A stretch of 64,000 bases of DNA from Fischerella sp. PCC 9605. Its GTDB lineage: Bacteria; Cyanobacteriota; Cyanobacteriia; Cyanobacteriales; Nostocaceae. Numbering within the stretch: the stretch's first letter is position 1; the number at the start of each line of letters is the position of its first letter. The position numbers were made by a program, and so were the translations under genes. Positions 1-64,000 of this stretch are shown here, piece by piece. The notes beneath the pieces were generated by a model. The model worked only from the letters and a program-made list of their open reading frames with translations, was not told where the DNA came from and ran no database searches. The stretch is from positions 387,484-451,483 of the forward strand of contig NZ_KI912152.1 of NCBI RefSeq assembly GCF_000517105.1. Direction: 5' to 3'.

Positions 1-3000
1 AAGTATCCCCAAAACCTCTAGCGGTAAAATTCGCCGTCGTGCTTGTCGCGCTGGTTTTATAGCTGGAGATTTAAATATTGTCTGGGATTGGAGTAAGAAT
101 CCTGAAAATAAATCAGAGTTCCGTAATTTGCTGGCAGAGGTAGATGCTTTAAAGCAGCAAATAAAAGGTCAAAAACAGGAGAATGAAGTAGTAAAAGTAT
201 CTCCAGAATTAGAGAATATCCGCGTCAAATTACGCAATATTGTAGCTAATTTATTACAAGTAGACTTTGCCACAGTTGATATTCATCAACCTTTGATGGC
301 AATGGGTGCAGATTCTCTGGTAATGGTTGAAGCTGCTGAAGCTATAGAAAATTTGTTTGGGATTAATATTGAACTACGCCAATTGTTTGAAGAGTTAACA
401 ACTCTTGATGCTTTGGCTAATTACATCAGTCAAAATCAATCTTCATCAGCTAATTTAACAGCTTCAACACCAGTTAATCTTACACAAAAAACATCAGAGG
501 AAGAAACTATAGTTCCTCTTTCCGAAGCTCAAAAACAACTTTGGGTTTTGGCACAAATGGAAGATAATGGTTCGCTGGCTTATAACGTTTCTGCTACAGC
601 AGAATTAAAGGGTAATTTTCAGTTAGAAGCAATGCGTCAAGCAATGCAAAAACTAGTGAATCGTCATGAGGCTTTACGGACAAGCATCAGCAGTGAAGGC
701 AATTTTCAAAATATCTTGCCTGACTTAGAAGTTGAAATTCCTGTAATCAATTTCTCCTGCTTCAATCAAGAACAACGTCAGTCTCAAGTAGATAGGTGGT
801 TGAAGAAAGAAAGCTGCGACGTTTTTGATTTAAGCAAAGCTCCTTTATTCCGTTTTAATATCCTCAAACTAACGGAAAGACACCACTTACTTGTGTTCAC
901 GGCTCATCATATTATTGTTGATGGTTGGTCAATGGGAGTAATTCTGCAAGAATTAGCTGCTTTGTATTCAGCAGAATGTCAGAACTTTGACACCAGACTC
1001 AAGCCACCTATGCAATTAAGAGAATACATTGAGTGGCAAGAGCAGCAAAGTAACACACCAGAAATGAAACTGCATGAATCCTATTGGTTAGAACAATTTT
1101 CAGCTACAATTCCTATTTTAGACTTACCTACAGACCGTCCTCATCCACCCATAAAGACTTATAAAGGTAGCAGAACAACTATTCAGCTTGATGCTAATTT
1201 ATTCCGTCAAGTCAAGAAATTTAGTCAAGAAAATAGTTGTACTTTGTTGATGACTCTTTTATCTGTGTACACTACTTTACTGCACAGATTAACAGGTCAA
1301 GAAGATATTGTAGTTGGCGTTCCGGCCTCTGGAAGATTTAAAGGTAGTGAAGGACTTGTAGGTTATTGTTCTCACTTATTACCAATTAGAAGTTACATTG
1401 ATGGAAATGTGACATTTTTACAGCATTTGCAAATTACTAAAACTGAATTGTTAAATGCTTACGAACATCAAGATTATCCTTTTGCTAGGTTAATTGAAAC
1501 ACTGAAAACAACCAAAAATAAAAATTTATCGCCTCTAGTCACAGCAGTATTCAACTTAAACCGACCTTTAGCTGTGCCGCAGATGTTTGGAGTTGAGACA
1601 AGTTTATTATCTCAACCTGTTAGTTTTTTGGATCATGATATTTGTCTTAATGTCAGTGAGATAGACGGTGAATTGATTTTAGATTGTGATTACAATACTG
1701 ACTTATTTGATGCCAGCACTATTAATGGCATACTAGAAATTTTACAAACATTTTTGGAAAAAACTGTAACTAATCCTGAGCAGTTGCTAGCTACTATCCC
1801 CCTATTAAACGAATCTCAACGCCATCAATTATTGGTAGAATTTAACAAAACTAACAAAGAATATCCTCAAAATAAGTGCATTCATGAATTATTTGCGGAG
1901 CAAGTAGAAAAAACACCGGATGCGGTTGCTGTTGTATCTGGAGAGCAAAAACTTACTTACCGAGAATTAAATCACCGTGCTAACCAACTAGCGAATTATC
2001 TGCAAACACTGGGAGTGAAACCAGAAGTATTAGTAGGAATTTGCATTGAATCTTCTTGGGAAATGATGGTGGGAATGTTGGGTATTCTCAAAGCTGGTGG
2101 TGCTTATGTACCGCTTGATCCTAGTTATCCCCAAGAACGCTTGGATTATATTTTGTCTGATTCTCGTGTGTCAGTTTTGTTAACAACTGAGAATTTGCTG
2201 GCACAATTGCCTACGTATGGAGCCAAAGTTATCTGTTTAGATACACAATGGGAAGCAATTTCTAGTTATAGTCAAGCAAATCTTCAGTCTGATGTGCAGC
2301 CCAGCAACCTTGGTTATGTAATTTACACTTCTGGTTCTACAGGCAAGCCCAAAGGAGTGTTAGTTACACATCAGAATTTAGTAAATCATAGTAGCGCGAT
2401 CGCTCGCAAATTTCACCTCACATCTCAAGATAATGTCCTACAATTTGCAGCTTTGAGTTTTGATGTGGCCATAGAAGAAATCTTTCCTTCTTGGTTAAGC
2501 GGTGCAACGGTAGTGTTACGTCCCAATGAGATGTTTGCTTCTTTCGCAGACTTCGTTGAATTTATCAATAAACAAAATTTGACAGTTTTAAATTTACCGG
2601 CTGCATTCTGGCATGAATGGGTTTTAGATTTATCTCAATCCCAAGAATATTTACCAAAGTGTTTGCGGTTAGTGGTTGTGGGTAGCGAACAAGTCAGATG
2701 GGAACGAGTCGCTATGTGGCAAAAATACGTTGGTTGTCATATCAAACTACTCAATGCTTACGGCCCCACTGAAGCGACGATTACAGCCACAGTTTACGAA
2801 CCAGACTTGAGAAAGCTAAAAAATCAAACTGGTGGTGTACCTATCGGTCGTCCCATTGCCAATACCCAAGTTTATATTCTTGATAGAAATCTGCAACCAG
2901 TACCCATTGGTGTTGTGGGTGAACTTTACATTGGTGGTGCTGGTGTAGCTCGTGGATATCTCAACTGTTCCGAATTAACCTCAGAAAAGTTTGTTAACAA

Positions 3001-5065
3001 TCCTTTTGGTGATTCCAAATTGTATAAAACAGGCGATTTGGCGCGTTACTTAAAGGATAGCAATATTGAATTTATTGGGCGCATTGATAACCAAGTTAAA
3101 ATTCGCGGTTTCCGAATTGAACTAGGAGAAATTGAGTCTATTCTCAATACTTATCCCCAGGTAAAACAAGCAATAGTCATTGCCAGAGAAGATAATGCTG
3201 GTAACAAGCGATTAGTAGCTTATGTAGTTGCTAACACTGATACACTTGATACTCAGCAACTGCACTCTGAACTCAAACAGAAATTACCGAATTATATGGT
3301 TCCTAGTGCATTTGTAACCCTCGATGCACTACCCTTGACTCCTAACGGTAAAGTAGACCGGAAAGCATTACCAGCACCAGATAAAAATACAGCAATAGAT
3401 GTAGTTTCACCTACCACATCCACTCAAGAAATACTAGCCAAAATCTGGGCTGAGGTACTGGGTGTAGAACAAGTAAGTATTTACGATAACTTCTTTGAAT
3501 TAGGTGGAGATTCTATTCTCAGTATTCAGGTAGTAACTCGCGCAAATGCAGAGGGTTTGGTGCTGACTCCCAAACAGCTATTTCAACACCAAACTATTGC
3601 AGATTTATCTACTGTGGTGACGACAAACACCACTGTTACAGCCGAACAAGGTGTAGTCACAGGCACAGTACCCTTAACACCCATCCAGTATTGGTTTTTT
3701 GAGCAGAATTTACCGAATCCCTCTCACTATAACCAGTCTGTAATGTTGGAGGTATCACCAGACCTCAAGCCAGAGCTATTAGAACAAGCTTTACAGCAAC
3801 TACTGATACATCATGATGCTCTACGTCTACGCTTTACATTGTCTGCATCCAATGTAACTCAGTTTAACGCTGAATATGAAGAAACACAGGTTTTCTCTTG
3901 CATAGATTTATCAAAATTATCTCCAATAGAACAGCAATCAGCCCTAAAATCAACTGCTGATGAAATGCAAACTCAACTCAACCTATCACAAGGTTCTTTG
4001 ATGCGAGCTATACTGTTCCGTCTAGGCAATAACCAACCAGGACGTTTGTTGCTCATCGTACATCATTTAGCAGTCGATGGTGTTTCTTGGCGGATTTTAC
4101 TAGCAGATTTGTTTACAGCTTATCAGCAACTTAGTCATGGTTTAGCAATTCAATTACCAGCAAAAACAACTTCTTTCAAAGATTGGGCAAACCGACTGAG
4201 CGAATATGCTTCAAGTCCAGCATTAGCTACAGAGTTGAATTACTGGTTAACTCAATCTGCTTGTAATGTCCCGCCTTTACCAGTGGACTATATTGCTGGG
4301 AAAGAGAAAAATACAATAGCCTCAGCAGAACAAGTATCAGTTTCTTTGAGTGTGGAACAAACCCAAGCACTACTGCAAGATGTACCTTCTACCTACAACA
4401 CCCAAATTAATGATGTCTTGCTGACTGCTTTGATGCAAACTTTTGCTGATTGGACTGGCGAGAATACTTTATTAGTTGACTTGGAAGGCCACGGACGAGA
4501 AGAATTATTTGAGGATGTGGACTTATCCCGTACCGTTGGCTGGTTTACTTCTGTCTTTCCTGTGAAGTTAGAACTTAATCATCATCTTCAGGGGGAAGCA
4601 CTCAAATCAATTAAAGAACAATTACGGCAAATTCCCAATCGTGGTATTGGTTATGGTGTGTTGCGATATTTGAGTCAGGATAAGCAATTACAATCTCTAC
4701 CCCAACCACAAATCAGTTTTAACTACTTGGGACAATTGGATGGAGTTCGTTCTTCTTCAATGCTTTTAGGATTCGCTAAGGAGTCAACTGGACTCACCCA
4801 TTGTCCTCAAGGATACCGTAGTCATCTACTAGAAGTAGATGGTTTTGTGGTTGATGGCAAATTGCAACTGAATTGGACTTATAGCAGTAGTTTTCATCAC
4901 AGACATACTATTGAGTTTTTGGCTGGGATGTTCATCAAAATATTGGAATCTTTGATTTATCACTGTGTTGATGTGGAAGTTGGTAGTTATACACCTTCGG
5001 ACTTTCCGGAAGCTGGGTTAAATCAATATGAACTGGAATTATTACTCGGCAAACTGTCTGTGTGA
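1..5065 (+). CDS. NRPS, FAAL(partial)-ACP-C-A-PCP-E, 5' end outside window
   Basis: The reading frame is open from base 2, so the gene starts upstream. The first codons give IPKTSSGKIRRR, the C-terminal signature of fatty-acyl-AMP ligases. An acyl carrier domain follows (GADSL near 305), then a condensation domain with HHIIVDGWS near 905. The adenylation domain has YTSGSTGKPKG near 2325, and the carrier has LGGDS near 3500. An epimerisation domain ends the protein (HHLAVDGVSW near 4060, then VGWFTSVFP and a NYLGQLDG-type motif). Such a protein activates a fatty acid, loads it on the ACP, couples it to one amino acid and epimerises that residue. The binding-pocket code read by eye is D-V-E-N-V-V-A-I-T-K, which I cannot assign. 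It is the first gene of a three-gene operon. Confidence 0.93.
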   Translation, partial: SIPKTSSGKIRRRACRAGFIAGDLNIVWDWSKNPENKSEFRNLLAEVDALKQQIKGQKQENEVVKVSPELENIRVKLRNIVANLLQVDFATVDIHQPLMAMGADSLVMVEAAEAIENLFGINIELRQLFEELTTLDALANYISQNQSSSANLTASTPVNLTQKTSEEETIVPLSEAQKQLWVLAQMEDNGSLAYNVSATAELKGNFQLEAMRQAMQKLVNRHEALRTSISSEGNFQNILPDLEVEIPVINFSCFNQEQRQSQVDRWLKKESCDVFDLSKAPLFRFNILKLTERHHLLVFTAHHIIVDGWSMGVILQELAALYSAECQNFDTRLKPPMQLREYIEWQEQQSNTPEMKLHESYWLEQFSATIPILDLPTDRPHPPIKTYKGSRTTIQLDANLFRQVKKFSQENSCTLLMTLLSVYTTLLHRLTGQEDIVVGVPASGRFKGSEGLVGYCSHLLPIRSYIDGNVTFLQHLQITKTELLNAYEHQDYPFARLIETLKTTKNKNLSPLVTAVFNLNRPLAVPQMFGVETSLLSQPVSFLDHDICLNVSEIDGELILDCDYNTDLFDASTINGILEILQTFLEKTVTNPEQLLATIPLLNESQRHQLLVEFNKTNKEYPQNKCIHELFAEQVEKTPDAVAVVSGEQKLTYRELNHRANQLANYLQTLGVKPEVLVGICIESSWEMMVGMLGILKAGGAYVPLDPSYPQERLDYILSDSRVSVLLTTENLLAQLPTYGAKVICLDTQWEAISSYSQANLQSDVQPSNLGYVIYTSGSTGKPKGVLVTHQNLVNHSSAIARKFHLTSQDNVLQFAALSFDVAIEEIFPSWLSGATVVLRPNEMFASFADFVEFINKQNLTVLNLPAAFWHEWVLDLSQSQEYLPKCLRLVVVGSEQVRWERVAMWQKYVGCHIKLLNAYGPTEATITATVYEPDLRKLKNQTGGVPIGRPIANTQVYILDRNLQPVPIGVVGELYIGGAGVARGYLNCSELTSEKFVNNPFGDSKLYKTGDLARYLKDSNIEFIGRIDNQVKIRGFRIELGEIESILNTYPQVKQAIVIAREDNAGNKRLVAYVVANTDTLDTQQLHSELKQKLPNYMVPSAFVTLDALPLTPNGKVDRKALPAPDKNTAIDVVSPTTSTQEILAKIWAEVLGVEQVSIYDNFFELGGDSILSIQVVTRANAEGLVLTPKQLFQHQTIADLSTVVTTNTTVTAEQGVVTGTVPLTPIQYWFFEQNLPNPSHYNQSVMLEVSPDLKPELLEQALQQLLIHHDALRLRFTLSASNVTQFNAEYEETQVFSCIDLSKLSPIEQQSALKSTADEMQTQLNLSQGSLMRAILFRLGNNQPGRLLLIVHHLAVDGVSWRILLADLFTAYQQLSHGLAIQLPAKTTSFKDWANRLSEYASSPALATELNYWLTQSACNVPPLPVDYIAGKEKNTIASAEQVSVSLSVEQTQALLQDVPSTYNTQINDVLLTALMQTFADWTGENTLLVDLEGHGREELFEDVDLSRTVGWFTSVFPVKLELNHHLQGEALKSIKEQLRQIPNRGIGYGVLRYLSQDKQLQSLPQPQISFNYLGQLDGVRSSSMLLGFAKESTGLTHCPQGYRSHLLEVDGFVVDGKLQLNWTYSSSFHHRHTIEFLAGMFIKILESLIYHCVDVEVGSYTPSDFPEAGLNQYELELLLGKLSV

Positions 5066-5165
5066 GGAGAATTTAACAGGTTTTTAACGCCAAGTATTGT
5101 GTTTTAGACGCTTTGGCTTTCCGCAGGGTGTTAAACGCGAAATTTTAATGACAAAGGAGAGAATT

Positions 5166-8100
5166 ATGAACAAGCAAAATAAAAATATCGAGTCGATTTA
5201 TCCTCTTTCTCCGATGCAGCAGGGTATGTTATTTCACACTCTTTATGCACCCGAATCAGGGGTTTATGTTGAGCAGTTAAGCTGTACTTTGAAAGGAAAC
5301 TTACAGATTACAGCGTTTGAGCGTGCTTGGCAACAAGTAGTAGATAGACATTCTATTTTACGTACTCTTTTTGTTTGGGAACATGGAAAACAACCTCTGC
5401 AAGTTGTGTGTAAGTCGGTTAACTTGCCTTGGATAATTCATGATTGGCAGAAGTTATCTGCTATTGAACAGCAGGAAGGTTTGCAGGCTTTGTTGGAGAG
5501 AGAACGTAAGACTGGTTTTGCATTAGATAAAGCACCGTTAATGCGTTGTACTCTGATTAAATTGCAGGAAGATACTTATGAATTTATTTGGAGTCATCAT
5601 CATTTATTAATGGATGGTTGGTGTTTATCTATCATCCTCAAAGAAGTTTTCGCTTTTTACGAAGCTGGAATTCAAGGAAAAAATTTACACTTATCTCTAC
5701 CACGTCCTTACAAAGACTACATCCTCTGGCAACAGCAGCAAGATTATTCTCAAGCAGAGATGTTCTGGCGGCAAAGACTCAAAGGTTTTCATGCTCCTAC
5801 ACCTTTACTAGGAGATAAAAACACCCATCCTCAACACATTCAAAATCATCAACATCTGCAATTATCTCCTTCCCTGACTGCCAGCCTTAAATCTTTGGCG
5901 GTGACAAATCATCTGACAATGAACACTATCTTACAAGGTGCTTGGGGGTTAATCTTAAGTCGTTACAGTGGGGAACAAGATGTAGTTTTTGGCACTACTG
6001 TTTCCGGTCGTCCCACTGCTTTATCGGGAGTAGAATCAATGGTGGGGCTGTTTATTAATACATTGCCAGTACGAGTCAAAATATCAGAGGAAATAGAGTT
6101 ATTACTGTGGCTAAAAGGGCTACAACTGCAACAAGTAGAACAAGAGGAATATTCATATACTCCACTGGTTGATATTCAGGGATGGAGTGAAGTACCTCGT
6201 GAAATGCCCTTGTTTGAAAGTTTAGTTGTTTTTGAGAATTATCCATTAGATGCTTCGTTAAAAGCACAAAATAGCAGCATTCAAGTTAGCAATGTTCGTA
6301 ACTTTGAGCAAACTAATTATCCTCTCATACTTATAGCTGAACCTGGAGAACAATTGTCTATACGGATTAGCTATGATACTAGCCAATTTGCAGATGATAG
6401 CATTAAACGAATGTTAGGACATCTGCAAGTTTTGCTGGAAAGCATTGCCGAAAATCCTCACCAAAAATTAGAGAACCTGCCATTACTCACACCAGCAGAA
6501 CGGCATCAACTATTAGTAGAATGGAACAATACTCAAACTGAATATCCGCAAGAAAAATGTCTTCATGAATTGTTTGAGGCACAAGTAGAAAAAATGCCGG
6601 ATGCAGTAGCTGTTGTATTTAGAGACCAACAGATAACTTACCGAGAATTAAACAATCGTGCCAACCAACTAGCACATCATTTACAAACATTAGGAGTTGC
6701 ACCAGAAGTATTGGTAGGTATCTGTGTCAATCGTTCTCTGGAAATGATGGTAGGACTGTTAGGAATTCTCAAAGCTGGTGGTGCTTATATACCCTTAGAT
6801 CCCACATATCCCCCAGAACGTTTGGCTTATATGTTGGCAGATTCACAATTACCAATACTGTTGACTCAAAAGCAACTATTAGACAAACTTCCACAACATC
6901 AAGCACAAACAATTTGTCTAGATGAAAATGAGGAAAATTTTGTTAATTACCCTCAAGATAATCCTAACAGCGCAGTCAAACCTGACAATTTAGCTTACAT
7001 AATTTATACCTCTGGATCTACAGGCAAACCCAAAGGAACAATGATTGTCCATCGTGGCATAGTGAACTATTTAAGCTGGTGTATAAAAGCCTATAATGTT
7101 GCTGTAGGAGAAGGTTCTACTGTCAATTCTTCTATTGGTTTTGATGCCACTATTACCAGTTTATTTTCTCCTTTAATAGTGGGGGGTAAAGTGGTGCTTT
7201 TGCCAGAAGAAAATGAAATTGAAGAACTCAAAAAATCTTTGTGTTCTGGGACTAGATTCAGCCTAGTAAAAATTACTCCTGCTCATTTAGACATCCTCAG
7301 TCATTTATTAGCTAATGAACAAGTAAACATTCAAGTACAAGCATTTATTATTGGTGGTGAAGCCTTATCAGAAAAAGTAGCTTCTTTTTGGCTGCAAAAA
7401 GCACCGTCAACTAAATTAATTAACGAATACGGCCCCACAGAAACAGTAGTAGGATGCTGTATTTACGAAGTTGAAAAACAAAGCTTTCCAGGAGGAAATA
7501 TCCCTATCGGTCGTCCCATTGCCAATACCGAGCTATATATTTTGGATAACCATTTACAACCAGTTCCGATTGGAGTTATGGGTGAGTTGTATATCGGTGG
7601 TGCTGGTGTCGCTAGAGGTTATCTCAATCGTCCCGAATTAACTTCAGAAAGATTTATTAACAGTCCATTTAATAAATCAAGATTATATAAAACAGGAGAT
7701 TTAGCTCGTTACCTTCCGGATGGAAATATTGAATATCTTGGACGTATCGACCATCAGGTAAAAATTCGCGGATTTCGGGTCGAACTTGGAGAGATAGAAT
7801 CCTTAATTGCTCAATATCCAAATGTTGTTTCTACAACAGTTATTGCTCGTGAAGATAAGCCGGGCCATAAAAAGTTAGTTGCCTATATTGTTCCTGAAAA
7901 ATTACAAAATTTTTCTGATAAGAAATTATATCAATTTTTGCAAGAAAAATTACCGCATTACATGGTTCCATCTGCTTTTGTGCAGCTAGATATTCTACCT
8001 CTAACTCCTAATGGTAAAGTAGACCGTAAAGCATTATCCGCACCTAATAGTTCCGAGATTTATGTTTCTCATGATTTTGTTGCTCCGAGAAATAACATAG

Positions 8101-9152
8101 AGTTACAACTAGCACAAATTTGGGAAGATATTTTAAATATTCGACCTATCGGTATTAAAGATAACTTCTTTAATCTTGGTGGACATTCACTGTTAATAGT
8201 GCGGCTGATGGCTCAGATTCAGCAGCATTTTGGCATCAATTTACCTTTAGCAACAATTCTCCAAAATCCTACGGTTGCTCAAATAGCAAATACTCTTAGT
8301 CAACATACAAATTCTTTAGCAAATTCCGCATTAGCTGCTATTAACAGAAATGGCTCTAATATCCCTTTATTCTGTGTACCTGGAGTTGGTGGCAATGGTT
8401 TGTATTTCTACAATTTGGCACATCATTTAGGTGCAGAACAGCCTTTTTACACTTTCCAAGCACAAGGATTGGATGGTAAATCAAAACCTCACACCAGTAT
8501 TGAAGATATAGCAGCCCAATATGTTCAAACAATGCAAACTGTACAACCTCAAGGACCTTATATTTTGGGAGGTTATTCGTTTGGCAGCAACATAGCTTTT
8601 GAAATGACTCAACAATTGAAAAAACAAGGTCATGAAGTTGCTTTACTTGCTGTTCTGGATAATTTTGCGCCAATTAATAGTAACAAACCCAAAGATTTTC
8701 ATTTGGATGAAGCAACTAGACTCAAACATATAGTTCGTGTTGTGGAACGCCTATCTGGGAAAAAGTTAGAAGTTGATTATGAGGTTTGGCAAAAACTCAA
8801 TTTGGAGGGACAATTAAATTACCTTCAGGAACAATTTAGCGAAATTACAACTGATCAACTTCGTGGTTTAATCCAAGTTTTCGATGCCAATGTCCAAGCT
8901 GGAATTAATTATCTCCCACAAGCGATTTATCCAATTCCGATTGTTTTGTTTCAAGCAAGTGAGGATGATGCTGAAGATACTTTTATTCCAGCAGATGCAG
9001 CCTGGGGTTGGAACAAACTTTCTTCTACACGGGTAGAAATTCAAACAGTTCCAGGAAATCATCACAGTATGCTCAGTAAACCTCACGTTCAAGTATTGGC
9101 TCAGAAGCTCAAAGCTTGCATCAATCAAGTTCAAACTGTGGGAGTAGCATAA
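5166..9152 (+). CDS. NRPS, C-A-PCP-TE termination module
   Basis: The protein has about 1328 residues. The condensation domain comes first, with HHHLLMDGW in the region 10-440; as it follows an E domain it should be of the DCL type. The adenylation domain spans roughly 460-990 (YTSGSTGKPKG). The carrier (LGGHS) is near 1030, and the C-terminal thioesterase has GYSFG. The pocket code read by eye is D-A-T-K-I-G-E-V-G-K, close to published Asn-type codes, so Asn is a tentative substrate. The start at 5166 is preceded by AAAGGAGAG; upstream in-frame starts at 5097 and 5148 have no such site. The gene adds a second residue and releases the acyl dipeptide. Confidence 0.94.
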   Translation: MNKQNKNIESIYPLSPMQQGMLFHTLYAPESGVYVEQLSCTLKGNLQITAFERAWQQVVDRHSILRTLFVWEHGKQPLQVVCKSVNLPWIIHDWQKLSAIEQQEGLQALLERERKTGFALDKAPLMRCTLIKLQEDTYEFIWSHHHLLMDGWCLSIILKEVFAFYEAGIQGKNLHLSLPRPYKDYILWQQQQDYSQAEMFWRQRLKGFHAPTPLLGDKNTHPQHIQNHQHLQLSPSLTASLKSLAVTNHLTMNTILQGAWGLILSRYSGEQDVVFGTTVSGRPTALSGVESMVGLFINTLPVRVKISEEIELLLWLKGLQLQQVEQEEYSYTPLVDIQGWSEVPREMPLFESLVVFENYPLDASLKAQNSSIQVSNVRNFEQTNYPLILIAEPGEQLSIRISYDTSQFADDSIKRMLGHLQVLLESIAENPHQKLENLPLLTPAERHQLLVEWNNTQTEYPQEKCLHELFEAQVEKMPDAVAVVFRDQQITYRELNNRANQLAHHLQTLGVAPEVLVGICVNRSLEMMVGLLGILKAGGAYIPLDPTYPPERLAYMLADSQLPILLTQKQLLDKLPQHQAQTICLDENEENFVNYPQDNPNSAVKPDNLAYIIYTSGSTGKPKGTMIVHRGIVNYLSWCIKAYNVAVGEGSTVNSSIGFDATITSLFSPLIVGGKVVLLPEENEIEELKKSLCSGTRFSLVKITPAHLDILSHLLANEQVNIQVQAFIIGGEALSEKVASFWLQKAPSTKLINEYGPTETVVGCCIYEVEKQSFPGGNIPIGRPIANTELYILDNHLQPVPIGVMGELYIGGAGVARGYLNRPELTSERFINSPFNKSRLYKTGDLARYLPDGNIEYLGRIDHQVKIRGFRVELGEIESLIAQYPNVVSTTVIAREDKPGHKKLVAYIVPEKLQNFSDKKLYQFLQEKLPHYMVPSAFVQLDILPLTPNGKVDRKALSAPNSSEIYVSHDFVAPRNNIELQLAQIWEDILNIRPIGIKDNFFNLGGHSLLIVRLMAQIQQHFGINLPLATILQNPTVAQIANTLSQHTNSLANSALAAINRNGSNIPLFCVPGVGGNGLYFYNLAHHLGAEQPFYTFQAQGLDGKSKPHTSIEDIAAQYVQTMQTVQPQGPYILGGYSFGSNIAFEMTQQLKKQGHEVALLAVLDNFAPINSNKPKDFHLDEATRLKHIVRVVERLSGKKLEVDYEVWQKLNLEGQLNYLQEQFSEITTDQLRGLIQVFDANVQAGINYLPQAIYPIPIVLFQASEDDAEDTFIPADAAWGWNKLSSTRVEIQTVPGNHHSMLSKPHVQVLAQKLKACINQVQTVGVA

Positions 9153-9153
9153 G

Positions 9154-10467
9154 ATGATTCAACCCCTAGTTGTTAAAGGAATGCAAGTCTTTATACTTAT
9201 ATGGCTGGGACAAATAGCTTCTTTGACTGGTTCTGGACTTACTAATTTTGCTTTGGGTGTTTGGGTATATCAGCATACTGGTTCAGTGACTCAATTTGCT
9301 TTAATTTCTTTATTTGCAACCATCCCACGAGTGATTATTTCTCCTCTGGCTGGTGCTTTGGTAGACCGTTGGCAGCGTCGTTGGGTAATGATAATTGCCG
9401 ATTCTGGTGCAGGAATAAGTACGCTCTTATTGTTTCTGTTGTTAGGTACTAATAATCTAGAAATTTGGCATATATATCTAATAACAATTGCTAGTGCTAG
9501 TTTTAGTGCTTTTCAATGGCCAGCTTACAATGCTGCTATAGCCTTAATAGTTCCCAAAGCACAGCTGATTCGTGCTAATGGGATGATGGAATTGGGAGAA
9601 GCTTTATCTCATCTAATTTCGCCTGTGCTAGCTGGCGTTTTGTTAGCTAAAATCCAGCTACAAGGAATTATTCTGATTGACTTTATCAGCTTTATTTTCT
9701 CTTTGTTTATCCTCATAAGCATTCAGTTCCCTAATGACAAAAATAATAGGACAAAGAAAATAGCTAAAAGTTCATTATTCAAGGAAATATTCTATGGTTT
9801 TCAATACATTTTTCAGAGGAAAGGATTATTAGGACTACTAATATTTTCTGCTATCACTGACTTAGGGTTGGGAGTAGTTCAAGTGTTAATCACACCCTTA
9901 GTATTGTCTTTTGCTTCACCAACTGCTTTAGGAAGCATTATGTCTATTGGTGGTGTTGGTATGTTAATTGGTAGTTTAGTTATAACTCTTTATAAAAGAG
10001 GGCAAAGTGCAATCAATAATGTATTTATGTTTCAGTTCTTAGGTGGGTTATCAATTTTATTTGCCGGTTTAAGAACTTCTGTGAAACTTTCCGCATTGGC
10101 GGCGTTTTTATTCTTTTTTGGCTGGCCGATAATTAACAGTTCTACTAGATTGATTTTTCAAAAGAAAGTCGCGCCTGATGTTCAAGGAAGAGTCTTTGCA
10201 TTCATTGGAGGAGTTACCGGAATATCTTTTCCCTTGGCTTATTTAGTGGCTGGGCCGCTTGCAGATGAAGTGTTTGAACCATTAATGTCTGTTAATGGTT
10301 TACTAGCCGGAAGTATTGGACAAATAATTGGTGTTGGAATAGGACGAGGGATTGCACTAATATTTGTGCTAACGGGAGTAATGACGATAGTAATCACCAT
10401 TGTTGGATATCATTATCCTCCTTTGAGAAGAGTTGAACAAGAATTACCTGATGTAATTGTCACTTAA
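9154..10467 (+). CDS. MFS exporter of the NRPS operon
   Basis: This 437-residue hydrophobic protein has about 12 predicted membrane segments. The motif DRWQRRWV sits between helices 2 and 3, as in the MFS_3 (enterobactin-exporter-like) group. The start codon lies one base after the stop of the NRPS gene, so translation is probably coupled. By position it most likely exports the lipopeptide and may protect the producer; the substrate is inferred from context only. Confidence 0.85.
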   Translation: MIQPLVVKGMQVFILIWLGQIASLTGSGLTNFALGVWVYQHTGSVTQFALISLFATIPRVIISPLAGALVDRWQRRWVMIIADSGAGISTLLLFLLLGTNNLEIWHIYLITIASASFSAFQWPAYNAAIALIVPKAQLIRANGMMELGEALSHLISPVLAGVLLAKIQLQGIILIDFISFIFSLFILISIQFPNDKNNRTKKIAKSSLFKEIFYGFQYIFQRKGLLGLLIFSAITDLGLGVVQVLITPLVLSFASPTALGSIMSIGGVGMLIGSLVITLYKRGQSAINNVFMFQFLGGLSILFAGLRTSVKLSALAAFLFFFGWPIINSSTRLIFQKKVAPDVQGRVFAFIGGVTGISFPLAYLVAGPLADEVFEPLMSVNGLLAGSIGQIIGVGIGRGIALIFVLTGVMTIVITIVGYHYPPLRRVEQELPDVIVT

Positions 10468-10497
10468 AGGATAAAGTGGTCGCACTCAGAGTGATAA

Positions 10498-10538
10498 GAA
10501 AACTGTCCGATTAAGGCGGCTTTTTACTGACAGTTTTC
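10498..10538 (+). terminator. possible terminator hairpin after the NRPS operon
   Basis: A 10-bp inverted repeat (GAAAACTGTC with its complement) encloses about 21 bases that include a T-run. It lies 31 bases after the MFS stop. It could end the operon transcript, but the loop is long. The rest of 10468-10726 shows nothing I recognise. Confidence 0.3.
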
Positions 10539-10726
10539 ATGACCAAGCCAAGCCCAAAGGGTCTTGGTGTGGGATGTAGAGAGAAAACTTGAGTCGCCAA
10601 AAGAAGCCGATTTGGGTCAGCACCAAAATTGACAAACATTCTGCTGAAGAAGCAGACCACTTTTACCAGAAGTCTCATACAATTTTGGTTGTTAGTTCCG
10701 CGCTGCTTTAAAGCGCTCGTTGCAAC

Positions 10727-11758
10727 ATGGTAAACAACCCCCAGTTTGACAACCTACCTCCTATCAAGCTCATTCCCTTAAATGATGAAGCTGTATCGGT
10801 GGTGCAGCAACAAGGGAGGCGTAGCGCGACAAAAACATCTCTACCCACAGATATTCGGTGGGTAAAGGTACTGGAGTTTTTACGCAGCAATAACCTTGCA
10901 CCTAACAGCCGGAAATTATACGAACGCGAACTCAAGCGATTCTTGGGATGGACACAGCTGCATTATCATGAGCTACGTCCGCGCCACCTTGGGTTATACA
11001 AGGAATATCTGCGTGATGAAGTAAAAACTGATTCAGGTAAACCCCTGTCAAAAAGTAGTATCAATGCTGGAGCTGCCGCACTCAAAAGCTTTTTCAAGTG
11101 GATGTGTTACACGTATCCAGATATAATTGCTACTAACCCCACACTAGGGATAAAGCTAGAAAAAGTACCACTACCACCTGCTCAAAGCTTAACTGATGAA
11201 CAGATGGAGCGAGTGTGGTCAGCATTAGAATTGCTAGGAGAAACAAAGCAACGAGATACAGCACTCGTCCACATCCTCATTCACGGACTGCGTGCTGGAG
11301 AAATTGTACAGTTAAATGTAGGTTCATTTGATGGCAAGCTGCTGTTTTTACCCAATACCAAAACGAATGAACCACGCTTAGTGCCATTGCGCTCTGAAAG
11401 CCGCGACGTGTTAGAGGCGTATTTGCAATCGCGCTCCGAACAGGGAGAAGATTTAACCAGTCTCAGCCCATTAATGATTTCACACCATGCTTCATATAAG
11501 GGCGAACGCTTGAGTTACCACGGCATTTATTTTGCTGTGGAAAAAATCGGTGAACTAGCTGGTATTGAAGATTTACATCCCCACCAATTTCGGCATACCT
11601 ACGCCACTGACTTATTGCTGTTGGGTGTTGACCCCAGCCATGCGCGGAAGCTGACGGGACACCAAAGCGAGAAAGCATTTCGACGGTATACACTACGTAG
11701 TGAACAAGAAGCGGCGATCGCTGCTTACTATCGTGCGATAGGGGAAGAAGCAGAGTAG
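10727..11758 (+). CDS. tyrosine recombinase / integrase
   Basis: The protein has 343 residues: an N-terminal SAM-like core-binding region, then a catalytic domain. HGLRAGEI carries the first Arg, HPHQFRHTY the His-x-x-Arg box, LTGHQ the second His and FRRYT the nucleophilic Tyr. All catalytic residues are present, so it looks active. It is XerC/D-like in layout and sits beside a small cyanobacterial ORF truncated by an IS. It may have integrated this region or may resolve multimers; no attachment site was found. Confidence 0.9.
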   Translation: MVNNPQFDNLPPIKLIPLNDEAVSVVQQQGRRSATKTSLPTDIRWVKVLEFLRSNNLAPNSRKLYERELKRFLGWTQLHYHELRPRHLGLYKEYLRDEVKTDSGKPLSKSSINAGAAALKSFFKWMCYTYPDIIATNPTLGIKLEKVPLPPAQSLTDEQMERVWSALELLGETKQRDTALVHILIHGLRAGEIVQLNVGSFDGKLLFLPNTKTNEPRLVPLRSESRDVLEAYLQSRSEQGEDLTSLSPLMISHHASYKGERLSYHGIYFAVEKIGELAGIEDLHPHQFRHTYATDLLLLGVDPSHARKLTGHQSEKAFRRYTLRSEQEAAIAAYYRAIGEEAE

Positions 11759-11761
11759 TCT

Positions 11762-11866
11762 ATGCCCAAGCCGTTAGACCCCAAGTGCCAACTATGTGCC
11801 AAGCTAACCACAGCTAAGGCTAAAGTGCTGCATGGGACTTCGGGGGATGGATGCTGGAATCCCAAA
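11762..11866 (+). pseudogene. small conserved cyanobacterial protein, truncated by IS
   Basis: The frame starts three bases after the recombinase stop with MPKPLDPKCQLCAKL and runs to CWNPKV, where the left inverted repeat of the ISH3-like element begins. From memory, cyanobacterial relatives continue with an Arg-rich stretch after this Cys-Trp-Asn-Pro sequence. Here the frame runs on into IS DNA to 12016, and no continuation is seen beyond the right IS end. It is therefore a 5' fragment. Confidence 0.6.
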
Positions 11867-13322
11867 GTCAGTAGATCACAAAGTTTTCCTAAAAGGGCGC
11901 TCGTCTGGAAATTTTGTAATTTGCGATACTTTTTACAAGCCACCGTTAAAGCAAGTATGTTGATTAAATATAATAATTACTTATATTCGGGCAGTGGCTT
12001 AGTTTCTGAGAATTAACCTGACGGAAGATAAATACCTTCAACAACTTTATGTATTTTTTCAATTGCTTGCCTTAAAAAGGCTAACATTTGTTTAAGGCTA
12101 AATAATTCACGGTAAATTAATCGTCCACCTTTCCTTGGAAGACTAATTTTTAGCCACAGGAGGTTAACCCATATATTTACTAGAATAAAAGAGATACCAA
12201 CAAACAATAATCTTAAAGCTGGCTTTTTATTAGTTGTTTTGATTCGGCAGAGATTTTTCAGTCGATAACTACTTTCTATTCCAAATCTTTTTCGATAATC
12301 TTGATGAATATAATCTAAACTTGTTCTTACCTTATGGACGACATAAGCAAAGTATTCTACTCCCTTTTGACCACGTTTACTTTTTTTATATTTGCAGATA
12401 ATTCATAAATTAAAAGTTACTGAATTATCTTTACTTCTGGTCATAGTATATGTAGTTTTATAACTTTTTCTCCCTTTCATAAACTGTTTAATACCGACTT
12501 TTTTCCCGGTTTTAATTGCTGGCATGATCAAAGGTATATTTAAAGCCTGTAGCCAACGAATTACGGGTACACTAAAAAAGCCTCTATCCAGGTAAAGTTT
12601 CTTCACCTTAACATGAAGTGCATCAAGTGATGCTAATAAATAAGTAATAATAGCTACAGTAGTATCAAACGAACGCACACCTCTGATTGCAAGAGTTACA
12701 CGCTTGTTTTTAGTCATCACATATAAAGTTGCGTAAGCATAAAATGAACAAGTTCCAGATTTAGCTTGACTTCGATATATGTAGGGCAACTCTTCTGGCG
12801 TTGGCTTACCATAATAGGGAATTAAATTTAAATCAATTGCTATCTTTAAACAACCTTTTTTTAATCCAATTGGTATCCGACTTTTTAATGCTTGGTTGAT
12901 TTGCGCTTCTAATTCTTCAAAATTATTAATTTTATCAAGGTGATACCTAATATTATTGCCAGATGGAATATTGTTTAAAGTTTTGCTTGTATTCTCGATA
13001 CTATCTTCACAGCTTGCTGCTTTTACCAAAATTTCAAATAGAGTTTTTGGCTCAAAAGCTCCTTGGGTTTCAATAGAAATGTTTTCTATCAAACAATCAA
13101 GAACTTCTTCTAAAGTTTATGAGTCTGTCAGAACTGGTATCTCTAATGAAAAAGTCAATTTATACTAGTCACTACGCTATGTACAATACTTATGATTTCA
13201 TCTTTTGTCAGCTAGATAGATACAAATAAGTTTTATTTATGAATTAACGGCTCTTAGTACTTGTGTTCGCCTTCTGAATAGTTGGCGATCACCCTTTTAG
13301 GAAAACTTTGTGATCTACTGAC
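11867..13322. mobile_element. insertion sequence, ISH3-type, about 1456 bp
   Basis: Perfect 31-bp terminal inverted repeats lie at 11867-11897 and 13292-13322. They enclose one transposase gene on the minus strand, now broken. The element interrupts the small ORF after the recombinase. I could not see a clear target duplication. 11898-12012 and 13093-13291 hold only IS non-coding DNA. Confidence 0.85.
12013..13092 (-). pseudogene. ISH3-type DDE transposase with in-frame TGA
   Basis: The frame is open from about 13092 to 12406, meets TGA at 12403-12405, and then continues in the same frame to 12013. The second half encodes a normal C-terminus (KSKRGQKGVEYFAYVVHK, later RFGIESSYR). The first half has a catalytic-type Asp in YLDRGFFSVPVIRW. 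A single substitution such as TGG to TGA would explain the break. No ATG is obvious; a TTG lies at 13092. Readthrough is possible but unsupported. Confidence 0.8.
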
Positions 13323-13618
13323 GTTTGCCATAAAACAATCTGAAAACGGGTGTGTGATGAAACGTGGACTTATGTGAGATAGAAAAATCTTCTTACACAA
13401 CAACAACAAGAAAAACTTTTGGTAGGGTTTTTAGAATTGTGGTTGGGAGTTAACTAATACTTTCCACAAAAAACACAAAGTACACGGTTTTTGAGTATTT
13501 GGGACTCTTGGATTGTTTTGACCTGGCGCGACGATTTATTTCGTATACGTTGTGTAAAATAAATTCTTCAAAATTGGGTTGCCAAATAAGTATTTTCTGC
13601 GTTGTGTATCACATAACA

Positions 13619-13766
13619 TGACAAAGATGGACAACCCTAGCTTGCTCTGAACTGTCCTTATTGCAAAAAACACATAAATTGTTGAGACGTGACGCTTGAG
13701 CAAGCCACCAGGCTAAAAATATGGTTGGCAAGGCGACTATATATAAAGGGTTGTCCATCTTTGTCA
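13619..13766. repeat. MITE-like element with 20-bp inverted repeats
   Basis: Perfect inverted copies beginning TGACAAAGATGGACAACCCT lie at 13619-13638 and 13747-13766. They enclose about 108 bp without a credible gene. The element sits just downstream of the kinase relic. No target duplication is evident. The remaining 13323-13618 holds nothing I recognise. Confidence 0.6.
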
Positions 13767-13795
13767 GGATTAGAGGTAACGGTAACTCCCTGGCT

Positions 13796-14568
13796 TTAGG
13801 CATCACAATTAGGGTGCAGCACCGACTGTAGGGTGCTCAGTAATGCCTGGGTTGTGAAGGGCTTAGGTAAGAATTTTTTGATGCTAAGACTTTTGTTGTG
13901 AGCAGTAGTCCAATTGGGCATCAGTCCGCTCATTGCAACGATTTGCACCTGCGGATTAATGCGTTGCAACGTGATAATTGTGGTAGAACCATCCATTAGA
14001 GGCATCATCAGGTCTATCAACACTACACTGATATCATCCTTGTACTGAGCGTAGAGTGCAAGTGCCTCAATTCCATCGCTGGCGGTTAAAGTTCTATAGT
14101 TATGGCTTTCTAGGGTAGTTTTAGCGATCTCGCAAATTGTGACTTCGTCATCTACCACCAAAATCAATTCGCCATTGCCCTTCGGTAGTTCTGCATCGAC
14201 TGCTGCTTGGAGTTCAGTGACTTGGCTACTCGGCAGGTACACCCTAAAGGTGCTCCCCTTTCCCACCTCGCTATAAACATTCACAAAACCGCTATGATTT
14301 TTAATAATGGCTATTGCAGTGGAAAGTCCTAGACCGGTTCCCTTACCCACCTCTTTAGTTGTAAAAAAGGGGTCAAAAATGCGATCCATAATTTCCGGCG
14401 GTATGCCCGTTCCGTTATCAGTAATAGTAATATCACAATGTAGGGGCCTGCCTCAGCATCCATATGCATGCGAGCATAGCTTTCATCAACCCAAAGGTTT
14501 TCGGCGCTAATGTCCAGGCTACCGCCATTGGGCATGGCGTCGCGAGCATTGACTGTTAGATTCATCAA
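13796..14568 (-). pseudogene. hybrid sensor histidine kinase, 3' fragment
   Basis: The N-box MNLTVNARDAMPNGG comes first. A -1 frameshift follows near 14440, then G-boxes (DRIFDPFFTTKEVGKGTGLGL) and a receiver domain with VVDDE, LIDLMMP and KPF motifs ending at 13796. The sensor part and the phosphoacceptor His box are absent because an IS4-type element begins at once upstream, and no matching 5' part exists beyond that IS. The gene is dead, although the receiver domain is still open. Confidence 0.85.
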
Positions 14569-14570
14569 CT

Positions 14571-15912
14571 TCAGGGGGCGACAAGCGAGTTAAAGTGCTT
14601 GCTGTATAAGCTTCATAGCTCTTAAACCTCGCTGATAATATGCCTGCTTATTGCGAATGAAACCGACCAGTTCCTCGACCCATGCTTGACCAAAATGGCA
14701 AGCAACTATCCAATTGAAACCATATAAACCTATCCAAAAATTACTGTGACGCTTCTCATTCCTATTTTTTTCTTGTCGGCGACAAATATATGATTCTTGT
14801 TTTTGAAGTTTAGTTCTTTGCCCATGTAACCAAGAACTAGTCATAGCCAAAGCAACGCCAGAAAATCAAACGTACAAGTCTATCATGATTGGCTTGAGAA
14901 CTTTCCAGATTGTAACCACCTGTTTTACAATCACGGAACATCGCTTCAATCCCAAAACGTTGAGCATATATTTTAAGAGCAGTATTTAAATCAGGCAAAT
15001 TAGTTAATAAATACCAAGCTTCTTTGTCTTGTTTCCCCCTGTACTTCCTTTTCCAGTAGACTGCTAAGTTAAAGCGACCGAAACCTCGTTTTTGAGTAAA
15101 CTTAACATTGGGGTAAAACTGACGGACACCAGGATAAATCTCAATGCTACTTAAAGAGTGAAATTTTTGCCCTTTCTCACAAAAAGTCGTGTCCTTTTTT
15201 TGACGGAATACAAAACTCTTGTTCTGCTTGTGGAGCCACTGTGCCAGTTCTACGCTGTGAAATTCTCTATCCCCAATAATGACTAATTTGTACTTTTTTA
15301 ATAAACGAATGACTGGGCGTAATACTTTTTGTTGTTCAGTGAGGTTACTACTACCATCTTTATCTAACAAGCACCAATATATCGGCCAAGCTCTTTTTTG
15401 GTAAATCACACTCACCATTAACACATTATTTTCTTTCCACTGTGTTCTATCCATCGCAATGGTTAATTGTGACCCCAGTTTAAAATGTTGGTTAATTATT
15501 GCTTCAATGATAGGAAACCACAACAATACTACACTCAAGGCATTCAGTGTTAAAAACCTTTGTATATGCCGTCTACGACTATTTTGTTGTATGGGTAATG
15601 GTAGTGTTGCTGCCAGCCTTTCTATCCTCACTTGTTTCTGATTTTGTAGTAACCACACCAACATCTTCAGGGTGATTAACTGTGCTTTATTTAGGTATTT
15701 TTCGCTCGAAGTTTTGATAGAATGATGCCAGCATTATGACGACGGTCTTGGTCAAATTACGAGACCGTTCTTTTTTACCACGAAACCGCTCTCCACAGAA
15801 GAGTCTACTACCCCTATACAGTTCATTCTCAATAAGCACCCATTTTTTTCAAGGGGTTTGTGCCTCTCAAACCTTTAGCTGGCTTGGTTTAGAGGCGATT
15901 GTCGCCCCTTGA
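14571..15912. mobile_element. insertion sequence, IS4-type, about 1.34 kb
   Basis: Imperfect inverted ends (CTTCAGGGGGCGACAAGCG at 14569-14587, complement of CTTCAAGGGGCGACAATCG at 15896-15914) bracket a minus-strand transposase. It inserted into the sensor kinase gene. The 250 bp between the transposase start and the right end is non-coding. Confidence 0.75.
14590..15664 (-). pseudogene. IS4-type transposase, frameshifted
   Basis: The main frame (15664-14837) has AMDRTQWK and IIGDREFHS with the two Asp residues. It also has a C-terminal RFGIEAMFRDCKTGGYNLE stretch with the Glu of the DDE triad. It then shifts: LIFW is followed by a stop, while a second frame resumes at about 14850 and runs to 14590. 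A one-base deletion near 14850 explains this. All catalytic residues lie before the shift, so residual activity cannot be excluded. Confidence 0.75.
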
Positions 15913-15918
15913 AGTAGT

Positions 15919-16773
15919 TCACTGTGCGATTAATTCCCTCAATCGCTGCCACTCAGGCAGCCAAGTCCACACATCTTCTGCTGATTCTTCTATTCCCTTG
16001 AGGATTCGTTCGCGGAACACTACAGGAGACTCAAACCCAAAACCACAGAGTTGCTCCCGCATCCCGTAGAGCAAGTCTTTACCCGCAAAAAAAGTTATAT
16101 AATTTTGGTTTTGAAATCGACTACCACCAGGACAGCAAGTTGGCAGCAATCTCTCAAATTCGTCAAGGGGATTGCGTTTAGGTAAAGCTAGCCTTTGTTC
16201 GTATTGTTTGATGATATTATTTAGTTCGCTTTTGCAGTTAGCTTCTGTCAGTCCCCTATCTTTGGGAAAGCGATAGCCCTGTTTTTTGTCTCTCTCTTCT
16301 CCCCAGAAGTTATTAGGAGGTGAGGGACGGTTTTGCAGATAAAGCGACAATGTGATTCTGGCTGCGGTGTAAACAGCAATTTTCTGTGCTGATGCTTTTA
16401 GTGCCTGACGGTATTCCTCCAATGGTGGTGCTTCCTCACCCAACGCCCGCCCCACTACTTTGGAGTCTATAAGATAATTTTCAATTTCTTTGCGCTCCCA
16501 ATACCAACCCAAGGGAACCTGTTTACCACCCTCGGTAATGTGCCAATTACGAGGCGCGGCTTGGGGAGGTGATTGATCATCATCAAAATCACGGTCTCTT
16601 AACCCTGCGATTGTTGAACCAGTCCTGACATCTTTTGCGCCTAAAATCCTTTGCGCTAAACCTTGCTTGCTGCCAACAGGCCTAACCACGCAACCAGGGG
16701 GAATTATGACTGAAAGAACCCGCACGTCAGGACTTTTAGCAACGCCTTCGCAGTATAAAATATTTACAGGCAC
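15919..16773 (-). CDS. TOPRIM-like (DUF4435-type) partner of ATPase, candidate defence nuclease
   Basis: The 284-residue protein opens with NILYCEG, matching the Glu of a TOPRIM fold. GLRDRDFDDD follows with the Asp-x-Asp metal site, and then WYWERKEIENYL, a stretch I associate with DUF4435/OLD-like TOPRIM proteins. It starts with GTG at 16773, and the ATPase stop lies inside its first codons (10-base overlap), so the two are translationally coupled. An AAA ATPase plus separate TOPRIM protein is the layout of PARIS-type and other OLD-like systems. The defence role is inferred. Confidence 0.7.
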   Translation of the reverse strand: MPVNILYCEGVAKSPDVRVLSVIIPPGCVVRPVGSKQGLAQRILGAKDVRTGSTIAGLRDRDFDDDQSPPQAAPRNWHITEGGKQVPLGWYWERKEIENYLIDSKVVGRALGEEAPPLEEYRQALKASAQKIAVYTAARITLSLYLQNRPSPPNNFWGEERDKKQGYRFPKDRGLTEANCKSELNNIIKQYEQRLALPKRNPLDEFERLLPTCCPGGSRFQNQNYITFFAGKDLLYGMREQLCGFGFESPVVFRERILKGIEESAEDVWTWLPEWQRLRELIAQ

Positions 16774-17864
16774 AGCGACCCCCCAGGCAAACGATAAGTA
16801 TCGTCCTCACCGATTACATCACTTACAGCCTCGGAGTGGGTGGTAAAAATAAACTGACAAGTGGAACTGAGTTTAGGAAGTTGGCGCACCAGTAACTGTG
16901 CGGCTGGAGGGTGAAGATTGAGGTCTATTTCGTCAATCAGCACCACTGAGTAAGCAATCTGTTGTCGTATAAACTCGTAGAGAATGGGAAATACCGATTG
17001 TTCTCCAGCTGACATTTCTACAAGGTCGTAGGTGCGGTGGCCATCGTTAATTAAAAAGTAGTAGTCTTCTGGTGTGGGTGAATCAACTCCGGGCATTGGT
17101 TCTACACCAGCAAAGGAGCGTCCGGGAAAAATATTGGTGTAAAGGTTCTCCAGTTGAGTTAAGTAATCAACAGGATAGCTATGGGTAAGCTGGGCAAATT
17201 TCCAACCGTTTAAGTACTTACGCAGGCGAGCTACACCTACTTCAAAGGATACTCGACCGCTGTTTGACCCGACTGTACCCACTCGCCCAACAACAGCACC
17301 ACTTTCTTCAGGAAGTGGGTTGGAACCCAGGTTGCGGAACTGGTCAAACCAGAAAATGCCAGGTAGCTTAGAGAACTCAGAACGAACGGATGGGTCTGTA
17401 TCTAACAATTTTCTGGCATAGTAGCGCCCAGAAAACTGAAAGTATTCTGCATCACCTCCAGCACGACAGCTTTCACCATCGAGAATTAGTTGGACGCGGT
17501 GGCTCGATCCTGGTTCGACAAATGGGCGTTCTGGCTGTGCCTGTGCCCATCTTCTTGCTAGTGTACGGGTAGCTTCAATTTCTTCAGGAGAAAATAATAC
17601 TTCTAATTCGATGTGCGGTGAACCCCAGCGTTGGTAGCGACCGGGGAGAAACCCCAACCAGTCAAAATCGGTAACTCTTTGAATTTGCCTGGTTGCCAGT
17701 GCTAAGGGAAGTGCGATCGCTTGCAGTAAAGTGGTCTTGCCTGTACCATTATCTCCTACTACCAAAAATCTATTGCTGAGTGAGTTTAGGGTTTGGTTTT
17801 TGAAGCAGACTTCAAGGTGATCGAACCGCTTGAAGTTTTTTATGACGATAGAGGAGACTTTCAT
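16764..17864 (-). CDS. AAA (ABC-type) ATPase of the ATPase-TOPRIM pair
   Basis: The protein has about 366 residues starting MKVSSIVIKNFKRF at 17864, where AAGGA lies 8 bases upstream; the longer frame to 17951 has no such site. Walker A is GDNGTGKTT, the signature-like motif EMSAGEQS, Walker B VVLIDEIDLNLHP and the switch His TTHSEAV. This is the AAA_15/AAA_21 class used by OLD, PARIS and Gabija-type ATPases. It probably senses infection or DNA ends and controls the overlapping TOPRIM protein. Confidence 0.85.
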   Translation of the reverse strand: MKVSSIVIKNFKRFDHLEVCFKNQTLNSLSNRFLVVGDNGTGKTTLLQAIALPLALATRQIQRVTDFDWLGFLPGRYQRWGSPHIELEVLFSPEEIEATRTLARRWAQAQPERPFVEPGSSHRVQLILDGESCRAGGDAEYFQFSGRYYARKLLDTDPSVRSEFSKLPGIFWFDQFRNLGSNPLPEESGAVVGRVGTVGSNSGRVSFEVGVARLRKYLNGWKFAQLTHSYPVDYLTQLENLYTNIFPGRSFAGVEPMPGVDSPTPEDYYFLINDGHRTYDLVEMSAGEQSVFPILYEFIRQQIAYSVVLIDEIDLNLHPPAAQLLVRQLPKLSSTCQFIFTTHSEAVSDVIGEDDTYRLPGGSLCL

Positions 17865-18072
17865 GACAAATCCTTGTCTAAACGGGAGCTTTGACTTGTA
17901 ACTAACGTTTAAAGTAACCCAAAACCCTTGCATTAACGTGACCAGCCTCAAAGTAGCAACTCCTCTTGTTGCGCTCGAGCCTTTCTTTATCGGGGCATCA
18001 CAAACCCCCGCATCATCTGTTCAAGTTCCACTACCTCTAGTGAAGGCGTATACACCACTCCCTGTGACCGGA

Positions 18073-18661
18073 GCGATCGCACGCCTGTTGCGGACTGTGG
18101 ATTTTTGAGGCAGGACACTCGTAGGGGCATTGCAGGTATGCCGCCGTCATAACAATTTGCTGTATCTGTGCTGCGCCTAAATCACGCCGTCAGGTGCCAG
18201 TAAAGCGTTTGAGTCGTGCGGTGCAGTGGCTGAAAACTTACTTACGCCCGGCATGTTTGAGCTAGTCAATAGTTTGGTGCAGCCTGTAGGGTGCATTACT
18301 TGCGCCCCCTACTGTTGTCTAATATTGTGTATTGTGAATTCTGTTAAGGGTGCTCCCAATTCCGTAACCTCTATCATAAGAGGAATCAAGGGTTGGCGAT
18401 CGCGCTCGTTGTTAAGTCAGTTTAATGACGGCTAGTAGTCCACCACACTAATTTTGATAGGTTTGTAGTGAGGGCTTTAGCCCTCATTTAAGCAGCAAGC
18501 GTGCTTACTACAAACTCCTTTAGCCCGTCAAAATCTTTGTGGCAGACTACTAGTAGTGAAAGCTTTGGTTGTGTTGCAGGGATCGCCCCAAGGTGTGTGG
18601 CTTAACGTGTCCAAACAGGAGTTAAGTCGGCACTCTTGTGAGGAGCGATCGCCCTTCTTAC
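18073..18661. repeat. 589-bp duplicated block, copy 1
   Basis: This block recurs at 48018-48606 with a constant offset of 29945, no indel and one difference that I saw (18647). It contains HIP1 sites and one open 69-codon frame identical in both copies, but no recognisable gene. A diverged relative lies at 29212-29589. 17865-18072 holds nothing else. Confidence 0.9.
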
Positions 18662-18935
18662 TCCAACAACAGAAACCGCCGCATCACAAGCGTGGACATC
18701 CACCACCAAAGAGTGAAGGCGTATACACCACTGCTTGTGAGGAGGGCGATCGCTGCTAGGGTGCTTTCTAGCCCAAGTAAACCACCGACTCACATCCGTT
18801 GTCACCACATTCTTGCCCTTCGCCCCACTGCTTTTCTCTGAGGCGTGAACCGGGAGCAGTTGGGTTTTCACACCAGCCAGCAGGAGTGCAAGTGCCTCTT
18901 TGACAGGAGCGATCGCAAACAACAAAGGACGATGC
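18640..18935. repeat. dispersed repeat family R2, full-length copy
   Basis: It contains the hallmark GTGAAGGCGTATACACCAC and the stretch ACATCCGTTGTCACCACATT. Read on the minus strand it gives KNVVTTDVSRWFTWARKHPS, which other copies also give. It therefore seems to derive from a once-coding unit. HIP1 octamers mark several junctions. 18936-19336 is otherwise non-coding. Confidence 0.7.
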
Positions 18936-19366
18936 TGAATGGCAGGCTCGATAAGCGATCGCTTCTTAAAGATTTGGTAAAAAATTTCACAATTTGATTA
19001 CTGTAGAAAAAGCCGGATAGTGTCCCATCAAACAATTGTTAGCGAACAATGGGGCAAAGCCTAACCAGATTTATCGGACTTTACTAAAAATTATTGTTCA
19101 CAAACCTGGAGCGCGATCGCCCGTGTTACGCCTGGAGAGTTGCCATTCAGGCAATCCTCTGAAGCTTCACCAAAAAGAAACTTCTCGCCTTCGCTGGCTC
19201 AACCAATTTGAACATTAATTCAATATTTCTATCAATTTAGGTAATTGTAATTAAACTCTCAGCACTTTCTCAGACTTTCATTAGAGTAAATTAAACTTCA
19301 AGCTTCATACTAAGAATTAAATCAATCACTGAGTAAGTGAAAGAAAGTATCTTGAGAGTTTTAACT

Positions 19367-19744
19367 ATGATGAAACACTTAATTGCAACTGGTTTATCTG
19401 TAATGTTGTTATTTGTTGCTGCTAGCAATCCAGCCAAGGCACAAACACGACATGGAAAAGAAGTATCTGCAAACCAAACTTTATCAACCAAGACTGTGAG
19501 CAATATCTCTGATAAGTTAACACCTTTTCATCTTGTTTATCTGGGCTATCAAGGATACTTAAAAAATCAAGGTATCCCTGGCTATGGAAGTTTTATTTCT
19601 CAGTACCACGGAATGAGATTTACTGCGAAAGACCTCGTAAAAGCTGCGATTCAAGCTAATCTACTGCCTACTGATACATTCACAAATCAAAAATATATCA
19701 ATGCAGTGGATAGCCAACTGTTGTATTTTTCTTCTGACGGTTGA
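19367..19744 (+). CDS. secreted small hypothetical protein
   Basis: The protein has 125 residues from the paired ATGs at 19367 (an in-frame GTG at 19337 would add ten). A clear signal peptide (charged start, hydrophobic ATGLSVMLLFVAAS, cleavage after AKA) precedes a Tyr- and Gly-rich mature region. The family is not recognised. It probably acts in the periplasm or outside the cell. It stands alone between repeats. 19745-20162 holds no gene that I can support. Confidence 0.6.
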   Translation: MMKHLIATGLSVMLLFVAASNPAKAQTRHGKEVSANQTLSTKTVSNISDKLTPFHLVYLGYQGYLKNQGIPGYGSFISQYHGMRFTAKDLVKAAIQANLLPTDTFTNQKYINAVDSQLLYFSSDG

Positions 19745-20162
19745 TTTCATTTTGTGCATCACCGCCACGTTAATATCTGGTGGTGATGCCTGCCATGCTC
19801 GTGATACTATTTGAAACATAGCAATAGTGAAAAAACTGAAATACTTAACCAGATAAATTGTCATTAACTTGCGATCGCCAACGTTGCGGAGTGATTTTTA
19901 AATTCACTAATGTGTGTGATCGCTTCTCGAAAACCACCAATAACTCTCCTTCTCCTCAATCTGCCGCCGCGCTTTTTGGCGGCTGAGATCACGCCTTTGA
20001 CGGCGCTTGTAATTATTCAAAATTCCACGCCTGCAAAATTGTTTCTTAAATTTTGCCTGAGTGCCTGACAGAATTTGAGCGAATGCGAGTGGGTTCGGGC
20101 GATCGCGCTTCCTTCGGCATCAAGCGCCCGGTGGTATGAAGTCAGCTGAATAGGGCAGTAGG

Positions 20163-20505
20163 TTATGGATTTGGGATTGTAGTTGGGCGATCGCTTCTGT
20201 CAAAGCTTGGGGGATTGTTCTTGAAGAATTCAGCAATGCCCTGCATGTTGCTGGTTTTGTGGATGGTCAAATCCCATTTTTCGGCATCAGCTACGCGATA
20301 TTTATCTTCATCTCTAAACAATCGGTAGCCGCAGCCATCGCAGAATCCGGTAATGGTCTTCAAAAAAGCGGTTTTCGGTTTTGTGTTGCTCGAAATCAGC
20401 ACAAGCGAGATCCACAAGCAACCTTATGGCTCTTATGCCCACATCAGAGGCTTGAGGGCTTAGGGTCAGGTTGCCTTTCAACACGTCTGTAACACTACCA
20501 GTCAT
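20163..20505 (-). pseudogene. hypothetical protein, frameshifted
   Basis: The 5' part starts MTGSVTDVLKGNLTLSPQAS and stays open to about 20340. The sense-like sequence then continues in another frame as FCDGCGYRLFRDEDKYRVAD and ends at 20163. The join falls where both frames overlap, which fits one indel. The family is unknown. The CDGCG pair of Cys residues could bind metal, but that is a guess. Confidence 0.45.
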
Positions 20506-20600
20506 GTTACCGCGTTGTGTCTCTCATCTCCCCCAAAATTTTTCGCTCTCTTCTGCATACACCCAATTCCAATTATCTGGAATTGTCCAACGTCCTTGAC

Positions 20601-21008
20601 TCAACTTTCTTCCTCCCAATCCTCTATCTGCAACCCATTCACTCGGCTAAATTCTTTCGTATTATGCGTGACCAATATCAAATTATTTGCCATTGCAATA
20701 GCAGCAATCTGCAAATCATAAGGGCCAATTGGCGTACCACTAGAAGCTAACTCAGCCCGAATTCTCCCTGCTATCCTTGCGGCTTCTGGGTCTAAAGATG
20801 TAATAGTAAACTGATTAAAAAAACGTTGCAATATTTCTAAATTTCTCTCCTGTTGAGCGCTACGGTAAGCACCATAGTACAGTTCTAATTGGGTGATCGT
20901 AGAATTTAAAATATCTTCTGGTTGTTGGGATGCCAGTCGATTTGTTACCGCAGGACTACTATTATTTATTAAGCGGATACAGACATTTGAATCGAGCAGA
21001 TAAGTCAA
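20601..21008 (-). CDS. vapC: VapC-type PIN-domain toxin
   Basis: The 135-residue protein begins MTYLLDSNVCIRLI, carrying the first acidic residue of a PIN domain. It has TQLELYYG with the conserved Glu, PYDLQIAAIA with a third acidic residue and LVTHNTKEF near the end, as in VapC endoribonucleases. The family cleaves tRNA or rRNA when freed from antitoxin. It overlaps the upstream antitoxin gene by 4 bases, the usual coupled order. It probably stabilises the replicon. Confidence 0.9.
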   Translation of the reverse strand: MTYLLDSNVCIRLINNSSPAVTNRLASQQPEDILNSTITQLELYYGAYRSAQQERNLEILQRFFNQFTITSLDPEAARIAGRIRAELASSGTPIGPYDLQIAAIAMANNLILVTHNTKEFSRVNGLQIEDWEEES

Positions 21009-21259
21009 AATAGCTGCTCCCTAGTTTCATATTCTCCCTGTTCTGGTCGTTCTAGCGGTTCTCCTACCCAACCACCAATTACTTCTTCAAAAAACCCAGG
21101 CATCCAGCCTCTTTGTTGTGGTGTTTTTGGCTGTGTTTGTGTTTCTAGTGGTTGATAAATCACCATGATTTCTACTTCTTTATCTGTTATTCCCACTGGG
21201 ATATCTAAATGTAAAATTCCATCTGCACCGATACGTTTTTTTAATTTAATACTCTGCAT
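21005..21259 (-). CDS. antitoxin of the VapC pair
   Basis: The 84-residue protein has a swapped-hairpin-like N-terminus (IKLKKRIGADGILHLDIP) and an acidic, Pro-rich tail suited to toxin binding. It precedes the PIN toxin with a 4-base overlap, so its role follows from position. Such antitoxins usually repress their own promoter; no operator was identified upstream. Confidence 0.75.
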   Translation of the reverse strand: MQSIKLKKRIGADGILHLDIPVGITDKEVEIMVIYQPLETQTQPKTPQQRGWMPGFFEEVIGGWVGEPLERPEQGEYETREQLF

Positions 21260-21424
21260 AGCGGATTATCCTTGGATATTGAATTGAATACTTATTACTC
21301 ACCGTTCGCGTCATCGAGAATGAATTTGATGAAATAGGGGATGGGTGGCTTGTATTTGGTTATCATACATCATCTCACAAGGCGACCACCGTAAAGTGTA
21401 TGTTAGGGAATGGGTAGAACAACG

Positions 21425-21740
21425 AGGATCGCCCTCCTTACTTCTCCATCGCAAACCGCCGCATCACAAGCGTGCACATTCACCGCAAGAGGTGACGGCG
21501 TATACACCATGCCTTGTTCGGAGGGCGATCGCTGCTAGGGTGCTTCCTTGCTCACTCAAACCACCGAATTACATCCGTTGTCACCACATTCTTCGCCTTA
21601 GCTCGACTGCGGCAGGTGAGGCGTGAACAGCCCAGTTGGGTTTGAGCACCAGCAGGGGTGCAAGTGCCTTCTTCAGTCGGGCGATCGCTCCTAGTACATT
21701 CATCCAATATTTCTTGACCACTCCCGCTCCACGACTGTGT
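21425..21740. repeat. dispersed repeat family R2, diverged copy
   Basis: It shares the order seen at 18640: HIP1, AAACCGCCGCATCACAAGCG, GGCGTATACACCA, CACATCCGTTGTCACCACATT-like sequence and GGTGCAAGTGCC. Its minus strand still reads VVKKYWMNVLGAIARLKKA, similar to VVKKYWDNVQGAIAHVKGA in the copy at 45789. Stops and shifts show that it is not a working gene. Confidence 0.65.
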
Positions 21741-21913
21741 AGAGTCATAAAAAAGCATTAACCATCTATTAACCTTTGACTGGATGCAATAGAGTTGGCT
21801 TCTATGTCATCCTAAAAATGAGAATTAATTCGGTGACAGTGTTTGTTTTAAGTATTCACAGGCTTTCTCCGAAATTTAAATCTCTACACACTAAATAATT
21901 TTGGAGAAATGAA

Positions 21914-22219
21914 ATGTCAATTTATGTAGGTAATCTCTCTTACCAAGTAATAGAAGATGATATTAGAGGTGTTTTTGGCGAATATGGTACTGTCAAGCGG
22001 GTTGTGCTACCAAATGACCGTGAAACAGGTCGTCTGCGCGGCTTTGCTTTTGTGGACATGGATTCAGATGCACAAGAAGCAGCTGCCATTGAAGCTCTAG
22101 ATGGTGCTGAGTGGATGGGTCGTGACCTGAAAGTGAATAAAGCTAAACCCAGAGAAGACAGAGGTTCGTCTGGGAGTGATCGGGGAGGTTACTCAGGCGG
22201 TGGACGCGGGCGCTACTAA
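21914..22219 (+). CDS. cyanobacterial RRM RNA-binding protein (Rbp family)
   Basis: The 101-residue protein is a single RRM (RNP2 IYVGNL, RNP1 RGFAFVDM) plus a short Gly/Arg tail ending GGRGRY. This is the size and shape of cyanobacterial Rbp proteins, which bind RNA and are often cold-induced. GGAGAAATGAAATG places the start. The 130 bp before the start contain no other gene and could be a regulatory leader, but I see no defined element. Confidence 0.92.
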   Translation: MSIYVGNLSYQVIEDDIRGVFGEYGTVKRVVLPNDRETGRLRGFAFVDMDSDAQEAAAIEALDGAEWMGRDLKVNKAKPREDRGSSGSDRGGYSGGGRGRY

Positions 22220-22454
22220 GCTTTGAAAAAAATTTTACAAGCAAGTTTTTAGGTCAACTCAATTCACGCATTCGCTCATTATTAATTCAAAATTACAATT
22301 AGTGGGGGCTTGAACCCACCACTGTCTTGTTGACCACGCTCATAAAATGAGCGTGGGAGCCTGTACTCGGAATTACTTAATTCAAAACAGGTCACAACAT
22401 ATAGGGTAAGGGTATGAATGATTTGGGGTTGTTGCTCTTTAACACAGTGAGGAT

Positions 22455-22560
22455 TTTGAGGAGCGATCGCCTTTCTTACTCCTTCATCAGAAAGCGCCGT
22501 ATCACAAGCGTGCACATCCTCTGCCTGTGGTGAAGGCTTCTTAACGACCCCGCGCGACAT
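22455..22560. repeat. dispersed repeat family R2, short copy
   Basis: GAGGAGCGATCGCC is followed by CTTCATCAGAAAGCGCCGTA, then CACAAGCGTGCACATCC and GGTGAAGGC. Only the first third of the full R2 unit is present. The surrounding 22220-22881 holds no supported gene. Confidence 0.55.
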
Positions 22561-22881
22561 CTGAGTTACGTCTTCGTTTTATGCAAGTGTTGAGTTTTGA
22601 GTAAAATTTCTTCACATGAGCGATCGCTCCTGAACATGAAGATTTTTGCGCGAAGCGTTCTTAATCTGTGGAGCAAGAGCATTCAACATGAGGTGCAGCA
22701 CACAAGCAGAGGAAAATAGAACATCTTTACTATTTTCTTGACTTTTTTGGTCAGAAAAAGCCAATCTAGTATTTAAGCTATCTTGACCAAAAAATATTGT
22801 CCAAACAGCCCCATCTGAGCTTGTGTTAGGTGGGGTAGCGTTCCATGCCGTACTACAGGTGCTAATCTACCACGAGGCTTT

Positions 22882-23610
22882 ATGGCTCAATGGCATTTAA
22901 GCTGGCAGGCGATGTTTGCTCCAAAGTATCGTGAAGTGGTTATGTGTAATGGTCAACGCAAGCATAGGGCAGATTTGTGCTTACCTCAACCTGATGGCAG
23001 CAAGCTAATCGTTGAGTTCTAATACAGTAGTATCAGCACTTTTGACATCCGCAAGCGAGAGCAATTCTATACTCAATTCGGTCATTTGCTTTGGGTGTTT
23101 GATGCACGCTCTTTCCACATACGGTTAGAACCATCATCCTCAAACAGTAATATTTGTAAATTCACTTTATCCCCACCACGTAAATCATTATGGGCAATTA
23201 ACACAGGATTAGCCTTTGATTTTGGTTATGCCGTCTTACTTATTGCCGAAGCGAAGCAACGTAACGGTAAGCGTACGCCGAGTGGAGGTTGGGGTTGGCT
23301 TTATCGCAAGCAAGCGTTCGCGACTATGTTACATGAGTTTACAGAACAGTTTACGTTAGACACTAGCAAACCCTTGTGGAAGATAAAAACAAGGCGTGCG
23401 ACTACACCGCAACTATTGGCAGCAACAAAGCTTGTTGCAGTTGCCGGTTCTATGGTCATAGAATCGTTGGCCCTGCAAGAGTTAAAAAAGCAGTTACCCA
23501 ATGTTAATCAACTAGCACTACTAGGTGCGCTTGGGGCCGCTTGTTCTGAAGCTGGTTATGTTAAGTCTCGTGTCAATCAACAATATTCAGCCTGGGTTAA
23601 GGGTATTTAA
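22882..23610 (+). pseudogene. CoiA-like nuclease family protein, nonsense-inactivated
   Basis: A continuous frame reads MAQWHLSWQAMFAPKYREVV, then KHRADL, LIVEF, stop, YSSISTFDIRKREQFYTQF, LLWVFDAR and on to 23610. The H-R-A-D and V-E-F-Q-x-S-S pattern is that of CoiA-like restriction-fold nucleases. The stop (TAA at 23020-23022) replaces the expected CAA (Gln) next to the catalytic Glu. The N-terminal zinc region seems missing too, as a stop lies just upstream. The second half (23086-23610) remains open. Confidence 0.65.
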
Positions 23611-23659
23611 CGCCGACTGCGTGATACGGACATCCGTCGAACGAAAAGGTAATCAGTAA

Positions 23660-23790
23660 CAAAGCGCGGTCGCCCTTGTTACTCCTTCATCAGAAACCGC
23701 CGCATCATCGAGCGCACATCCACCGCCAAAGAGTGAAGGCGTATACACGACTGCTTGTTGGGAGTGCGATCGCAGAAGCCATTTCGTTGC
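23660..23790. repeat. dispersed repeat family R2, partial copy
   Basis: It carries ACTCCTTCATCAGAAACCGC, CACATCCACCGCCAAAGAGTG, AAGGCGTATACACGACTGC and a HIP1 site, matching the left half of the 18640 copy. 23791-23979 is non-coding. Confidence 0.6.
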
Positions 23791-23979
23791 AAGGTATGAT
23801 CGCGGTCGTTGTTTAAGCCGTGACTGAATATTAACTGTATTTCTTGCTGTGTCAGAACCTTAGCACGTCCGTGCCAATTGATTTTCATCGCTAGACTGTA
23901 AACCTTGTGATTTACAGCCTACATCTGATGTGACCCCTGATTCAGTTTCATTATGCTTTTTATTGAATAGCTGCTTAAT

Positions 23980-24342
23980 TTACACAATAAATTTTTCAAT
24001 TACCCATACTACAATCAAAGCTCCTCCAACGTCAGATATCAATCCCCATATTCCTAATTTTTTACTAACACCTTTCATCCCTGCTAAAAGCCACCCAAAA
24101 AATTGAAAAAGTATAAACCAAGCTAGTAATAATTTCCACCAAATTATTGACTTGAATAGCAGCGTACAAAAGTAAATGTGTAATGCAACCATAATTGCAC
24201 TATTTCGGAGAAAAGACAGTGGACTTATTCTGTTTCTTTTACCTTCAATTTCTTCTATCAGCATTTGTCTACGTTGTTCATTAATAAAGATTATTAACGC
24301 CAAAGTTATAAGAATAACTAACAAATATTTAATGATTAACAT
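23980..24342 (-). CDS. small membrane protein, unknown
   Basis: The 120-residue protein has about three or four hydrophobic segments (LLVILITLALIIFI near the start, later MVALHIYFCTLLF, LLLAWFILFQFF and GGALIVVWVIEKF) and a basic loop EGKRNRIS. The family is not recognised. It lies 49 bases downstream of another membrane-anchored hypothetical on the same strand, so the two may form an operon. Confidence 0.5.
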   Translation of the reverse strand: MLIIKYLLVILITLALIIFINEQRRQMLIEEIEGKRNRISPLSFLRNSAIMVALHIYFCTLLFKSIIWWKLLLAWFILFQFFGWLLAGMKGVSKKLGIWGLISDVGGALIVVWVIEKFIV

Positions 24343-24391
24343 TTGATACCCTTTAATTATTAAAAATCATTTTGATGATGTCATAGTACAT

Positions 24392-24916
24392 CTACGACGA
24401 ACTCAGATGCTTGCGAACTAACTTTATGATTGAAGGACGCTTCTGCTCTTGAATACTCATTTCTCTTCTAAACATTTTTCTCGTTTCAGAAACTTGATTT
24501 GAAAACCAAGCAAGTAATTCTGACTGTTTGTGTGCAACGCGAGAACGCTCCTCACCAGTTGGTAGACCCGGACTCCCATCAAAGGGATAAAGTTGATTAC
24601 TCAAATGCCATAATTCAATTCCTTTATTGTATAGATTCTTAGCTTGATTAGTAATTTCTTCATCAAATAAGAACTCTGCTTCACTTGCATCAGCAAGGAA
24701 CTGTAGACAGCGGTTATAGCTTACCTTACCTTCACGTACTATCTCACTTAAATAAGACATAAACACTTGGAAAACTCTTAACCGCTTTTCATATAGATCT
24801 TTTTTCAAAGATAACTGGCTTACTTGATATTGTTGCCAAGCAATGTAAATGGTAGTTACAGCTATGACTGGAGTAAGTAAAGCATTAAAAATATCAACAA
24901 GTTCTTTGAATTTCAT
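24392..24916 (-). CDS. membrane-anchored hypothetical protein
   Basis: The 174-residue protein has one N-terminal membrane segment (LLTPVIAVTTIYIAWQQYQV) followed by a charged, mostly helical cytoplasmic part, as in stress- or phage-linked hypothetical proteins of similar layout. AGGAGG lies 9-14 bases before the ATG, supporting the start. Function is unknown. 24917-25215 holds HIP1 sites and no gene. Confidence 0.55.
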   Translation of the reverse strand: MKFKELVDIFNALLTPVIAVTTIYIAWQQYQVSQLSLKKDLYEKRLRVFQVFMSYLSEIVREGKVSYNRCLQFLADASEAEFLFDEEITNQAKNLYNKGIELWHLSNQLYPFDGSPGLPTGEERSRVAHKQSELLAWFSNQVSETRKMFRREMSIQEQKRPSIIKLVRKHLSSS

Positions 24917-25215
24917 AAACGGTCAAGGAGGATAGAGCCTGTTCAAAATACCTTTTTTGTAGTGATTCAGCAATACGTTTTTTTGAAGAGCAAATAAATA
25001 TAGGTATTCTAGGTATTCATTGCGAAATGTAAACTGATGTGCCAGGCGATCGCCACTGCTCCACTGCTGTTAATGGCTGGAGGTGCGATCGCTTTCCTTG
25101 CTGCTGTGAACTGCTGCTGACTGTTGCTTTGCTTCAGTTCTGGGGGAAACTAGGGCGATCGCCATTGTTCCTCTAAGTAAGCCGTGGGGAAAATTTATAA
25201 GTATGTAACAAACAA

Positions 25216-26273
25216 TTAAGCAGAAGAATTAGAGTTAAATCTTACACGTTGCGTACTGTAGTTTCCCTTTTCTCCTCTTTTTTGAACTCCATTAATCACA
25301 GCATAAGCAAGGTCTAACTCGTCCTCAAAGGTTTTAGAGGCTAATTCATCTTTTTTGAGGTGTTGCCACTCCAATTCAATCGGGTTCATCTCAGAACAAT
25401 ATTTAGGTAAAAAGAAGATGTACAAACCCCTGCGCTTCCCACTTTGACCATAATTGCTGAACTTCTTTACATCGATGTATTGGGCCGTTATCCTGTACAA
25501 TTACTCTGATACGTCCTGTTTTTTGAGCTTCGGCTGCTTCAAGCTCCATCATCTGAATATAAGATTGGCGTGAAACACCACCAATCACCAGACCGTAAAC
25601 AAAACTCACTAAAGGTTGAAGAAAACCGATGATGCTCAACCTTCGACCTCGACGCTGACGCAAGCTCTAAACGTTTTTGCTCACCTCGGAAGTAATAGCT
25701 GTAACTTGGTTCACTCCAAGCACAAAAACCTGATTCATCCACATACTTTAAATCTATTTCGCCGACCGCCGCAGACAATTCCAACATTTCCAAGTCTGCT
25801 TGTTTAAGAAGCTGTACTACTGGGTCTTGTTTTCCTTTGTGGCTTTTTCGCGTTCGTTTCCAAATGACCCCCTTTTTTTAAGTACCTGTCTTAACCAGTC
25901 AGGACTTAATTTGATTGAGCGTTCTTGTTCTAATTTTTGAGCTAATTGAACGCTGTTGTATGTACGTGGTTCTTTCGCTAAACAATATAGCTAAAAAAAC
26001 CATGTCTGCTTCTGCCCACTTTGGTTTTCCTCCGCGCCCTGGTTTTTCCCAAAGTCCCTCCATTCCTAGCTTTTGCCACTTATGCAATACTTCTCGCACC
26101 GTTTGTGCCGTCCAATTAAAGTGAGCCGCTATTTTCTCTACGTACCAACCATGTGCGCTTAATCTAATGACTTCTGCTCGGTCTAGAACTTTCTGTAGTA
26201 CATCTGCCGTTCTCAGGTCGAAAAGAGTTTTATTTTGTTTTGGAGTCAGAAATACCCTTAAACGGCTGCCCAT
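25216..26273 (-). pseudogene. IS630-type transposase, multiply frameshifted
   Basis: The N-terminal half (26273-25899) has a helix-turn-helix region (SAHGWYVEKIAAHFNWTAQT, then VREVLHKW). The catalytic half follows in several frames: DLKYVDESGFCAW, VIVQDNGPIHRCKEVQ-like sequence, then LPKYCSEMNPIELEW. These match the D, D-N-G-P-x-H and P-x-L-N-P-I-E boxes of IS630 transposases. At least three frame changes make it inactive. Terminal repeats were not found, so the ends are those of the gene only. Confidence 0.75.
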
Positions 26274-26388
26274 ACATCTGTCACCTTGGTAAATACATTA
26301 TCCGTATTTACTTATCTTTACATAGTTTGGTTTTTTCACCTTGTTCTACTTAGTTTTCGTAGGAGATGAAGAAGTCTGCGATTCGTAG

Positions 26389-26601
26389 CGCCACAGATCC
26401 GACCTAGATAAATTCCAAAGTGATAAACAACCCTACTGCGTTCTATCTGTAAGAGATGACGGCAGTATAGAGGTGCAAACAGGAGAACTCAAACCCCAAA
26501 TCTGGACAACACAAGACGTAGAAAATAACAATGATGTTTGGTTAGTATCTGCCGAGATTATGGTATTAATTAATATAAATATCCAGTCCAGTTCAAAATA
26601 G
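26389..26601 (+). pseudogene. fragment of a hypothetical protein
   Basis: A 70-codon open stretch between two stops reads DLDKFQSDKQPYCVLSVRDD, then SIEVQTGELKPQIWTTQDV. It looks like a real protein segment, but it has no start codon and begins about 115 bases beyond the IS630 relic, so it is probably a cut remnant. The family is not recognised. 26602-26857 contains only short out-of-context frames. Confidence 0.3.
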
Positions 26602-26857
26602 TATTGACTCAGTGTACTAATAATTGCGACCGCAGTTGTGTCAAGCTCGCCTAACACTGATTTTTGAAGGCGATCGCTCCACCCAGCAAGGCGAAAGGAA
26701 ATTTAACTGTCACAGAACCTGACAGCGAAAGCTAATGAGGAAGATAAACGAATAGAATATTTGAACGAACATTTCCCCATTATTTTTGAAACTGAAGAAG
26801 AATCCTAGTAACTTGGGGGAAGGATAGTATCAAGCGCGCTCGCTCACCTTTGGATAA

Positions 26858-27154
26858 ATGGACAACCACCTTGAACAAGCATCAGCCTATCCACTGAAAT
26901 GGCCTGTATCAACACCTCACACTCCAGAAAGTAGGCGCTCAGAAGCCCGATTTGAGGTGAATTTTACAGTGGCTCGCGATCAGCTTCTCAATGAATTGCG
27001 GCTGTTGGGAGCTAAGAATGCGATAATTTCTAGCAACGTTCAATTGCGCCAAGACGGCTTACCCTATGCCAATTTTCGAGAACCGAAAGACCCAGGCGTC
27101 GCTGTTTATTTTTCTTTGAACACCTCGCGACAATCCCCTGGTTCATATGATTGA
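26858..27154 (+). pseudogene. truncated cyanobacterial hypothetical (J-domain-neighbour type)
   Basis: The frame opens MDNHLEQASAYPLKWPVSTP and carries ELRLLGAKNAIISSNVQLR then DPGVAVYF, a pattern I recall from longer cyanobacterial proteins. Those continue with a Cys-containing region that is absent here. The last 12 residues look unrelated, and the end overlaps the start of the MFS gene by 8 bases. It appears to be a 5' fragment joined to foreign DNA. Confidence 0.4.
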
Positions 27155-28823
27155 ACCGACGGCAAACAATCATCAGCTATTGAGTCGCAATTCCCCCTTC
27201 AGGATCATCGGTCTGATCGTCTGGATGGTCTCGTACAACATTGGGGTGCTGCCCGCGATCATGCCTGCGATCGTGCGCGATTTTGACTCAAGCATTGGCT
27301 CGATTCAGACTGTTCTAGTGCTGTTTTCGCTCACGACTGCCGCCTTTGCACCCACGACAGAAAATCTCTGCCGCTATTTTGGTCGCACACCAGTCTTCCT
27401 GGCTGGACTGGTACTCTATGGAATTGGCATCGGCTTAACGGCTCTGAGTCCTTCGATCGCAATCCTGGCGATCAGTTTTGCTGTACTAACAGGTCTAGCG
27501 GCAACGCCCCTCGTCAGCACTCCCTGGACATTCGTAGATCTCATTTACAGAGGCAAATCTGAAGAGCAGGCAACGGTTGGTTTAATTGTGGTGTCTACCC
27601 TAGGTAGCTTGATGGGATCGCTGCTCGGAGGTTTCCTCGCATCCAGAATTGGTTGGCGCTGGGCGTTTGTGCCATCGCTGATCGCCTTGATTGGGATCTG
27701 GTTTCGGCGGCGATCGCTCCCCAACCTCAGCCTTTACTGTGAGCAGCCGATCGATTGGGTCGGTGGGCTACTGTCGTTCCTGGGACTGGGGATGATTTTG
27801 AGCGGTGTGAGTCTGGCAATGGAGTTTGGTTGGTGGGAGCCGAAGCGCGTTTTTTCGATTGGCGGAGTCGTGCTGCCGCCGTTTCCCCTGTCGATCGTGC
27901 CGCCTCTGATTGCGGCGGGCTTGATTCTGCTTGGATTTTTTGGCTTTTGGCAGCGGCGGCAAGCAAGAAAAGGCGAAGCTTCGATTTTAAGGGCAGGACT
28001 GCTGCGGAAGCCAGGATTTGTACTGGGAATGCTGGCGGCGATGCTGCATACGCTGATCATTGCTGGGGTACAGTTTAATCTATTTCAGTATGTCCCACTA
28101 GCGCTGGCACTCGACCCTTACCGGACAGCGCTGACCATTATGCCCTTGAACATCACGAAAATTCTAGTGGTGATAGGGTCACTCAAACTGCTCAAGTTAG
28201 GGAGCGATCGCAATGGAGACACAGTATTTCAGCGGTTATCACCGAAATTGATCGTGTTTATCGGACTAGCGCTTCTAGCTATTGGAATCTTGATGTTCTA
28301 TCGCAGTCTCACGCTTCAAGTGTCCTCGATCGATTTACTACCAGGGCTGTTGGTCATGGGCATTGGCTCAGGTTTATTTTCCCCTTATGTCAGTCGATTA
28401 ACTTACTCAGCAGCAGAAAATGGCAGAGTCGAAGGAACAGGAATCTACAACCCAGTGCAGAATTTAGGCAGTTCGTTGGGTAAAGCCATTCTAGGGACAG
28501 CGTTGATCTTTTATACTTCACGGGATATTGTGGACGGTGTTTTACAGCAGATAGGGCAGACTGTCACTCCCACGAATCGCATCCGATTGATTGCCACGCT
28601 GCAAGAAATGATTCAAACGATGTCTCGGCGAGAAGTAAGTGCAGAGGTAGTCAACCAGGTGCCACCATCGGTCGTGCCTTTTCTGCGCCAGATTAGTCAG
28701 GAAGCTACGACTTCAGGACTGCGAACTTCTCTGCTGCTGGCGCTGCTGCTCACCGGACTTTGTTTTCTACTTGCAACCACCCTCCCCAAATATCCATCAC
28801 GCCCCGTCGAGGAGAATTTCTAA
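27147..28823 (+). CDS. MFS (DHA2-type) drug transporter
   Basis: The 558-residue protein has about 14 hydrophobic segments. The loop YFGRTPVFLAGLVLYGIGIG is a motif-A variant and a GWRWAF motif is present, as in 14-helix DHA2 drug/proton antiporters. The substrate is unknown. The gene is clearly GC-richer than the DNA around it and rich in CGATCG, suggesting recent transfer from another cyanobacterium. No regulator is adjacent. Confidence 0.85.
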   Translation: MIEPTANNHQLLSRNSPFRIIGLIVWMVSYNIGVLPAIMPAIVRDFDSSIGSIQTVLVLFSLTTAAFAPTTENLCRYFGRTPVFLAGLVLYGIGIGLTALSPSIAILAISFAVLTGLAATPLVSTPWTFVDLIYRGKSEEQATVGLIVVSTLGSLMGSLLGGFLASRIGWRWAFVPSLIALIGIWFRRRSLPNLSLYCEQPIDWVGGLLSFLGLGMILSGVSLAMEFGWWEPKRVFSIGGVVLPPFPLSIVPPLIAAGLILLGFFGFWQRRQARKGEASILRAGLLRKPGFVLGMLAAMLHTLIIAGVQFNLFQYVPLALALDPYRTALTIMPLNITKILVVIGSLKLLKLGSDRNGDTVFQRLSPKLIVFIGLALLAIGILMFYRSLTLQVSSIDLLPGLLVMGIGSGLFSPYVSRLTYSAAENGRVEGTGIYNPVQNLGSSLGKAILGTALIFYTSRDIVDGVLQQIGQTVTPTNRIRLIATLQEMIQTMSRREVSAEVVNQVPPSVVPFLRQISQEATTSGLRTSLLLALLLTGLCFLLATTLPKYPSRPVEENF

Positions 28824-29211
28824 GCCTATCTGTACATTTCCCACGAGATGTGCAACGCCGTAAGTAAATAAAGGTAAAGAGAGTAAAAAAAGGGACTATC
28901 CGACCGAGAGAATACGGAGGATTAGCCCAAGGCGAGTCAGAAGCGTTGTCAGTAGAGATAATGAACTCAGATTGGTTCAAACTCTCTGCCGCACAGAGAA
29001 GAGGCATGGGGGCAGGGTGCAGGGGGCAGGGAGCTCTTAGCAGGGGGAAGCGTTAGAGTAGTGTGACGCCCCGCTTGAAGTCTGTTGTCCAAAACAGGGA
29101 ACTCTTAACAGGGAACACCGAAGCGCCTGTTGCCAGCAGTAGCGTTAACATATGCGTCAAAACAATTCAAAATTCAAAATTAAAAATGCAAAATGGTAAA
29201 AGATTACGCAT

Positions 29212-29589
29212 GACACTCGTAGGGGCATTGCAGGTATGCCGCCGTCACAACAATTTGCTGTATCTGTGCTGCGCCTAAATCACGCCGTCAGGCGCTAGCG
29301 ATGGGTTTGAGTCGTGTGGTGCAGTTATGAAATATTCAAGACGCCCGGCATGTTTGAGCTAGTCAATAGCTTGGCGCAGCCCTATATGTGCATTACTTGC
29401 GCCCTCGACTGTTGTCTGTAAAACTTGTGGGTCTAATATCGTGAATCCTGTTAAGGATGCTCCCAATTCCGTAGCCTCTATCAAAGCAAGGAATCAAGCG
29501 TTGGCGATCGCTCGACTCAGTAGTGGCGATCGCGCTCGTTGTTAAGCCGCTTTAATGACGGGCTTGTGTGAAAGTTTTGGTTGTGTTGC
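29212..29589. repeat. diverged copy of the 589-bp block
   Basis: It shares CACTCGTAGGGGCATTGCAG, CGCCCGGCATGTTTGAGC and TGCTCCCAATTCCGTA with 18073 and 48018, with many substitutions and small indels. An AATTCAA-type tandem repeat precedes it at about 29160-29195. 28824-29211 has G-rich low-complexity sequence and no gene. Confidence 0.75.
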
Positions 29590-29639
29590 AGCGCGAAGCG
29601 ACAATCATATGTTTAATTTACACGGGGTCATGTATTTAA

Positions 29640-30075
29640 TTAAGATTGAAAAAACTGCTGGATAAAGTTGAGATATGCTTGTTGCCCGCCTCTTGTCGTC
29701 CACAGTTTAATTGACGATTGAATTCGTTTGAGGCAGTCTTGATTTGCTGTTAAAGTTTTGGGTGTCATCTTTTCGTCAAGCGGTTGGTCAGTTTCATCTA
29801 AAATGGATGTTCGACCTAACCGAAAGAACGCAAATCGCTTTCACTTGTTCGGCTACTTGGGCTGATATTCCTCGCGCGTGGACGCGCTGTGCCTGACCGA
29901 CCTTGAGCTTCGGCACTATAAAGGCAGGTTAATGATTCAATTCTGTCATAACTTCGGCATCAATCAAATCAGGTCTTTCTTGATAGACTTGCACGATGGC
30001 AAACTCTATATTCTGTAGAACGTCTAAATGTTTGTCCTCAACGCAATGTGTTTCTTGAGAGTCTATGTGTGCCAC
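29640..30075 (-). pseudogene. decayed cyanobacterial hypothetical protein
   Basis: From a GTG at 30075 the strand reads VAHIDSQETHC, LDVLQNIEFAIVQVYQERPD and LIDAEVMTELNH before a stop. Sense-like sequence resumes with EAQGRSG-like residues and ends DCLKRIQSSIKLWTTRGGQQ to a stop at 29640. It is one gene broken by indels. Its upstream region carries the AT-rich direct repeats listed next, which also occur at 31920. Confidence 0.55.
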
Positions 30076-30082
30076 TTACTTT

Positions 30083-30142
30083 AAGACTTTATTCTAAATT
30101 TAAATACTTTATTTTAAATTTAACGACTTTATTTTAAATGTA
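30083..30142. promoter_or_regulatory. three AT-rich direct repeats upstream of the decayed gene
   Basis: Three units of about 19-20 bp follow the pattern ACTTTATTTTAAATTTAA. They lie directly upstream of the GTG of the decayed minus-strand gene. The same pattern occurs at 31920-31970 in the same relation to a similar start-like sequence. They look like an operator or iteron bound by a protein, by inference. 30143-30285 holds nothing else. Confidence 0.4.
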
Positions 30143-30285
30143 CAGTATTGGGCGAATTCACCTTAGAGTTACAACGTACACCCAGGCGTAATGCCCGTAG
30201 TGCAACAAGAGAGCGTGCGTGTGAAGAAATTATATTAGGGAGATAATAGTTCGATAAATAATTTGTGATTTCCAATATTCTTGCA

Positions 30286-31542
30286 TCATTTGATTTTATT
30301 TTGGATTTTATTCTGTGCTATGTATAACCAATTCTCCTCATCATAATTGAAGTTTGAAGCAAGTTGATTGCATTTCTGCCACTGCTCAATTGCTGTTGAT
30401 TTTTTTTGTTTTTCTAAAACTTGTGCCAACAAACAATGTGCAGCACCAGTATTTTGAATATACTTTACTGCTTCTGTGTTGTTAGTAATACTTATTGCCG
30501 CTTGCAGAATTTGTTGCGCTTCTTCATACCTGCGTTGCTCTAAGCGTACCCATCCCAAATTTTTAAACAAACTATATTTAATTTCTGGGTTGCTATTGTT
30601 CTTCTGAGCTAACACTAAACCTCTTTTTAAGAGTAAAGATGCTTGAGAATATTTTTTCTCTAGGATATACAAACGAGCTAGGTTGTTATAAGCTTCTGGT
30701 AAATTTCCAGAAAGAGCAAGTTGATATTCCTTTTTAGCTTTCTCTACATCCTGCCATTCTTCATATAGATTAGCTAAATTATAATGAGCCTCAAAATTAT
30801 CTATATTCAAAGAAATAGCTTTGAGGAAATCCCGTTCTGCACTACCTAAATATCGTTCAACATAGTTTTTTAATCCATTGCCGTTATACATATTAGAAAC
30901 CTTAGATGGCAATACTAACCAAAAAACAGCCAATGCTCCTGTCATCATCAGATTTAAAGCGAACTTAACCTCCTGGTGATATTGCTTAGGAATCTTCTTA
31001 TCCAGTAATTTATGAAATCCTTTTTTACCAGTGTTAGTAAATTGGCTTCCTGCTTGTAGCAATGTCAGAATACTTGGTACAGTTACTGCTGCTACTCCTA
31101 ATAAACCAACTCCAGCATCTAAAAAGCGAGTAAAAATATTTACCAACAAACTGATATTAGCAGTCGAACAAACAATACTCAAACTGACCCATAACCAATC
31201 CCAACTATCCCAAGGGTGAGGTGCGATATCATCCAATTTCCACCACCACGCCTCTGCACTAGGTTGGACACTCTCACGCCAAGATTGCAGTTTGTCTAAT
31301 GTTTTGCTGTTAATGGCTCTAGTAATTCGTTCAGCATTATTCCTAAGATGCTCATCTAATTCGATAAGTTTGTGCAGCCTGCTATTAGGGATGCTCTTTT
31401 CCTCCTTCAAAGCTTTCTGCACTGTATCCCGTGCATTTAAAATTGCCAAAGCTTGTTCAATATCAATAGCAGAACCAGCTTTATCTAAAACTTTAAGTGA
31501 TGCTTCATAATGCTCAAGAGTTATGTCTAGTTGACTATTCAT
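30286..31542 (-). CDS. membrane TPR protein
   Basis: The 418-residue protein has an N-terminal helical, charged region (1-110) and about three hydrophobic segments (WLWVSLSIVCSTANISLLV; GVGLLGVAAVTVPSILTLL; MMTGALAVFWLVL). A C-terminal domain from about 230 has TPR units such as AHYNLANLYEEWQDVEKAKK and AYNNLARLYILEKKYSQA. It probably displays TPRs for protein binding at the membrane. No partner gene is adjacent. The start at 31542 is the first Met; the track upstream is a palindromic element. Confidence 0.75.
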   Translation of the reverse strand: MNSQLDITLEHYEASLKVLDKAGSAIDIEQALAILNARDTVQKALKEEKSIPNSRLHKLIELDEHLRNNAERITRAINSKTLDKLQSWRESVQPSAEAWWWKLDDIAPHPWDSWDWLWVSLSIVCSTANISLLVNIFTRFLDAGVGLLGVAAVTVPSILTLLQAGSQFTNTGKKGFHKLLDKKIPKQYHQEVKFALNLMMTGALAVFWLVLPSKVSNMYNGNGLKNYVERYLGSAERDFLKAISLNIDNFEAHYNLANLYEEWQDVEKAKKEYQLALSGNLPEAYNNLARLYILEKKYSQASLLLKRGLVLAQKNNSNPEIKYSLFKNLGWVRLEQRRYEEAQQILQAAISITNNTEAVKYIQNTGAAHCLLAQVLEKQKKSTAIEQWQKCNQLASNFNYDEENWLYIAQNKIQNKIK

Positions 31543-31703
31543 TTTTCTATAAGGCAGTGAAAATAATAAAGTCGTAAACTGTCACATGAGTATGATTTCT
31601 CATTGACAAAAACTATTAAGTATGAGTTGTGGTTTGACAGGGATTGAAAGTTTGATTGTTCGACGAGACAGAGCGATCGCACTGTAGGGGTACAAAAAAT
31701 CTG

Positions 31704-31842
31704 GGTAAAATTGGGCAGCCGTCCCAGGAGGAGCGGGTTATTGATAATAATCGCAGTAAGCCTGATGCTAAAACCCGCTCCTCCTGGGTCAGAGTTTACT
31801 GGTCTGACGAGTAGATTTTTCATACGGCTGCCCAATTTTACC
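31704..31842. repeat. nested palindromic element (139 bp)
   Basis: The outer arms GGTAAAATTGGGCAGCCG (31704-31721) and the complement (31825-31842) match perfectly over 18 bp. The inner arms CCCAGGAGGAGCGGGTT (31723-31739) and the complement (31772-31788) match over 17 bp. It has no coding content and is a MITE-like or structured-RNA element upstream of the TPR gene. Confidence 0.75.
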
Positions 31843-31914
31843 TAATTTCAGCGTAGGGGCTACCTTGCGTGGTAATCGCTTCGCGCAGCGGCAAAGTGCT
31901 GACGATAATCTTAA

Positions 31915-31972
31915 TATGTGCCAGTTACTTTAAGAGTTTATTTTAAACTTTAAGAGTTTATTTTAAATGTAC
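31915..31972. promoter_or_regulatory. second copy of the AT-rich direct repeats
   Basis: Two tandem units AGAGTTTATTTTAAA(C/T) end in TGTACA, preceded by ATGTGCCAGTTACTTTAA. This closely resembles 30066-30142. It is probably the promoter-operator relic of a lost paralogue of the decayed gene at 29640. Confidence 0.4.
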
Positions 31973-32048
31973 ACATAGGCTGCCTCTTCCTCCCCACAGT
32001 CTCTGATCGCTCAACAACATTGTTGGACCGTAATTTCCAGGAGGCTTT

Positions 32049-32552
32049 ATGACAACTGTTGACTACCTACTTTTCGCATTGAAGCTTTTCGCAGCACTGG
32101 GCTGTGGACTGATAGCTGGGGTCTTTTTCGCTTTCTCAACCTTCGTGATGAGCGCCCTTGCCCGACTTCAGCCAGCACAGGGCATTGCCGCCTTCCAGTC
32201 CATCAATATCACGGTTTACAATCCATGGTTTATGGGGGCTTTCCTGGGAACAGCCGCAGCTTGCATCTTTCTGGCTGTCTCCTCGCTGTTAAAGTGGCAG
32301 CAACCCGGTGCCATTTACTTGCTTATCGGCAGCCTGCTCTATCTTATCGGCACCGTTCTGGTGACAATTGTGTTCAATGTGCCGCTGAATGACGCGCTGG
32401 CGGTCGTCAAGCCGGACAGCACTGACGGCGCGAGCCTGTGGAGTAGCTTCCTTACCAACTGGACGGTCTGGAATCATGTTCGGACAGTAGCAGCGCTGGC
32501 GGCAGCGGCATTGCTCACCATCGCGCTCTGTTATCGAGCGGCACAATCGTAG
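32049..32552 (+). CDS. DUF1772 (anthrone-oxygenase-like) membrane protein
   Basis: The 167-residue protein has four hydrophobic segments. FFAFSTFVMSALARL and a NVPLNDAL motif near the third segment are typical of the DUF1772 family. Fungal members act on anthrones; the role of bacterial members is not established. AGGAGG lies 6 bases before the ATG. The gene is GC-rich compared with the neighbouring repeats. 32553-32871 shows no credible gene. Confidence 0.8.
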   Translation: MTTVDYLLFALKLFAALGCGLIAGVFFAFSTFVMSALARLQPAQGIAAFQSINITVYNPWFMGAFLGTAAACIFLAVSSLLKWQQPGAIYLLIGSLLYLIGTVLVTIVFNVPLNDALAVVKPDSTDGASLWSSFLTNWTVWNHVRTVAALAAAALLTIALCYRAAQS

Positions 32553-32871
32553 AATTCGTGAAGAATATGCCAAGTCGTTCAATTATGACTTGAACGCAAT
32601 CTTTATAGATTTGCAGAAACAGCAAGATGAAAGCAGAAGAGAAATTGTAAAACTGTCGCCCAAACGTAGTATAACAACACATGGAGCGGACGGTATAGAG
32701 TTCTTGGTGGTGATACAGAGATTGCTCGCCGCCGCTCATCTTAGCCGTTATGCAGCACAACTAACCCCCCAGATCACAAAGGCTGCTTACAATCCCAAGA
32801 ACCAATCATATCCAACCTCAGAGGCTCAGGACACTTGACACGATCTGTATCGTCGGCTATCATTCAACCAT

Positions 32872-33204
32872 ATGGTTGAATCAAATGTTGCCCTTGATAG
32901 AATTTTTGGTGCTCTGGCTGATGTGACGCGGCGAGACATTCTCAAGCGGGTATCGAGAGCAGAACATACTATCAGCGAATTAGCACAACCCTATGCGATG
33001 TCCTTGGCAGCGATCGCAAAGCACGTCAGCGTGCTGGAGAAAGCAGGACTCATTACCAAGCGTCGAAGTGGCAAAGAGAAAGTGATTCAGATTCAACCCA
33101 AAACGCTCAAAGTCGCCTTCTCGTATCTCAGCGAGTATGAAAAGATCTGGAGCGCCCGCTTCGATGCTTTGGAAAAACTACTAGAAGATCAGCAATCAAG
33201 CTAG
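32872..33204 (+). CDS. ArsR-family transcriptional regulator
   Basis: The 110-residue winged-helix protein reads DRIFGALADVTRRDILKRVS, then TISELAQPYAMSLAAIAKHV and a wing around KRRSGKEKVIQIQ. It lacks metal-binding Cys pairs, as in the ArsR proteins paired with SRPBCC/AHSA1 genes. The partner gene starts 12 bases downstream with AGGAGG, so the two form an operon, probably autoregulated. Confidence 0.9.
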   Translation: MVESNVALDRIFGALADVTRRDILKRVSRAEHTISELAQPYAMSLAAIAKHVSVLEKAGLITKRRSGKEKVIQIQPKTLKVAFSYLSEYEKIWSARFDALEKLLEDQQSS

Positions 33205-33216
33205 GAGGATAACGGT

Positions 33217-33696
33217 ATGGCAAATCTAAAAGTAATTGTCCCAGAAAATTCCCAAAATATCCTGGGTACAGTCACAATCAACGCTCCATTACAAAAGGTA
33301 TTTGAAGCGTATACCTTTGAGGAACTCTTTGCGAGTTGGTGGTGTCGCGGTAATCCGATGAAAGTGTATCACTTCGATTGTAAAGACGGCGGCAGTTGGC
33401 ACATTGCTGAGCGATCGGAAGATGGTAACGAGTATGAGTTTACGGGCTGTTTTCATGAAGTCGCTCAAGATAAACGGATCGTGCAGACATTTGAATTCTT
33501 GGGGATGCCGGAACGTGGGCATGTCATGCTGGAAAAAGCTGAGTTTGTAGCAATTGACGAGCATACAACTGAGATTCGTACACACAGCACAGCAATGAGC
33601 CAACAAGACCGTGACGGCATGGTCGCAAGCGGCATGGAAAGCGGCTGGCGGCAGTCCGTTGAAGCGCTCGGCAAGCTTTTAGAACCAGACAATTAA
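33217..33696 (+). CDS. SRPBCC / AHSA1-like domain protein
   Basis: The 159-residue protein shows a START-like fold pattern: INAPLQKVFEAYTF, FASWWCRGNPM, DCKDGGSWHI and a C-terminal SGWRQSVEALGKLL helix. These are hallmarks of the Aha1-like family that regularly follows ArsR regulators. It likely binds a small hydrophobic ligand; the ligand is unknown. Confidence 0.88.
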   Translation: MANLKVIVPENSQNILGTVTINAPLQKVFEAYTFEELFASWWCRGNPMKVYHFDCKDGGSWHIAERSEDGNEYEFTGCFHEVAQDKRIVQTFEFLGMPERGHVMLEKAEFVAIDEHTTEIRTHSTAMSQQDRDGMVASGMESGWRQSVEALGKLLEPDN

Positions 33697-33811
33697 TGAC
33701 AACTCGCTCTCCCGCAAGACTGATCGTGGTTGGAAGTCGCCGATTCCAGAGCGTCAATTTTCATCATGGATCTGCCTATGCAACCAGAAACTAATCCACT
33801 TGGTGAGATGT

Positions 33812-34396
33812 ATGAGAGAACTTATCGTCGCTGAATTCATCACGCTGGATGGTGTGATCCAGGCGCCAGGTGGCGCGGATGAAGACACCGAAGGCGGCTT
33901 TAAGCATGGCGGCTGGACGCAGCCCTATTGGCATGATGACATTGGGGCGCACTTGTTTGAGGCGATGTCCCAAGCCGATGCCCTCTTGCTGGGCCGCAAG
34001 ACATGGCAAATCCACGGCGGCGCGTTTGAACCGATGCCAGGGGGCGACCCGTTCGGCGATGTAATGAACAACATTCGCAAGTACGTGGTGTCCACCACGT
34101 TGAAATCCGCATCGGCTTGGCGGAACTCCACCCTGATTAGCGACAACGTGGTTGAAGCCGTACACCAGCTCAAGCAACAGTCCGGTAAGAACATCTTCGT
34201 AGACGGTAGCAGCGTGCTGGTTCAGGTGCTGGCTCAAAATGATTTGGTAGATGAATACAGCCTGCACGTTTATCCCCTCGTGCTGGGCGGTGGCAAGCGA
34301 TTGTATCCGGAAGGAAAGCGCCTCAACCTGACACTGGTGGAGGCATCACCGCTACCGACAGGCGTTGTGTTCATGCGCTATCGGCGCGCCGCATAG
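33812..34396 (+). CDS. dihydrofolate-reductase-like (RibD C-terminal type) protein
   Basis: The protein has about 194 residues from ATG 33812; a TTG at 33800 is also in frame. It begins RELIVAEFITLDGVIQAPGG and has ALLLGRKTWQIHG and KNIFVDGSSVLVQVL, with HVYPLVLGGGKRLY near the end. These are typical of the YyaP/RibD-C group of putative NADPH-dependent reductases. The substrate is not known. It lies downstream of the ArsR-SRPBCC pair in the same GC-rich segment, a common grouping. Confidence 0.88.
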   Translation: MRELIVAEFITLDGVIQAPGGADEDTEGGFKHGGWTQPYWHDDIGAHLFEAMSQADALLLGRKTWQIHGGAFEPMPGGDPFGDVMNNIRKYVVSTTLKSASAWRNSTLISDNVVEAVHQLKQQSGKNIFVDGSSVLVQVLAQNDLVDEYSLHVYPLVLGGGKRLYPEGKRLNLTLVEASPLPTGVVFMRYRRAA

Positions 34397-34421
34397 TAAG
34401 CTGCCAAGTCAGGTTGTAGTA

Positions 34422-34541
34422 GCGTGACCGGGCTAATTTGATGCAATATGATTTTCTTGTGGGATAGGCGTCTCGCCTGTCCGATGCGGGCAAGATGCCC
34501 GCACCACAAAAATTTATTGCACTATTTTAGTCCGGTCACGC
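34422..34541. repeat. MITE-like repeat, 120 bp
   Basis: The ends GCGTGACCGG and CCGGTCACGC are perfect complements; partial pairing continues inward (CTAA..TGCAATA). The inside has GGCGTCTCGCCTGTCC- and GGGCAAGATGCCC-type short palindromes. Further small palindromes (GGTGCGTTA..TAACGCACC) lie at 34545-34740. 34397-34857 carries no gene. Confidence 0.5.
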
Positions 34542-34857
34542 CAGTAGGGTGCGTTATGAACGCACCATAAAATATGTCCGTAGCGATAACTTAAATCAAA
34601 CAAACCCCTCGCTCTTTCGTCGGGCATCTAGGAGAAGCTTTTGGGTGCGATACGCCTGTCTTGCGTTAAGCTTCGCTTATCGCAAACAGAGTACGGCGCG
34701 ATCGAGCCTTGGAGCGGTGCGTTAAGTAACGCACCCTACTGAGGTACTCATTCCTTTGTACGGATGCTTCTGCTACCCCTTTGCTGTGGACGTTCGTTTG
34801 GCTTATCTTTAGGTCAATACATCACCCTCAAGGTGGATGATGAGGTAGAAAAGCTTT

Positions 34858-36245
<1,388 letters not shown>

Positions 36246-36254
36246 TAGGGGGTA

Positions 36255-36623
36255 GTGTTACGGGGGCGCTCTTTGATGGCGCATATGAATGAGGAAACCT
36301 GTTGAGGCTATACCTCCACAGTCTGTCCAGTCAGACGGTGAACTCACGGGCGTAGTGACGGGTTGATGCTGACCCACAATGAAATAGCTGCCCGGAAAAG
36401 TGTACTCGTGAGCCGAACTTGGGTCCAATTAGAAATGTAAGCAGAGTTCGAGGAATATCGGATGATGAAGCCTAAATCAAAAGGGGATTACAAAGCAACC
36501 TTTTGGCTGTGGAGGAAAGTTTGTTTGAGGATGCGCCGGATGCGGTTATAAGCTGCTTGTCCGGTTTGGTGGGGGCTTCGGGGAAAAGTACCATAAAGGC
36601 AACTCGCCCCGATTCTACCCAAT
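36255..36623 (+). ncRNA. group II intron-like RNA, ORF-less remnant
   Basis: It begins GTGTTACGGGGGCGCTC followed by a pairing GATGGCGC, as in intron domain I. Near the 3' end a domain-V-like hairpin at 36530-36568 pairs GCCGGA with TCCGGT around a six-pair upper stem, with a CGC rather than AGC triad. A G/C-rich domain-VI-like stem (GGGGGCTTCGGGG..CTCGCCCCGATT) and CTACCCAAT follow. No reverse-transcriptase ORF is present. Identification is by pattern only. Confidence 0.45.
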
Positions 36624-37165
36624 AAGCTGCGACCAGGGGCAAACTAAACAGTTTAGTTTATATGCCTATGGGCGGATATAGCTGAAACGAGGGGAACGGA
36701 GTATTATATAAGGCTTACATGATAAGCGTTTCTGGATTTTGTGATATCTTGAGACAGCAATCAGTTATGCAGCGATGTAGGCGATCGCTTCAACCGTGTT
36801 TGAAGTTCCGCCTTTATATATTAGAGACCATTTATAAATAGCCTCATCAGTTCATCATCTGCTGTCGTATCGAGCGTGCTAAGCAATTATTCTTGCAAAG
36901 AAAACAGTTTATCGCAGAAATTTCTCGAAGTGTGGGTTCGCACATTTATATATGGTAAAAACTACGCCCGATCCGCAGAAGACGCGATCGCGTTCTGCCT
37001 GTACCGCCTGTTGTGCTACAAGTTGTATTGTTTCGGTAGTAGAAGTAGTGAGCGTTGATGATGCTTCTCTCTATTCGGGCTAGTGTTACTTCATGCCTGT
37101 CCAAAGTTTCTTGTTGACGATTAACAGAGTTTTCGCTCTCTAGTGAGCATTTCCAGAGTGGCGGT
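36624..37165. other. gene-free stretch
   Basis: It contains one HIP1 site, the short palindrome AAACAGTTTAGTTTAT and one 60-codon open frame (36876-37058) that looks random. I see no gene, RNA or mobile element here. Confidence 0.4.
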
Positions 37166-37387
37166 CTAGGCTTTGTTGCTGTCGTTCGGCTTGGAGCGCG
37201 TGCTAAATTCGGCGCGCCCTCTGTGTGCTTCTATCCGTTCTGGCTTCATGCAGTTAGCGTCTTTTAGTCTTTGATAATTAACTTTTACCAAATTAGCAAT
37301 ATTTGTAGGCTCAAGAATTTTTTTTGGATCTGGTAGTGAAAGCCAATAAGAAATGATTTTTTCCATGCACAGATATTCCCCTTTCAC
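37166..37387 (-). CDS. short hypothetical protein, possibly a remnant
   Basis: The 73-codon frame reads SYWLSLPDPKKILEPTNIAN and then KVNYQRLKDANCMKPERIEA. Composition looks protein-like, but the last 20 residues resemble repeat DNA. The family is not recognised and the start is uncertain (two Met choices). It could equally be the tail of a decayed gene. Confidence 0.25.
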   Translation of the reverse strand: MKGEYLCMEKIISYWLSLPDPKKILEPTNIANLVKVNYQRLKDANCMKPERIEAHRGRAEFSTRSKPNDSNKA

Positions 37388-37436
37388 GCCTTTACTATGA
37401 AGGTAGAATTAGAGACAGTTTTAGATCGTGGATCGA

Positions 37437-38339
37437 ATGCTTCAAGGTAAAGTCGCCCTAGTAGCTGGAGCAACACGCGGTGCGGGTCGTGGCATCGCTA
37501 CCGAACTCGGTGTGGCTGGTGCAACTGTCTATGTCACAGGTCGAACCACCAGCGATCGACGCTCCGAATACAACCGTCCTGAAACTATTGAAGAAACAGC
37601 AGACCTGGTAAACCGAGCGGGCGGTCAAGGAATCCCGATTCCCGTCGATCATCTCGATCCAACACAAGTTCAAGCTTTGGTGGCACGCATTGACAGCGAG
37701 CAAGGGCGGTTGGATCTTTTGGTCAACGATATTGGCGGAGAATATTTGGCGGAGTTCAACAAGCCCGTGTGGGAGCTTTCCCTAGATCGGGGATTGCGGA
37801 TGCTGAGATTGGCGATCGAGACGCATATCATCACCAGTCACTTTGCGCTACCACTGTTAATCAAAAATCCAGGCGGACTGGTCGTTGAGATTACGGATGG
37901 CACGGCAGAATACAATGACAAAAACTACCGACTGTCGCTGTTTTACGATTTGGCGAAAACATCAGTCATCCGCATGGCTTGGGCGCTGGCGCAAGAGTTG
38001 CAACCCCTTCAATGTACGGCTGTGGCATTGACTCCAGGCTGGTTGCGATCGGAAATCATGTTGGATAGTTTTGGCGTGAGCGAAGCTAACTGGCAGGATG
38101 CAACAGCAAAAGAACCGCACTTCGTTATTTCTGAAACTCCCCGCTATATCGGTCGTGCCGTTGCGAGTCTTGCCCAAGACCCGGATGTGGCTCGCTGGAG
38201 CGGTCAGTCACTATCGAGCGGTCAACTGGCACAGGTCTATGGCTTTAGGGACTTAGATGGTTCGCAGCCTGATGCTTGGCGCTACATTCGTGAGGTTGCA
38301 GACGCTGGTAAACCTGCTGACGCAACCGGATACCGATAA
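37437..38339 (+). CDS. short-chain dehydrogenase/reductase (SDR)
   Basis: The protein has about 300 residues; a GTG nine bases earlier (37428) is an alternative start. The nucleotide-binding motif is GATRGAGRGIA. LVNDIGGE takes the N-N-x-G place, and the catalytic pair sits in YDLAK. It has an extended C-terminal part (SGQSLSSGQLAQVYGF). It likely reduces a carbonyl with NAD(P)H; the substrate is unknown. CGATCG-rich, GC-rich DNA marks it as foreign to the repeats around it. Confidence 0.9.
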   Translation: MLQGKVALVAGATRGAGRGIATELGVAGATVYVTGRTTSDRRSEYNRPETIEETADLVNRAGGQGIPIPVDHLDPTQVQALVARIDSEQGRLDLLVNDIGGEYLAEFNKPVWELSLDRGLRMLRLAIETHIITSHFALPLLIKNPGGLVVEITDGTAEYNDKNYRLSLFYDLAKTSVIRMAWALAQELQPLQCTAVALTPGWLRSEIMLDSFGVSEANWQDATAKEPHFVISETPRYIGRAVASLAQDPDVARWSGQSLSSGQLAQVYGFRDLDGSQPDAWRYIREVADAGKPADATGYR

Positions 38340-38709
38340 GGCGACCAACTCAACCTATGTTTAGAGTGGTCTCAAGTGCGATGCCCCCGGAAAGTGGGCT
38401 ACCCCCGTGAAGGGGGTATCGCCTTTTCCAAGGTACCCCGACTGATTTTAGAAAGATTGGCATCTGTGTGTGAAAAATTAGTAGATGCATACTTGTGGGA
38501 ACGAAAAGATTTGGGCGCAGTCTGAACAAAAAACGCTTTCTACTACAAGTGGTATTCCTGATACACCAGTTCAATCGGCTAAAAGAGGCAGATATTCATC
38601 TGTGACTGTCCTGTAGCATATGAGCAAAGGGGCAGAAATTTTGTCACAAAGAGTATTGAGTGTTTTGGAGTTTTTAATTATACCCGTCAGGCTGAAATCT
38701 AAGCATTCC

Positions 38710-38979
38710 CTATCCATTACAGAAATTATCAACTCTGATATCCCGCCAAATCTGGGAAACTTGCCATCCTGAATTGCCAACAGATTGGACTAAAGGATAA
38801 TCAGGTACTGGATTATATAATGATTCAGTATGCTGATAATTCAGCACTTGCTTTGTGTCAAGTTCTAGCTCTTGGGTATTTATACTATCGTCTGGAAAAT
38901 CTTGCTGTTCTAATTCCTCTTTTATCTCTGATTTTTTGAAAGCAGGTTTTTCAATGATTTTGATTAATTTTGTTTTCAT
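38710..38979 (-). CDS. small hypothetical protein
   Basis: The protein has about 90 residues from the ATG at 38979: a basic start MKTKLIKIIEKPAF, a Glu/Asp-rich middle, then a Tyr/Pro/Trp-containing tail ending RVDNFCNG. The family is not recognised. The short charged leader-like first half and the single terminal Cys resemble peptide precursors only superficially. No modification enzyme is nearby. 38340-38709 contains short palindromes and protein-like fragments. Confidence 0.35.
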   Translation of the reverse strand: MKTKLIKIIEKPAFKKSEIKEELEQQDFPDDSINTQELELDTKQVLNYQHTESLYNPVPDYPLVQSVGNSGWQVSQIWRDIRVDNFCNG

Positions 38980-39230
38980 AGTGATTTCACTCGATGTAGA
39001 AATTAGCAAAAAAACAAGGTTGTTTATTTAACTCAAAACCAAACTAATATAACGCGCTTTGATAATTTAAGGAACATTTGGTTGATGGTTTCTTTTGCGT
39101 ATGCCCTGAGTGCCTGCTGTAGTCTCAGTGGAGTATGACTTTTCTAATTGTTTGAAACGAATTATAACAATACTATCATTGGCAATTTGGCATATAGTGA
39201 TACTTGAGGAAATTGATTGAGGAAGTGTTA

Positions 39231-39623
39231 ATGGCACGGACAAACGGGGTTAAAAGTGAAACGGAAGCTCATGTTTCACCTGTGGTTTCAGATACTGAAG
39301 ATACAGCAACAGTTAAAGATTCCTCTGAACCAGTGGAAGATACCCAGGATATTGACGACATCTTGAACTCACTCAAAGCCCTACTAAGTACTGTAGAAAA
39401 ACTCCAAAAAGTTCGCCACGAAGTGGGCGACATTAAACCTTTGATCGGGCGGATGCTCGATGGGGAAGTGGTTACTGGTGAAGAACTTGAGCAACTTAAG
39501 ACAGGTGTAAGTGGTCTTTCTCGCCTCGTTCGTGCTTACGGTGAGCATCAAGCAGCACTGGCTAAAGCACAAAGAGCTAGAAATTTTCTAGATCAAGTAC
39601 TCAAAGAGGGTAAAGCTAATTGA
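39231..39623 (+). CDS. hypothetical cytoplasmic helical protein
   Basis: The protein has about 130 residues from ATG 39231 (GAGGAAG upstream; an in-frame start at 39204 is less likely). It is acidic and Ser/Thr-rich at the N-terminus, then strongly helical (IDDILNSLKALLSTVEKLQK; LGRM-like and AALAKAQRARNFLDQVLKEG). It is probably a coiled-coil protein. Function is unknown. 39624-39921 has no supported gene. Confidence 0.6.
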   Translation: MARTNGVKSETEAHVSPVVSDTEDTATVKDSSEPVEDTQDIDDILNSLKALLSTVEKLQKVRHEVGDIKPLIGRMLDGEVVTGEELEQLKTGVSGLSRLVRAYGEHQAALAKAQRARNFLDQVLKEGKAN

Positions 39624-39921
39624 AACTTTCTTCGAGCGCTTTAAAAAAGGTGCTTTGAGACGCACGACAAATTTAACTGGTTGGAGAAGGATGATAAATG
39701 ACATTTAGGTAACAAAAATAACTTTTAATTCCAGTGATGCCATCCAAGTTGTTCTGATTGCTGCTGTTGCAGCGCGTGGTGTTGTCTTCTGGTATTTGCC
39801 CGATATTGCCCAAAGCTAAAAAGGCATTCCGGAGTTGTAGCTTTATAATTCGCGATCGCCTGGGTCGGAAATTTGAGCGGGATTATCAACAGCCAAAACC
39901 GAAGGGGTAACGATGATTTAT

Positions 39922-40060
39922 TTAGATTCCCCACCCTTCAATAGTTGCCACCAAAATGTTAACTAGTGGATGGTCTACAGCTTCTTTAAAGGCTTCGGTT
40001 CCTCCTGCTTTTAGTGCATTAATAACCCGTGGTATATCAACACAGATAAAAAAAGAACAA
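39922..40060 (-). pseudogene. C-terminal fragment of a hypothetical protein
   Basis: The minus strand reads INALKAGGTEAFKEAVDHPL then VNILVATIEGWGI before a stop. The sequence looks like a genuine protein C-terminus, but upstream codons are broken. The family cannot be named. 40061-40251 is otherwise empty apart from a HIP1 site. Confidence 0.3.
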
Positions 40061-40251
40061 GGTCATTATTCATTTTTGGAATAAATTAACAATTCTGAAA
40101 TTACATAATCTGGATGTGATCGCAAATCGAAGGGCGTCGATGTATGCGGCAATGTACAACGTGCAATAGTAGAACAGAAATAGCGATCGCCCCCAGCACC
40201 CCATGACTGAAATCAACGACCTCGGCATGACCGACACCGAATATGCCTTGC

Positions 40252-40575
40252 CTACTTTTTCTTTTCGTCATGCTTTACAACTTCCCACGCAGCTGGTAAC
40301 AGCAAGATGAATGCGATCCCACCAAGAGTAATAAATGCTGCTCCATACACACCTTCAATAGCCATTAGCGTTTGTTCGTGTCTGGTGTTATTGAAGATAA
40401 ATTGTAAAGGAGCAAATATCACCAGATAGAGAAGAGATAACCCAAACATAAAAACAAATGTAATTGCTGCTGCTAGTAGAAGTGCTTTAGCTAAGCGGAT
40501 ATAGAACCTAATAGCCAGCATTATCAAGTCCTTTGTCTCGTTACACATTCCTTTGAGGAGTTCGATACGTATCAC
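40252..40575 (-). CDS. small membrane protein, unknown
   Basis: The 107-residue protein has two hydrophobic segments (ALLLAAAITFVFMFGLSLLY; AAFITLGGIAFILLLPAAW) and a basic tail ending KHDEKKK. An internal Met at residue 10 is an alternative start. The family is not recognised. 40576-41183 shows small palindromes but no supported gene. Confidence 0.5.
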   Translation of the reverse strand: MIRIELLKGMCNETKDLIMLAIRFYIRLAKALLLAAAITFVFMFGLSLLYLVIFAPLQFIFNNTRHEQTLMAIEGVYGAAFITLGGIAFILLLPAAWEVVKHDEKKK

Positions 40576-41183
40576 TTCGCATTGTCCATTTTTCTTAGAG
40601 GAAACGCTTTACTATTAACTATTGACTATATTCGCTGCTCTCACGGGGTAACAGCGGGAGCTTTTTCTTTCCGGAACTTGCAAAGTAGCAGCGGCGCGGC
40701 GCTTTCTCTCGTCTGGCCTGCGGTCATATCTGGCCGTGATGGCTGGGTTAGAATGGGTGTTCTAGAGAGCCAGTCCAGTAGAAGTAGTTGACGTAAAATG
40801 CAGTTAGGTGGGCGTTGTTTAAATCTAACATTTAGGCTTTCCGTTTTAATGCGATCGCTAAAAAACAGACCTAAATATTTAGCCCATAATAGGCGTTTTA
40901 CCCTGCTCCACATACTTTAGTTTTTGTCAACATATAATTAGTGGATCGGCTCTCTAGGAAAACATATTCAGCACAATAATATTTTGATAAGTAATCCACA
41001 ATCGTGCTGGTAAGAGATGTTTCACACTAAGTATGCCTTTGAGGGTAAGACTAGAAGTAAGGAAATTCAGAAATAAAAGTTAAGTACTGCAAAGCCCATT
41101 TTGAGGTCAAACTAAATTTTTCTGAGTTGTATTTCTTTTAGGAAAGATCTGGGTAATGCATAGCCTAGATATAGGAGGGAGTG

Positions 41184-41495
41184 ATGAAGACTCAATACGT
41201 TATCGACAGGAATAAGCGTCAAATTACGATTAAGCGCACAGGTCTGCAAAAATTTTTCGTGTTTCTGATATTCCTGGGCTTCAACATTTTGTTTATTAAC
41301 GCTTTTAAGTACTTTTTTTCGAGTGCTGTATGTAACCGACAGAGCGAGAGGTGCGTGCAGGAAGAAGTAGAAATAGCACAAACAGCAGGACTGTTCGCTG
41401 GTTGGATAGGTAGCATATGGTTTACCCATCACTACTTAGTTGCTAAGGCTCGCCAACGCTACATCGGCAAGTTTGAAGTTGGAGACGACCAGTAG
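41184..41495 (+). CDS. small membrane protein, unknown
   Basis: The protein has about 103 residues with two hydrophobic segments (FFVFLIFLGFNILFINAF; TAGLFAGWIGSIWFTHHYL) separated by a loop with two Cys residues. AGGAGG at 41173-41178 fits ATG 41184 or the adjacent GTG 41181. The family is not recognised. Confidence 0.55.
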   Translation: MKTQYVIDRNKRQITIKRTGLQKFFVFLIFLGFNILFINAFKYFFSSAVCNRQSERCVQEEVEIAQTAGLFAGWIGSIWFTHHYLVAKARQRYIGKFEVGDDQ

Positions 41496-41551
41496 GGTGT
41501 ATAAGACTTTCGTGGTGAGGCTGGTATTCAAATTATTAAAAGTAAAAGAAA

Positions 41552-41603
41552 ACAGGTCTAAGCCTGAAATATATGGCTAAATAATTTCAGACTTAACCTG
41601 TAT
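41552..41603. terminator. hairpin downstream of small membrane protein
   Basis: ACAGGTCTAAGCCTGAAAT pairs imperfectly with ATTTCAGACTTAACCTGT around a 13-base loop. It lies about 55 bases after the stop of the gene at 41184 and could terminate its transcript, although there is no strong T-run. Confidence 0.35.
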
Positions 41604-41734
41604 TTGAGCATGAGTCAATCGGAACGCTTACTAAGTGTTGTTAACCCCAAACTAATTAGAGTTGAAAAGTTGCTGTTTCTAAGTTGCTGAACACGCTTTT
41701 TGGGTGATTGTCCTCCCCAGGGGTGAAGTTGGCA

Positions 41735-42010
41735 CTCTTGTGAGGAGCGATCGCTCTTGCGGGAGCAATACTGGTAGAGACTGCATGGCATTGGGAGTGG
41801 AAGTTCTGAACGGGAGCAACTGGTCAGTATAACTAGCTACTGATTCCAAATAAGCAATCTCCCACCTTGTGAGCGATCGCCTTTCTTACTTGGGGCAATG
41901 GAAACCGCCGCATCCATAAGGTCAATATCCACCGCCTCTCCCAAGGAGCGTATAAACGACCCCACCAGACCGGAGCCAGCACAATCGGAGGTTGACGTGC
42001 CTTGAAACCA
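41735..42010. repeat. dispersed repeat family R2, diverged copy
   Basis: CACTCTTGTGAGGAGCGATC, a second HIP1 block, GGAAACCGCCGCATCC, ATATCCACCGCC and GGAGCGTATAAACGACC recur in the R2 order with deletions. No gene is supported between 41604 and 42090. Confidence 0.5.
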
Positions 42011-42090
42011 ATCTGCTACAGGCGTGCGTTTTCCTGTGCTACCTAATGGTTTAAAAACGCTAAGCTGTTACGCAAAGCAGTAGTACCCCC

Positions 42091-44336
42091 CTTCCGCACC
42101 CTAAGTGTCACATACAAAAAACTCCGAAAAAAATAGTACAAAATAACTAAGTCAAGAAAAGAGTTTAATCAAACTGTTGAGAAATAGTAGCATTAAAATC
42201 TAAGACCCGTGGAGAGATATTCCCATTCTGAAGCTGGAGTCAATTCCTTTGAGAATTGAGTCAAGAAAATAAAAGAAATAGAAAAATTTAAGTTTTCTCA
42301 AAAGAAATGTATAAAAATCAAACCAGAATTGCTGAGGAGAATTCTGGTGTTATGTTTAATGTTGAAGAGATGTCTATACTGAATATAGACCCTAAACGGG
42401 ATAGTAGCAGGAATAGTAGACGCCATTGGATTAGTAGAAATTATTAATGATTTGTTGGGAAAAGAAGAAGACGAAAAGGTAAGTGCTGGTCACGTAGTGA
42501 AAGCCATGATTTTAAATGGATTAGGATTTGTATCTCAGCCTTTATATATGTTCCCCAAATTTTTTGAATCGATTCCTTGCGAGCATTTGATAGGCGAGGG
42601 AGTCAGAGCCGAGTATTTAAATGATGACAAACTTGGTAGAGTGATGGATAAAATGTTTCTGGCTGGACTAGAAACCATATTTTTAGCAGTCAGCTTAAAT
42701 GTTGTCCAAAAATTTAAAATAGAGACAACAACATCACACTTAGACTCATCATCAATACACGTACACGGGGAATATAAAACCCCCTTACCAGAAGTGATAT
42801 TTGAAAATTCAAAAGTTGAAGACGAATTAAACCAAGAAGAATCACAGTTAAAATCCAAAGAAGCGATAAATATTACCTATGGATATTCGCGAGATCATAG
42901 ACCGGACTTAAAACAATTTTTAATAGAATTAATATGTACGGGGGATGGAGACATCCCCTTGTTTTTTAAATCAGCATCTGGAAATAGAGTAGATTCTTCG
43001 TACTTTGGAGAAATTGCCATTGAATATAAAAAGCAAATCCAATTAGATAGTTTAATAGTGGCAGATTGCGCTTTATATACAGAAGCAAATCTCCAACTCA
43101 TGTCGGAAATGAGATGGCTATGTAGAGTCCCGTTGAGTTTAAAATCAGCACAATCATTAGTCTCAACACTACCAGAATCAAACTTTACCGAAAGCGAACT
43201 AAAAGGATATTCATTTCTAGCTACTGAAAGTGATTACGGTGGAATAAAACAGAGATGGTTAGTTGTACAAAGCCAAGAAAGAAGAGAAGCAGATTTACGA
43301 AAACTTTCACAAAAAATCTTGAAAGCTGAAGAAAAAGCTCGTAGTGACTTGAAGAAGTTAGCTTCCGAAAAATTTGCCTGTGAAGCTGATGCGCTGAAAG
43401 CATTATCAAAGCTTGATAAACAGTTCAAATATCATCAAATTGAGAAATTTAAAGTAACTGTAATAACACCAAAACCACAAGCATCTTTAATTCTCTCAGA
43501 TGTTTATCAAATATCAGCCACAATCACAAAGGATGAAACTAAAATAAGTCAGGATTCTTTGAGTGCTGGAAGATTTATTATTGCGACAAATGTTTTAGAG
43601 TCAAGTCAGCTTGGCAATAGTACGATGATTTACCAATATAAAGCACAGCAATCATGTGAGCGAGGATTTGCTTTTCTCAAAGATCCATCATTTTTTGCAA
43701 ATAGCGTTTATCTCAAAAGACCAGAAAGAATCGAAGCATTGGCAATGATAATGGGTTTATGCTTGTTAGTCTACAAGTTAGCGCAGCGACAAATACGGCT
43801 AGCTTTATATGAGTCAGGACTAACTGTTAAGAATCAGCTAGGAAAGCCTGTAGATAATCCTACATTAAAGTGGATATTCCAATCTTTTCAATCAATTCAT
43901 CTCGTGACTTTTCATGAAGAAAAACAAGTTTCTAATTGGAATCAAGAACGAAACTTGATTCTAAATCTCTTGCCTGAAGACTGTCAGCGTTATTATCGAT
44001 TAGTTACATAATTAAATTTTTTAAATATATAATTTCTCCATTAACTAGCTATTTTTTTAAGAAAATAGCTTTAAATAATTATGTCTAATAATTTTTTGAT
44101 GAGTCTTATACATTAGTCAAACCACAAGTTTATTTAATAAAATATAGAAATTTATCTATTAATGATGACAGAAAATCTGTTGCCATCTTATTGCTAATAA
44201 TTGAGAATGACTTGGATGGCTCATATCTCAGTTTGCACACTTTCTCACCTGTTTTTATAAGAAAAAGAGTATAGTTTTATTCTTTTTTTAGAGATTTCAC
44301 TCAGTAATTACCGTTTGTGACAGTTGGGGTGCGGAA
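42091..44336. mobile_element. insertion sequence, IS1634-type, about 2.25 kb
   Basis: Terminal inverted repeats TTCCGCACCCTAAGTGTCACA (42091-42111) and the imperfect complement at 44316-44336 enclose one large transposase gene. The right end abuts the TnsB-like relic, whose 5' part is missing on the left flank. 42112-42351 and 44012-44315 are IS non-coding DNA. Confidence 0.8.
42352..44011 (+). pseudogene. IS1634-type transposase, N-terminal frameshift
   Basis: The ATG at 42352 opens MFNVEEMSILNID. The frame then breaks near 42392, and the expected continuation (GIVAGIVDAIGLVEIINDLL) is found one frame away, leading into the 519-residue open frame to 44011. That frame has TTSHLDSSSIHVHG with the first Asp, LIVADCALY with the second and QQSCERGFAFLKDP with the Glu region of IS4-group DDE enzymes. 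One deleted base explains the break. A shorter protein starting inside is possible. Confidence 0.75.
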
Positions 44337-44339
44337 TGG

Positions 44340-45578
44340 GTGTTACTCAGGCGTGCAACCAAACAAGGGAATCGCCTACCAAAAGCACCAACAGATGCGA
44401 GTGAATTATTAGATAAATTTATTAAAGAGCATTTTGAGACACCAAGACAAGCGACAGCCGCTGCGGTATATCGGGCATATGTCCGAGCTTGTAGTGCATT
44501 AAACATACAACCTCTTAGTAACCGCACTTTTTACCAACGTCTAAAAAAACGCCCAATCCACGAGCAGACTTTAAAGCGCCAGGGGGCTTCTTCCGCATAT
44601 CCAACAGAGCCTTTTGTCTGGGAACTAGAAAAAAATACACACCCGCATGGGATACGTCCTTTAGAGGTAGTACATATAGACCATACTGAGCTTGATATCG
44701 AATTACGCTCAACTGCCACCGCAAGATTACTTGGAAAACCCTGGCTAACCTTATTAACCGACGCTTTTAGTCGTCGAATATTATCAGCATATTTGACTTT
44801 TGACCCTCCTTCTTACAGAAGTTGCATGATGGGGCTGCGTCTAGTCGTCCAGCGCTTTGGTCGTTTTCCCTCAACACTCGTAGTTGATGGCGGTAAAGAA
44901 TTCAATAGTATATATTTTGACACTTTACTTGCCCGCTATCACTGCACCAAAAAAATACGTCCTGGTGGCAAGCCCCGTTTTGGGTCAGTAATTGAACGAT
45001 TATTTGGGACAACAAATACTGAGTTTCTCTACAACTTACTGGGTAACACCCAAGCAAGCAAGCAGCCGAGGCAACTGACTAAAACTGTTGACCCAAAACA
45101 GTTAGCTGTTTGGAATCTGGGAGATTTATACACTCACCTGTGCAAGTGGGCTTACGAGATTTATGATTCCAACCACCATGACTCATTAGGGGCATCCCCA
45201 TCTGTTGTTTATACCGAAGGATTGTCAAACGCCGGAGAACGCTTACACAAACGTATTGCTTATGACGAGGATTTCCTGATGGCAACACGTCCTTCCACCC
45301 AGAAAGGAACGGCTAAAGTTCAGCCAGGACAAAAGCAGACTCGCAAGAAAACTGCATCTACTACTTCTGATGAAATTACCCCGAAGCCGCTTAGTGAAGA
45401 GAGTACTAACCTGATGACGACTCCAGATGTCCCGTCGTCCGAACGCATAATCGAGGCGAGCGCCACAAACGAGAACGTACAAGAGCAAACAGCACTAAAC
45501 AGTAAGAAAAAGTCCGGTACACGTGTCGGACAACGCAAACCTCAGCGAGATGCTGTGGGAAAAAGTACGAGTTATTAA
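44340..45578 (+). pseudogene. TnsB/TniA-like DDE transposase, truncated
   Basis: The open frame of 412 codons carries an rve-type core: HIDHTELDIEL (Asp about 114), VVDGGKEFNS (Asp about 183) and GSVIERLFG (Glu about 219). This is the pattern of TnsB/TniA/Mu-type transposases. The N-terminal DNA-binding part is lost at the IS1634 end (44336). The C-terminus departs from family pattern after GTAKVQPGQ and becomes Ser/Thr/Lys-rich. No TnsC, TniQ or Cas gene is nearby, so this is a relic of a Tn7/Tn5053-like element. Confidence 0.75.
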
Positions 45579-45585
45579 GTTTTTG

Positions 45586-45707
45586 AAAATGATAATCAAA
45601 GTGTTAGGGGGAGAGGATGCCGCAGGCATCCTCTCCTTTTTTCTTTTAAAGAGAGAGGGTTGAGCAACGCTCAACCCTCTCTCCCCCGACTGTATGATTA
45701 TCATTTT
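45586..45707. repeat. nested palindromic element after the TnsB relic
   Basis: The outer arms AAAATGATAATCA and TGATTATCATTTT pair perfectly. Inside are two hairpins, GAGAGGATGCC..GGCATCCTCTC and GAGAGGGTTGAGC..GCTCAACCCTCTC. It begins 8 bases after the TnsB stop. It may be a MITE, or it may serve as the transcript terminator. Confidence 0.6.
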
Positions 45708-45788
45708 TATTTATAAACTCATGCTTGAAGTTGTGAAGCATATCGTGTCCGTTTGGTCAAAATATGATTCAAATCACATTACTGCTGC

Positions 45789-46075
45789 AATGGAAAGCTT
45801 CGCATCCTCTGAGCGCACATCCACCGCCAAAGAGTGAAGGCGTATACACCACTGCTTGTGAGGAGGGCGATTGCTGCTAGGGTGCTTTCTAGCCCAAGTA
45901 AACCACCGACTCACATCCGTTGTCACCACATTCTTGCCCTTAGCCCGACTGCGTTTGGAGCAAGGCGTGAACCGGGAGCAGTCGGGTTGTCGCACTACCA
46001 GGGGTGCAAGTGCCCCTTTGACATGTGCGATCGCTCCCTGAACATTATCCCAATACTTCTTCACTACCTCTAAAC
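45789..46075. repeat. dispersed repeat family R2, full copy
   Basis: It is nearly identical to 18690-18935 over GCGTATACACCACTGCTTGT to the HIP1 end. Its minus strand is open as one 107-codon frame (LEVVKKYWDNVQGAIAHVKG, then KNVVTTDVSRWF). A partial extra piece (GGGGTGCAAGTGCCCCTTTG) recurs at 46256-46290. 46291-46622 has no supported gene. Confidence 0.7.
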
Positions 46076-46622
46076 ACGGTTCAAGATTAATCCGCAATCG
46101 CCGTAACTCGTTGTAAACCTCTCAATGACTGCTGCTTGGTAGGCTCTTGTGAATTTGAACCGACAAAGACTGTTTTATATTGGTATAGCCAATTTTTTTA
46201 TAAAACAAGTGTGCCTCTTTGCGTCTAAGACTAGACCGTAACATCTTCTCGCACCACCAGGGGTGCAAGTGCCCCTTTGACACGAGCGATCACTCCCAAT
46301 GCTGTTTCCAATTTGTTTTCTAGTTCCACAACGCATGGAGTGAAGCGCTCCTGATTGGCCAGTCAGCAACCATTATTCCACCCATTGCTCGACTAAATAA
46401 GGCTAATGTTGGAGTAGTTGTCATCAAGTGCCAACTTGTCTGAAGTACTACTGTATATAGCTTTCAGGGTGACAACTCTCAGACACTCGCAACAGTCAAA
46501 ATGCTGGGGTTTCAACGATGATTTGATCATCAACATATCTACAACACTACCCTCTTTTGGTGACACTTGCCTCCTTTGCCTAGATAAAGAGCGAAAAAAT
46601 CAAACCCCAATCAGGAACAACA

Positions 46623-47783
46623 ATGACACAACAACGCCGCTATACTACATCCCCTGCCCGGACTAAGTTTTTTAACGAACTTGGCGCTGCGCCTGGAGTC
46701 GTTCACTTTCGCCCCGATGCACCTCCCCCAAAAATTACCCTGCTCGACTACAACCAATCTCAAGTTCAAAAGGTTGATATTAAACATCCTCAAGAGTGTA
46801 TTTTGTATCTAGACAGCGAATCAATTTCTTGGGTGGATATTGGTGGCTTAGGCGATGCCCAAACCTGGGAACAACTCAAACAAGTGTTCAACCTGCATCC
46901 CCTGGCGTTAGAAGACATTATTCACGTTCCTCAACGTCCCAAAATCGAGGAATACGAGGATCAGATCGTGATCGTTGCCCGGATGGTGTCGCTGCGACAA
47001 GATGGCAAAAGCTTTATGAGCGAGCAAATCAGTTTAGTCCTAGGTGAGAACTATCTACTGACTGTCCAGGAAGAACCCTACTATGATTGCTTAGAGTTTG
47101 TCCGAGAACGGATTCAATCGAGTCGATCGCTGATTCGCAACTCAGGCGTTGATTATCTGATGTATGCCTTAATTGATGCGATCATTGATGGGTTTTTCCC
47201 AATCCTGGAAATGTATGGTGAGTTGATTGAGGAATTAGAAGCAGAGGTAGTAACATCTGCGACTCCACAAACCTTAGAGCGGATCTACGAAATTAAACGA
47301 GATCTTTTGGAGCTTCGACGCGCCATTTGGCCGCAGCGAGATGCCGTTAATGCACTGATTCGAGACAGTAGTGAGTTAATCAGCCATGAGGTGCGACTCT
47401 ACTTGCGCGATTGCTACGACCATGCCGTTCAAGTTCTAGACATCGTTGAAACCTACCGCGAACTTGCTTCGAGTCTGACAGATGTGTATTTATCTTCCGT
47501 CAGCAACCGAATGAACGAAGTCATGAAAACCTTGACGATTATTTCCAGCATTTTCATTCCCCTGACGTTTATCGCTGGAATTTATGGCATGAACTTTAAC
47601 ACTGACAAATCTCCCTTCAATATGCCTGAACTCAATTGGTATTGGGGGTACGTCGCCACCCTAGTCGTAATGGTGCTCATGGCAATCGCTATGATTGTCT
47701 TTTTCTGGCACAGAGGCTGGTTCACAAACTTCGCAGCAGTCACAAGTCATCGGCGAACGCAGGGCAAACGTCGGAGAAATTAG
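46623..47783 (+). CDS. corA: CorA-type Mg2+/Co2+ transporter
   Basis: The 386-residue protein has a large acidic N-terminal cytoplasmic domain and two C-terminal membrane helices (TIISSIFIPLTFIAGIYGMN; YVATLVVMVLMAIAMIVFFW). The signature YGMNF lies at the end of the first helix, where it forms the selectivity site of the pentameric channel. Length is slightly above the usual 320-370. The gene is CGATCG-rich and GC-rich compared with its flanks, and has no partner nearby. Confidence 0.95.
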   Translation: MTQQRRYTTSPARTKFFNELGAAPGVVHFRPDAPPPKITLLDYNQSQVQKVDIKHPQECILYLDSESISWVDIGGLGDAQTWEQLKQVFNLHPLALEDIIHVPQRPKIEEYEDQIVIVARMVSLRQDGKSFMSEQISLVLGENYLLTVQEEPYYDCLEFVRERIQSSRSLIRNSGVDYLMYALIDAIIDGFFPILEMYGELIEELEAEVVTSATPQTLERIYEIKRDLLELRRAIWPQRDAVNALIRDSSELISHEVRLYLRDCYDHAVQVLDIVETYRELASSLTDVYLSSVSNRMNEVMKTLTIISSIFIPLTFIAGIYGMNFNTDKSPFNMPELNWYWGYVATLVVMVLMAIAMIVFFWHRGWFTNFAAVTSHRRTQGKRRRN

Positions 47784-48017
47784 AGTGGACAACCCACGAC
47801 CTGTGCAACGCCATAAGTAAATTGTATAAAGATTCTAGCCAACAAATTTGACCATTTGTACAAAAATTGAGTGAATGTCAATATAGGGTGATCGCAAAGT
47901 TACGCTCAGCAATGCCAGCCTTTTCAAGACTGGGTTTGGTACCGCACAAATCTGCTGCTGCTGTGACGGTCATACCACCTCCTGCATCGGGAGCGGCGGG
48001 TGCAGCCATCCCCTAGC

Positions 48018-48606
48018 GCGATCGCACGCCTGTTGCGGACTGTGGATTTTTGAGGCAGGACACTCGTAGGGGCATTGCAGGTATGCCGCCGTCATAACAA
48101 TTTGCTGTATCTGTGCTGCGCCTAAATCACGCCGTCAGGTGCCAGTAAAGCGTTTGAGTCGTGCGGTGCAGTGGCTGAAAACTTACTTACGCCCGGCATG
48201 TTTGAGCTAGTCAATAGTTTGGTGCAGCCTGTAGGGTGCATTACTTGCGCCCCCTACTGTTGTCTAATATTGTGTATTGTGAATTCTGTTAAGGGTGCTC
48301 CCAATTCCGTAACCTCTATCATAAGAGGAATCAAGGGTTGGCGATCGCGCTCGTTGTTAAGTCAGTTTAATGACGGCTAGTAGTCCACCACACTAATTTT
48401 GATAGGTTTGTAGTGAGGGCTTTAGCCCTCATTTAAGCAGCAAGCGTGCTTACTACAAACTCCTTTAGCCCGTCAAAATCTTTGTGGCAGACTACTAGTA
48501 GTGAAAGCTTTGGTTGTGTTGCAGGGATCGCCCCAAGGTGTGTGGCTTAACGTGTCCAAACAGGAGTTAAGTCGGCACTCTTGTGAGGAGCAATCGCCCT
48601 TCTTAC
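48018..48606. repeat. 589-bp duplicated block, copy 2
   Basis: It is collinear with 18073-18661 over its whole length with only one difference that I saw. Such identity over non-coding DNA implies a recent copy or ongoing gene conversion. 47784-48017 contains no gene. Confidence 0.9.
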
Positions 48607-48705
48607 CCCTCCATTGAAAACCGCCGTATCACAAGCGTGCACATCCACCGCCAAAGAGTGAAGGCGTATACACCACCCCTTGTGACATGGCGATCGCCTG
48701 TTGCA
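48587..48705. repeat. dispersed repeat family R2, copy fused to the duplicated block
   Basis: The R2 hallmark GTGAAGGCGTATACACCAC follows directly on the block, as at 18640. After 18661/48606 the two copies diverge in detail while keeping the R2 order. 48706-49046 has no supported gene. Confidence 0.6.
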
Positions 48706-49046
48706 TGGGGTGGGATAGCCCCAAGCAACGCCATCAGTTGAGTACAGTAGCGCGTTTGCGACCAGATGAACACCAACAGCCTTGCCCTGCTCCTCTGCCT
48801 ATAAAGGGCAGTAGTGGGTTGCTCGGGCGAGCGATCGCAGTTGTTTGGTTTGAGTTAGACAACGATGCTTAACTCGTATATGCCTTGGTGTAGCCCTATA
48901 TGTGCAGCTGTTTGCACCACCTCTACAAAAAAAATTTCATCTGAATCTTTAATTTGATTTCTACCTAGCTAGAAAATAGGCAATGCATAGATTGGTCAAT
49001 GCATTGCATACAAACGTATATACAGGGTATTTAGTATACTGCCAAC

Positions 49047-49144
49047 AAATAAATGCCCAGCCTTGCACAGCGCCATTAGGCGCTGTGCGACCTCTACGAA
49101 CAATACTGGAATAGTTGAATAAATATAAGGCTGGGCATTTATTT
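49047..49144. repeat. nested palindromic element
   Basis: The outer arms AAATAAATGCCCAGCCTT (49047-49064) and the complement (49127-49144) are perfect. An inner hairpin GCACAGCGCC..GGCGCTGTGC follows the left arm. It is non-coding, and similar GGCTGG-cored elements occur four more times in the next 2.4 kb. Confidence 0.65.
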
Positions 49145-49166
49145 TTATGGATCACTTTTATGCAAA

Positions 49167-49191
49167 ATCCCCTGACTCGTTGTCAGGGGAT
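49167..49191 (-). terminator. terminator-like hairpin for the RHH gene
   Basis: ATCCCCTGAC..GTCAGGGGAT forms a 10-bp stem with a 5-base loop. On the minus strand TTTTGC follows. It lies downstream of the minus-strand RHH gene at 49259. A second hairpin CCTGAGAA..TTCTCAGG lies at 49237-49264. Confidence 0.5.
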
Positions 49192-49258
49192 CTAAAGTTA
49201 GTTTTTAAAGATTTACGAACACGTTCACGCCACTGCCTGAGAAACTGGATCTCGCTTC

Positions 49259-49468
49259 TCAGGCCGCTAATTCCCCCAATGTTTGCTCTACCCTTACTAA
49301 CCTTCTTTCTAGCTCTTCTATTCTCTGAGATTCATTTTTCTGGGGAGACGCTAAATACTGTTTCATGTATTCAATTAGTAGTTCTGTGGCTGAGGTGTTA
49401 TTCTCCTTGGCTTTCCTAATAAAAGCTTCTTTCAACTCATCATCTATTCGGATGTTTAGCTGACCCAT
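49259..49468 (-). CDS. ribbon-helix-helix (CopG-like) regulator
   Basis: The 69-residue protein opens QLNIRIDDELKEAF, the beta-strand and first helix of an RHH fold, then NTSATELLIEYMKQYL as the second helix and a coiled-coil tail (IEELERRLVRVEQTL). Such proteins dimerise and repress plasmid genes. It is divergent from the small gene at 49712, and repeated TATGC motifs in the shared upstream region are likely operators. A relative lies at 50425. Confidence 0.8.
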   Translation of the reverse strand: MGQLNIRIDDELKEAFIRKAKENNTSATELLIEYMKQYLASPQKNESQRIEELERRLVRVEQTLGELAA

Positions 49469-49598
49469 AATGCTTCCTATAGTTTATCTGTCTATACATA
49501 GACTAGCCTGCTTTTTTCGTCTATGCAATGCCTATGCTTATTTTTCCTTGATATACAAAGCTTGTTTAAATTCTGCATATACAAAATCTAAAAAAGCA

Positions 49599-49627
49599 TT
49601 GACATCAAGCTAGACAATGCCTATGCT
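49599..49627 (+). promoter_or_regulatory. sigma70-type promoter with repeat operators
   Basis: TTGACA at 49599 and TATGCT at 49622 are separated by 17 bases. The sequence CAATGCCTATGCT overlapping the -10 recurs at about 49526-49538, and a GTCTATACATAGAC palindrome lies at 49490. These fit repression by the divergent RHH protein. Confidence 0.6.
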
Positions 49628-49711
49628 ATATCTATGCAAGCAAAAGGCAATCGCCCTGAGCCTGGTAAGCAAAAGCGATTACCTTTTGACCTTTTTACAG
49701 GAGATACTATT

Positions 49712-49969
49712 ATGCCTCAAATAGCCTATACACAGCAAGCTAGAGCTAGCTACAAGCTGTCTCAACTAAAATCCTCTGATATTGCTGTTGACTCTCAAGC
49801 TTTTGCCCAAGCCGAACTGGAAGAATACATAGAAGCACAGGCATCAGCTATAGCCCCAGAAGAGGTGAACCAATTCAAAATTCAAACTGAACATTTGGGC
49901 AACGACAACAATTTGTCACAACGACAGTTAAGGGGAGACCGCAAAAAAAAGATACCAGCCGTGTTTTGA
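49712..49969 (+). CDS. small plasmid protein, truncated relative of the 50878 gene
   Basis: The protein has about 85 residues from ATG 49712, with AGGAGAT 6 bases upstream; the frame also extends to a possible start at 49634. It contains AQAELEEYIEAQASAIAPEE, nearly the same as in the protein at 50878. It then ends within a palindromic element that supplies the last codons (KKKIPAVF). It looks like a paralogue whose 3' part was replaced. Function is unknown. Confidence 0.5.
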   Translation: MPQIAYTQQARASYKLSQLKSSDIAVDSQAFAQAELEEYIEAQASAIAPEEVNQFKIQTEHLGNDNNLSQRQLRGDRKKKIPAVF

Positions 49970-50021
49970 GTTTATTCGTTGTGTGGCGTGGATCTGGGTT
50001 ATGACGGCTGGTATCTTTTTT
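49945..50021. repeat. palindromic element overlapping a gene end
   Basis: AAAAAAGATACCAGCCGT pairs perfectly (18 bp) with the complement at 50004-50021. The left arm codes for the last residues of the 49712 gene. It could also act as its terminator, as the right arm ends in a T-run. Confidence 0.6.
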
Positions 50022-50105
50022 CAGGGCAAGTGCCTAATCAGTCACTGTACAGCGATGTACAGCTCCTCGCATCGGTGGGTTGGTATTAGTGTTAAAGTTT
50101 TCATG

Positions 50106-50307
50106 GACTCCGTATTGAAATTAATATACCTATCAATACAGAGTCTCCCTTGGACAAAACCTACCAAATGCTGCCAAGCCTTGTTAAATCCTTCGTCAAA
50201 ACTCAGTATTTTTCGAGGAGGCAGGCAATTAGAGCGGGTGTTATTGCAAAAAAAATGGTTTTATTCTCAATAAACCCCGCTCTAATTGCTAGGCTTGGCA
50301 GCATTTG
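50106..50307. repeat. two palindromic elements, one nested
   Basis: GACTCCGTATTGA pairs with TCAATACAGAGTC (50106-50145, one mismatch). The second element has 17-bp perfect outer arms CAAATGCTGCCAAGCCT (50165-50181) and 50291-50307. Its 14-bp perfect inner arms are GCAATTAGAGCGGG (50225-50238) and 50276-50289. No gene is supported here. Confidence 0.6.
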
Positions 50308-50339
50308 TGAGCAAAGTGAGAACCCTTATAAAAAGTTAA

Positions 50340-50366
50340 CCCGCCTGATAGGGGGCGGGCTTTTCT
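50340..50366 (+). terminator. rho-independent terminator-like hairpin
   Basis: CCCGCC, a short loop, GGGCGGG and then CTTTTCTTT form a classic terminator on the plus strand. A palindromic CCTGAGAGAT..ATCTCTCAGG hairpin follows at 50403, serving the minus-strand RHH gene. Confidence 0.55.
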
Positions 50367-50424
50367 TTATTTAGTAATTCAAGTAGTTGGGTGTGAGTTC
50401 GCCTGAGAGATTCATTTTCATCTC

Positions 50425-50679
50425 TCAGGCGGCTGATTCCCCCACTAGTCTTTTGTTCTCGATTCCAACTTTTTTCTCAACTTCTTCGAGTCGTTTAATG
50501 ACCTCGGTTAAGTCTTGAGGGGACTTAGGTTGTTCAGCAGAGCTTAAGTAATTTTCAATGAATTGCTTAAGAACAGCCGATACTGTTTTGCCTTCAGATT
50601 TCAATTGCTGGCTGAACGCCTCTCTTGTTTCGGGGTCTATTTCAAACGAGATAAAAGTTCTTTGTTTTTTGGAAGCCAT
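50425..50679 (-). CDS. ribbon-helix-helix regulator, paralogue
   Basis: The 84-residue protein reads RTFISFEIDPETREAFSQQL with TVSAVLKQFIENYL, an RHH fold, and a helical tail. Its end sequence before a CTCTCAGGCGGCTGATTC-type element mirrors the gene at 49259, so both come from one duplication. The upstream region carries five GTATTG repeats, likely its own operator, shared with the divergent gene at 50878. Confidence 0.78.
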   Translation of the reverse strand: MASKKQRTFISFEIDPETREAFSQQLKSEGKTVSAVLKQFIENYLSSAEQPKSPQDLTEVIKRLEEVEKKVGIENKRLVGESAA

Positions 50680-50725
50680 AGGTTTTCCTCGTCGCTATAC
50701 CCTCAATTTACTCTCGCTCAACCTT

Positions 50726-50791
50726 GTATTGCAAGGTATTGAATTATTGGTATTGTATTGTATTGACAAGTATAGTATAAATGGCTTAGAT
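50726..50791 (+). promoter_or_regulatory. promoter with GTATTG repeats
   Basis: GTATTG occurs five times at 50726, 50736, 50750, 50755 and 50760, the last three overlapping. TTGACA at 50763 and TTAGAT at 50786 (17-base spacing) form a plausible promoter for the gene at 50878. RHH repressors bind such short repeats, so the paralogue at 50425 is the likely regulator. Confidence 0.55.
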
Positions 50792-50877
50792 TAGATTCAT
50801 GTCAAAAACAAAAGACGACCGCCCTGTCTGGACAACTGTGCGATCGCCTTTTGTTCCTAATTACGGAGATTTCAATT

Positions 50878-51738
50878 ATGACTTACAAAACCCAAACACA
50901 GCAAGCACTTTTCGACCCTTTTGTTGACGAACAAGTTATAGCCCAAGCCGAACTGGAAGAATACATAGAAGCACAGGCTCAAGCCATAGCCCCAGAAGAA
51001 TTGACATCAGTTGAAATCAGCTTCTATGAGCATGAAATATACCACGCTCAAAAGCTGATTGCTCGGATTACTCATGAGGATGATGATTTTGAGACACAAC
51101 GTTGGGTAGTGATGATTAACTCGGTTGAGATACACCGTGCAAGCACTTGGGCTAAATGTCACAGTTACATTACTTACCACTACAAGCAGGGTGAATTACC
51201 AGTACAAGAAGAAGAAACTCCAGCGACTACCACTGGTAACGAAATCATGGCATCTATTGCCCACGAATGCGAGAAATTTGGGCTAGAACTACTGGAGGAC
51301 GGCATATATAAAGATAACCAGAAACTGGGTCAAGTAGGTTGCAGCAACGGTAGATGGTGGGTAGTACTCGCATCCTCAGCAGACCTTGGATACGGCGCAA
51401 AAAACAAGTCCAGCCTTCTGGGTTGTTTTGATACGCCAACAGTACCAATCGCTGGGTCTATTAAGGCTGGACTTGTTTTCCAGCCAAATGAAACCCAAAC
51501 CCAAGTGCCATGTGATAGTGCGTTTGATGCGGTGTGGTCGCTGTCGATGGTGTCAGCAAAACAATTCAAAATTCAAAATTCAAAATGCAAAATTGAAGAA
51601 CCAGCTACACCCAGTACAGCAGCGATGGGTTGTGAACAGTTATTAGACCGTCCTTTTGACCAGTTAACTCCTAGAGAATGGAATCGGCTTTTGAAGTATA
51701 AGCCAACGGATGAAACTGAGGATTTGGTAGCAGCGTAG
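50878..51738 (+). CDS. plasmid hypothetical protein carrying repeat-derived inserts
   Basis: The protein has about 286 residues from ATG 50878 (GGAG upstream). Its N-terminal module AQAELEEYIEAQAQAIAPEE is shared with the 49712 gene. Two Trp-rich segments follow (RWVVMINSVEIHRASTWAKC; GCSNGRWWVVLAS), each resembling a small strand-rich domain. The coding frame then crosses a palindromic element (51401-51479) and a tandem AATTCAA-type repeat (51562-51595, QFKIQNSKCKIE) before a conserved-looking end PREWNRLLKYKPTDETED. The function is unknown. Confidence 0.6.
   Translation: MTYKTQTQQALFDPFVDEQVIAQAELEEYIEAQAQAIAPEELTSVEISFYEHEIYHAQKLIARITHEDDDFETQRWVVMINSVEIHRASTWAKCHSYITYHYKQGELPVQEEETPATTTGNEIMASIAHECEKFGLELLEDGIYKDNQKLGQVGCSNGRWWVVLASSADLGYGAKNKSSLLGCFDTPTVPIAGSIKAGLVFQPNETQTQVPCDSAFDAVWSLSMVSAKQFKIQNSKCKIEEPATPSTAAMGCEQLLDRPFDQLTPREWNRLLKYKPTDETEDLVAA
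51401..51479. repeat. palindromic element inside a coding frame
   Basis: AAAACAAGTCCAGCCTT and its complement (51463-51479) pair perfectly over 17 bp with 45 bases between them. The element is translated without breaking the frame of the 50878 gene. Its GGCTGG core resembles the neighbouring palindromic elements. Confidence 0.65.
51562..51595. repeat. AATTCAA tandem repeat inside a gene
   Basis: CAATTC begins and AAATTG ends a short array of AATTCAA-like units. It is read in frame as QFKIQNSKCKIE. The same array forms the arms of the four-helix-bundle cassettes at 52141 and 52855. Confidence 0.7.
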
Positions 51739-51833
51739 TCCAAACGAAAAAGGGCGATCGCTTTGAACAAGTGTGCTCTAGCCTTCAAACATCAATGAGA
51801 GTGAAACAGCTGATTAATATTGCTTAACTTATG

Positions 51834-52140
51834 ATGAACACAACTGAAATAAAGCTTGGATTGTGCAATCCACCATTACCGATTTACCTTTACGTAAATC
51901 AAGGTGAATTAAACGGAGAATCTTATCTGTGGTATCGCTACGACACCAATCAAAATAAAAAGATAATTGTCCAACAAAGAGGATTAACGGGATATTTAAC
52001 CGAGCTACGATTGACGACCAGAGAATTCAAAGGAAAGGACAATATTAAACTAGACATTGTTGTCTCGGCGGACGAAGTTTATATTATTCGCACAGGCGTT
52101 GAAACCAACTTCGCCAAAACATTCTTGTTAGCAGCAAAAC
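51834..52140 (+). pseudogene. 5' part of a gene split by cassette A
   Basis: From MNTTEIKLGLCNPPLPIYLY the frame runs through YLTELRLTTREFKGKDNIKL and DEVYIIRTGVETNFAKTFLL to 52140, where the left arm of cassette A begins. It then reads repeat codons to a stop at 52193. Related plasmid proteins that I recall continue well beyond this point. The likely 3' remainder is at 52642-52854. The protein now made, if any, is about 120 residues. Confidence 0.5.
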
Positions 52141-52641
52141 AATTCAAAATTCAAAATTCAAAATTCAAAATAAAAGAAGGAGTAATCTGCTAAGATGCAT
52201 AGAATAATCACGATTATAACAGAGTAATTACCAAGCTATGAACCAACAAATAGATATTACGAATAGAACATTTAATTTTGCCGTCCGAATAGTAAACTTA
52301 TGCAAAGTGTTAGATGAAAATTCAGGAGTTGGACGAGTTTTATACAAACAATTAATTAAGTATTAAGTCTGGAACCTCTATCGGGGCAAACGTTGAATAA
52401 TCTCAATCTGCTCAAAGCAAAGCTGACTTTGTACATAAACTAGAAATTGCTCTTAAAGAAGCTAGAGAAACAAGATATTGGTTGAGAATTCTGATAACTA
52501 CGCAAATAATCGAATCATCAAAATTGTTGTCATTACTAACAGAAAGTGAAGAACTCATCAAAATAATCGCTGCGATAATAGTCAAAACCAAGCAGAACAA
52601 TTCCAAATAATTTTGAATTTTGAATTTTGAATTTTGAATTG
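52141..52641. mobile_element. four-helix-bundle cassette A (501 bp)
   Basis: Perfect 32-bp inverted arms made of AATTCAA units (52141-52172; 52610-52641) begin CAATTC and end GAATTG. They enclose a single decayed S23/Avd-type gene, whose stop codon touches the right arm. The cassette lies between two protein-coding segments. The layout matches intervening sequences that carry S23 ORFs, but mobility is an inference. Confidence 0.6.
52238..52610 (+). pseudogene. four-helix-bundle (S23-type) protein, decayed copy
   Basis: It is closely similar along its length to the intact gene at 52941 (QQIDITNR..FNF, VRIVNLCKVLDE, GVGRVLYKQLI). A short insertion near 52363 shifts the frame at LIK, and the expected GAA of NVEESQ is TAA. 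The rest (SAQSKADFVHKLEIALKEAR) is intact in sequence but cannot be translated from the start. Confidence 0.85.
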
Positions 52642-52854
52642 AAGAAGTGGTTGCAATTTCAGGATGTCTCGCGTCCGAGCCAGCTTGATGCAAGCTCTGT
52701 TGATGAGTTGGTTCAGACCATGTGTTTGGCTTGGGCAACAGATAAATTTGATAATCCCAATACTGCTGCCAGTTCATATCAACAGTATGTAGTTGATGCT
52801 GTTGCTGGTGGAAAGGAGGAGGTAGCGGCAATTAGGGCATGGATGCAGCAATGT
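52642..52854 (+). pseudogene. 3' part of the gene split by cassette A
   Basis: The open stretch reads WLQFQDVSRPSQLDASSVDE, then LVQTMCLAWATDKFDNPNTA and EEVAAIRAWMQQ, up to the left arm of cassette B. The text is clearly protein-like and without a natural start (only repeat-derived ATGs). It is best read as the C-terminal part of the gene begun at 51834. Confidence 0.4.
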
Positions 52855-53336
52855 AATTCAAAATTCAAAATTCAAAATTCAAAATTTCAGAAGTAATAAT
52901 ATACGAGAGTTAATCCGGAAATAAGAGGAATTACCAAGCAATGAGCCAACAAATAGACATTACGAATAGAAGATTTAATTTTTCAGTCAGAATAGTGAAT
53001 TTGTGCAAAGTCTTAGATGAGAAGCCAGGAGTTGGACGAGTTTTATATAAACAATTAATTAGGTCTGGAACGTCTATAGGTGCAAACGTAGAAGAATCTC
53101 AATCTGCTCAAAGTAAAGCTGATTTTGTACATAAACTAGAAATTGCTCTTAAAGAAGCTAGAGAAACAAGATATTGGTTGAGAATTTTGATAAGTACACA
53201 AATAATCGAATCATCAAAATTGTTGTCATTACTAACAGAAAGTGAAGAAATCATCAAAATAATCGCCGCAATAATAGTCAAAACCAAGCAGAACAATTCT
53301 AAATAATTTTGAATTTTGAATTTTGAATTTTGAATT
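52855..53336. mobile_element. four-helix-bundle cassette B (482 bp)
   Basis: Inverted 32-bp arms of the same AATTCAA array (52855-52886; 53305-53336) are perfect complements and nearly identical to those of cassette A. They enclose the intact gene 52941-53306, whose stop codon overlaps the right arm. Two like cassettes 213 bp apart suggest a duplication or repeated insertion. Confidence 0.6.
52941..53306 (+). CDS. four-helix-bundle protein (S23 / Avd-like family)
   Basis: The 121-residue, almost wholly helical protein reads SVRIVNLCKVLDEKPGVGRV, then LYKQLIRSGTSIGANVEESQ and SKADFVHKLEIALKEARETR, with YWLRIL following. This is the TIGR02436-type pattern: RSGTSIGANVEE and KEARETRYWL are its hallmarks. 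Relatives are encoded in intervening sequences of bacterial 23S rRNA genes, and Avd of diversity-generating retroelements is a structural cousin. Members bind nucleic acid. The ATG lies in CAAGCAATG; no strong ribosome site is seen. Confidence 0.9.
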   Translation: MSQQIDITNRRFNFSVRIVNLCKVLDEKPGVGRVLYKQLIRSGTSIGANVEESQSAQSKADFVHKLEIALKEARETRYWLRILISTQIIESSKLLSLLTESEEIIKIIAAIIVKTKQNNSK

Positions 53337-53560
53337 CGTAAAAAAGCGGGTAGCTTCCTAAAGCTTTCGGGGTAAGCTTGCTAGCCAAACACCAAGAACG
53401 ACTGGTAATCGTTCACCCAGCTGCGGAAACAACCCAGCTAAAGAAAACATATTTCATCTATTAAGCTAGCAATCTATCAACGCGAAGACCATAGGGGGCT
53501 ACTCCCATGACCAACACGGAGTAGCAAAAGTGACAAAATATTCAGCAAGAGAGGTGCAGG

Positions 53561-56500
53561 ATGTTTAGTCCTAAGCCTTTCAGCAAAGGAAATCCTTGCC
53601 CAGTTTGCAACAGTGATTCGGCATCCTGTCGGTACAATCGAGACGATGAAGACTTTATTCTTTGTCACACTCATGTCGATGCCTCTTTAGGTGAGGTTGT
53701 CGGCGGGTTTGTTTGCGTCAAGGAATCCAACGGGCACACGGCAAGCTTTAAACCCTACACTGGCAACCTCTCCGAACAAGCCAAGCGTTCTCTTGAGACT
53801 CGGCGTCTACAAGAAAAGCAACTACGCGACAACAAGCGCAAAGCCGAACAGAACAAACGACGCCATCGGGCATTGTCAGCGAGCGATCGCCACAATCTCT
53901 ACTCTGAAATCCTGGGAGGATTGAAAGTTGACCCAGCAACAACTGCCGACTTGAAAGGACGTGGTTTTACCGACGAGGAAATTGCTAGAAGTGGCTTCAA
54001 ATCAGTTAGAGAATGGCAGTGGCTAAACAACAAATATGACACACAACTACCAGGTATAAGTAAAAATGGTTGGTCGTTGGCGGTTGGAAGTGGCGGCTAC
54101 CTCTGCCCAGTACAGGATTTCTCGGGACGCATTGTTGCGGCACAACTGCGACTACATAATCCTGTTGATGGAAATCGCTACAAATGGCTGTCCACACCTT
54201 CAACAGCAACGTTGAAAGTGCAACCGGAGGATGAATTGCCATTAGCGGTGTTTCATCCGCCATCTGGCAAGCCGTCAGGAATTGCGATTGTCGAGGGAGT
54301 GGGGGCAAAGCCATTTTGGGTAAGCCAGAAGCTCAACTACCTTGTAATTGGCGCGGCGGGTGGACAGTGGCTATCATCACCAAAGCTTTTGGAAAAATAT
54401 ATCAAACAAGCGATCGCTGTTTATGGTGAATTGCCAATAAATGTTATCCCAGATGCCGGCTTTGCTCTAAATAAAGCTGTTGCTAAAAATTTACTTAATC
54501 TTTTTGGTTGGCTTCAAGAGAATTTTGTCAATTTAGAAATCAAGGTGCTTGAATGGAATCAAATCCATAAATCTCAAGGTGACATTGATGAACTGAAAGA
54601 TTTATCAATCGTTCGATGCTTAAAACTTGAATCATTTCTGAAAAAGTACAGGGCGGTGTTTGACACAGAAAAAGGCTCTGTTAATAAACAGTTTCAAGAT
54701 TGGGCAAAAAGAAGAGTCAAGTTAACTGCCGATATTATTCAGCATGAAAAATGGCTGTCTATTCCCCAAAGAATCGAAAAAGAGTGTGATATCTTGATAG
54801 TTCGCAAAGCCTTGGGAGGAGGTAAAACCAATGCCTTGATTGAATATTTAAAACGCTTAGGTAAGGTCGCCCTAGCTGTGAGTTACCGTAATTCTCTAAT
54901 GGGGAATACGGTATATAGAGCCAATAGTGCAGGACTTAGCGCCATTCACATCAAGGACACCCTTGACATAATTCAGGGTCAAAGAATTGATTTCAGACTT
55001 GATGATAGTACGAAACTGTACTGCGGGTGTGCTGATAGTTTCCAAAAGTTTGACAAGGTAATTGAGCACAATCCGGAATACATTTTGATTCATGATGAAG
55101 TCTGCTCAATTTTCAATCATCTAAAGGGAGGAGGAACACTAAAAGACAGACAGCAGCAAGCAATTGAATGGGATGTAAATGCAATTAGAAATTCCAGCTT
55201 TGCCATCATGATGGATGCGTTTGTATCTGATAGAGATGTCGAATTTCTAAGAGCATTATTTCCATCAAAGAGAATCAAAGTACTCGATAGCATTCATCCG
55301 ACTAAGCCAAGAAAATTTATTTTTTTGGAGACAGAAAGCAGCACAAAAGAATACACTCAGGGTGCAAAGTATTTGCCCTCTCAACTAGTAGAAAAAGCCA
55401 AGGCAGTCGGTAAAGTACTTTGGATTAGCGATTCTCAAAGAAGTTGTGAACTGGCAGACGAAATGTTGACTGGCATTGGCCATAAGCATTATCGGTTAGA
55501 TGGTAAGACCAGTCATGAAGAATTAGCCAAACAATTCCAGTCAAACCCGAAGGATTTTATTGTCACGCAGTTGCTTGATTCAACTAGCCTTAGTCCCAGT
55601 GCAGAATCTGGGCTGTCGATTGATTTATACGATTATTTCGATGTGGTGTGTCTCGATATTAGGGGAACCGTTGGAGTTAATACACTGCTTCAGATGTCGG
55701 GGCGCTTGAGAGATACGGATGTGCCTATTTACGTGGCTTGTCCTGAATTTGTCAACATCACCAAAGACCCATGTCCGTATCCGATGGCGCAGGTAGAGGA
55801 GGTATTGCTCACGCGCATTAATTGGTTGCTCGAATCGGCAAAAGAAGCGGACGAGCGTTTGATTAATAGCGACTTCGTAGCCAACATGTTTGACGAGATG
55901 GCTACGAAATTCTCCTCTGACCCTTGGTTTTTGGCTTCTCTTGAGGATGCCAAGCAGTTGAAGTACGAGCATCAAAATTTGAAAATGTGCCTCAAGACTG
56001 CGTTAGCTCAAGCAGGAAATATAGTCATCGACCATGTTGAAAAAGCCGACGAAGGGCAGCATTCCCAGGTCAAGGAAACTAAAGAAATAATTAAGGAACG
56101 AGAGGCAAAGAAAATATTCGACTCACCCGATATTGAATGGGAAAAAGCGCAGGAATTAATGAAAAAGGATGTGAATTACGACCAAAAGTGTCAAATTGCC
56201 AAAGCACGATTGAAACATCTGTTGCCTGGAATTGAGGATACACCTAGCTGGTCGCCTCAACTGGTTAAAGCTTTACTGATTGACGACCCCCAGTTCATCA
56301 ACAAACGCTGGCGATTGATGCAGCTACAACAGGAGGAATTGGCTGCTTCTGTTTTTAAGAATTCGCACTCCTGGTGCTTTGAGCATGGCTTCACAGCTGA
56401 CCAAGTGTGGAAGGCAAGTACTACCAAGATTGATGCACTTAAAGTATTGGGGGTTGGGCAAATAATTGAAGCATCAGAGTTCTCCAGCCAAGATGATTGG

Positions 56501-57406
56501 GTGCTAACTATCGTTGAGGAGTATTACTCTCAACAAGAATATTTCAACCTGATTGGAATACCCAAAGCTAAAAAATCTCACAAGAAGTTGTCCCACATCA
56601 AGACGATGGTCGATAGGTTTTTGGATTATTTTGGGCTTGTAAGTAGGCACTCAAGGAAGACTAAGGATCGCAGATGGTACACTGCCCAGGCACCAGAGGC
56701 AATTAATGGCTTTTTGTCCGACATTGATCAGTGTCTGAAGCGAAGGGGTGAAAAATCTATCGATGATGCTACCTACTTATCCGCTCCAATGGCGATCGCT
56801 CGGATGCAGCAGCAACGGGAGTGGGAGCAACAGCACCGAGCAGACCTCAACAACCGGATACACCAAGTCGCACTCAATCGAAATGACTCCGACTTGGTGG
56901 CATCGATTCGGTCTTATTCTATAGAACTAAACGAAAACGATGCCACCAAATCATCAGACAAAAAGCCCTGTGGGCAAACCCAGGAGTGGGATAAGCCAGA
57001 ATCGATAGGGGATGTAACCAACTATATCGAGTCTGAGCGGGTGGCATCGATTCGGTCTTATTCTATAAAACTAAACGAAAATGATGCCACCAAATCATCA
57101 GACAAAAAGCCCTGTGGGCAAACCCAGGAGTGGGATAAGCCAGAATCGATAGCCCAGAACATAGCACCAACTGAAATTGTGGTACAACCATGTCTTGGAG
57201 TGAGCGCACCAGGTTCGACACCCGAACCACAACAAGAGACAGCCGGAAAGCCTTGCTGGGTGTGGCATTGCTCCCAATGGAAGCAGGCGACCCTTAAAAC
57301 ACTCCAAGACAAACCACCCTCGAAATTCTTCAAGGCAGTTGTGGAACTTGTTTCTGGGCTCTCCATGATCGTGTGGCAACGAGAGTGTTTTGAGATGGCG
57401 GCATGA
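53561..57406 (+). CDS. plasmid replication protein, CyRepA1-like
   Basis: The 1281-residue protein has an N-terminal zinc-binding motif (CPVCNSDSASCRY, later CHTH) and a primase/TOPRIM-like part to about 380 (AIVEGVGAKPF). A helicase-like part follows with ALGGGKTNALIE (Walker A), ILIHDEVC (Walker B) and QMSGRLRD. This combination is that of CyRepA1 replication proteins of cyanobacterial plasmids. A 48-residue segment is tandemly duplicated (56897 and 57041). The iteron array lies just downstream, so origin and initiator are adjacent. Confidence 0.9.
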   Translation: MFSPKPFSKGNPCPVCNSDSASCRYNRDDEDFILCHTHVDASLGEVVGGFVCVKESNGHTASFKPYTGNLSEQAKRSLETRRLQEKQLRDNKRKAEQNKRRHRALSASDRHNLYSEILGGLKVDPATTADLKGRGFTDEEIARSGFKSVREWQWLNNKYDTQLPGISKNGWSLAVGSGGYLCPVQDFSGRIVAAQLRLHNPVDGNRYKWLSTPSTATLKVQPEDELPLAVFHPPSGKPSGIAIVEGVGAKPFWVSQKLNYLVIGAAGGQWLSSPKLLEKYIKQAIAVYGELPINVIPDAGFALNKAVAKNLLNLFGWLQENFVNLEIKVLEWNQIHKSQGDIDELKDLSIVRCLKLESFLKKYRAVFDTEKGSVNKQFQDWAKRRVKLTADIIQHEKWLSIPQRIEKECDILIVRKALGGGKTNALIEYLKRLGKVALAVSYRNSLMGNTVYRANSAGLSAIHIKDTLDIIQGQRIDFRLDDSTKLYCGCADSFQKFDKVIEHNPEYILIHDEVCSIFNHLKGGGTLKDRQQQAIEWDVNAIRNSSFAIMMDAFVSDRDVEFLRALFPSKRIKVLDSIHPTKPRKFIFLETESSTKEYTQGAKYLPSQLVEKAKAVGKVLWISDSQRSCELADEMLTGIGHKHYRLDGKTSHEELAKQFQSNPKDFIVTQLLDSTSLSPSAESGLSIDLYDYFDVVCLDIRGTVGVNTLLQMSGRLRDTDVPIYVACPEFVNITKDPCPYPMAQVEEVLLTRINWLLESAKEADERLINSDFVANMFDEMATKFSSDPWFLASLEDAKQLKYEHQNLKMCLKTALAQAGNIVIDHVEKADEGQHSQVKETKEIIKEREAKKIFDSPDIEWEKAQELMKKDVNYDQKCQIAKARLKHLLPGIEDTPSWSPQLVKALLIDDPQFINKRWRLMQLQQEELAASVFKNSHSWCFEHGFTADQVWKASTTKIDALKVLGVGQIIEASEFSSQDDWVLTIVEEYYSQQEYFNLIGIPKAKKSHKKLSHIKTMVDRFLDYFGLVSRHSRKTKDRRWYTAQAPEAINGFLSDIDQCLKRRGEKSIDDATYLSAPMAIARMQQQREWEQQHRADLNNRIHQVALNRNDSDLVASIRSYSIELNENDATKSSDKKPCGQTQEWDKPESIGDVTNYIESERVASIRSYSIKLNENDATKSSDKKPCGQTQEWDKPESIAQNIAPTEIVVQPCLGVSAPGSTPEPQQETAGKPCWVWHCSQWKQATLKTLQDKPPSKFFKAVVELVSGLSMIVWQRECFEMAA

Positions 57407-57461
57407 CCAAAACAATTCAAAATTCCACGCCCGCAAAATTCAAAAGAATATTGGGTTGGGT

Positions 57462-58273
57462 GGTAGTCAAGAATTGATTCACTATTTATTTATATAGGTA
57501 GTGGCTACCGCTACACATACTACGGGTGTAGCATAAACCGTAGTCACCACCTGCTGAGCGTCAACCCAAGCGTTGGGTGGTAGTCATGGATTGGTTATCT
57601 ATTTATTTATATAGATGGTGGCTACCGCTACATATACTACGGGCTCCGCACAAACCGTAGTCACCACCAGTCGTAGTCATACTGGGAATACAGTAGTCAT
57701 TGATTAGTTATCTATTTATTTATATAGGGGGTGGCTACCGCTACACATGCTACTGGTGTAGTATAAGCCGTAGCCACCATCTGCCGTATTCAATATTGGG
57801 TTGGGTGGTAGTCATTGATTGATTTATCTATTTATTTATTATGAGTGGTGGCTACCACTACATATACTACGGGCTCCGCACAAGCCGTAGTCACCAAAGC
57901 GTGGTAGTCGATATTGGGTTGGGGGGTAGTCATGGATTGATTAATCTATTTGTTTATATAGGTGGTGACTACACCCGACAGCTTAAAGCTGTTGTAAAGG
58001 ATTTGGAGCGCATCGATTGCGATCGCTGTTTGGTAGCCACCATCGATGGGGCGTCAATATTGGGGATATGGTAGTCATTGATTGATTATCTATTTATTTA
58101 TATAGGTGGTGACTACGGGGATATAAGTTGGTCGTATTGGTCGGGGATGAAGAAGAATGAGTCTCGGTGGACGCTCGACAGCCTCGGGTCGCCGCATGTA
58201 GCCACCATCGATGGTAGTCATATTGGGAAATTGGTAGTCATGAATTGATTAATCTATTTATATATAGGTGGTG
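57462..58273. repeat. seven long iterons, candidate replication origin
   Basis: Seven copies of an about 48-bp unit start at 57462, 57579, 57692, 57807, 57925, 58070 and 58233. Pattern: GGTAGTCA, GATTGATTATCTATTTATTT, ATATAGG, TGGCTACC. Each is flanked by inverted GGTAGTCA/TGRCTACC ends, with AT-rich centres. Spacers hold further palindromes such as CTACGGG..CCGTAG. The array begins 56 bases after the Rep stop. It suits Rep binding or partition. 58274-58460 has a palindromic GCTCTTTGCA element and no gene. Confidence 0.75.
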
Positions 58274-58460
58274 AGAAGAGGCTCTTTGCACTTTGCAGGG
58301 CGCAAGGGGGAGAATCCATCTCGCATGCACCCTTCTCCCTTCCCAAGAGCTTGGTTTGGTGGTGGCTACGGGCTACGAAGTTTGGAGTAGCGATCGCCCT
58401 TCAACAACAACACTCTTGATTGGAACAAACAAAACTGCTCCTGTGTGTCATCAATTCGGT

Positions 58461-58874
58461 CTATTTTGGAATCACCTCAAATATCTTTTGAGAGCGATAA
58501 AAACAAACATCAAATTCCATGAAAAAGTTAGCTTGTCCTAACAAGAGTGGTATCTGAGTAGCCTGCGTCCAAGCAAATACCAACCTAACACTCGGAAATT
58601 GCCCAACAGTAGCAGATAAAATTAACACTCGTGCTTCAAACTGAGCTAAGTTACCTGATAATTGAAGCATGGTTGTTTGCTGTTCCCAAACTACTCCTAA
58701 TTCAACTCCAACTTGATAGGGAAGAACATTTACCATTGCTCCTGTATCCAAAAGCCCAATAACTTTCTGTGATTTTTCCCTATAATTCAACGTCAGTGGC
58801 AAAAAAGGCTTGAAGCTTGCTTCTCCCGAACTGCTATCAGTTGAAACAAAAGAATATCTTGCTGGGTTACTCAT
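58461..58874 (-). CDS. retropepsin-like aspartyl protease
   Basis: The 137-residue protein has the catalytic loop GLLDTGAMVNVLP (Asp-Thr-Gly-Ala), a strand-rich middle and a PLLLGQANFFMEFDV motif resembling the second conserved region of retropepsins. Such proteins act as dimers. It overlaps the upstream small gene by 8 bases. This two-gene order is common in cyanobacteria and looks like a toxin-antitoxin layout, but function is unproven. Confidence 0.8.
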   Translation of the reverse strand: MSNPARYSFVSTDSSSGEASFKPFLPLTLNYREKSQKVIGLLDTGAMVNVLPYQVGVELGVVWEQQTTMLQLSGNLAQFEARVLILSATVGQFPSVRLVFAWTQATQIPLLLGQANFFMEFDVCFYRSQKIFEVIPK

Positions 58875-59082
58875 GATTTAAGGAAGTTTCGGCATTCAAA
58901 GCCTCTAACATGATATTGGCCGCCTCTACTGCGTCGTAGGGAGACCAAACGGGATAGGACGCACCAGACTTTATCAGATTATTTTCTTCGTTTGCTAGCT
59001 CGGCAGCCAAAAGTTGAATAACTTGAAGTTTATCTACGCGATTAAGTCTGCGTAATTGTTCCACTAACTCAGTAGATACCAT
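58867..59082 (-). CDS. small partner of the retropepsin-like protein
   Basis: The protein has about 71 residues from MVSTELVEQLRRLNRVDKLQ at 59082; an earlier Met at 59142 is possible. It has a helical N-terminal half and an acidic C-terminal half (AANIMLEALNAE). It overlaps the protease gene by 8 bases. It resembles antitoxin-sized partners in size and order only. Confidence 0.6.
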   Translation of the reverse strand: MVSTELVEQLRRLNRVDKLQVIQLLAAELANEENNLIKSGASYPVWSPYDAVEAANIMLEALNAETSLNHE

Positions 59083-59244
59083 TGTTAACAAGTGCGTGTT
59101 TACTGATTTGATATCAATATTTAGGATAACCTGTAAAATCATTATTTTGCTTAGCTTGTAAGGCTCAAGGTATTCTAAAAGCTCAAATTTAATAGGGTGC
59201 GGCTCCCATTCGTTCTTAGCTGGGATTTTTTTACGATTTCTCCT

Positions 59245-59620
59245 AACAATTCAAAATCTTATGGACAAAAGCCTTGAGTTGTTCAATATCTCTACCGGAT
59301 TGTCGGTTGCCTGTTGCGAGTTGATGATGCCTTCTGAGTCGTGGTACTGCTCGATCTTCTCGTGGTAGTTTGTGAGAAATTGTTGTGTAGCATTTCGATG
59401 AATGCCGAATTCACGCTCAAGCAGTCCTTTTGTAATTGCAAAGGTTTTGTCAGGATGCTTAGGTAACGGATGCTGTGTGGGTTGGAACTGTCCGAGCGAA
59501 ACAACCGAGCGCGTGTCGGCGTCCAGTCAAAATTTCAGGTTCACAGGAGCGAAGCAATTCTTGTACTTTTTGGGGATATACGTATACACGTATAGCTTGA
59601 AGGTAATGAAGCTTATCAGC
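59245..59620 (-). pseudogene. relic of a second telomere-resolvase gene
   Basis: From about 59610 the strand reads LQAIRVYTY, then ELL-like and CEPEILTGRRH-like codons in shifted frames, matching LQGIRVYEYLAKVQELLLSC to TGRRH of the gene at 60572. It then jumps to HPDKTFAITKGLLEREFGIH and QQFLTNYHEKIEQYHDSEGI, matching the C-terminal domain. An internal deletion and frameshifts have removed the catalytic core. 59083-59244 holds nothing else. Confidence 0.7.
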
Positions 59621-60354
59621 TAGAGTCTGTCGCGAATAAAAGCCTTAAGTTCGTGAAGATTTCTGCCTTTTTGACGGTTGTGAGTGTGGGAATTTACCAC
59701 ACCGATAGAGTCGTGATAATGGCAAATATCGTCTTGGTAGGCAGTAAAAAACTGCTTGACAGCGCCAGGGTGGATGCGCCATTCACGCTCTAGCAAGCGC
59801 TTAGTGAAAGCAAAGCTGCGATTGGGATACTGGTGGTTCCACTGTTTGAGTGCTAAGAAAATCCGCATCGCCCGTTGTTGTGCGCTACCAGCTGGGACAC
59901 TTTGAAGAGGCATGGGAGCTCTTAGCTCTGAGCAGGGGGAAGAAAGAACTTTCCCCTCTGCTAAGAGCGCCCTGCCCGAAACCTCTTCCTCCCCCTTGCA
60001 AAGAGCAAAGTGCCCCCTTGCCTCTTGTTGTTGAGTAGAGTAGTGATATTTGTTTTCTAACAATTGGTTATAAGCTTTTAACAATAATGCTTGAGATTGC
60101 TTTAATCGTGTATTCTCGGCTATAAGGTTTGTAATTTCAGTTTCCAGTTCGGCATCGGTTGTTGTGTGCTGTGCCTTCAACGTAGTAATTTGTTGGCGTA
60201 GGTTTAAAACTTCTTGTGTTAGTAATGCCAAAGTTTTGGACAACTCAACTAGGGTTAGAACATTTACCGCATTGTCCCCATTCTGGTACGTGTTAGACCC
60301 TGTTACCTCAACAGTTTGGCTTTGTCTTGAGCTAGGCATTGGCGATTTGGGCAT
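59620..60354 (-). CDS. stand-alone C-terminal domain relative of the telomere resolvase
   Basis: The 244-residue protein has a coiled coil (LSKTLALLTQEVLNLRQQIT, then LENKYHYSTQ) and a Gly/Ser/Pro linker derived from a palindromic repeat. A C-terminal domain follows (AMRIFLALKQWNHQYPNRSF; RIHPGAVKQFFTAYQDDI; NRQKGRNLHELKAFI) that closely parallels the last 220 residues of the resolvase at 60572. It lacks the catalytic domain. It may bind the same DNA sites and act as a regulator or end-binding protein, or be a by-product of gene decay. Confidence 0.6.
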   Translation of the reverse strand: MPKSPMPSSRQSQTVEVTGSNTYQNGDNAVNVLTLVELSKTLALLTQEVLNLRQQITTLKAQHTTTDAELETEITNLIAENTRLKQSQALLLKAYNQLLENKYHYSTQQQEARGHFALCKGEEEVSGRALLAEGKVLSSPCSELRAPMPLQSVPAGSAQQRAMRIFLALKQWNHQYPNRSFAFTKRLLEREWRIHPGAVKQFFTAYQDDICHYHDSIGVVNSHTHNRQKGRNLHELKAFIRDRL

Positions 60355-60571
60355 TTGATCTCAGATGACTGGTAGAGCTACCTGCTTTTAAATCATACAC
60401 CTGTTATTCGCGCGGTAATTGCGCTTGGGTGTTCGAGCCATTGGGAATATGCGTATACAAGTGGGTATATACGTATATCTAAGTCGCGAGCTTACTACTT
60501 GCTTATTACTCATTACTAACCACTAACCACTAACCACTAACCACTAACCACGCTCCAACGCTCCAACACTC

Positions 60572-62755
60572 CTACTTACCAATGGCGTGATTAACAAAGT
60601 TCTTGAGTAGTTGGAGATTGCGGCCAGGTTTGCGGTTGTGCCCACGTTCGTTTTTGACGCCAATAGAGTTGTGGTGTTGCTGGATTTGTTGATGGTAAGC
60701 AGTTAAAAACTGCTGTACAGCATTGCGGTAAATGTGGAAATCGCGTTCAAGCAAGCATTGGGTGATGGCGAAAGTGCTTTCTGGATGCTGGTGGTTCCAT
60801 TGTTTGATGGCTTGGAAGACTTGGATGGCTCGGTGTAGAGCGCTACCGGGTTTGGTCGGGGTGGGGAGTGTGGGGAGTGTGGGAGGTACCTCTGGTGTGG
60901 GAAGTTCCTCACACTTGTGTTCTTCCCACACTTGTGTTCTCCCCTCTCTCCCCCCTCTCCCCACACTCCCGATTCCTCCCTTGCTTAGGTGGGATGGGGT
61001 GTGATTGTTTTGTAATAATTCGTTGTAAGCCGCTAGGAGAGAGGATTGGGCTTGCTTGAGGTGTAAATTTTCAGCTATTAGGTGTTCAAGTTCAGATTTG
61101 CTGGCATCAATATCTTGTAGGCGAGCCTTGGCACTATCTCGCTCGATGGTAAGTTCAGTGACTTGTTGGCTGAGGGTAATGACTTGCTGTGTAAGCAATG
61201 CCAGAGTTTGAGAAAGGTCAATGATTGGCTGAGGTGTTTGTTTTGGGATTTCGCTATATTCGCGATGCGGCTGTTGCTGTTGTGTTGGTTCTAGATGATT
61301 GGGGTTGCCAGCCGCTTCTACAACTGGTGTATTGTCGGAGGGTGGGATAAGTTTCACCATCCAATCATCGTTATTAAGCGACTGTAAGCGTGATTCAAGA
61401 GCGTTGAGTAGTTCAGACATTTGCTGCTCTTGTGGCTGGTTTGGGTAGATTGCGTCGAGTACAGCACAAAGGCGCTGCAATTGACTGCTGTCAAATGGTA
61501 GTTGTTGCGTGGATGGCGAGACTGCTTCTTTCTCAATAATACTGCCACCTGAAGAGGCTCTTTGCAGGGTGCTCTTTGCAGGGGGAGGAATTTCTCCCGA
61601 GCTTTGCGCTCCCTGCTCAAGAGCCTCTTGTTGGGGGTGATCTGGTAGTGTGGTATCGGCTTTGAGTTTAACTCCCCGCCTCGTAATAGGTGTGCCATTG
61701 TCATCAACCAAATAGTAATGAAAATAGTGGTCAGTGGCTCTGGAATTGGCAGCGGTAATCTCAGAGTCGAGGACGTGTCCTAAGTAATTTTGAAGGAAGC
61801 GATGTATATGTTGGTTGTCCCGGCAGAAAAAGTGAATGGCGATCGCTCCATACAAAGCTCTCAACCGATGAATTGAAACAGTCTTAAAACCTTCGAGAAC
61901 AGGTACTAGTCCTGTATCTCCAAAAATTGTTTGCACTCGTCGATTCACACGGGAGTTGAAAGCTTCCACTTGTGGGTGAGTGTCATCAAGTCCTGCTAGT
62001 GCTTGCATTGTGGGCATAGTCCGATAGCGTTCAATGACTGGTAGTAATTCACTAGCAGCAATTAAGCTAAGAATGTTATAGCCTACCGCGTCAGCTTTTT
62101 TCTGTTGTCCTTGAAAGTGAATCAAGTAAGGATGTTGAGTTGGTAGAAATTGCCCGACGCTAACTACTTCAGTGTGTCGGCGTCCAGTCAGCGCTGCGAT
62201 CGCGATCGTTAAAATTTCAGGTTCACAGGAGAGCAGCAATTCTTGGACTTTGGCAAGATATTCGTATACACGTATGCCCTGTAGGTTGTCTTGTCGCTGG
62301 TTGTTATTGGCAGTGGTAAGCGATCGTAGTTGGTTTTGAGTCGCAGTATCATAGGTTAGAAACTCAAGAGCGTAGTGTGTTTGAGTTGTACCAGAATCAC
62401 TGCCGTCACGTTTTGTCCATTTTTTCGGGTAGCTGTTTTGGTCGTTAAGGTGCAAGCGACCGTTGGCGATCGCTTCTTTGATAACTCGCGTGTAATTTGG
62501 CAAATATACACTGTTGATAGAGCTTTGGGGAAAACCTTCTTCTAGCAAAGCTTTCTCAGAGTCACAAAGTTCTCGAATCCGCTCAAGGCTGTCTTGTCCA
62601 TTTTGGTTGAGGGATATCAATCGATCTAGGAGAATCAACGTTAAAGTTTCTCGCTCACAGCGAGTTAAACGGGTGCGCTCCCCAGCTTGAATTCTTTTGC
62701 GGTAGTTTTCTACAATGGATGAGCGAGTAAGGTCAAATTGTGTTGCGAGGCTCAT
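60572..62755 (-). CDS. telomere resolvase (protelomerase) family protein
   Basis: This 727-residue protein has a helical N-terminal part (1-160) and a tyrosine-recombinase-like core. Its likely active-site residues are R192/R193 (ALTGRRHTEV), K219 or K220 (HFQGQQKK), H296/R299 (VSIHRLRALYG), H327 (YLGH) and Y347/Y348 (DHYFHYYLV). This spacing matches the ResT/TelA/TelK catalytic domain. These enzymes cut palindromic target sites and seal each side into hairpin telomeres. A coiled coil (510-590), variable linker and C-terminal DNA-binding-type domain follow. A 68-bp palindrome lies 1.2 kb upstream of the gene. Confidence 0.8.
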   Translation of the reverse strand: MSLATQFDLTRSSIVENYRKRIQAGERTRLTRCERETLTLILLDRLISLNQNGQDSLERIRELCDSEKALLEEGFPQSSINSVYLPNYTRVIKEAIANGRLHLNDQNSYPKKWTKRDGSDSGTTQTHYALEFLTYDTATQNQLRSLTTANNNQRQDNLQGIRVYEYLAKVQELLLSCEPEILTIAIAALTGRRHTEVVSVGQFLPTQHPYLIHFQGQQKKADAVGYNILSLIAASELLPVIERYRTMPTMQALAGLDDTHPQVEAFNSRVNRRVQTIFGDTGLVPVLEGFKTVSIHRLRALYGAIAIHFFCRDNQHIHRFLQNYLGHVLDSEITAANSRATDHYFHYYLVDDNGTPITRRGVKLKADTTLPDHPQQEALEQGAQSSGEIPPPAKSTLQRASSGGSIIEKEAVSPSTQQLPFDSSQLQRLCAVLDAIYPNQPQEQQMSELLNALESRLQSLNNDDWMVKLIPPSDNTPVVEAAGNPNHLEPTQQQQPHREYSEIPKQTPQPIIDLSQTLALLTQQVITLSQQVTELTIERDSAKARLQDIDASKSELEHLIAENLHLKQAQSSLLAAYNELLQNNHTPSHLSKGGIGSVGRGGREGRTQVWEEHKCEELPTPEVPPTLPTLPTPTKPGSALHRAIQVFQAIKQWNHQHPESTFAITQCLLERDFHIYRNAVQQFLTAYHQQIQQHHNSIGVKNERGHNRKPGRNLQLLKNFVNHAIGK

Positions 62756-63932
62756 TGTACCACAATTGTATTATCAAGGTTACAAATGGTCGGTAAAGCT
62801 CGATTTCTATACAGATATACTAACACGCATACAGATGTCTCGCCAGCGTTAGATCAAAATATGTGTAGATATGTGTAGTGAAAAGTTGCGATTGTTCTGG
62901 ATTTTTCAGGCCTTGGGAATATCTAAGTAAATCTGGGCAACCTTCCCCACGAGTAAACGCGAGTGCGCCGTATAGATATCGTGGAGAGGGTATGCGTAGG
63001 CAGGTTCTTCTCAGTTAATCATGATTATTGACAAATAACCCTGCCGTGACACTTGCCAAGGTTGCCCAGATAACCTGCGAAAAAATGAAACCGATCGCTG
63101 CGGTAATTCTTGTCTGTTTTGGTAGAGATATATTTGTATATAGGTAGATCTGCGAGATTGTTTTGGTGTTTTGATTATGAAATAATAGAAAAGAGAATGT
63201 GCTACGAGGTGATTGATGGAGAGTTAAGGGAATAATTTCATAGAAAGATTTAATGAAGTCGAATGGCGGCTGTGGCGGCTGTAGCTAAAGGGAGCAAATA
63301 GGGCGGCGATGGCGCAGAGCGCCCGCCGTAGGCGAACGCTTTTGCGAATTGATTGTGTGTTTCGGGTTTCGGGAATTTTTAGTATACTAGAAAACTAAGT
63401 ATACAGTGAAATCGGTTAGTATACATATAAGCTGTCAGCATAAAAAAGAAGAGTAAGCCATAAAGGGAGCAACGCGATTTTCGTACACAAGTAAAATGGT
63501 TGATATAGAGTAGAGAAATGGTCGATAGGCTGTATAGGCTGTAAAAGGCTGTTTTTGAGGGGTTTGAGTCGAATGGCACCTTCGCATGCGATCGCCAATC
63601 GCAAAGCATCAAAATCAAAGGGGATTTTTATGATAAAAACGGCTTATGAAACTACTTCAATCACCGCAAATGCATACAAATATTTTCTTGTTTAATACAT
63701 TTTTTTGCAGCAGACTTATGCTTTTATGGAATTCCTTACCAAGCCGGAAATTGTTTATGGAGTCACGCTCTTTGACGCAAATATGTGTAACCCTTGTGCA
63801 GCAAAGCTTTTGCATGTATGCAATGCAAGTCTGCAATGCTAAGTATAAATTAATACAACAATGCAAGCATAAGCTAATTAACGCAGATATGAATAAAAAT
63901 ATAAGCAATTTAAATACATAAGTAAATCTAAT
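62756..63932. other. gene-poor stretch between resolvase and terminal palindrome
   Basis: It holds a 13-bp inverted pair TCTGGGCAACCTT (62932-62944) and its complement (63058-63070), and three AGTATAC motifs at 63370-63411. AT-rich DNA with repeated ATGCA/TGCAT words follows from 63660 on. Open frames here overlap on both strands and look random. The AGTATAC motifs may be protein-binding sites. Confidence 0.5.
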
Positions 63933-64000
63933 CAATAAGCCGGGTGGGACATCGCGTTTTTTGGAATTCCAAAAAACGCGATGTCCCACCCGGCTTATTG
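63933..64000. other. 68-bp perfect spacerless palindrome, candidate telomere (rTel) site
   Basis: Both halves are exact complements over 34 bp, centred between 63966 and 63967 on GGAATTCC, with no loop. From the centre outward come a run of six T/A pairs, CGCGATGTCC and CACCCGGCTTATTG. It reaches the last base of the window and may be longer. Spacerless perfect symmetry is what telomere resolvases act on; a terminator would normally have a loop. The link to the resolvase gene is inferred from proximity. Confidence 0.6.

What the first reader, a model, noticed from the sequence alone, without database searches (positions are those of the whole stretch)
60572..64000. Cyanobacterial telomere resolvase next to a long perfect palindrome: possible linear hairpin-ended replicon
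The 727-residue protein shows the whole ResT/TelA/TelK-type active-site set (TGRRH, GQQKK, H-x-x-R, LGH, Tyr pair). About 1.2 kb away is a 68-bp palindrome without spacer. In known systems (N15, phiKO2, Agrobacterium, Borrelia) the resolvase acts on exactly such a symmetric site and creates covalently closed hairpin ends. A linear element has been reported in Cyanothece ATCC 51142, but I know of no described enzyme-site pair from a Nostoc-type plasmid. Together with Rep and iterons this could be a complete linear-replicon maintenance system.
Basis: partly seen in the sequence, partly recalled or inferred. Interest (0 to 1): 0.95.

Follow-up and report, generated by a model that had tools for sequence, protein, structure and literature searches.

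The report
Hairpin-ended cyanobacterial replicon with its resolvase
A large cyanobacterial DNA contig ends where its sequence folds back on itself around a 12-base symmetric core that also sits at contig ends of other cyanobacteria carrying the same kind of enzyme, so this molecule is likely linear with sealed hairpin tips that the enzyme encoded 1.2 kb away is predicted to make.

The parts
60572..62755 (-). Telomere resolvase (ResT/TelA/TelK type), 727 aa: N-terminal helical part and catalytic domain (1-359), predicted long helix/coiled coil (about 509-583), C-terminal 95-aa helical domain
63933..64000 (.). Perfect 68-bp palindrome at the contig terminus = fold-back of the replicon end (predicted hairpin telomere)
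   Evidence: expected by chance 4.6e-16 per window
63961..63972 (.). Conserved telomere core TTGGAATTCCAA; dyad 63966/63967 is the predicted tip of the molecule
   Evidence: Same core at contig ends or inverted-repeat centres of nine other genomes
63956..63977 (.). 22-bp extended core GTTTTTTGGAATTCCAAAAAAC, identical in G523 and G552 (same class, other order)
63900..63908 (-). Box TTGCTTATA, 58 nt inside the dyad, same register as in both telomeres of G523:C7; candidate accessory site
   Evidence: 51 of 98 identities to G523R, shifted-register maximum 36; 43 of 98 to G523L, maximum 40; the 8 other telomeres compared do not exceed their shifted maxima
63867..63872 (-). Box TTATGC, 94 nt inside the dyad, same register as in G523 (both ends)
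53561..57406 (+). CyRepA1-like plasmid replication protein (1281 aa)
   Evidence: NCBIfam NF042913 E=2e-56 but 192.1 bits, under its cut-off of 200; Pfam PF02399 1e-9
57447..57972 (.). 117-bp tandem repeats (4.5 copies, 75% matches) next to Rep: possible iterons/origin
59620..60354 (-). 244-aa paralogue of the resolvase's C-terminal half only (no catalytic domain)
   Evidence: 43-46% identity to residues 511-722
59320..59602 (-). Decayed second resolvase copy (fragments of residues 158-209 and 656-702)
   Evidence: tblastn

Best explanation
The window's right end is the end of its contig, where the sequence folds back on itself around the core TTGGAATTCCAA, and the gene 1.2 kb inside encodes a ResT/TelA/TelK-family protein that likely cuts and re-seals replicated copies of this site into the covalently closed hairpin ends of a linear replicon. 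Inferred cycle: replication starts inside the molecule (possibly at the CyRepA1-like Rep and its repeats) and runs round each hairpin, which makes an inverted-dimer junction centred on TTGGAATTCCAA. A resolvase dimer binds the two half-sites, cuts both strands around the dyad (by analogy with TelA, 6 bp apart, which would be within GAATTC), folds each overhang back and ligates it, giving two hairpins. Shown: the contig-end fold-back, the family, the fold prediction, recurrence of the core with the resolvase across genera, and two different self-folded ends on one contig in G523. Inferred: covalent closure, cleavage at the core by this protein, linearity of this replicon.
Against: The window replicon's left end is a repeat break without telomere, and C10 is a scaffold with two 100-N gaps. 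G134 is the same as a record deposited as circular with the palindrome intact inside it, and G174's core also lies inside its contig. G017 (51% resolvase) has no palindromic core. Class genomes with 47-52% resolvases (G558, G644, G414, G654, G685, G636, G626) show no core within the stretch fetched and no GTTNN pattern genome-wide. G695, close to them, has TTGGATATCCAA instead, and G497 a TATAGAATTCTATA centre. In G119 and G552 the telomere and the resolvase are on different contigs. The patterns in (d) are not blind: the GTTNNN form was written from the six genomes it then found, and of the GTTNN hits only G552 and G523's left end were new; what they add is that no genome without the resolvase has them. 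Their reversed control hit 1 of 388 for the GTTNN form. G067 and G102 share the same plasmid end (identical over at least 2,900 bp) and count once. Point (e) rests on three base comparisons. No reads, no biochemistry.
Confidence: 0.86

Rival explanations
1. The replicon is a circle (or an unresolved precursor) that carries one intact palindromic site; the assembler merely broke at the palindrome, and the resolvase is idle or acts rarely.
For: The Gloeocapsopsis dulcis plasmid (= G134) is deposited as circular with the core intact between two different flanks; G174 has the core inside a 673-kb contig. An assembler may break at a palindrome in either case.
Against: A circle should leave a second contig that begins with the same palindrome, unless it is missing; the palindrome occurs once in this genome. 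In G523 the two ends of one contig fold back on their own, slightly different arms, which one left-right joint does not give. PCC 7428's record is deposited as linear and ends in this palindrome at both ends. Terminal inverted repeats of 1.3-2.7 kb could make an assembler close a hairpin-ended molecule into a circle.
Confidence: 0.09
2. The fold-back is a sequencing or assembly artefact (amplification chimera or long-read fold-back) without biology.
For: Inverted chimeras at contig ends are a known artefact class (own knowledge); the palindrome stops at the last base of the contig.
Against: The same 12-bp core lies at the fold point in assemblies of 8 genera; none of the 36 control ends examined folds back at its terminus.
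Confidence: 0.02
3. The end is a hairpin, but another resolvase of the same cell makes it: the genome has three more PF16684 genes.
For: C3, C5 and C1 carry PF16684 matches of 101.4, 98.3 and 62.7 bits.
Against: The core occurs with relatives of the window's protein; the C5 protein groups with the Nostoc pNPM10 enzyme (support 1.000), whose plasmid ends in AAATTAAC, and the C3 protein lies far off (C1's was dropped by my script's filter).
Confidence: 0.03

Closest known systems
TelA of Agrobacterium (hairpin telomeres of the linear chromid)
   Same: Catalytic residues and fold of N-terminal plus catalytic parts; acts on a palindrome at replicon ends (PMC3558466 passages)
   Different: About 20% identity; His instead of Tyr at TelA position 363; a further 370 residues with a long helix and C-terminal domain; other target core
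TelK/TelN of telomere phages phiKO2/N15 and ResT of Borrelia
   Different: Here on a large contig with non-ribosomal peptide synthetase-like genes (own reading); 2 of 50,697 phage records hold a relative at E<=0.001 by tblastn, both Vibrio phages
Linear plasmids pNPM8-10 of Nostoc sp. N6 (PMC5987646)
   Same: Cyanobacterial, terminal inverted repeats, hairpin ends inferred from reads; pNPM10 encodes a protelomerase family protein
   Different: Ends read AAATTAACRGAC, not TTCCAAAAAAC; its protein is in a distant branch
Gloeocapsa PCC 7428 pGLO7428.02 (NC_020051)
   Same: Deposited as linear; 36-bp palindrome with core TTGGAATTCCAA at both record ends; resolvase 39% identical over its whole length, 53% over residues 1-378 (G102)
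   Different: Resolvase 13.3 kb from its end, not 1.2 kb; 1,340-bp terminal inverted repeat
Linear chromosome (429.7 kb) of Crocosphaera/Cyanothece ATCC 51142
   Same: A protein named for ATCC 51142 on a 429,701-bp contig is 46% identical over 49% of the window's protein and sister to G357's resolvase (support 0.998), whose contig ends in the core
   Different: Its end sequence could not be fetched here, so its telomere remains a prediction

Membership tests
Telomere resolvase family (ResT/TelA/TelK) | ResT-TelK catalytic domain | tested here: met
   PF16684 167.1 bits, cut-off 27, profile 1-181 of 181
Telomere resolvase family (ResT/TelA/TelK) | Topoisomerase IB / tyrosine recombinase catalytic set R-K-(Y/K/H)-R-H-Y | tested here: met
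   R193, K219, H296, R299, H327, Y344 invariant in 46 of 46; TelA set named in PMC3558466. The pairing of Y344 with TelA Y405 rests on invariance and position, not on a residue-level superposition
Telomere resolvase family (ResT/TelA/TelK) | TelA-like N-terminal plus catalytic fold | tested here: met
Telomere resolvase family (ResT/TelA/TelK) | Palindromic site at replicon ends matched to the enzyme | tested here: met
   Core at contig ends; extended core found only in genomes with the resolvase; binding itself untested
Telomere resolvase family (ResT/TelA/TelK) | Cleaves the palindrome and forms hairpins in vitro | not testable with these tools
   Needs purified protein
Hairpin-ended linear replicon | End sequence folds back on itself | tested here: met
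   63933-64000 at the contig end
Hairpin-ended linear replicon | Two telomeres on the same molecule | tested here: inconclusive
   Left end of C10 is a repeat break; seen in relatives G067, G102 and G523
Hairpin-ended linear replicon | Covalently closed tips (fold-back reads, snap-back) | not testable with these tools
   Reads and DNA not available
N15-type telomere phage | Phage structural and cos genes on the replicon | not tested
   No scan for phage structural genes was run; the window's large ORFs that I read look non-phage

The most novel reading that the evidence does not exclude
Cyanobacteria hold an unrecognised, widespread class of hairpin telomeres, with a 12-bp core centred on GAATTC (TTGGAATTCCAA) and its own resolvase group with a long helix and an extra C-terminal domain. 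It would also cap the linear chromosome of Crocosphaera ATCC 51142, and plasmids deposited as 'circular' (such as that of Gloeocapsopsis dulcis) are really linear.
Probability: 0.6. Interest if true: 0.78.

Novelty: new member of a known kind. Interest (0 to 1): 0.64.

Why it matters
Linear replicons in cyanobacteria have been reported since Cyanothece ATCC 51142, but none of my paper searches (open-licence papers only, most seen as listings) showed a named enzyme-site pair closing their ends. A recurring core plus the matching resolvase gives a concrete substrate and enzyme to test. It gives a sequence rule for finding telomeres in existing assemblies and suggests that some deposited circular plasmids are linear. 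It also predicts the telomere of the ATCC 51142 linear chromosome, and a plasmid capped by a defined site and enzyme could become a linear vector system for cyanobacteria.

Tried and rejected
Left telomere of the window's replicon: not found. C10's left end has no palindrome and matches repeats; the last 1,245 bp of C10 have no second full copy, only short matches; the two other TTGGAATTCCAA in the genome have 6-bp arms. GC skew along C10 gave no clear origin, only a rise in the last 10-20 kb. IMG/VR: no relative of the protein and no match to the GTTNNN core. No near-identical plasmid in PLSDB. The idea that palindrome lengths equal an assembler's k-mer length minus one fits 126 bp (k=127), but G523's two ends (36 and 44 bp) break it, so I do not use it. 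A hypergeometric value that I computed for the GTTNNN hits (6e-12) is not used: the pattern was written from those hits and the genomes are related. C-terminal domain modelled alone (pLDDT 91.1): no PDB match at E<=0.001 (best 1.4); no claim of a new fold. Residue-level superposition to choose between Y344 and Y347 was not made. Fold-backs with other cores (G118, G477, G497) were not followed. Tree: several deep nodes have support under 0.7 and 1 of 36 rows (G000:C1) was dropped by the ORF filter, so I use only the G357/ATCC 51142 (0.998) and C5/pNPM10 (1.000) groupings. The genome-contig scan gave 3 loci only.

On the second check I lowered the main confidence from 0.88 to 0.86 and raised the circle from 0.07 to 0.09, because the G523 argument rests on three base comparisons, and I withdrew the word 'blind' for the pattern searches.

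Papers: PMC3558466 passages; PMC5987646 passages and section 5; PMC4674748 passages; PMC13293297 passages; PMC8987985 and PMC4379921 passages (nothing on cyanobacterial resolvases in them); all others search listings only. bioRxiv preprints and most subscription papers were not searchable. 'Hairpin Telomere Resolvases' (Kobryn and Chaconas 2014) was seen only as a reference.

Full report
Observation. The palindrome at 63933-64000 is perfect, 68 bp, spacer-free, with its dyad between 63966 and 63967; base composition predicts 4.6e-16 such palindromes per window. The window is G000:C10:387484-451483 and C10 is 451,483 bp long, so the palindrome is the very end of the contig. It occurs once in the 8.08-Mb assembly. 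In the whole contig the next longest perfect palindromes have 13-bp arms.

Site. The closest plasmid relative, Gloeocapsa PCC 7428 pGLO7428.02, is deposited as linear and has at both record ends a 36-bp perfect palindrome with the same centre, TTGGAATTCCAA, inside a 1,340-bp terminal inverted repeat. Among 388 genomes of the window's order, 24 have a resolvase match at 1e-20, and 8 of them (window included) at 50% identity or more. I looked for TTGGAATTCCAA in 15 of the other 23: it occurs at 18 places in 9 of them. Ten places have palindrome arms of 6-7 bp, as expected by chance. Eight have arms of 14 to 2,739 bp, and each of these is a contig terminus (G067 twice, G102 twice, G119, G357) or the centre of a long perfect inverted repeat (G134, 1,738-bp arms; G174, 2,739-bp arms). 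G067 and G102 share the same plasmid end (identical over at least 2,900 bp) and count once. In the class-wide sample (37 of 388 genomes with a match; 20 contigs of 20 genomes fetched) the core lies at both ends of G523:C7, at the end of G552:C432 and at the centre of a 272-bp palindrome in G632. With the window that makes 10 genomes of 8 genera.

Pattern searches. GTTNNNTTGGAATTCCAANNNAAC is in 6 of 388 order genomes, all six among the 8 with the close resolvase; its reversed control is in none. I wrote this pattern from the telomeres of those same genomes, so it tests only that others lack it. The window's own spacing, GTTNNTTGGAATTCCAANNAAC, is in 1 of 388 order genomes (the window's; reversed control 1 of 388). 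In the class-wide sample it is in 3 of 388: the window's genome, G523 (whose right end I had just seen) and G552 (new), all among the 37 with a resolvase match; reversed control 1 of 388. The hits read GTTTTTTGGAATTCCAAAAAAC, identical in all three, and lie at contig ends.

Hairpin versus circle. In G523 the 172,842-bp contig ends in the core at both sides. The left end is a perfect palindrome with 18-bp arms, the right end one with 22-bp arms. The two inner arms differ at positions 17 and 19; the left outer arm matches its own inner arm with 0 mismatches and the right's with 1, the right outer arm its own with 0 and the left's with 2. A circle with one left-right joint would pair the two arms with each other; self-folding of each end is what hairpins, or replicated head-to-head junctions, give. 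The basis is narrow: three base comparisons. The window's arm keeps register with G523's arms far beyond the core: 51 of 98 identities to the right end and 43 to the left, against maxima of 36 and 40 in 195 shifted registers, with shared boxes TTGCTTATA at +58 and TTATGC at +94; the other eight telomeres compared do not rise above their shifted maxima. G659 (46% resolvase) has an intact half-site ...TTTTTTGGAA 26 bp from a contig end, followed by other sequence.

Controls. No other end in the window's assembly folds back at its terminus (21 ends examined, C2 masked and left out), nor do 15 left ends of contigs of G067, G118 and G357 without a match to this resolvase.

Results against a simple rule. 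The G. dulcis plasmid (G134) is deposited as circular with the site intact and G174's site is inside a large contig; terminal repeats of 1.3-2.7 kb could cause false closure, but true circles are not excluded. G017 (51%) has no palindromic core. Within the stretches fetched, contigs of G558, G644, G414, G654, G685, G636 and G626 (47-52%) show none, and these genomes lack the GTTNN pattern. G695 has TTGGATATCCAA at its contig end and G497 a TATAGAATTCTATA centre inside a palindrome with arms of at least 9.5 kb, so the core drifts. In G119 and G552 the telomere and the resolvase gene lie on different contigs. More distant resolvases go with other fold-backs: G118 (both ends, CTGTATACA-centred) and G477 (ATGTTAATTAACAT), and Nostoc N6 plasmids end in AAATTAACRGAC (PMC5987646).

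Surroundings. A CyRepA1-like Rep (53561-57406; NF042913 2e-56, 192.1 bits against a cut-off of 200) and 117-bp tandem repeats (57447-57972) lie 6-10 kb inside the end. Between them and the resolvase are a 244-aa protein made of the resolvase's C-terminal half (59620-60354) and the remains of a second resolvase (59320-59602), which suggests turnover of resolvase genes at this end.

What is known. Hairpin-ended linear plasmids in Nostoc N6 were inferred from palindromic reads (PMC5987646, section 5); its main text has no hit for 'resolvase', 'protelomerase' or 'telomere', while RefSeq names a protelomerase family protein on pNPM10. PMC3558466 lists cyanobacteria among bacteria with hairpin-ended linear chromosomes (passage). 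A protein named for Crocosphaera subtropica ATCC 51142 on a 429,701-bp contig is 46% identical over half of the window's protein and sister to G357's (0.998); the linear chromosome is reported as 429.7 kb. My searches of the open paper library showed no cyanobacterial enzyme-telomere pair, but most of the papers listed were not opened.

Verdict. A hairpin telomere and its likely resolvase: a new member of a known kind, with a newly defined site. Not shown: cleavage, covalent closure, and the second end of this replicon.

Noticed in passing
window 59320-60354 (-): Decayed second resolvase copy next to an intact ORF holding only the resolvase's C-terminal half; a free-standing C-terminal domain may compete for or help bind the telomere.
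   Followed up: partly
NZ_CP119970.1 (L042), dyad at 211061: A plasmid deposited as circular contains a perfect 3,476-bp palindrome centred on the core; possibly a linear plasmid closed by the assembler.
   Followed up: partly
L146 (G118:C23, 18,976 bp), both ends: Fold-backs with 58-bp arms around a single central base, one base in from both contig ends, CTGTATACA-type core, resolvase 32% identical: another telomere class, with an odd centre.
   Followed up: no
L231 (G497:C1, dyad 916522), L232 (G477:C54, dyad 8741), L230 (G647:C72, 4,116-bp inverted copies across an N gap): Very long inverted repeats (arms of at least 9.5, 8.7 and 4.1 kb) each holding two inverted copies of a resolvase gene; likely read-through of hairpins that inflates these assemblies.
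   Followed up: no
G000:C5:24963-25565, C3:799-1305, C1:21835-22419: Three more PF16684 genes in the same genome; the C5 protein groups with that of Nostoc linear plasmid pNPM10. No fold-back at the termini of their contigs.
   Followed up: partly
L039 (NC_014534.1 positions 1-60): Left end of the linear Gloeothece PCC 7822 record starts with a cluster of restriction sites (GATATC, GAGCTC, GCCGGC, GGGCCC), which looks like a cloning linker rather than telomere; a resolvase gene starts at 5.2 kb.
   Followed up: no
window 128-10467 (+): Two large ORFs that look like non-ribosomal peptide synthetases, followed by a transporter-like ORF, on the same predicted linear replicon (own reading of the translations, no family search run).
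   Followed up: no
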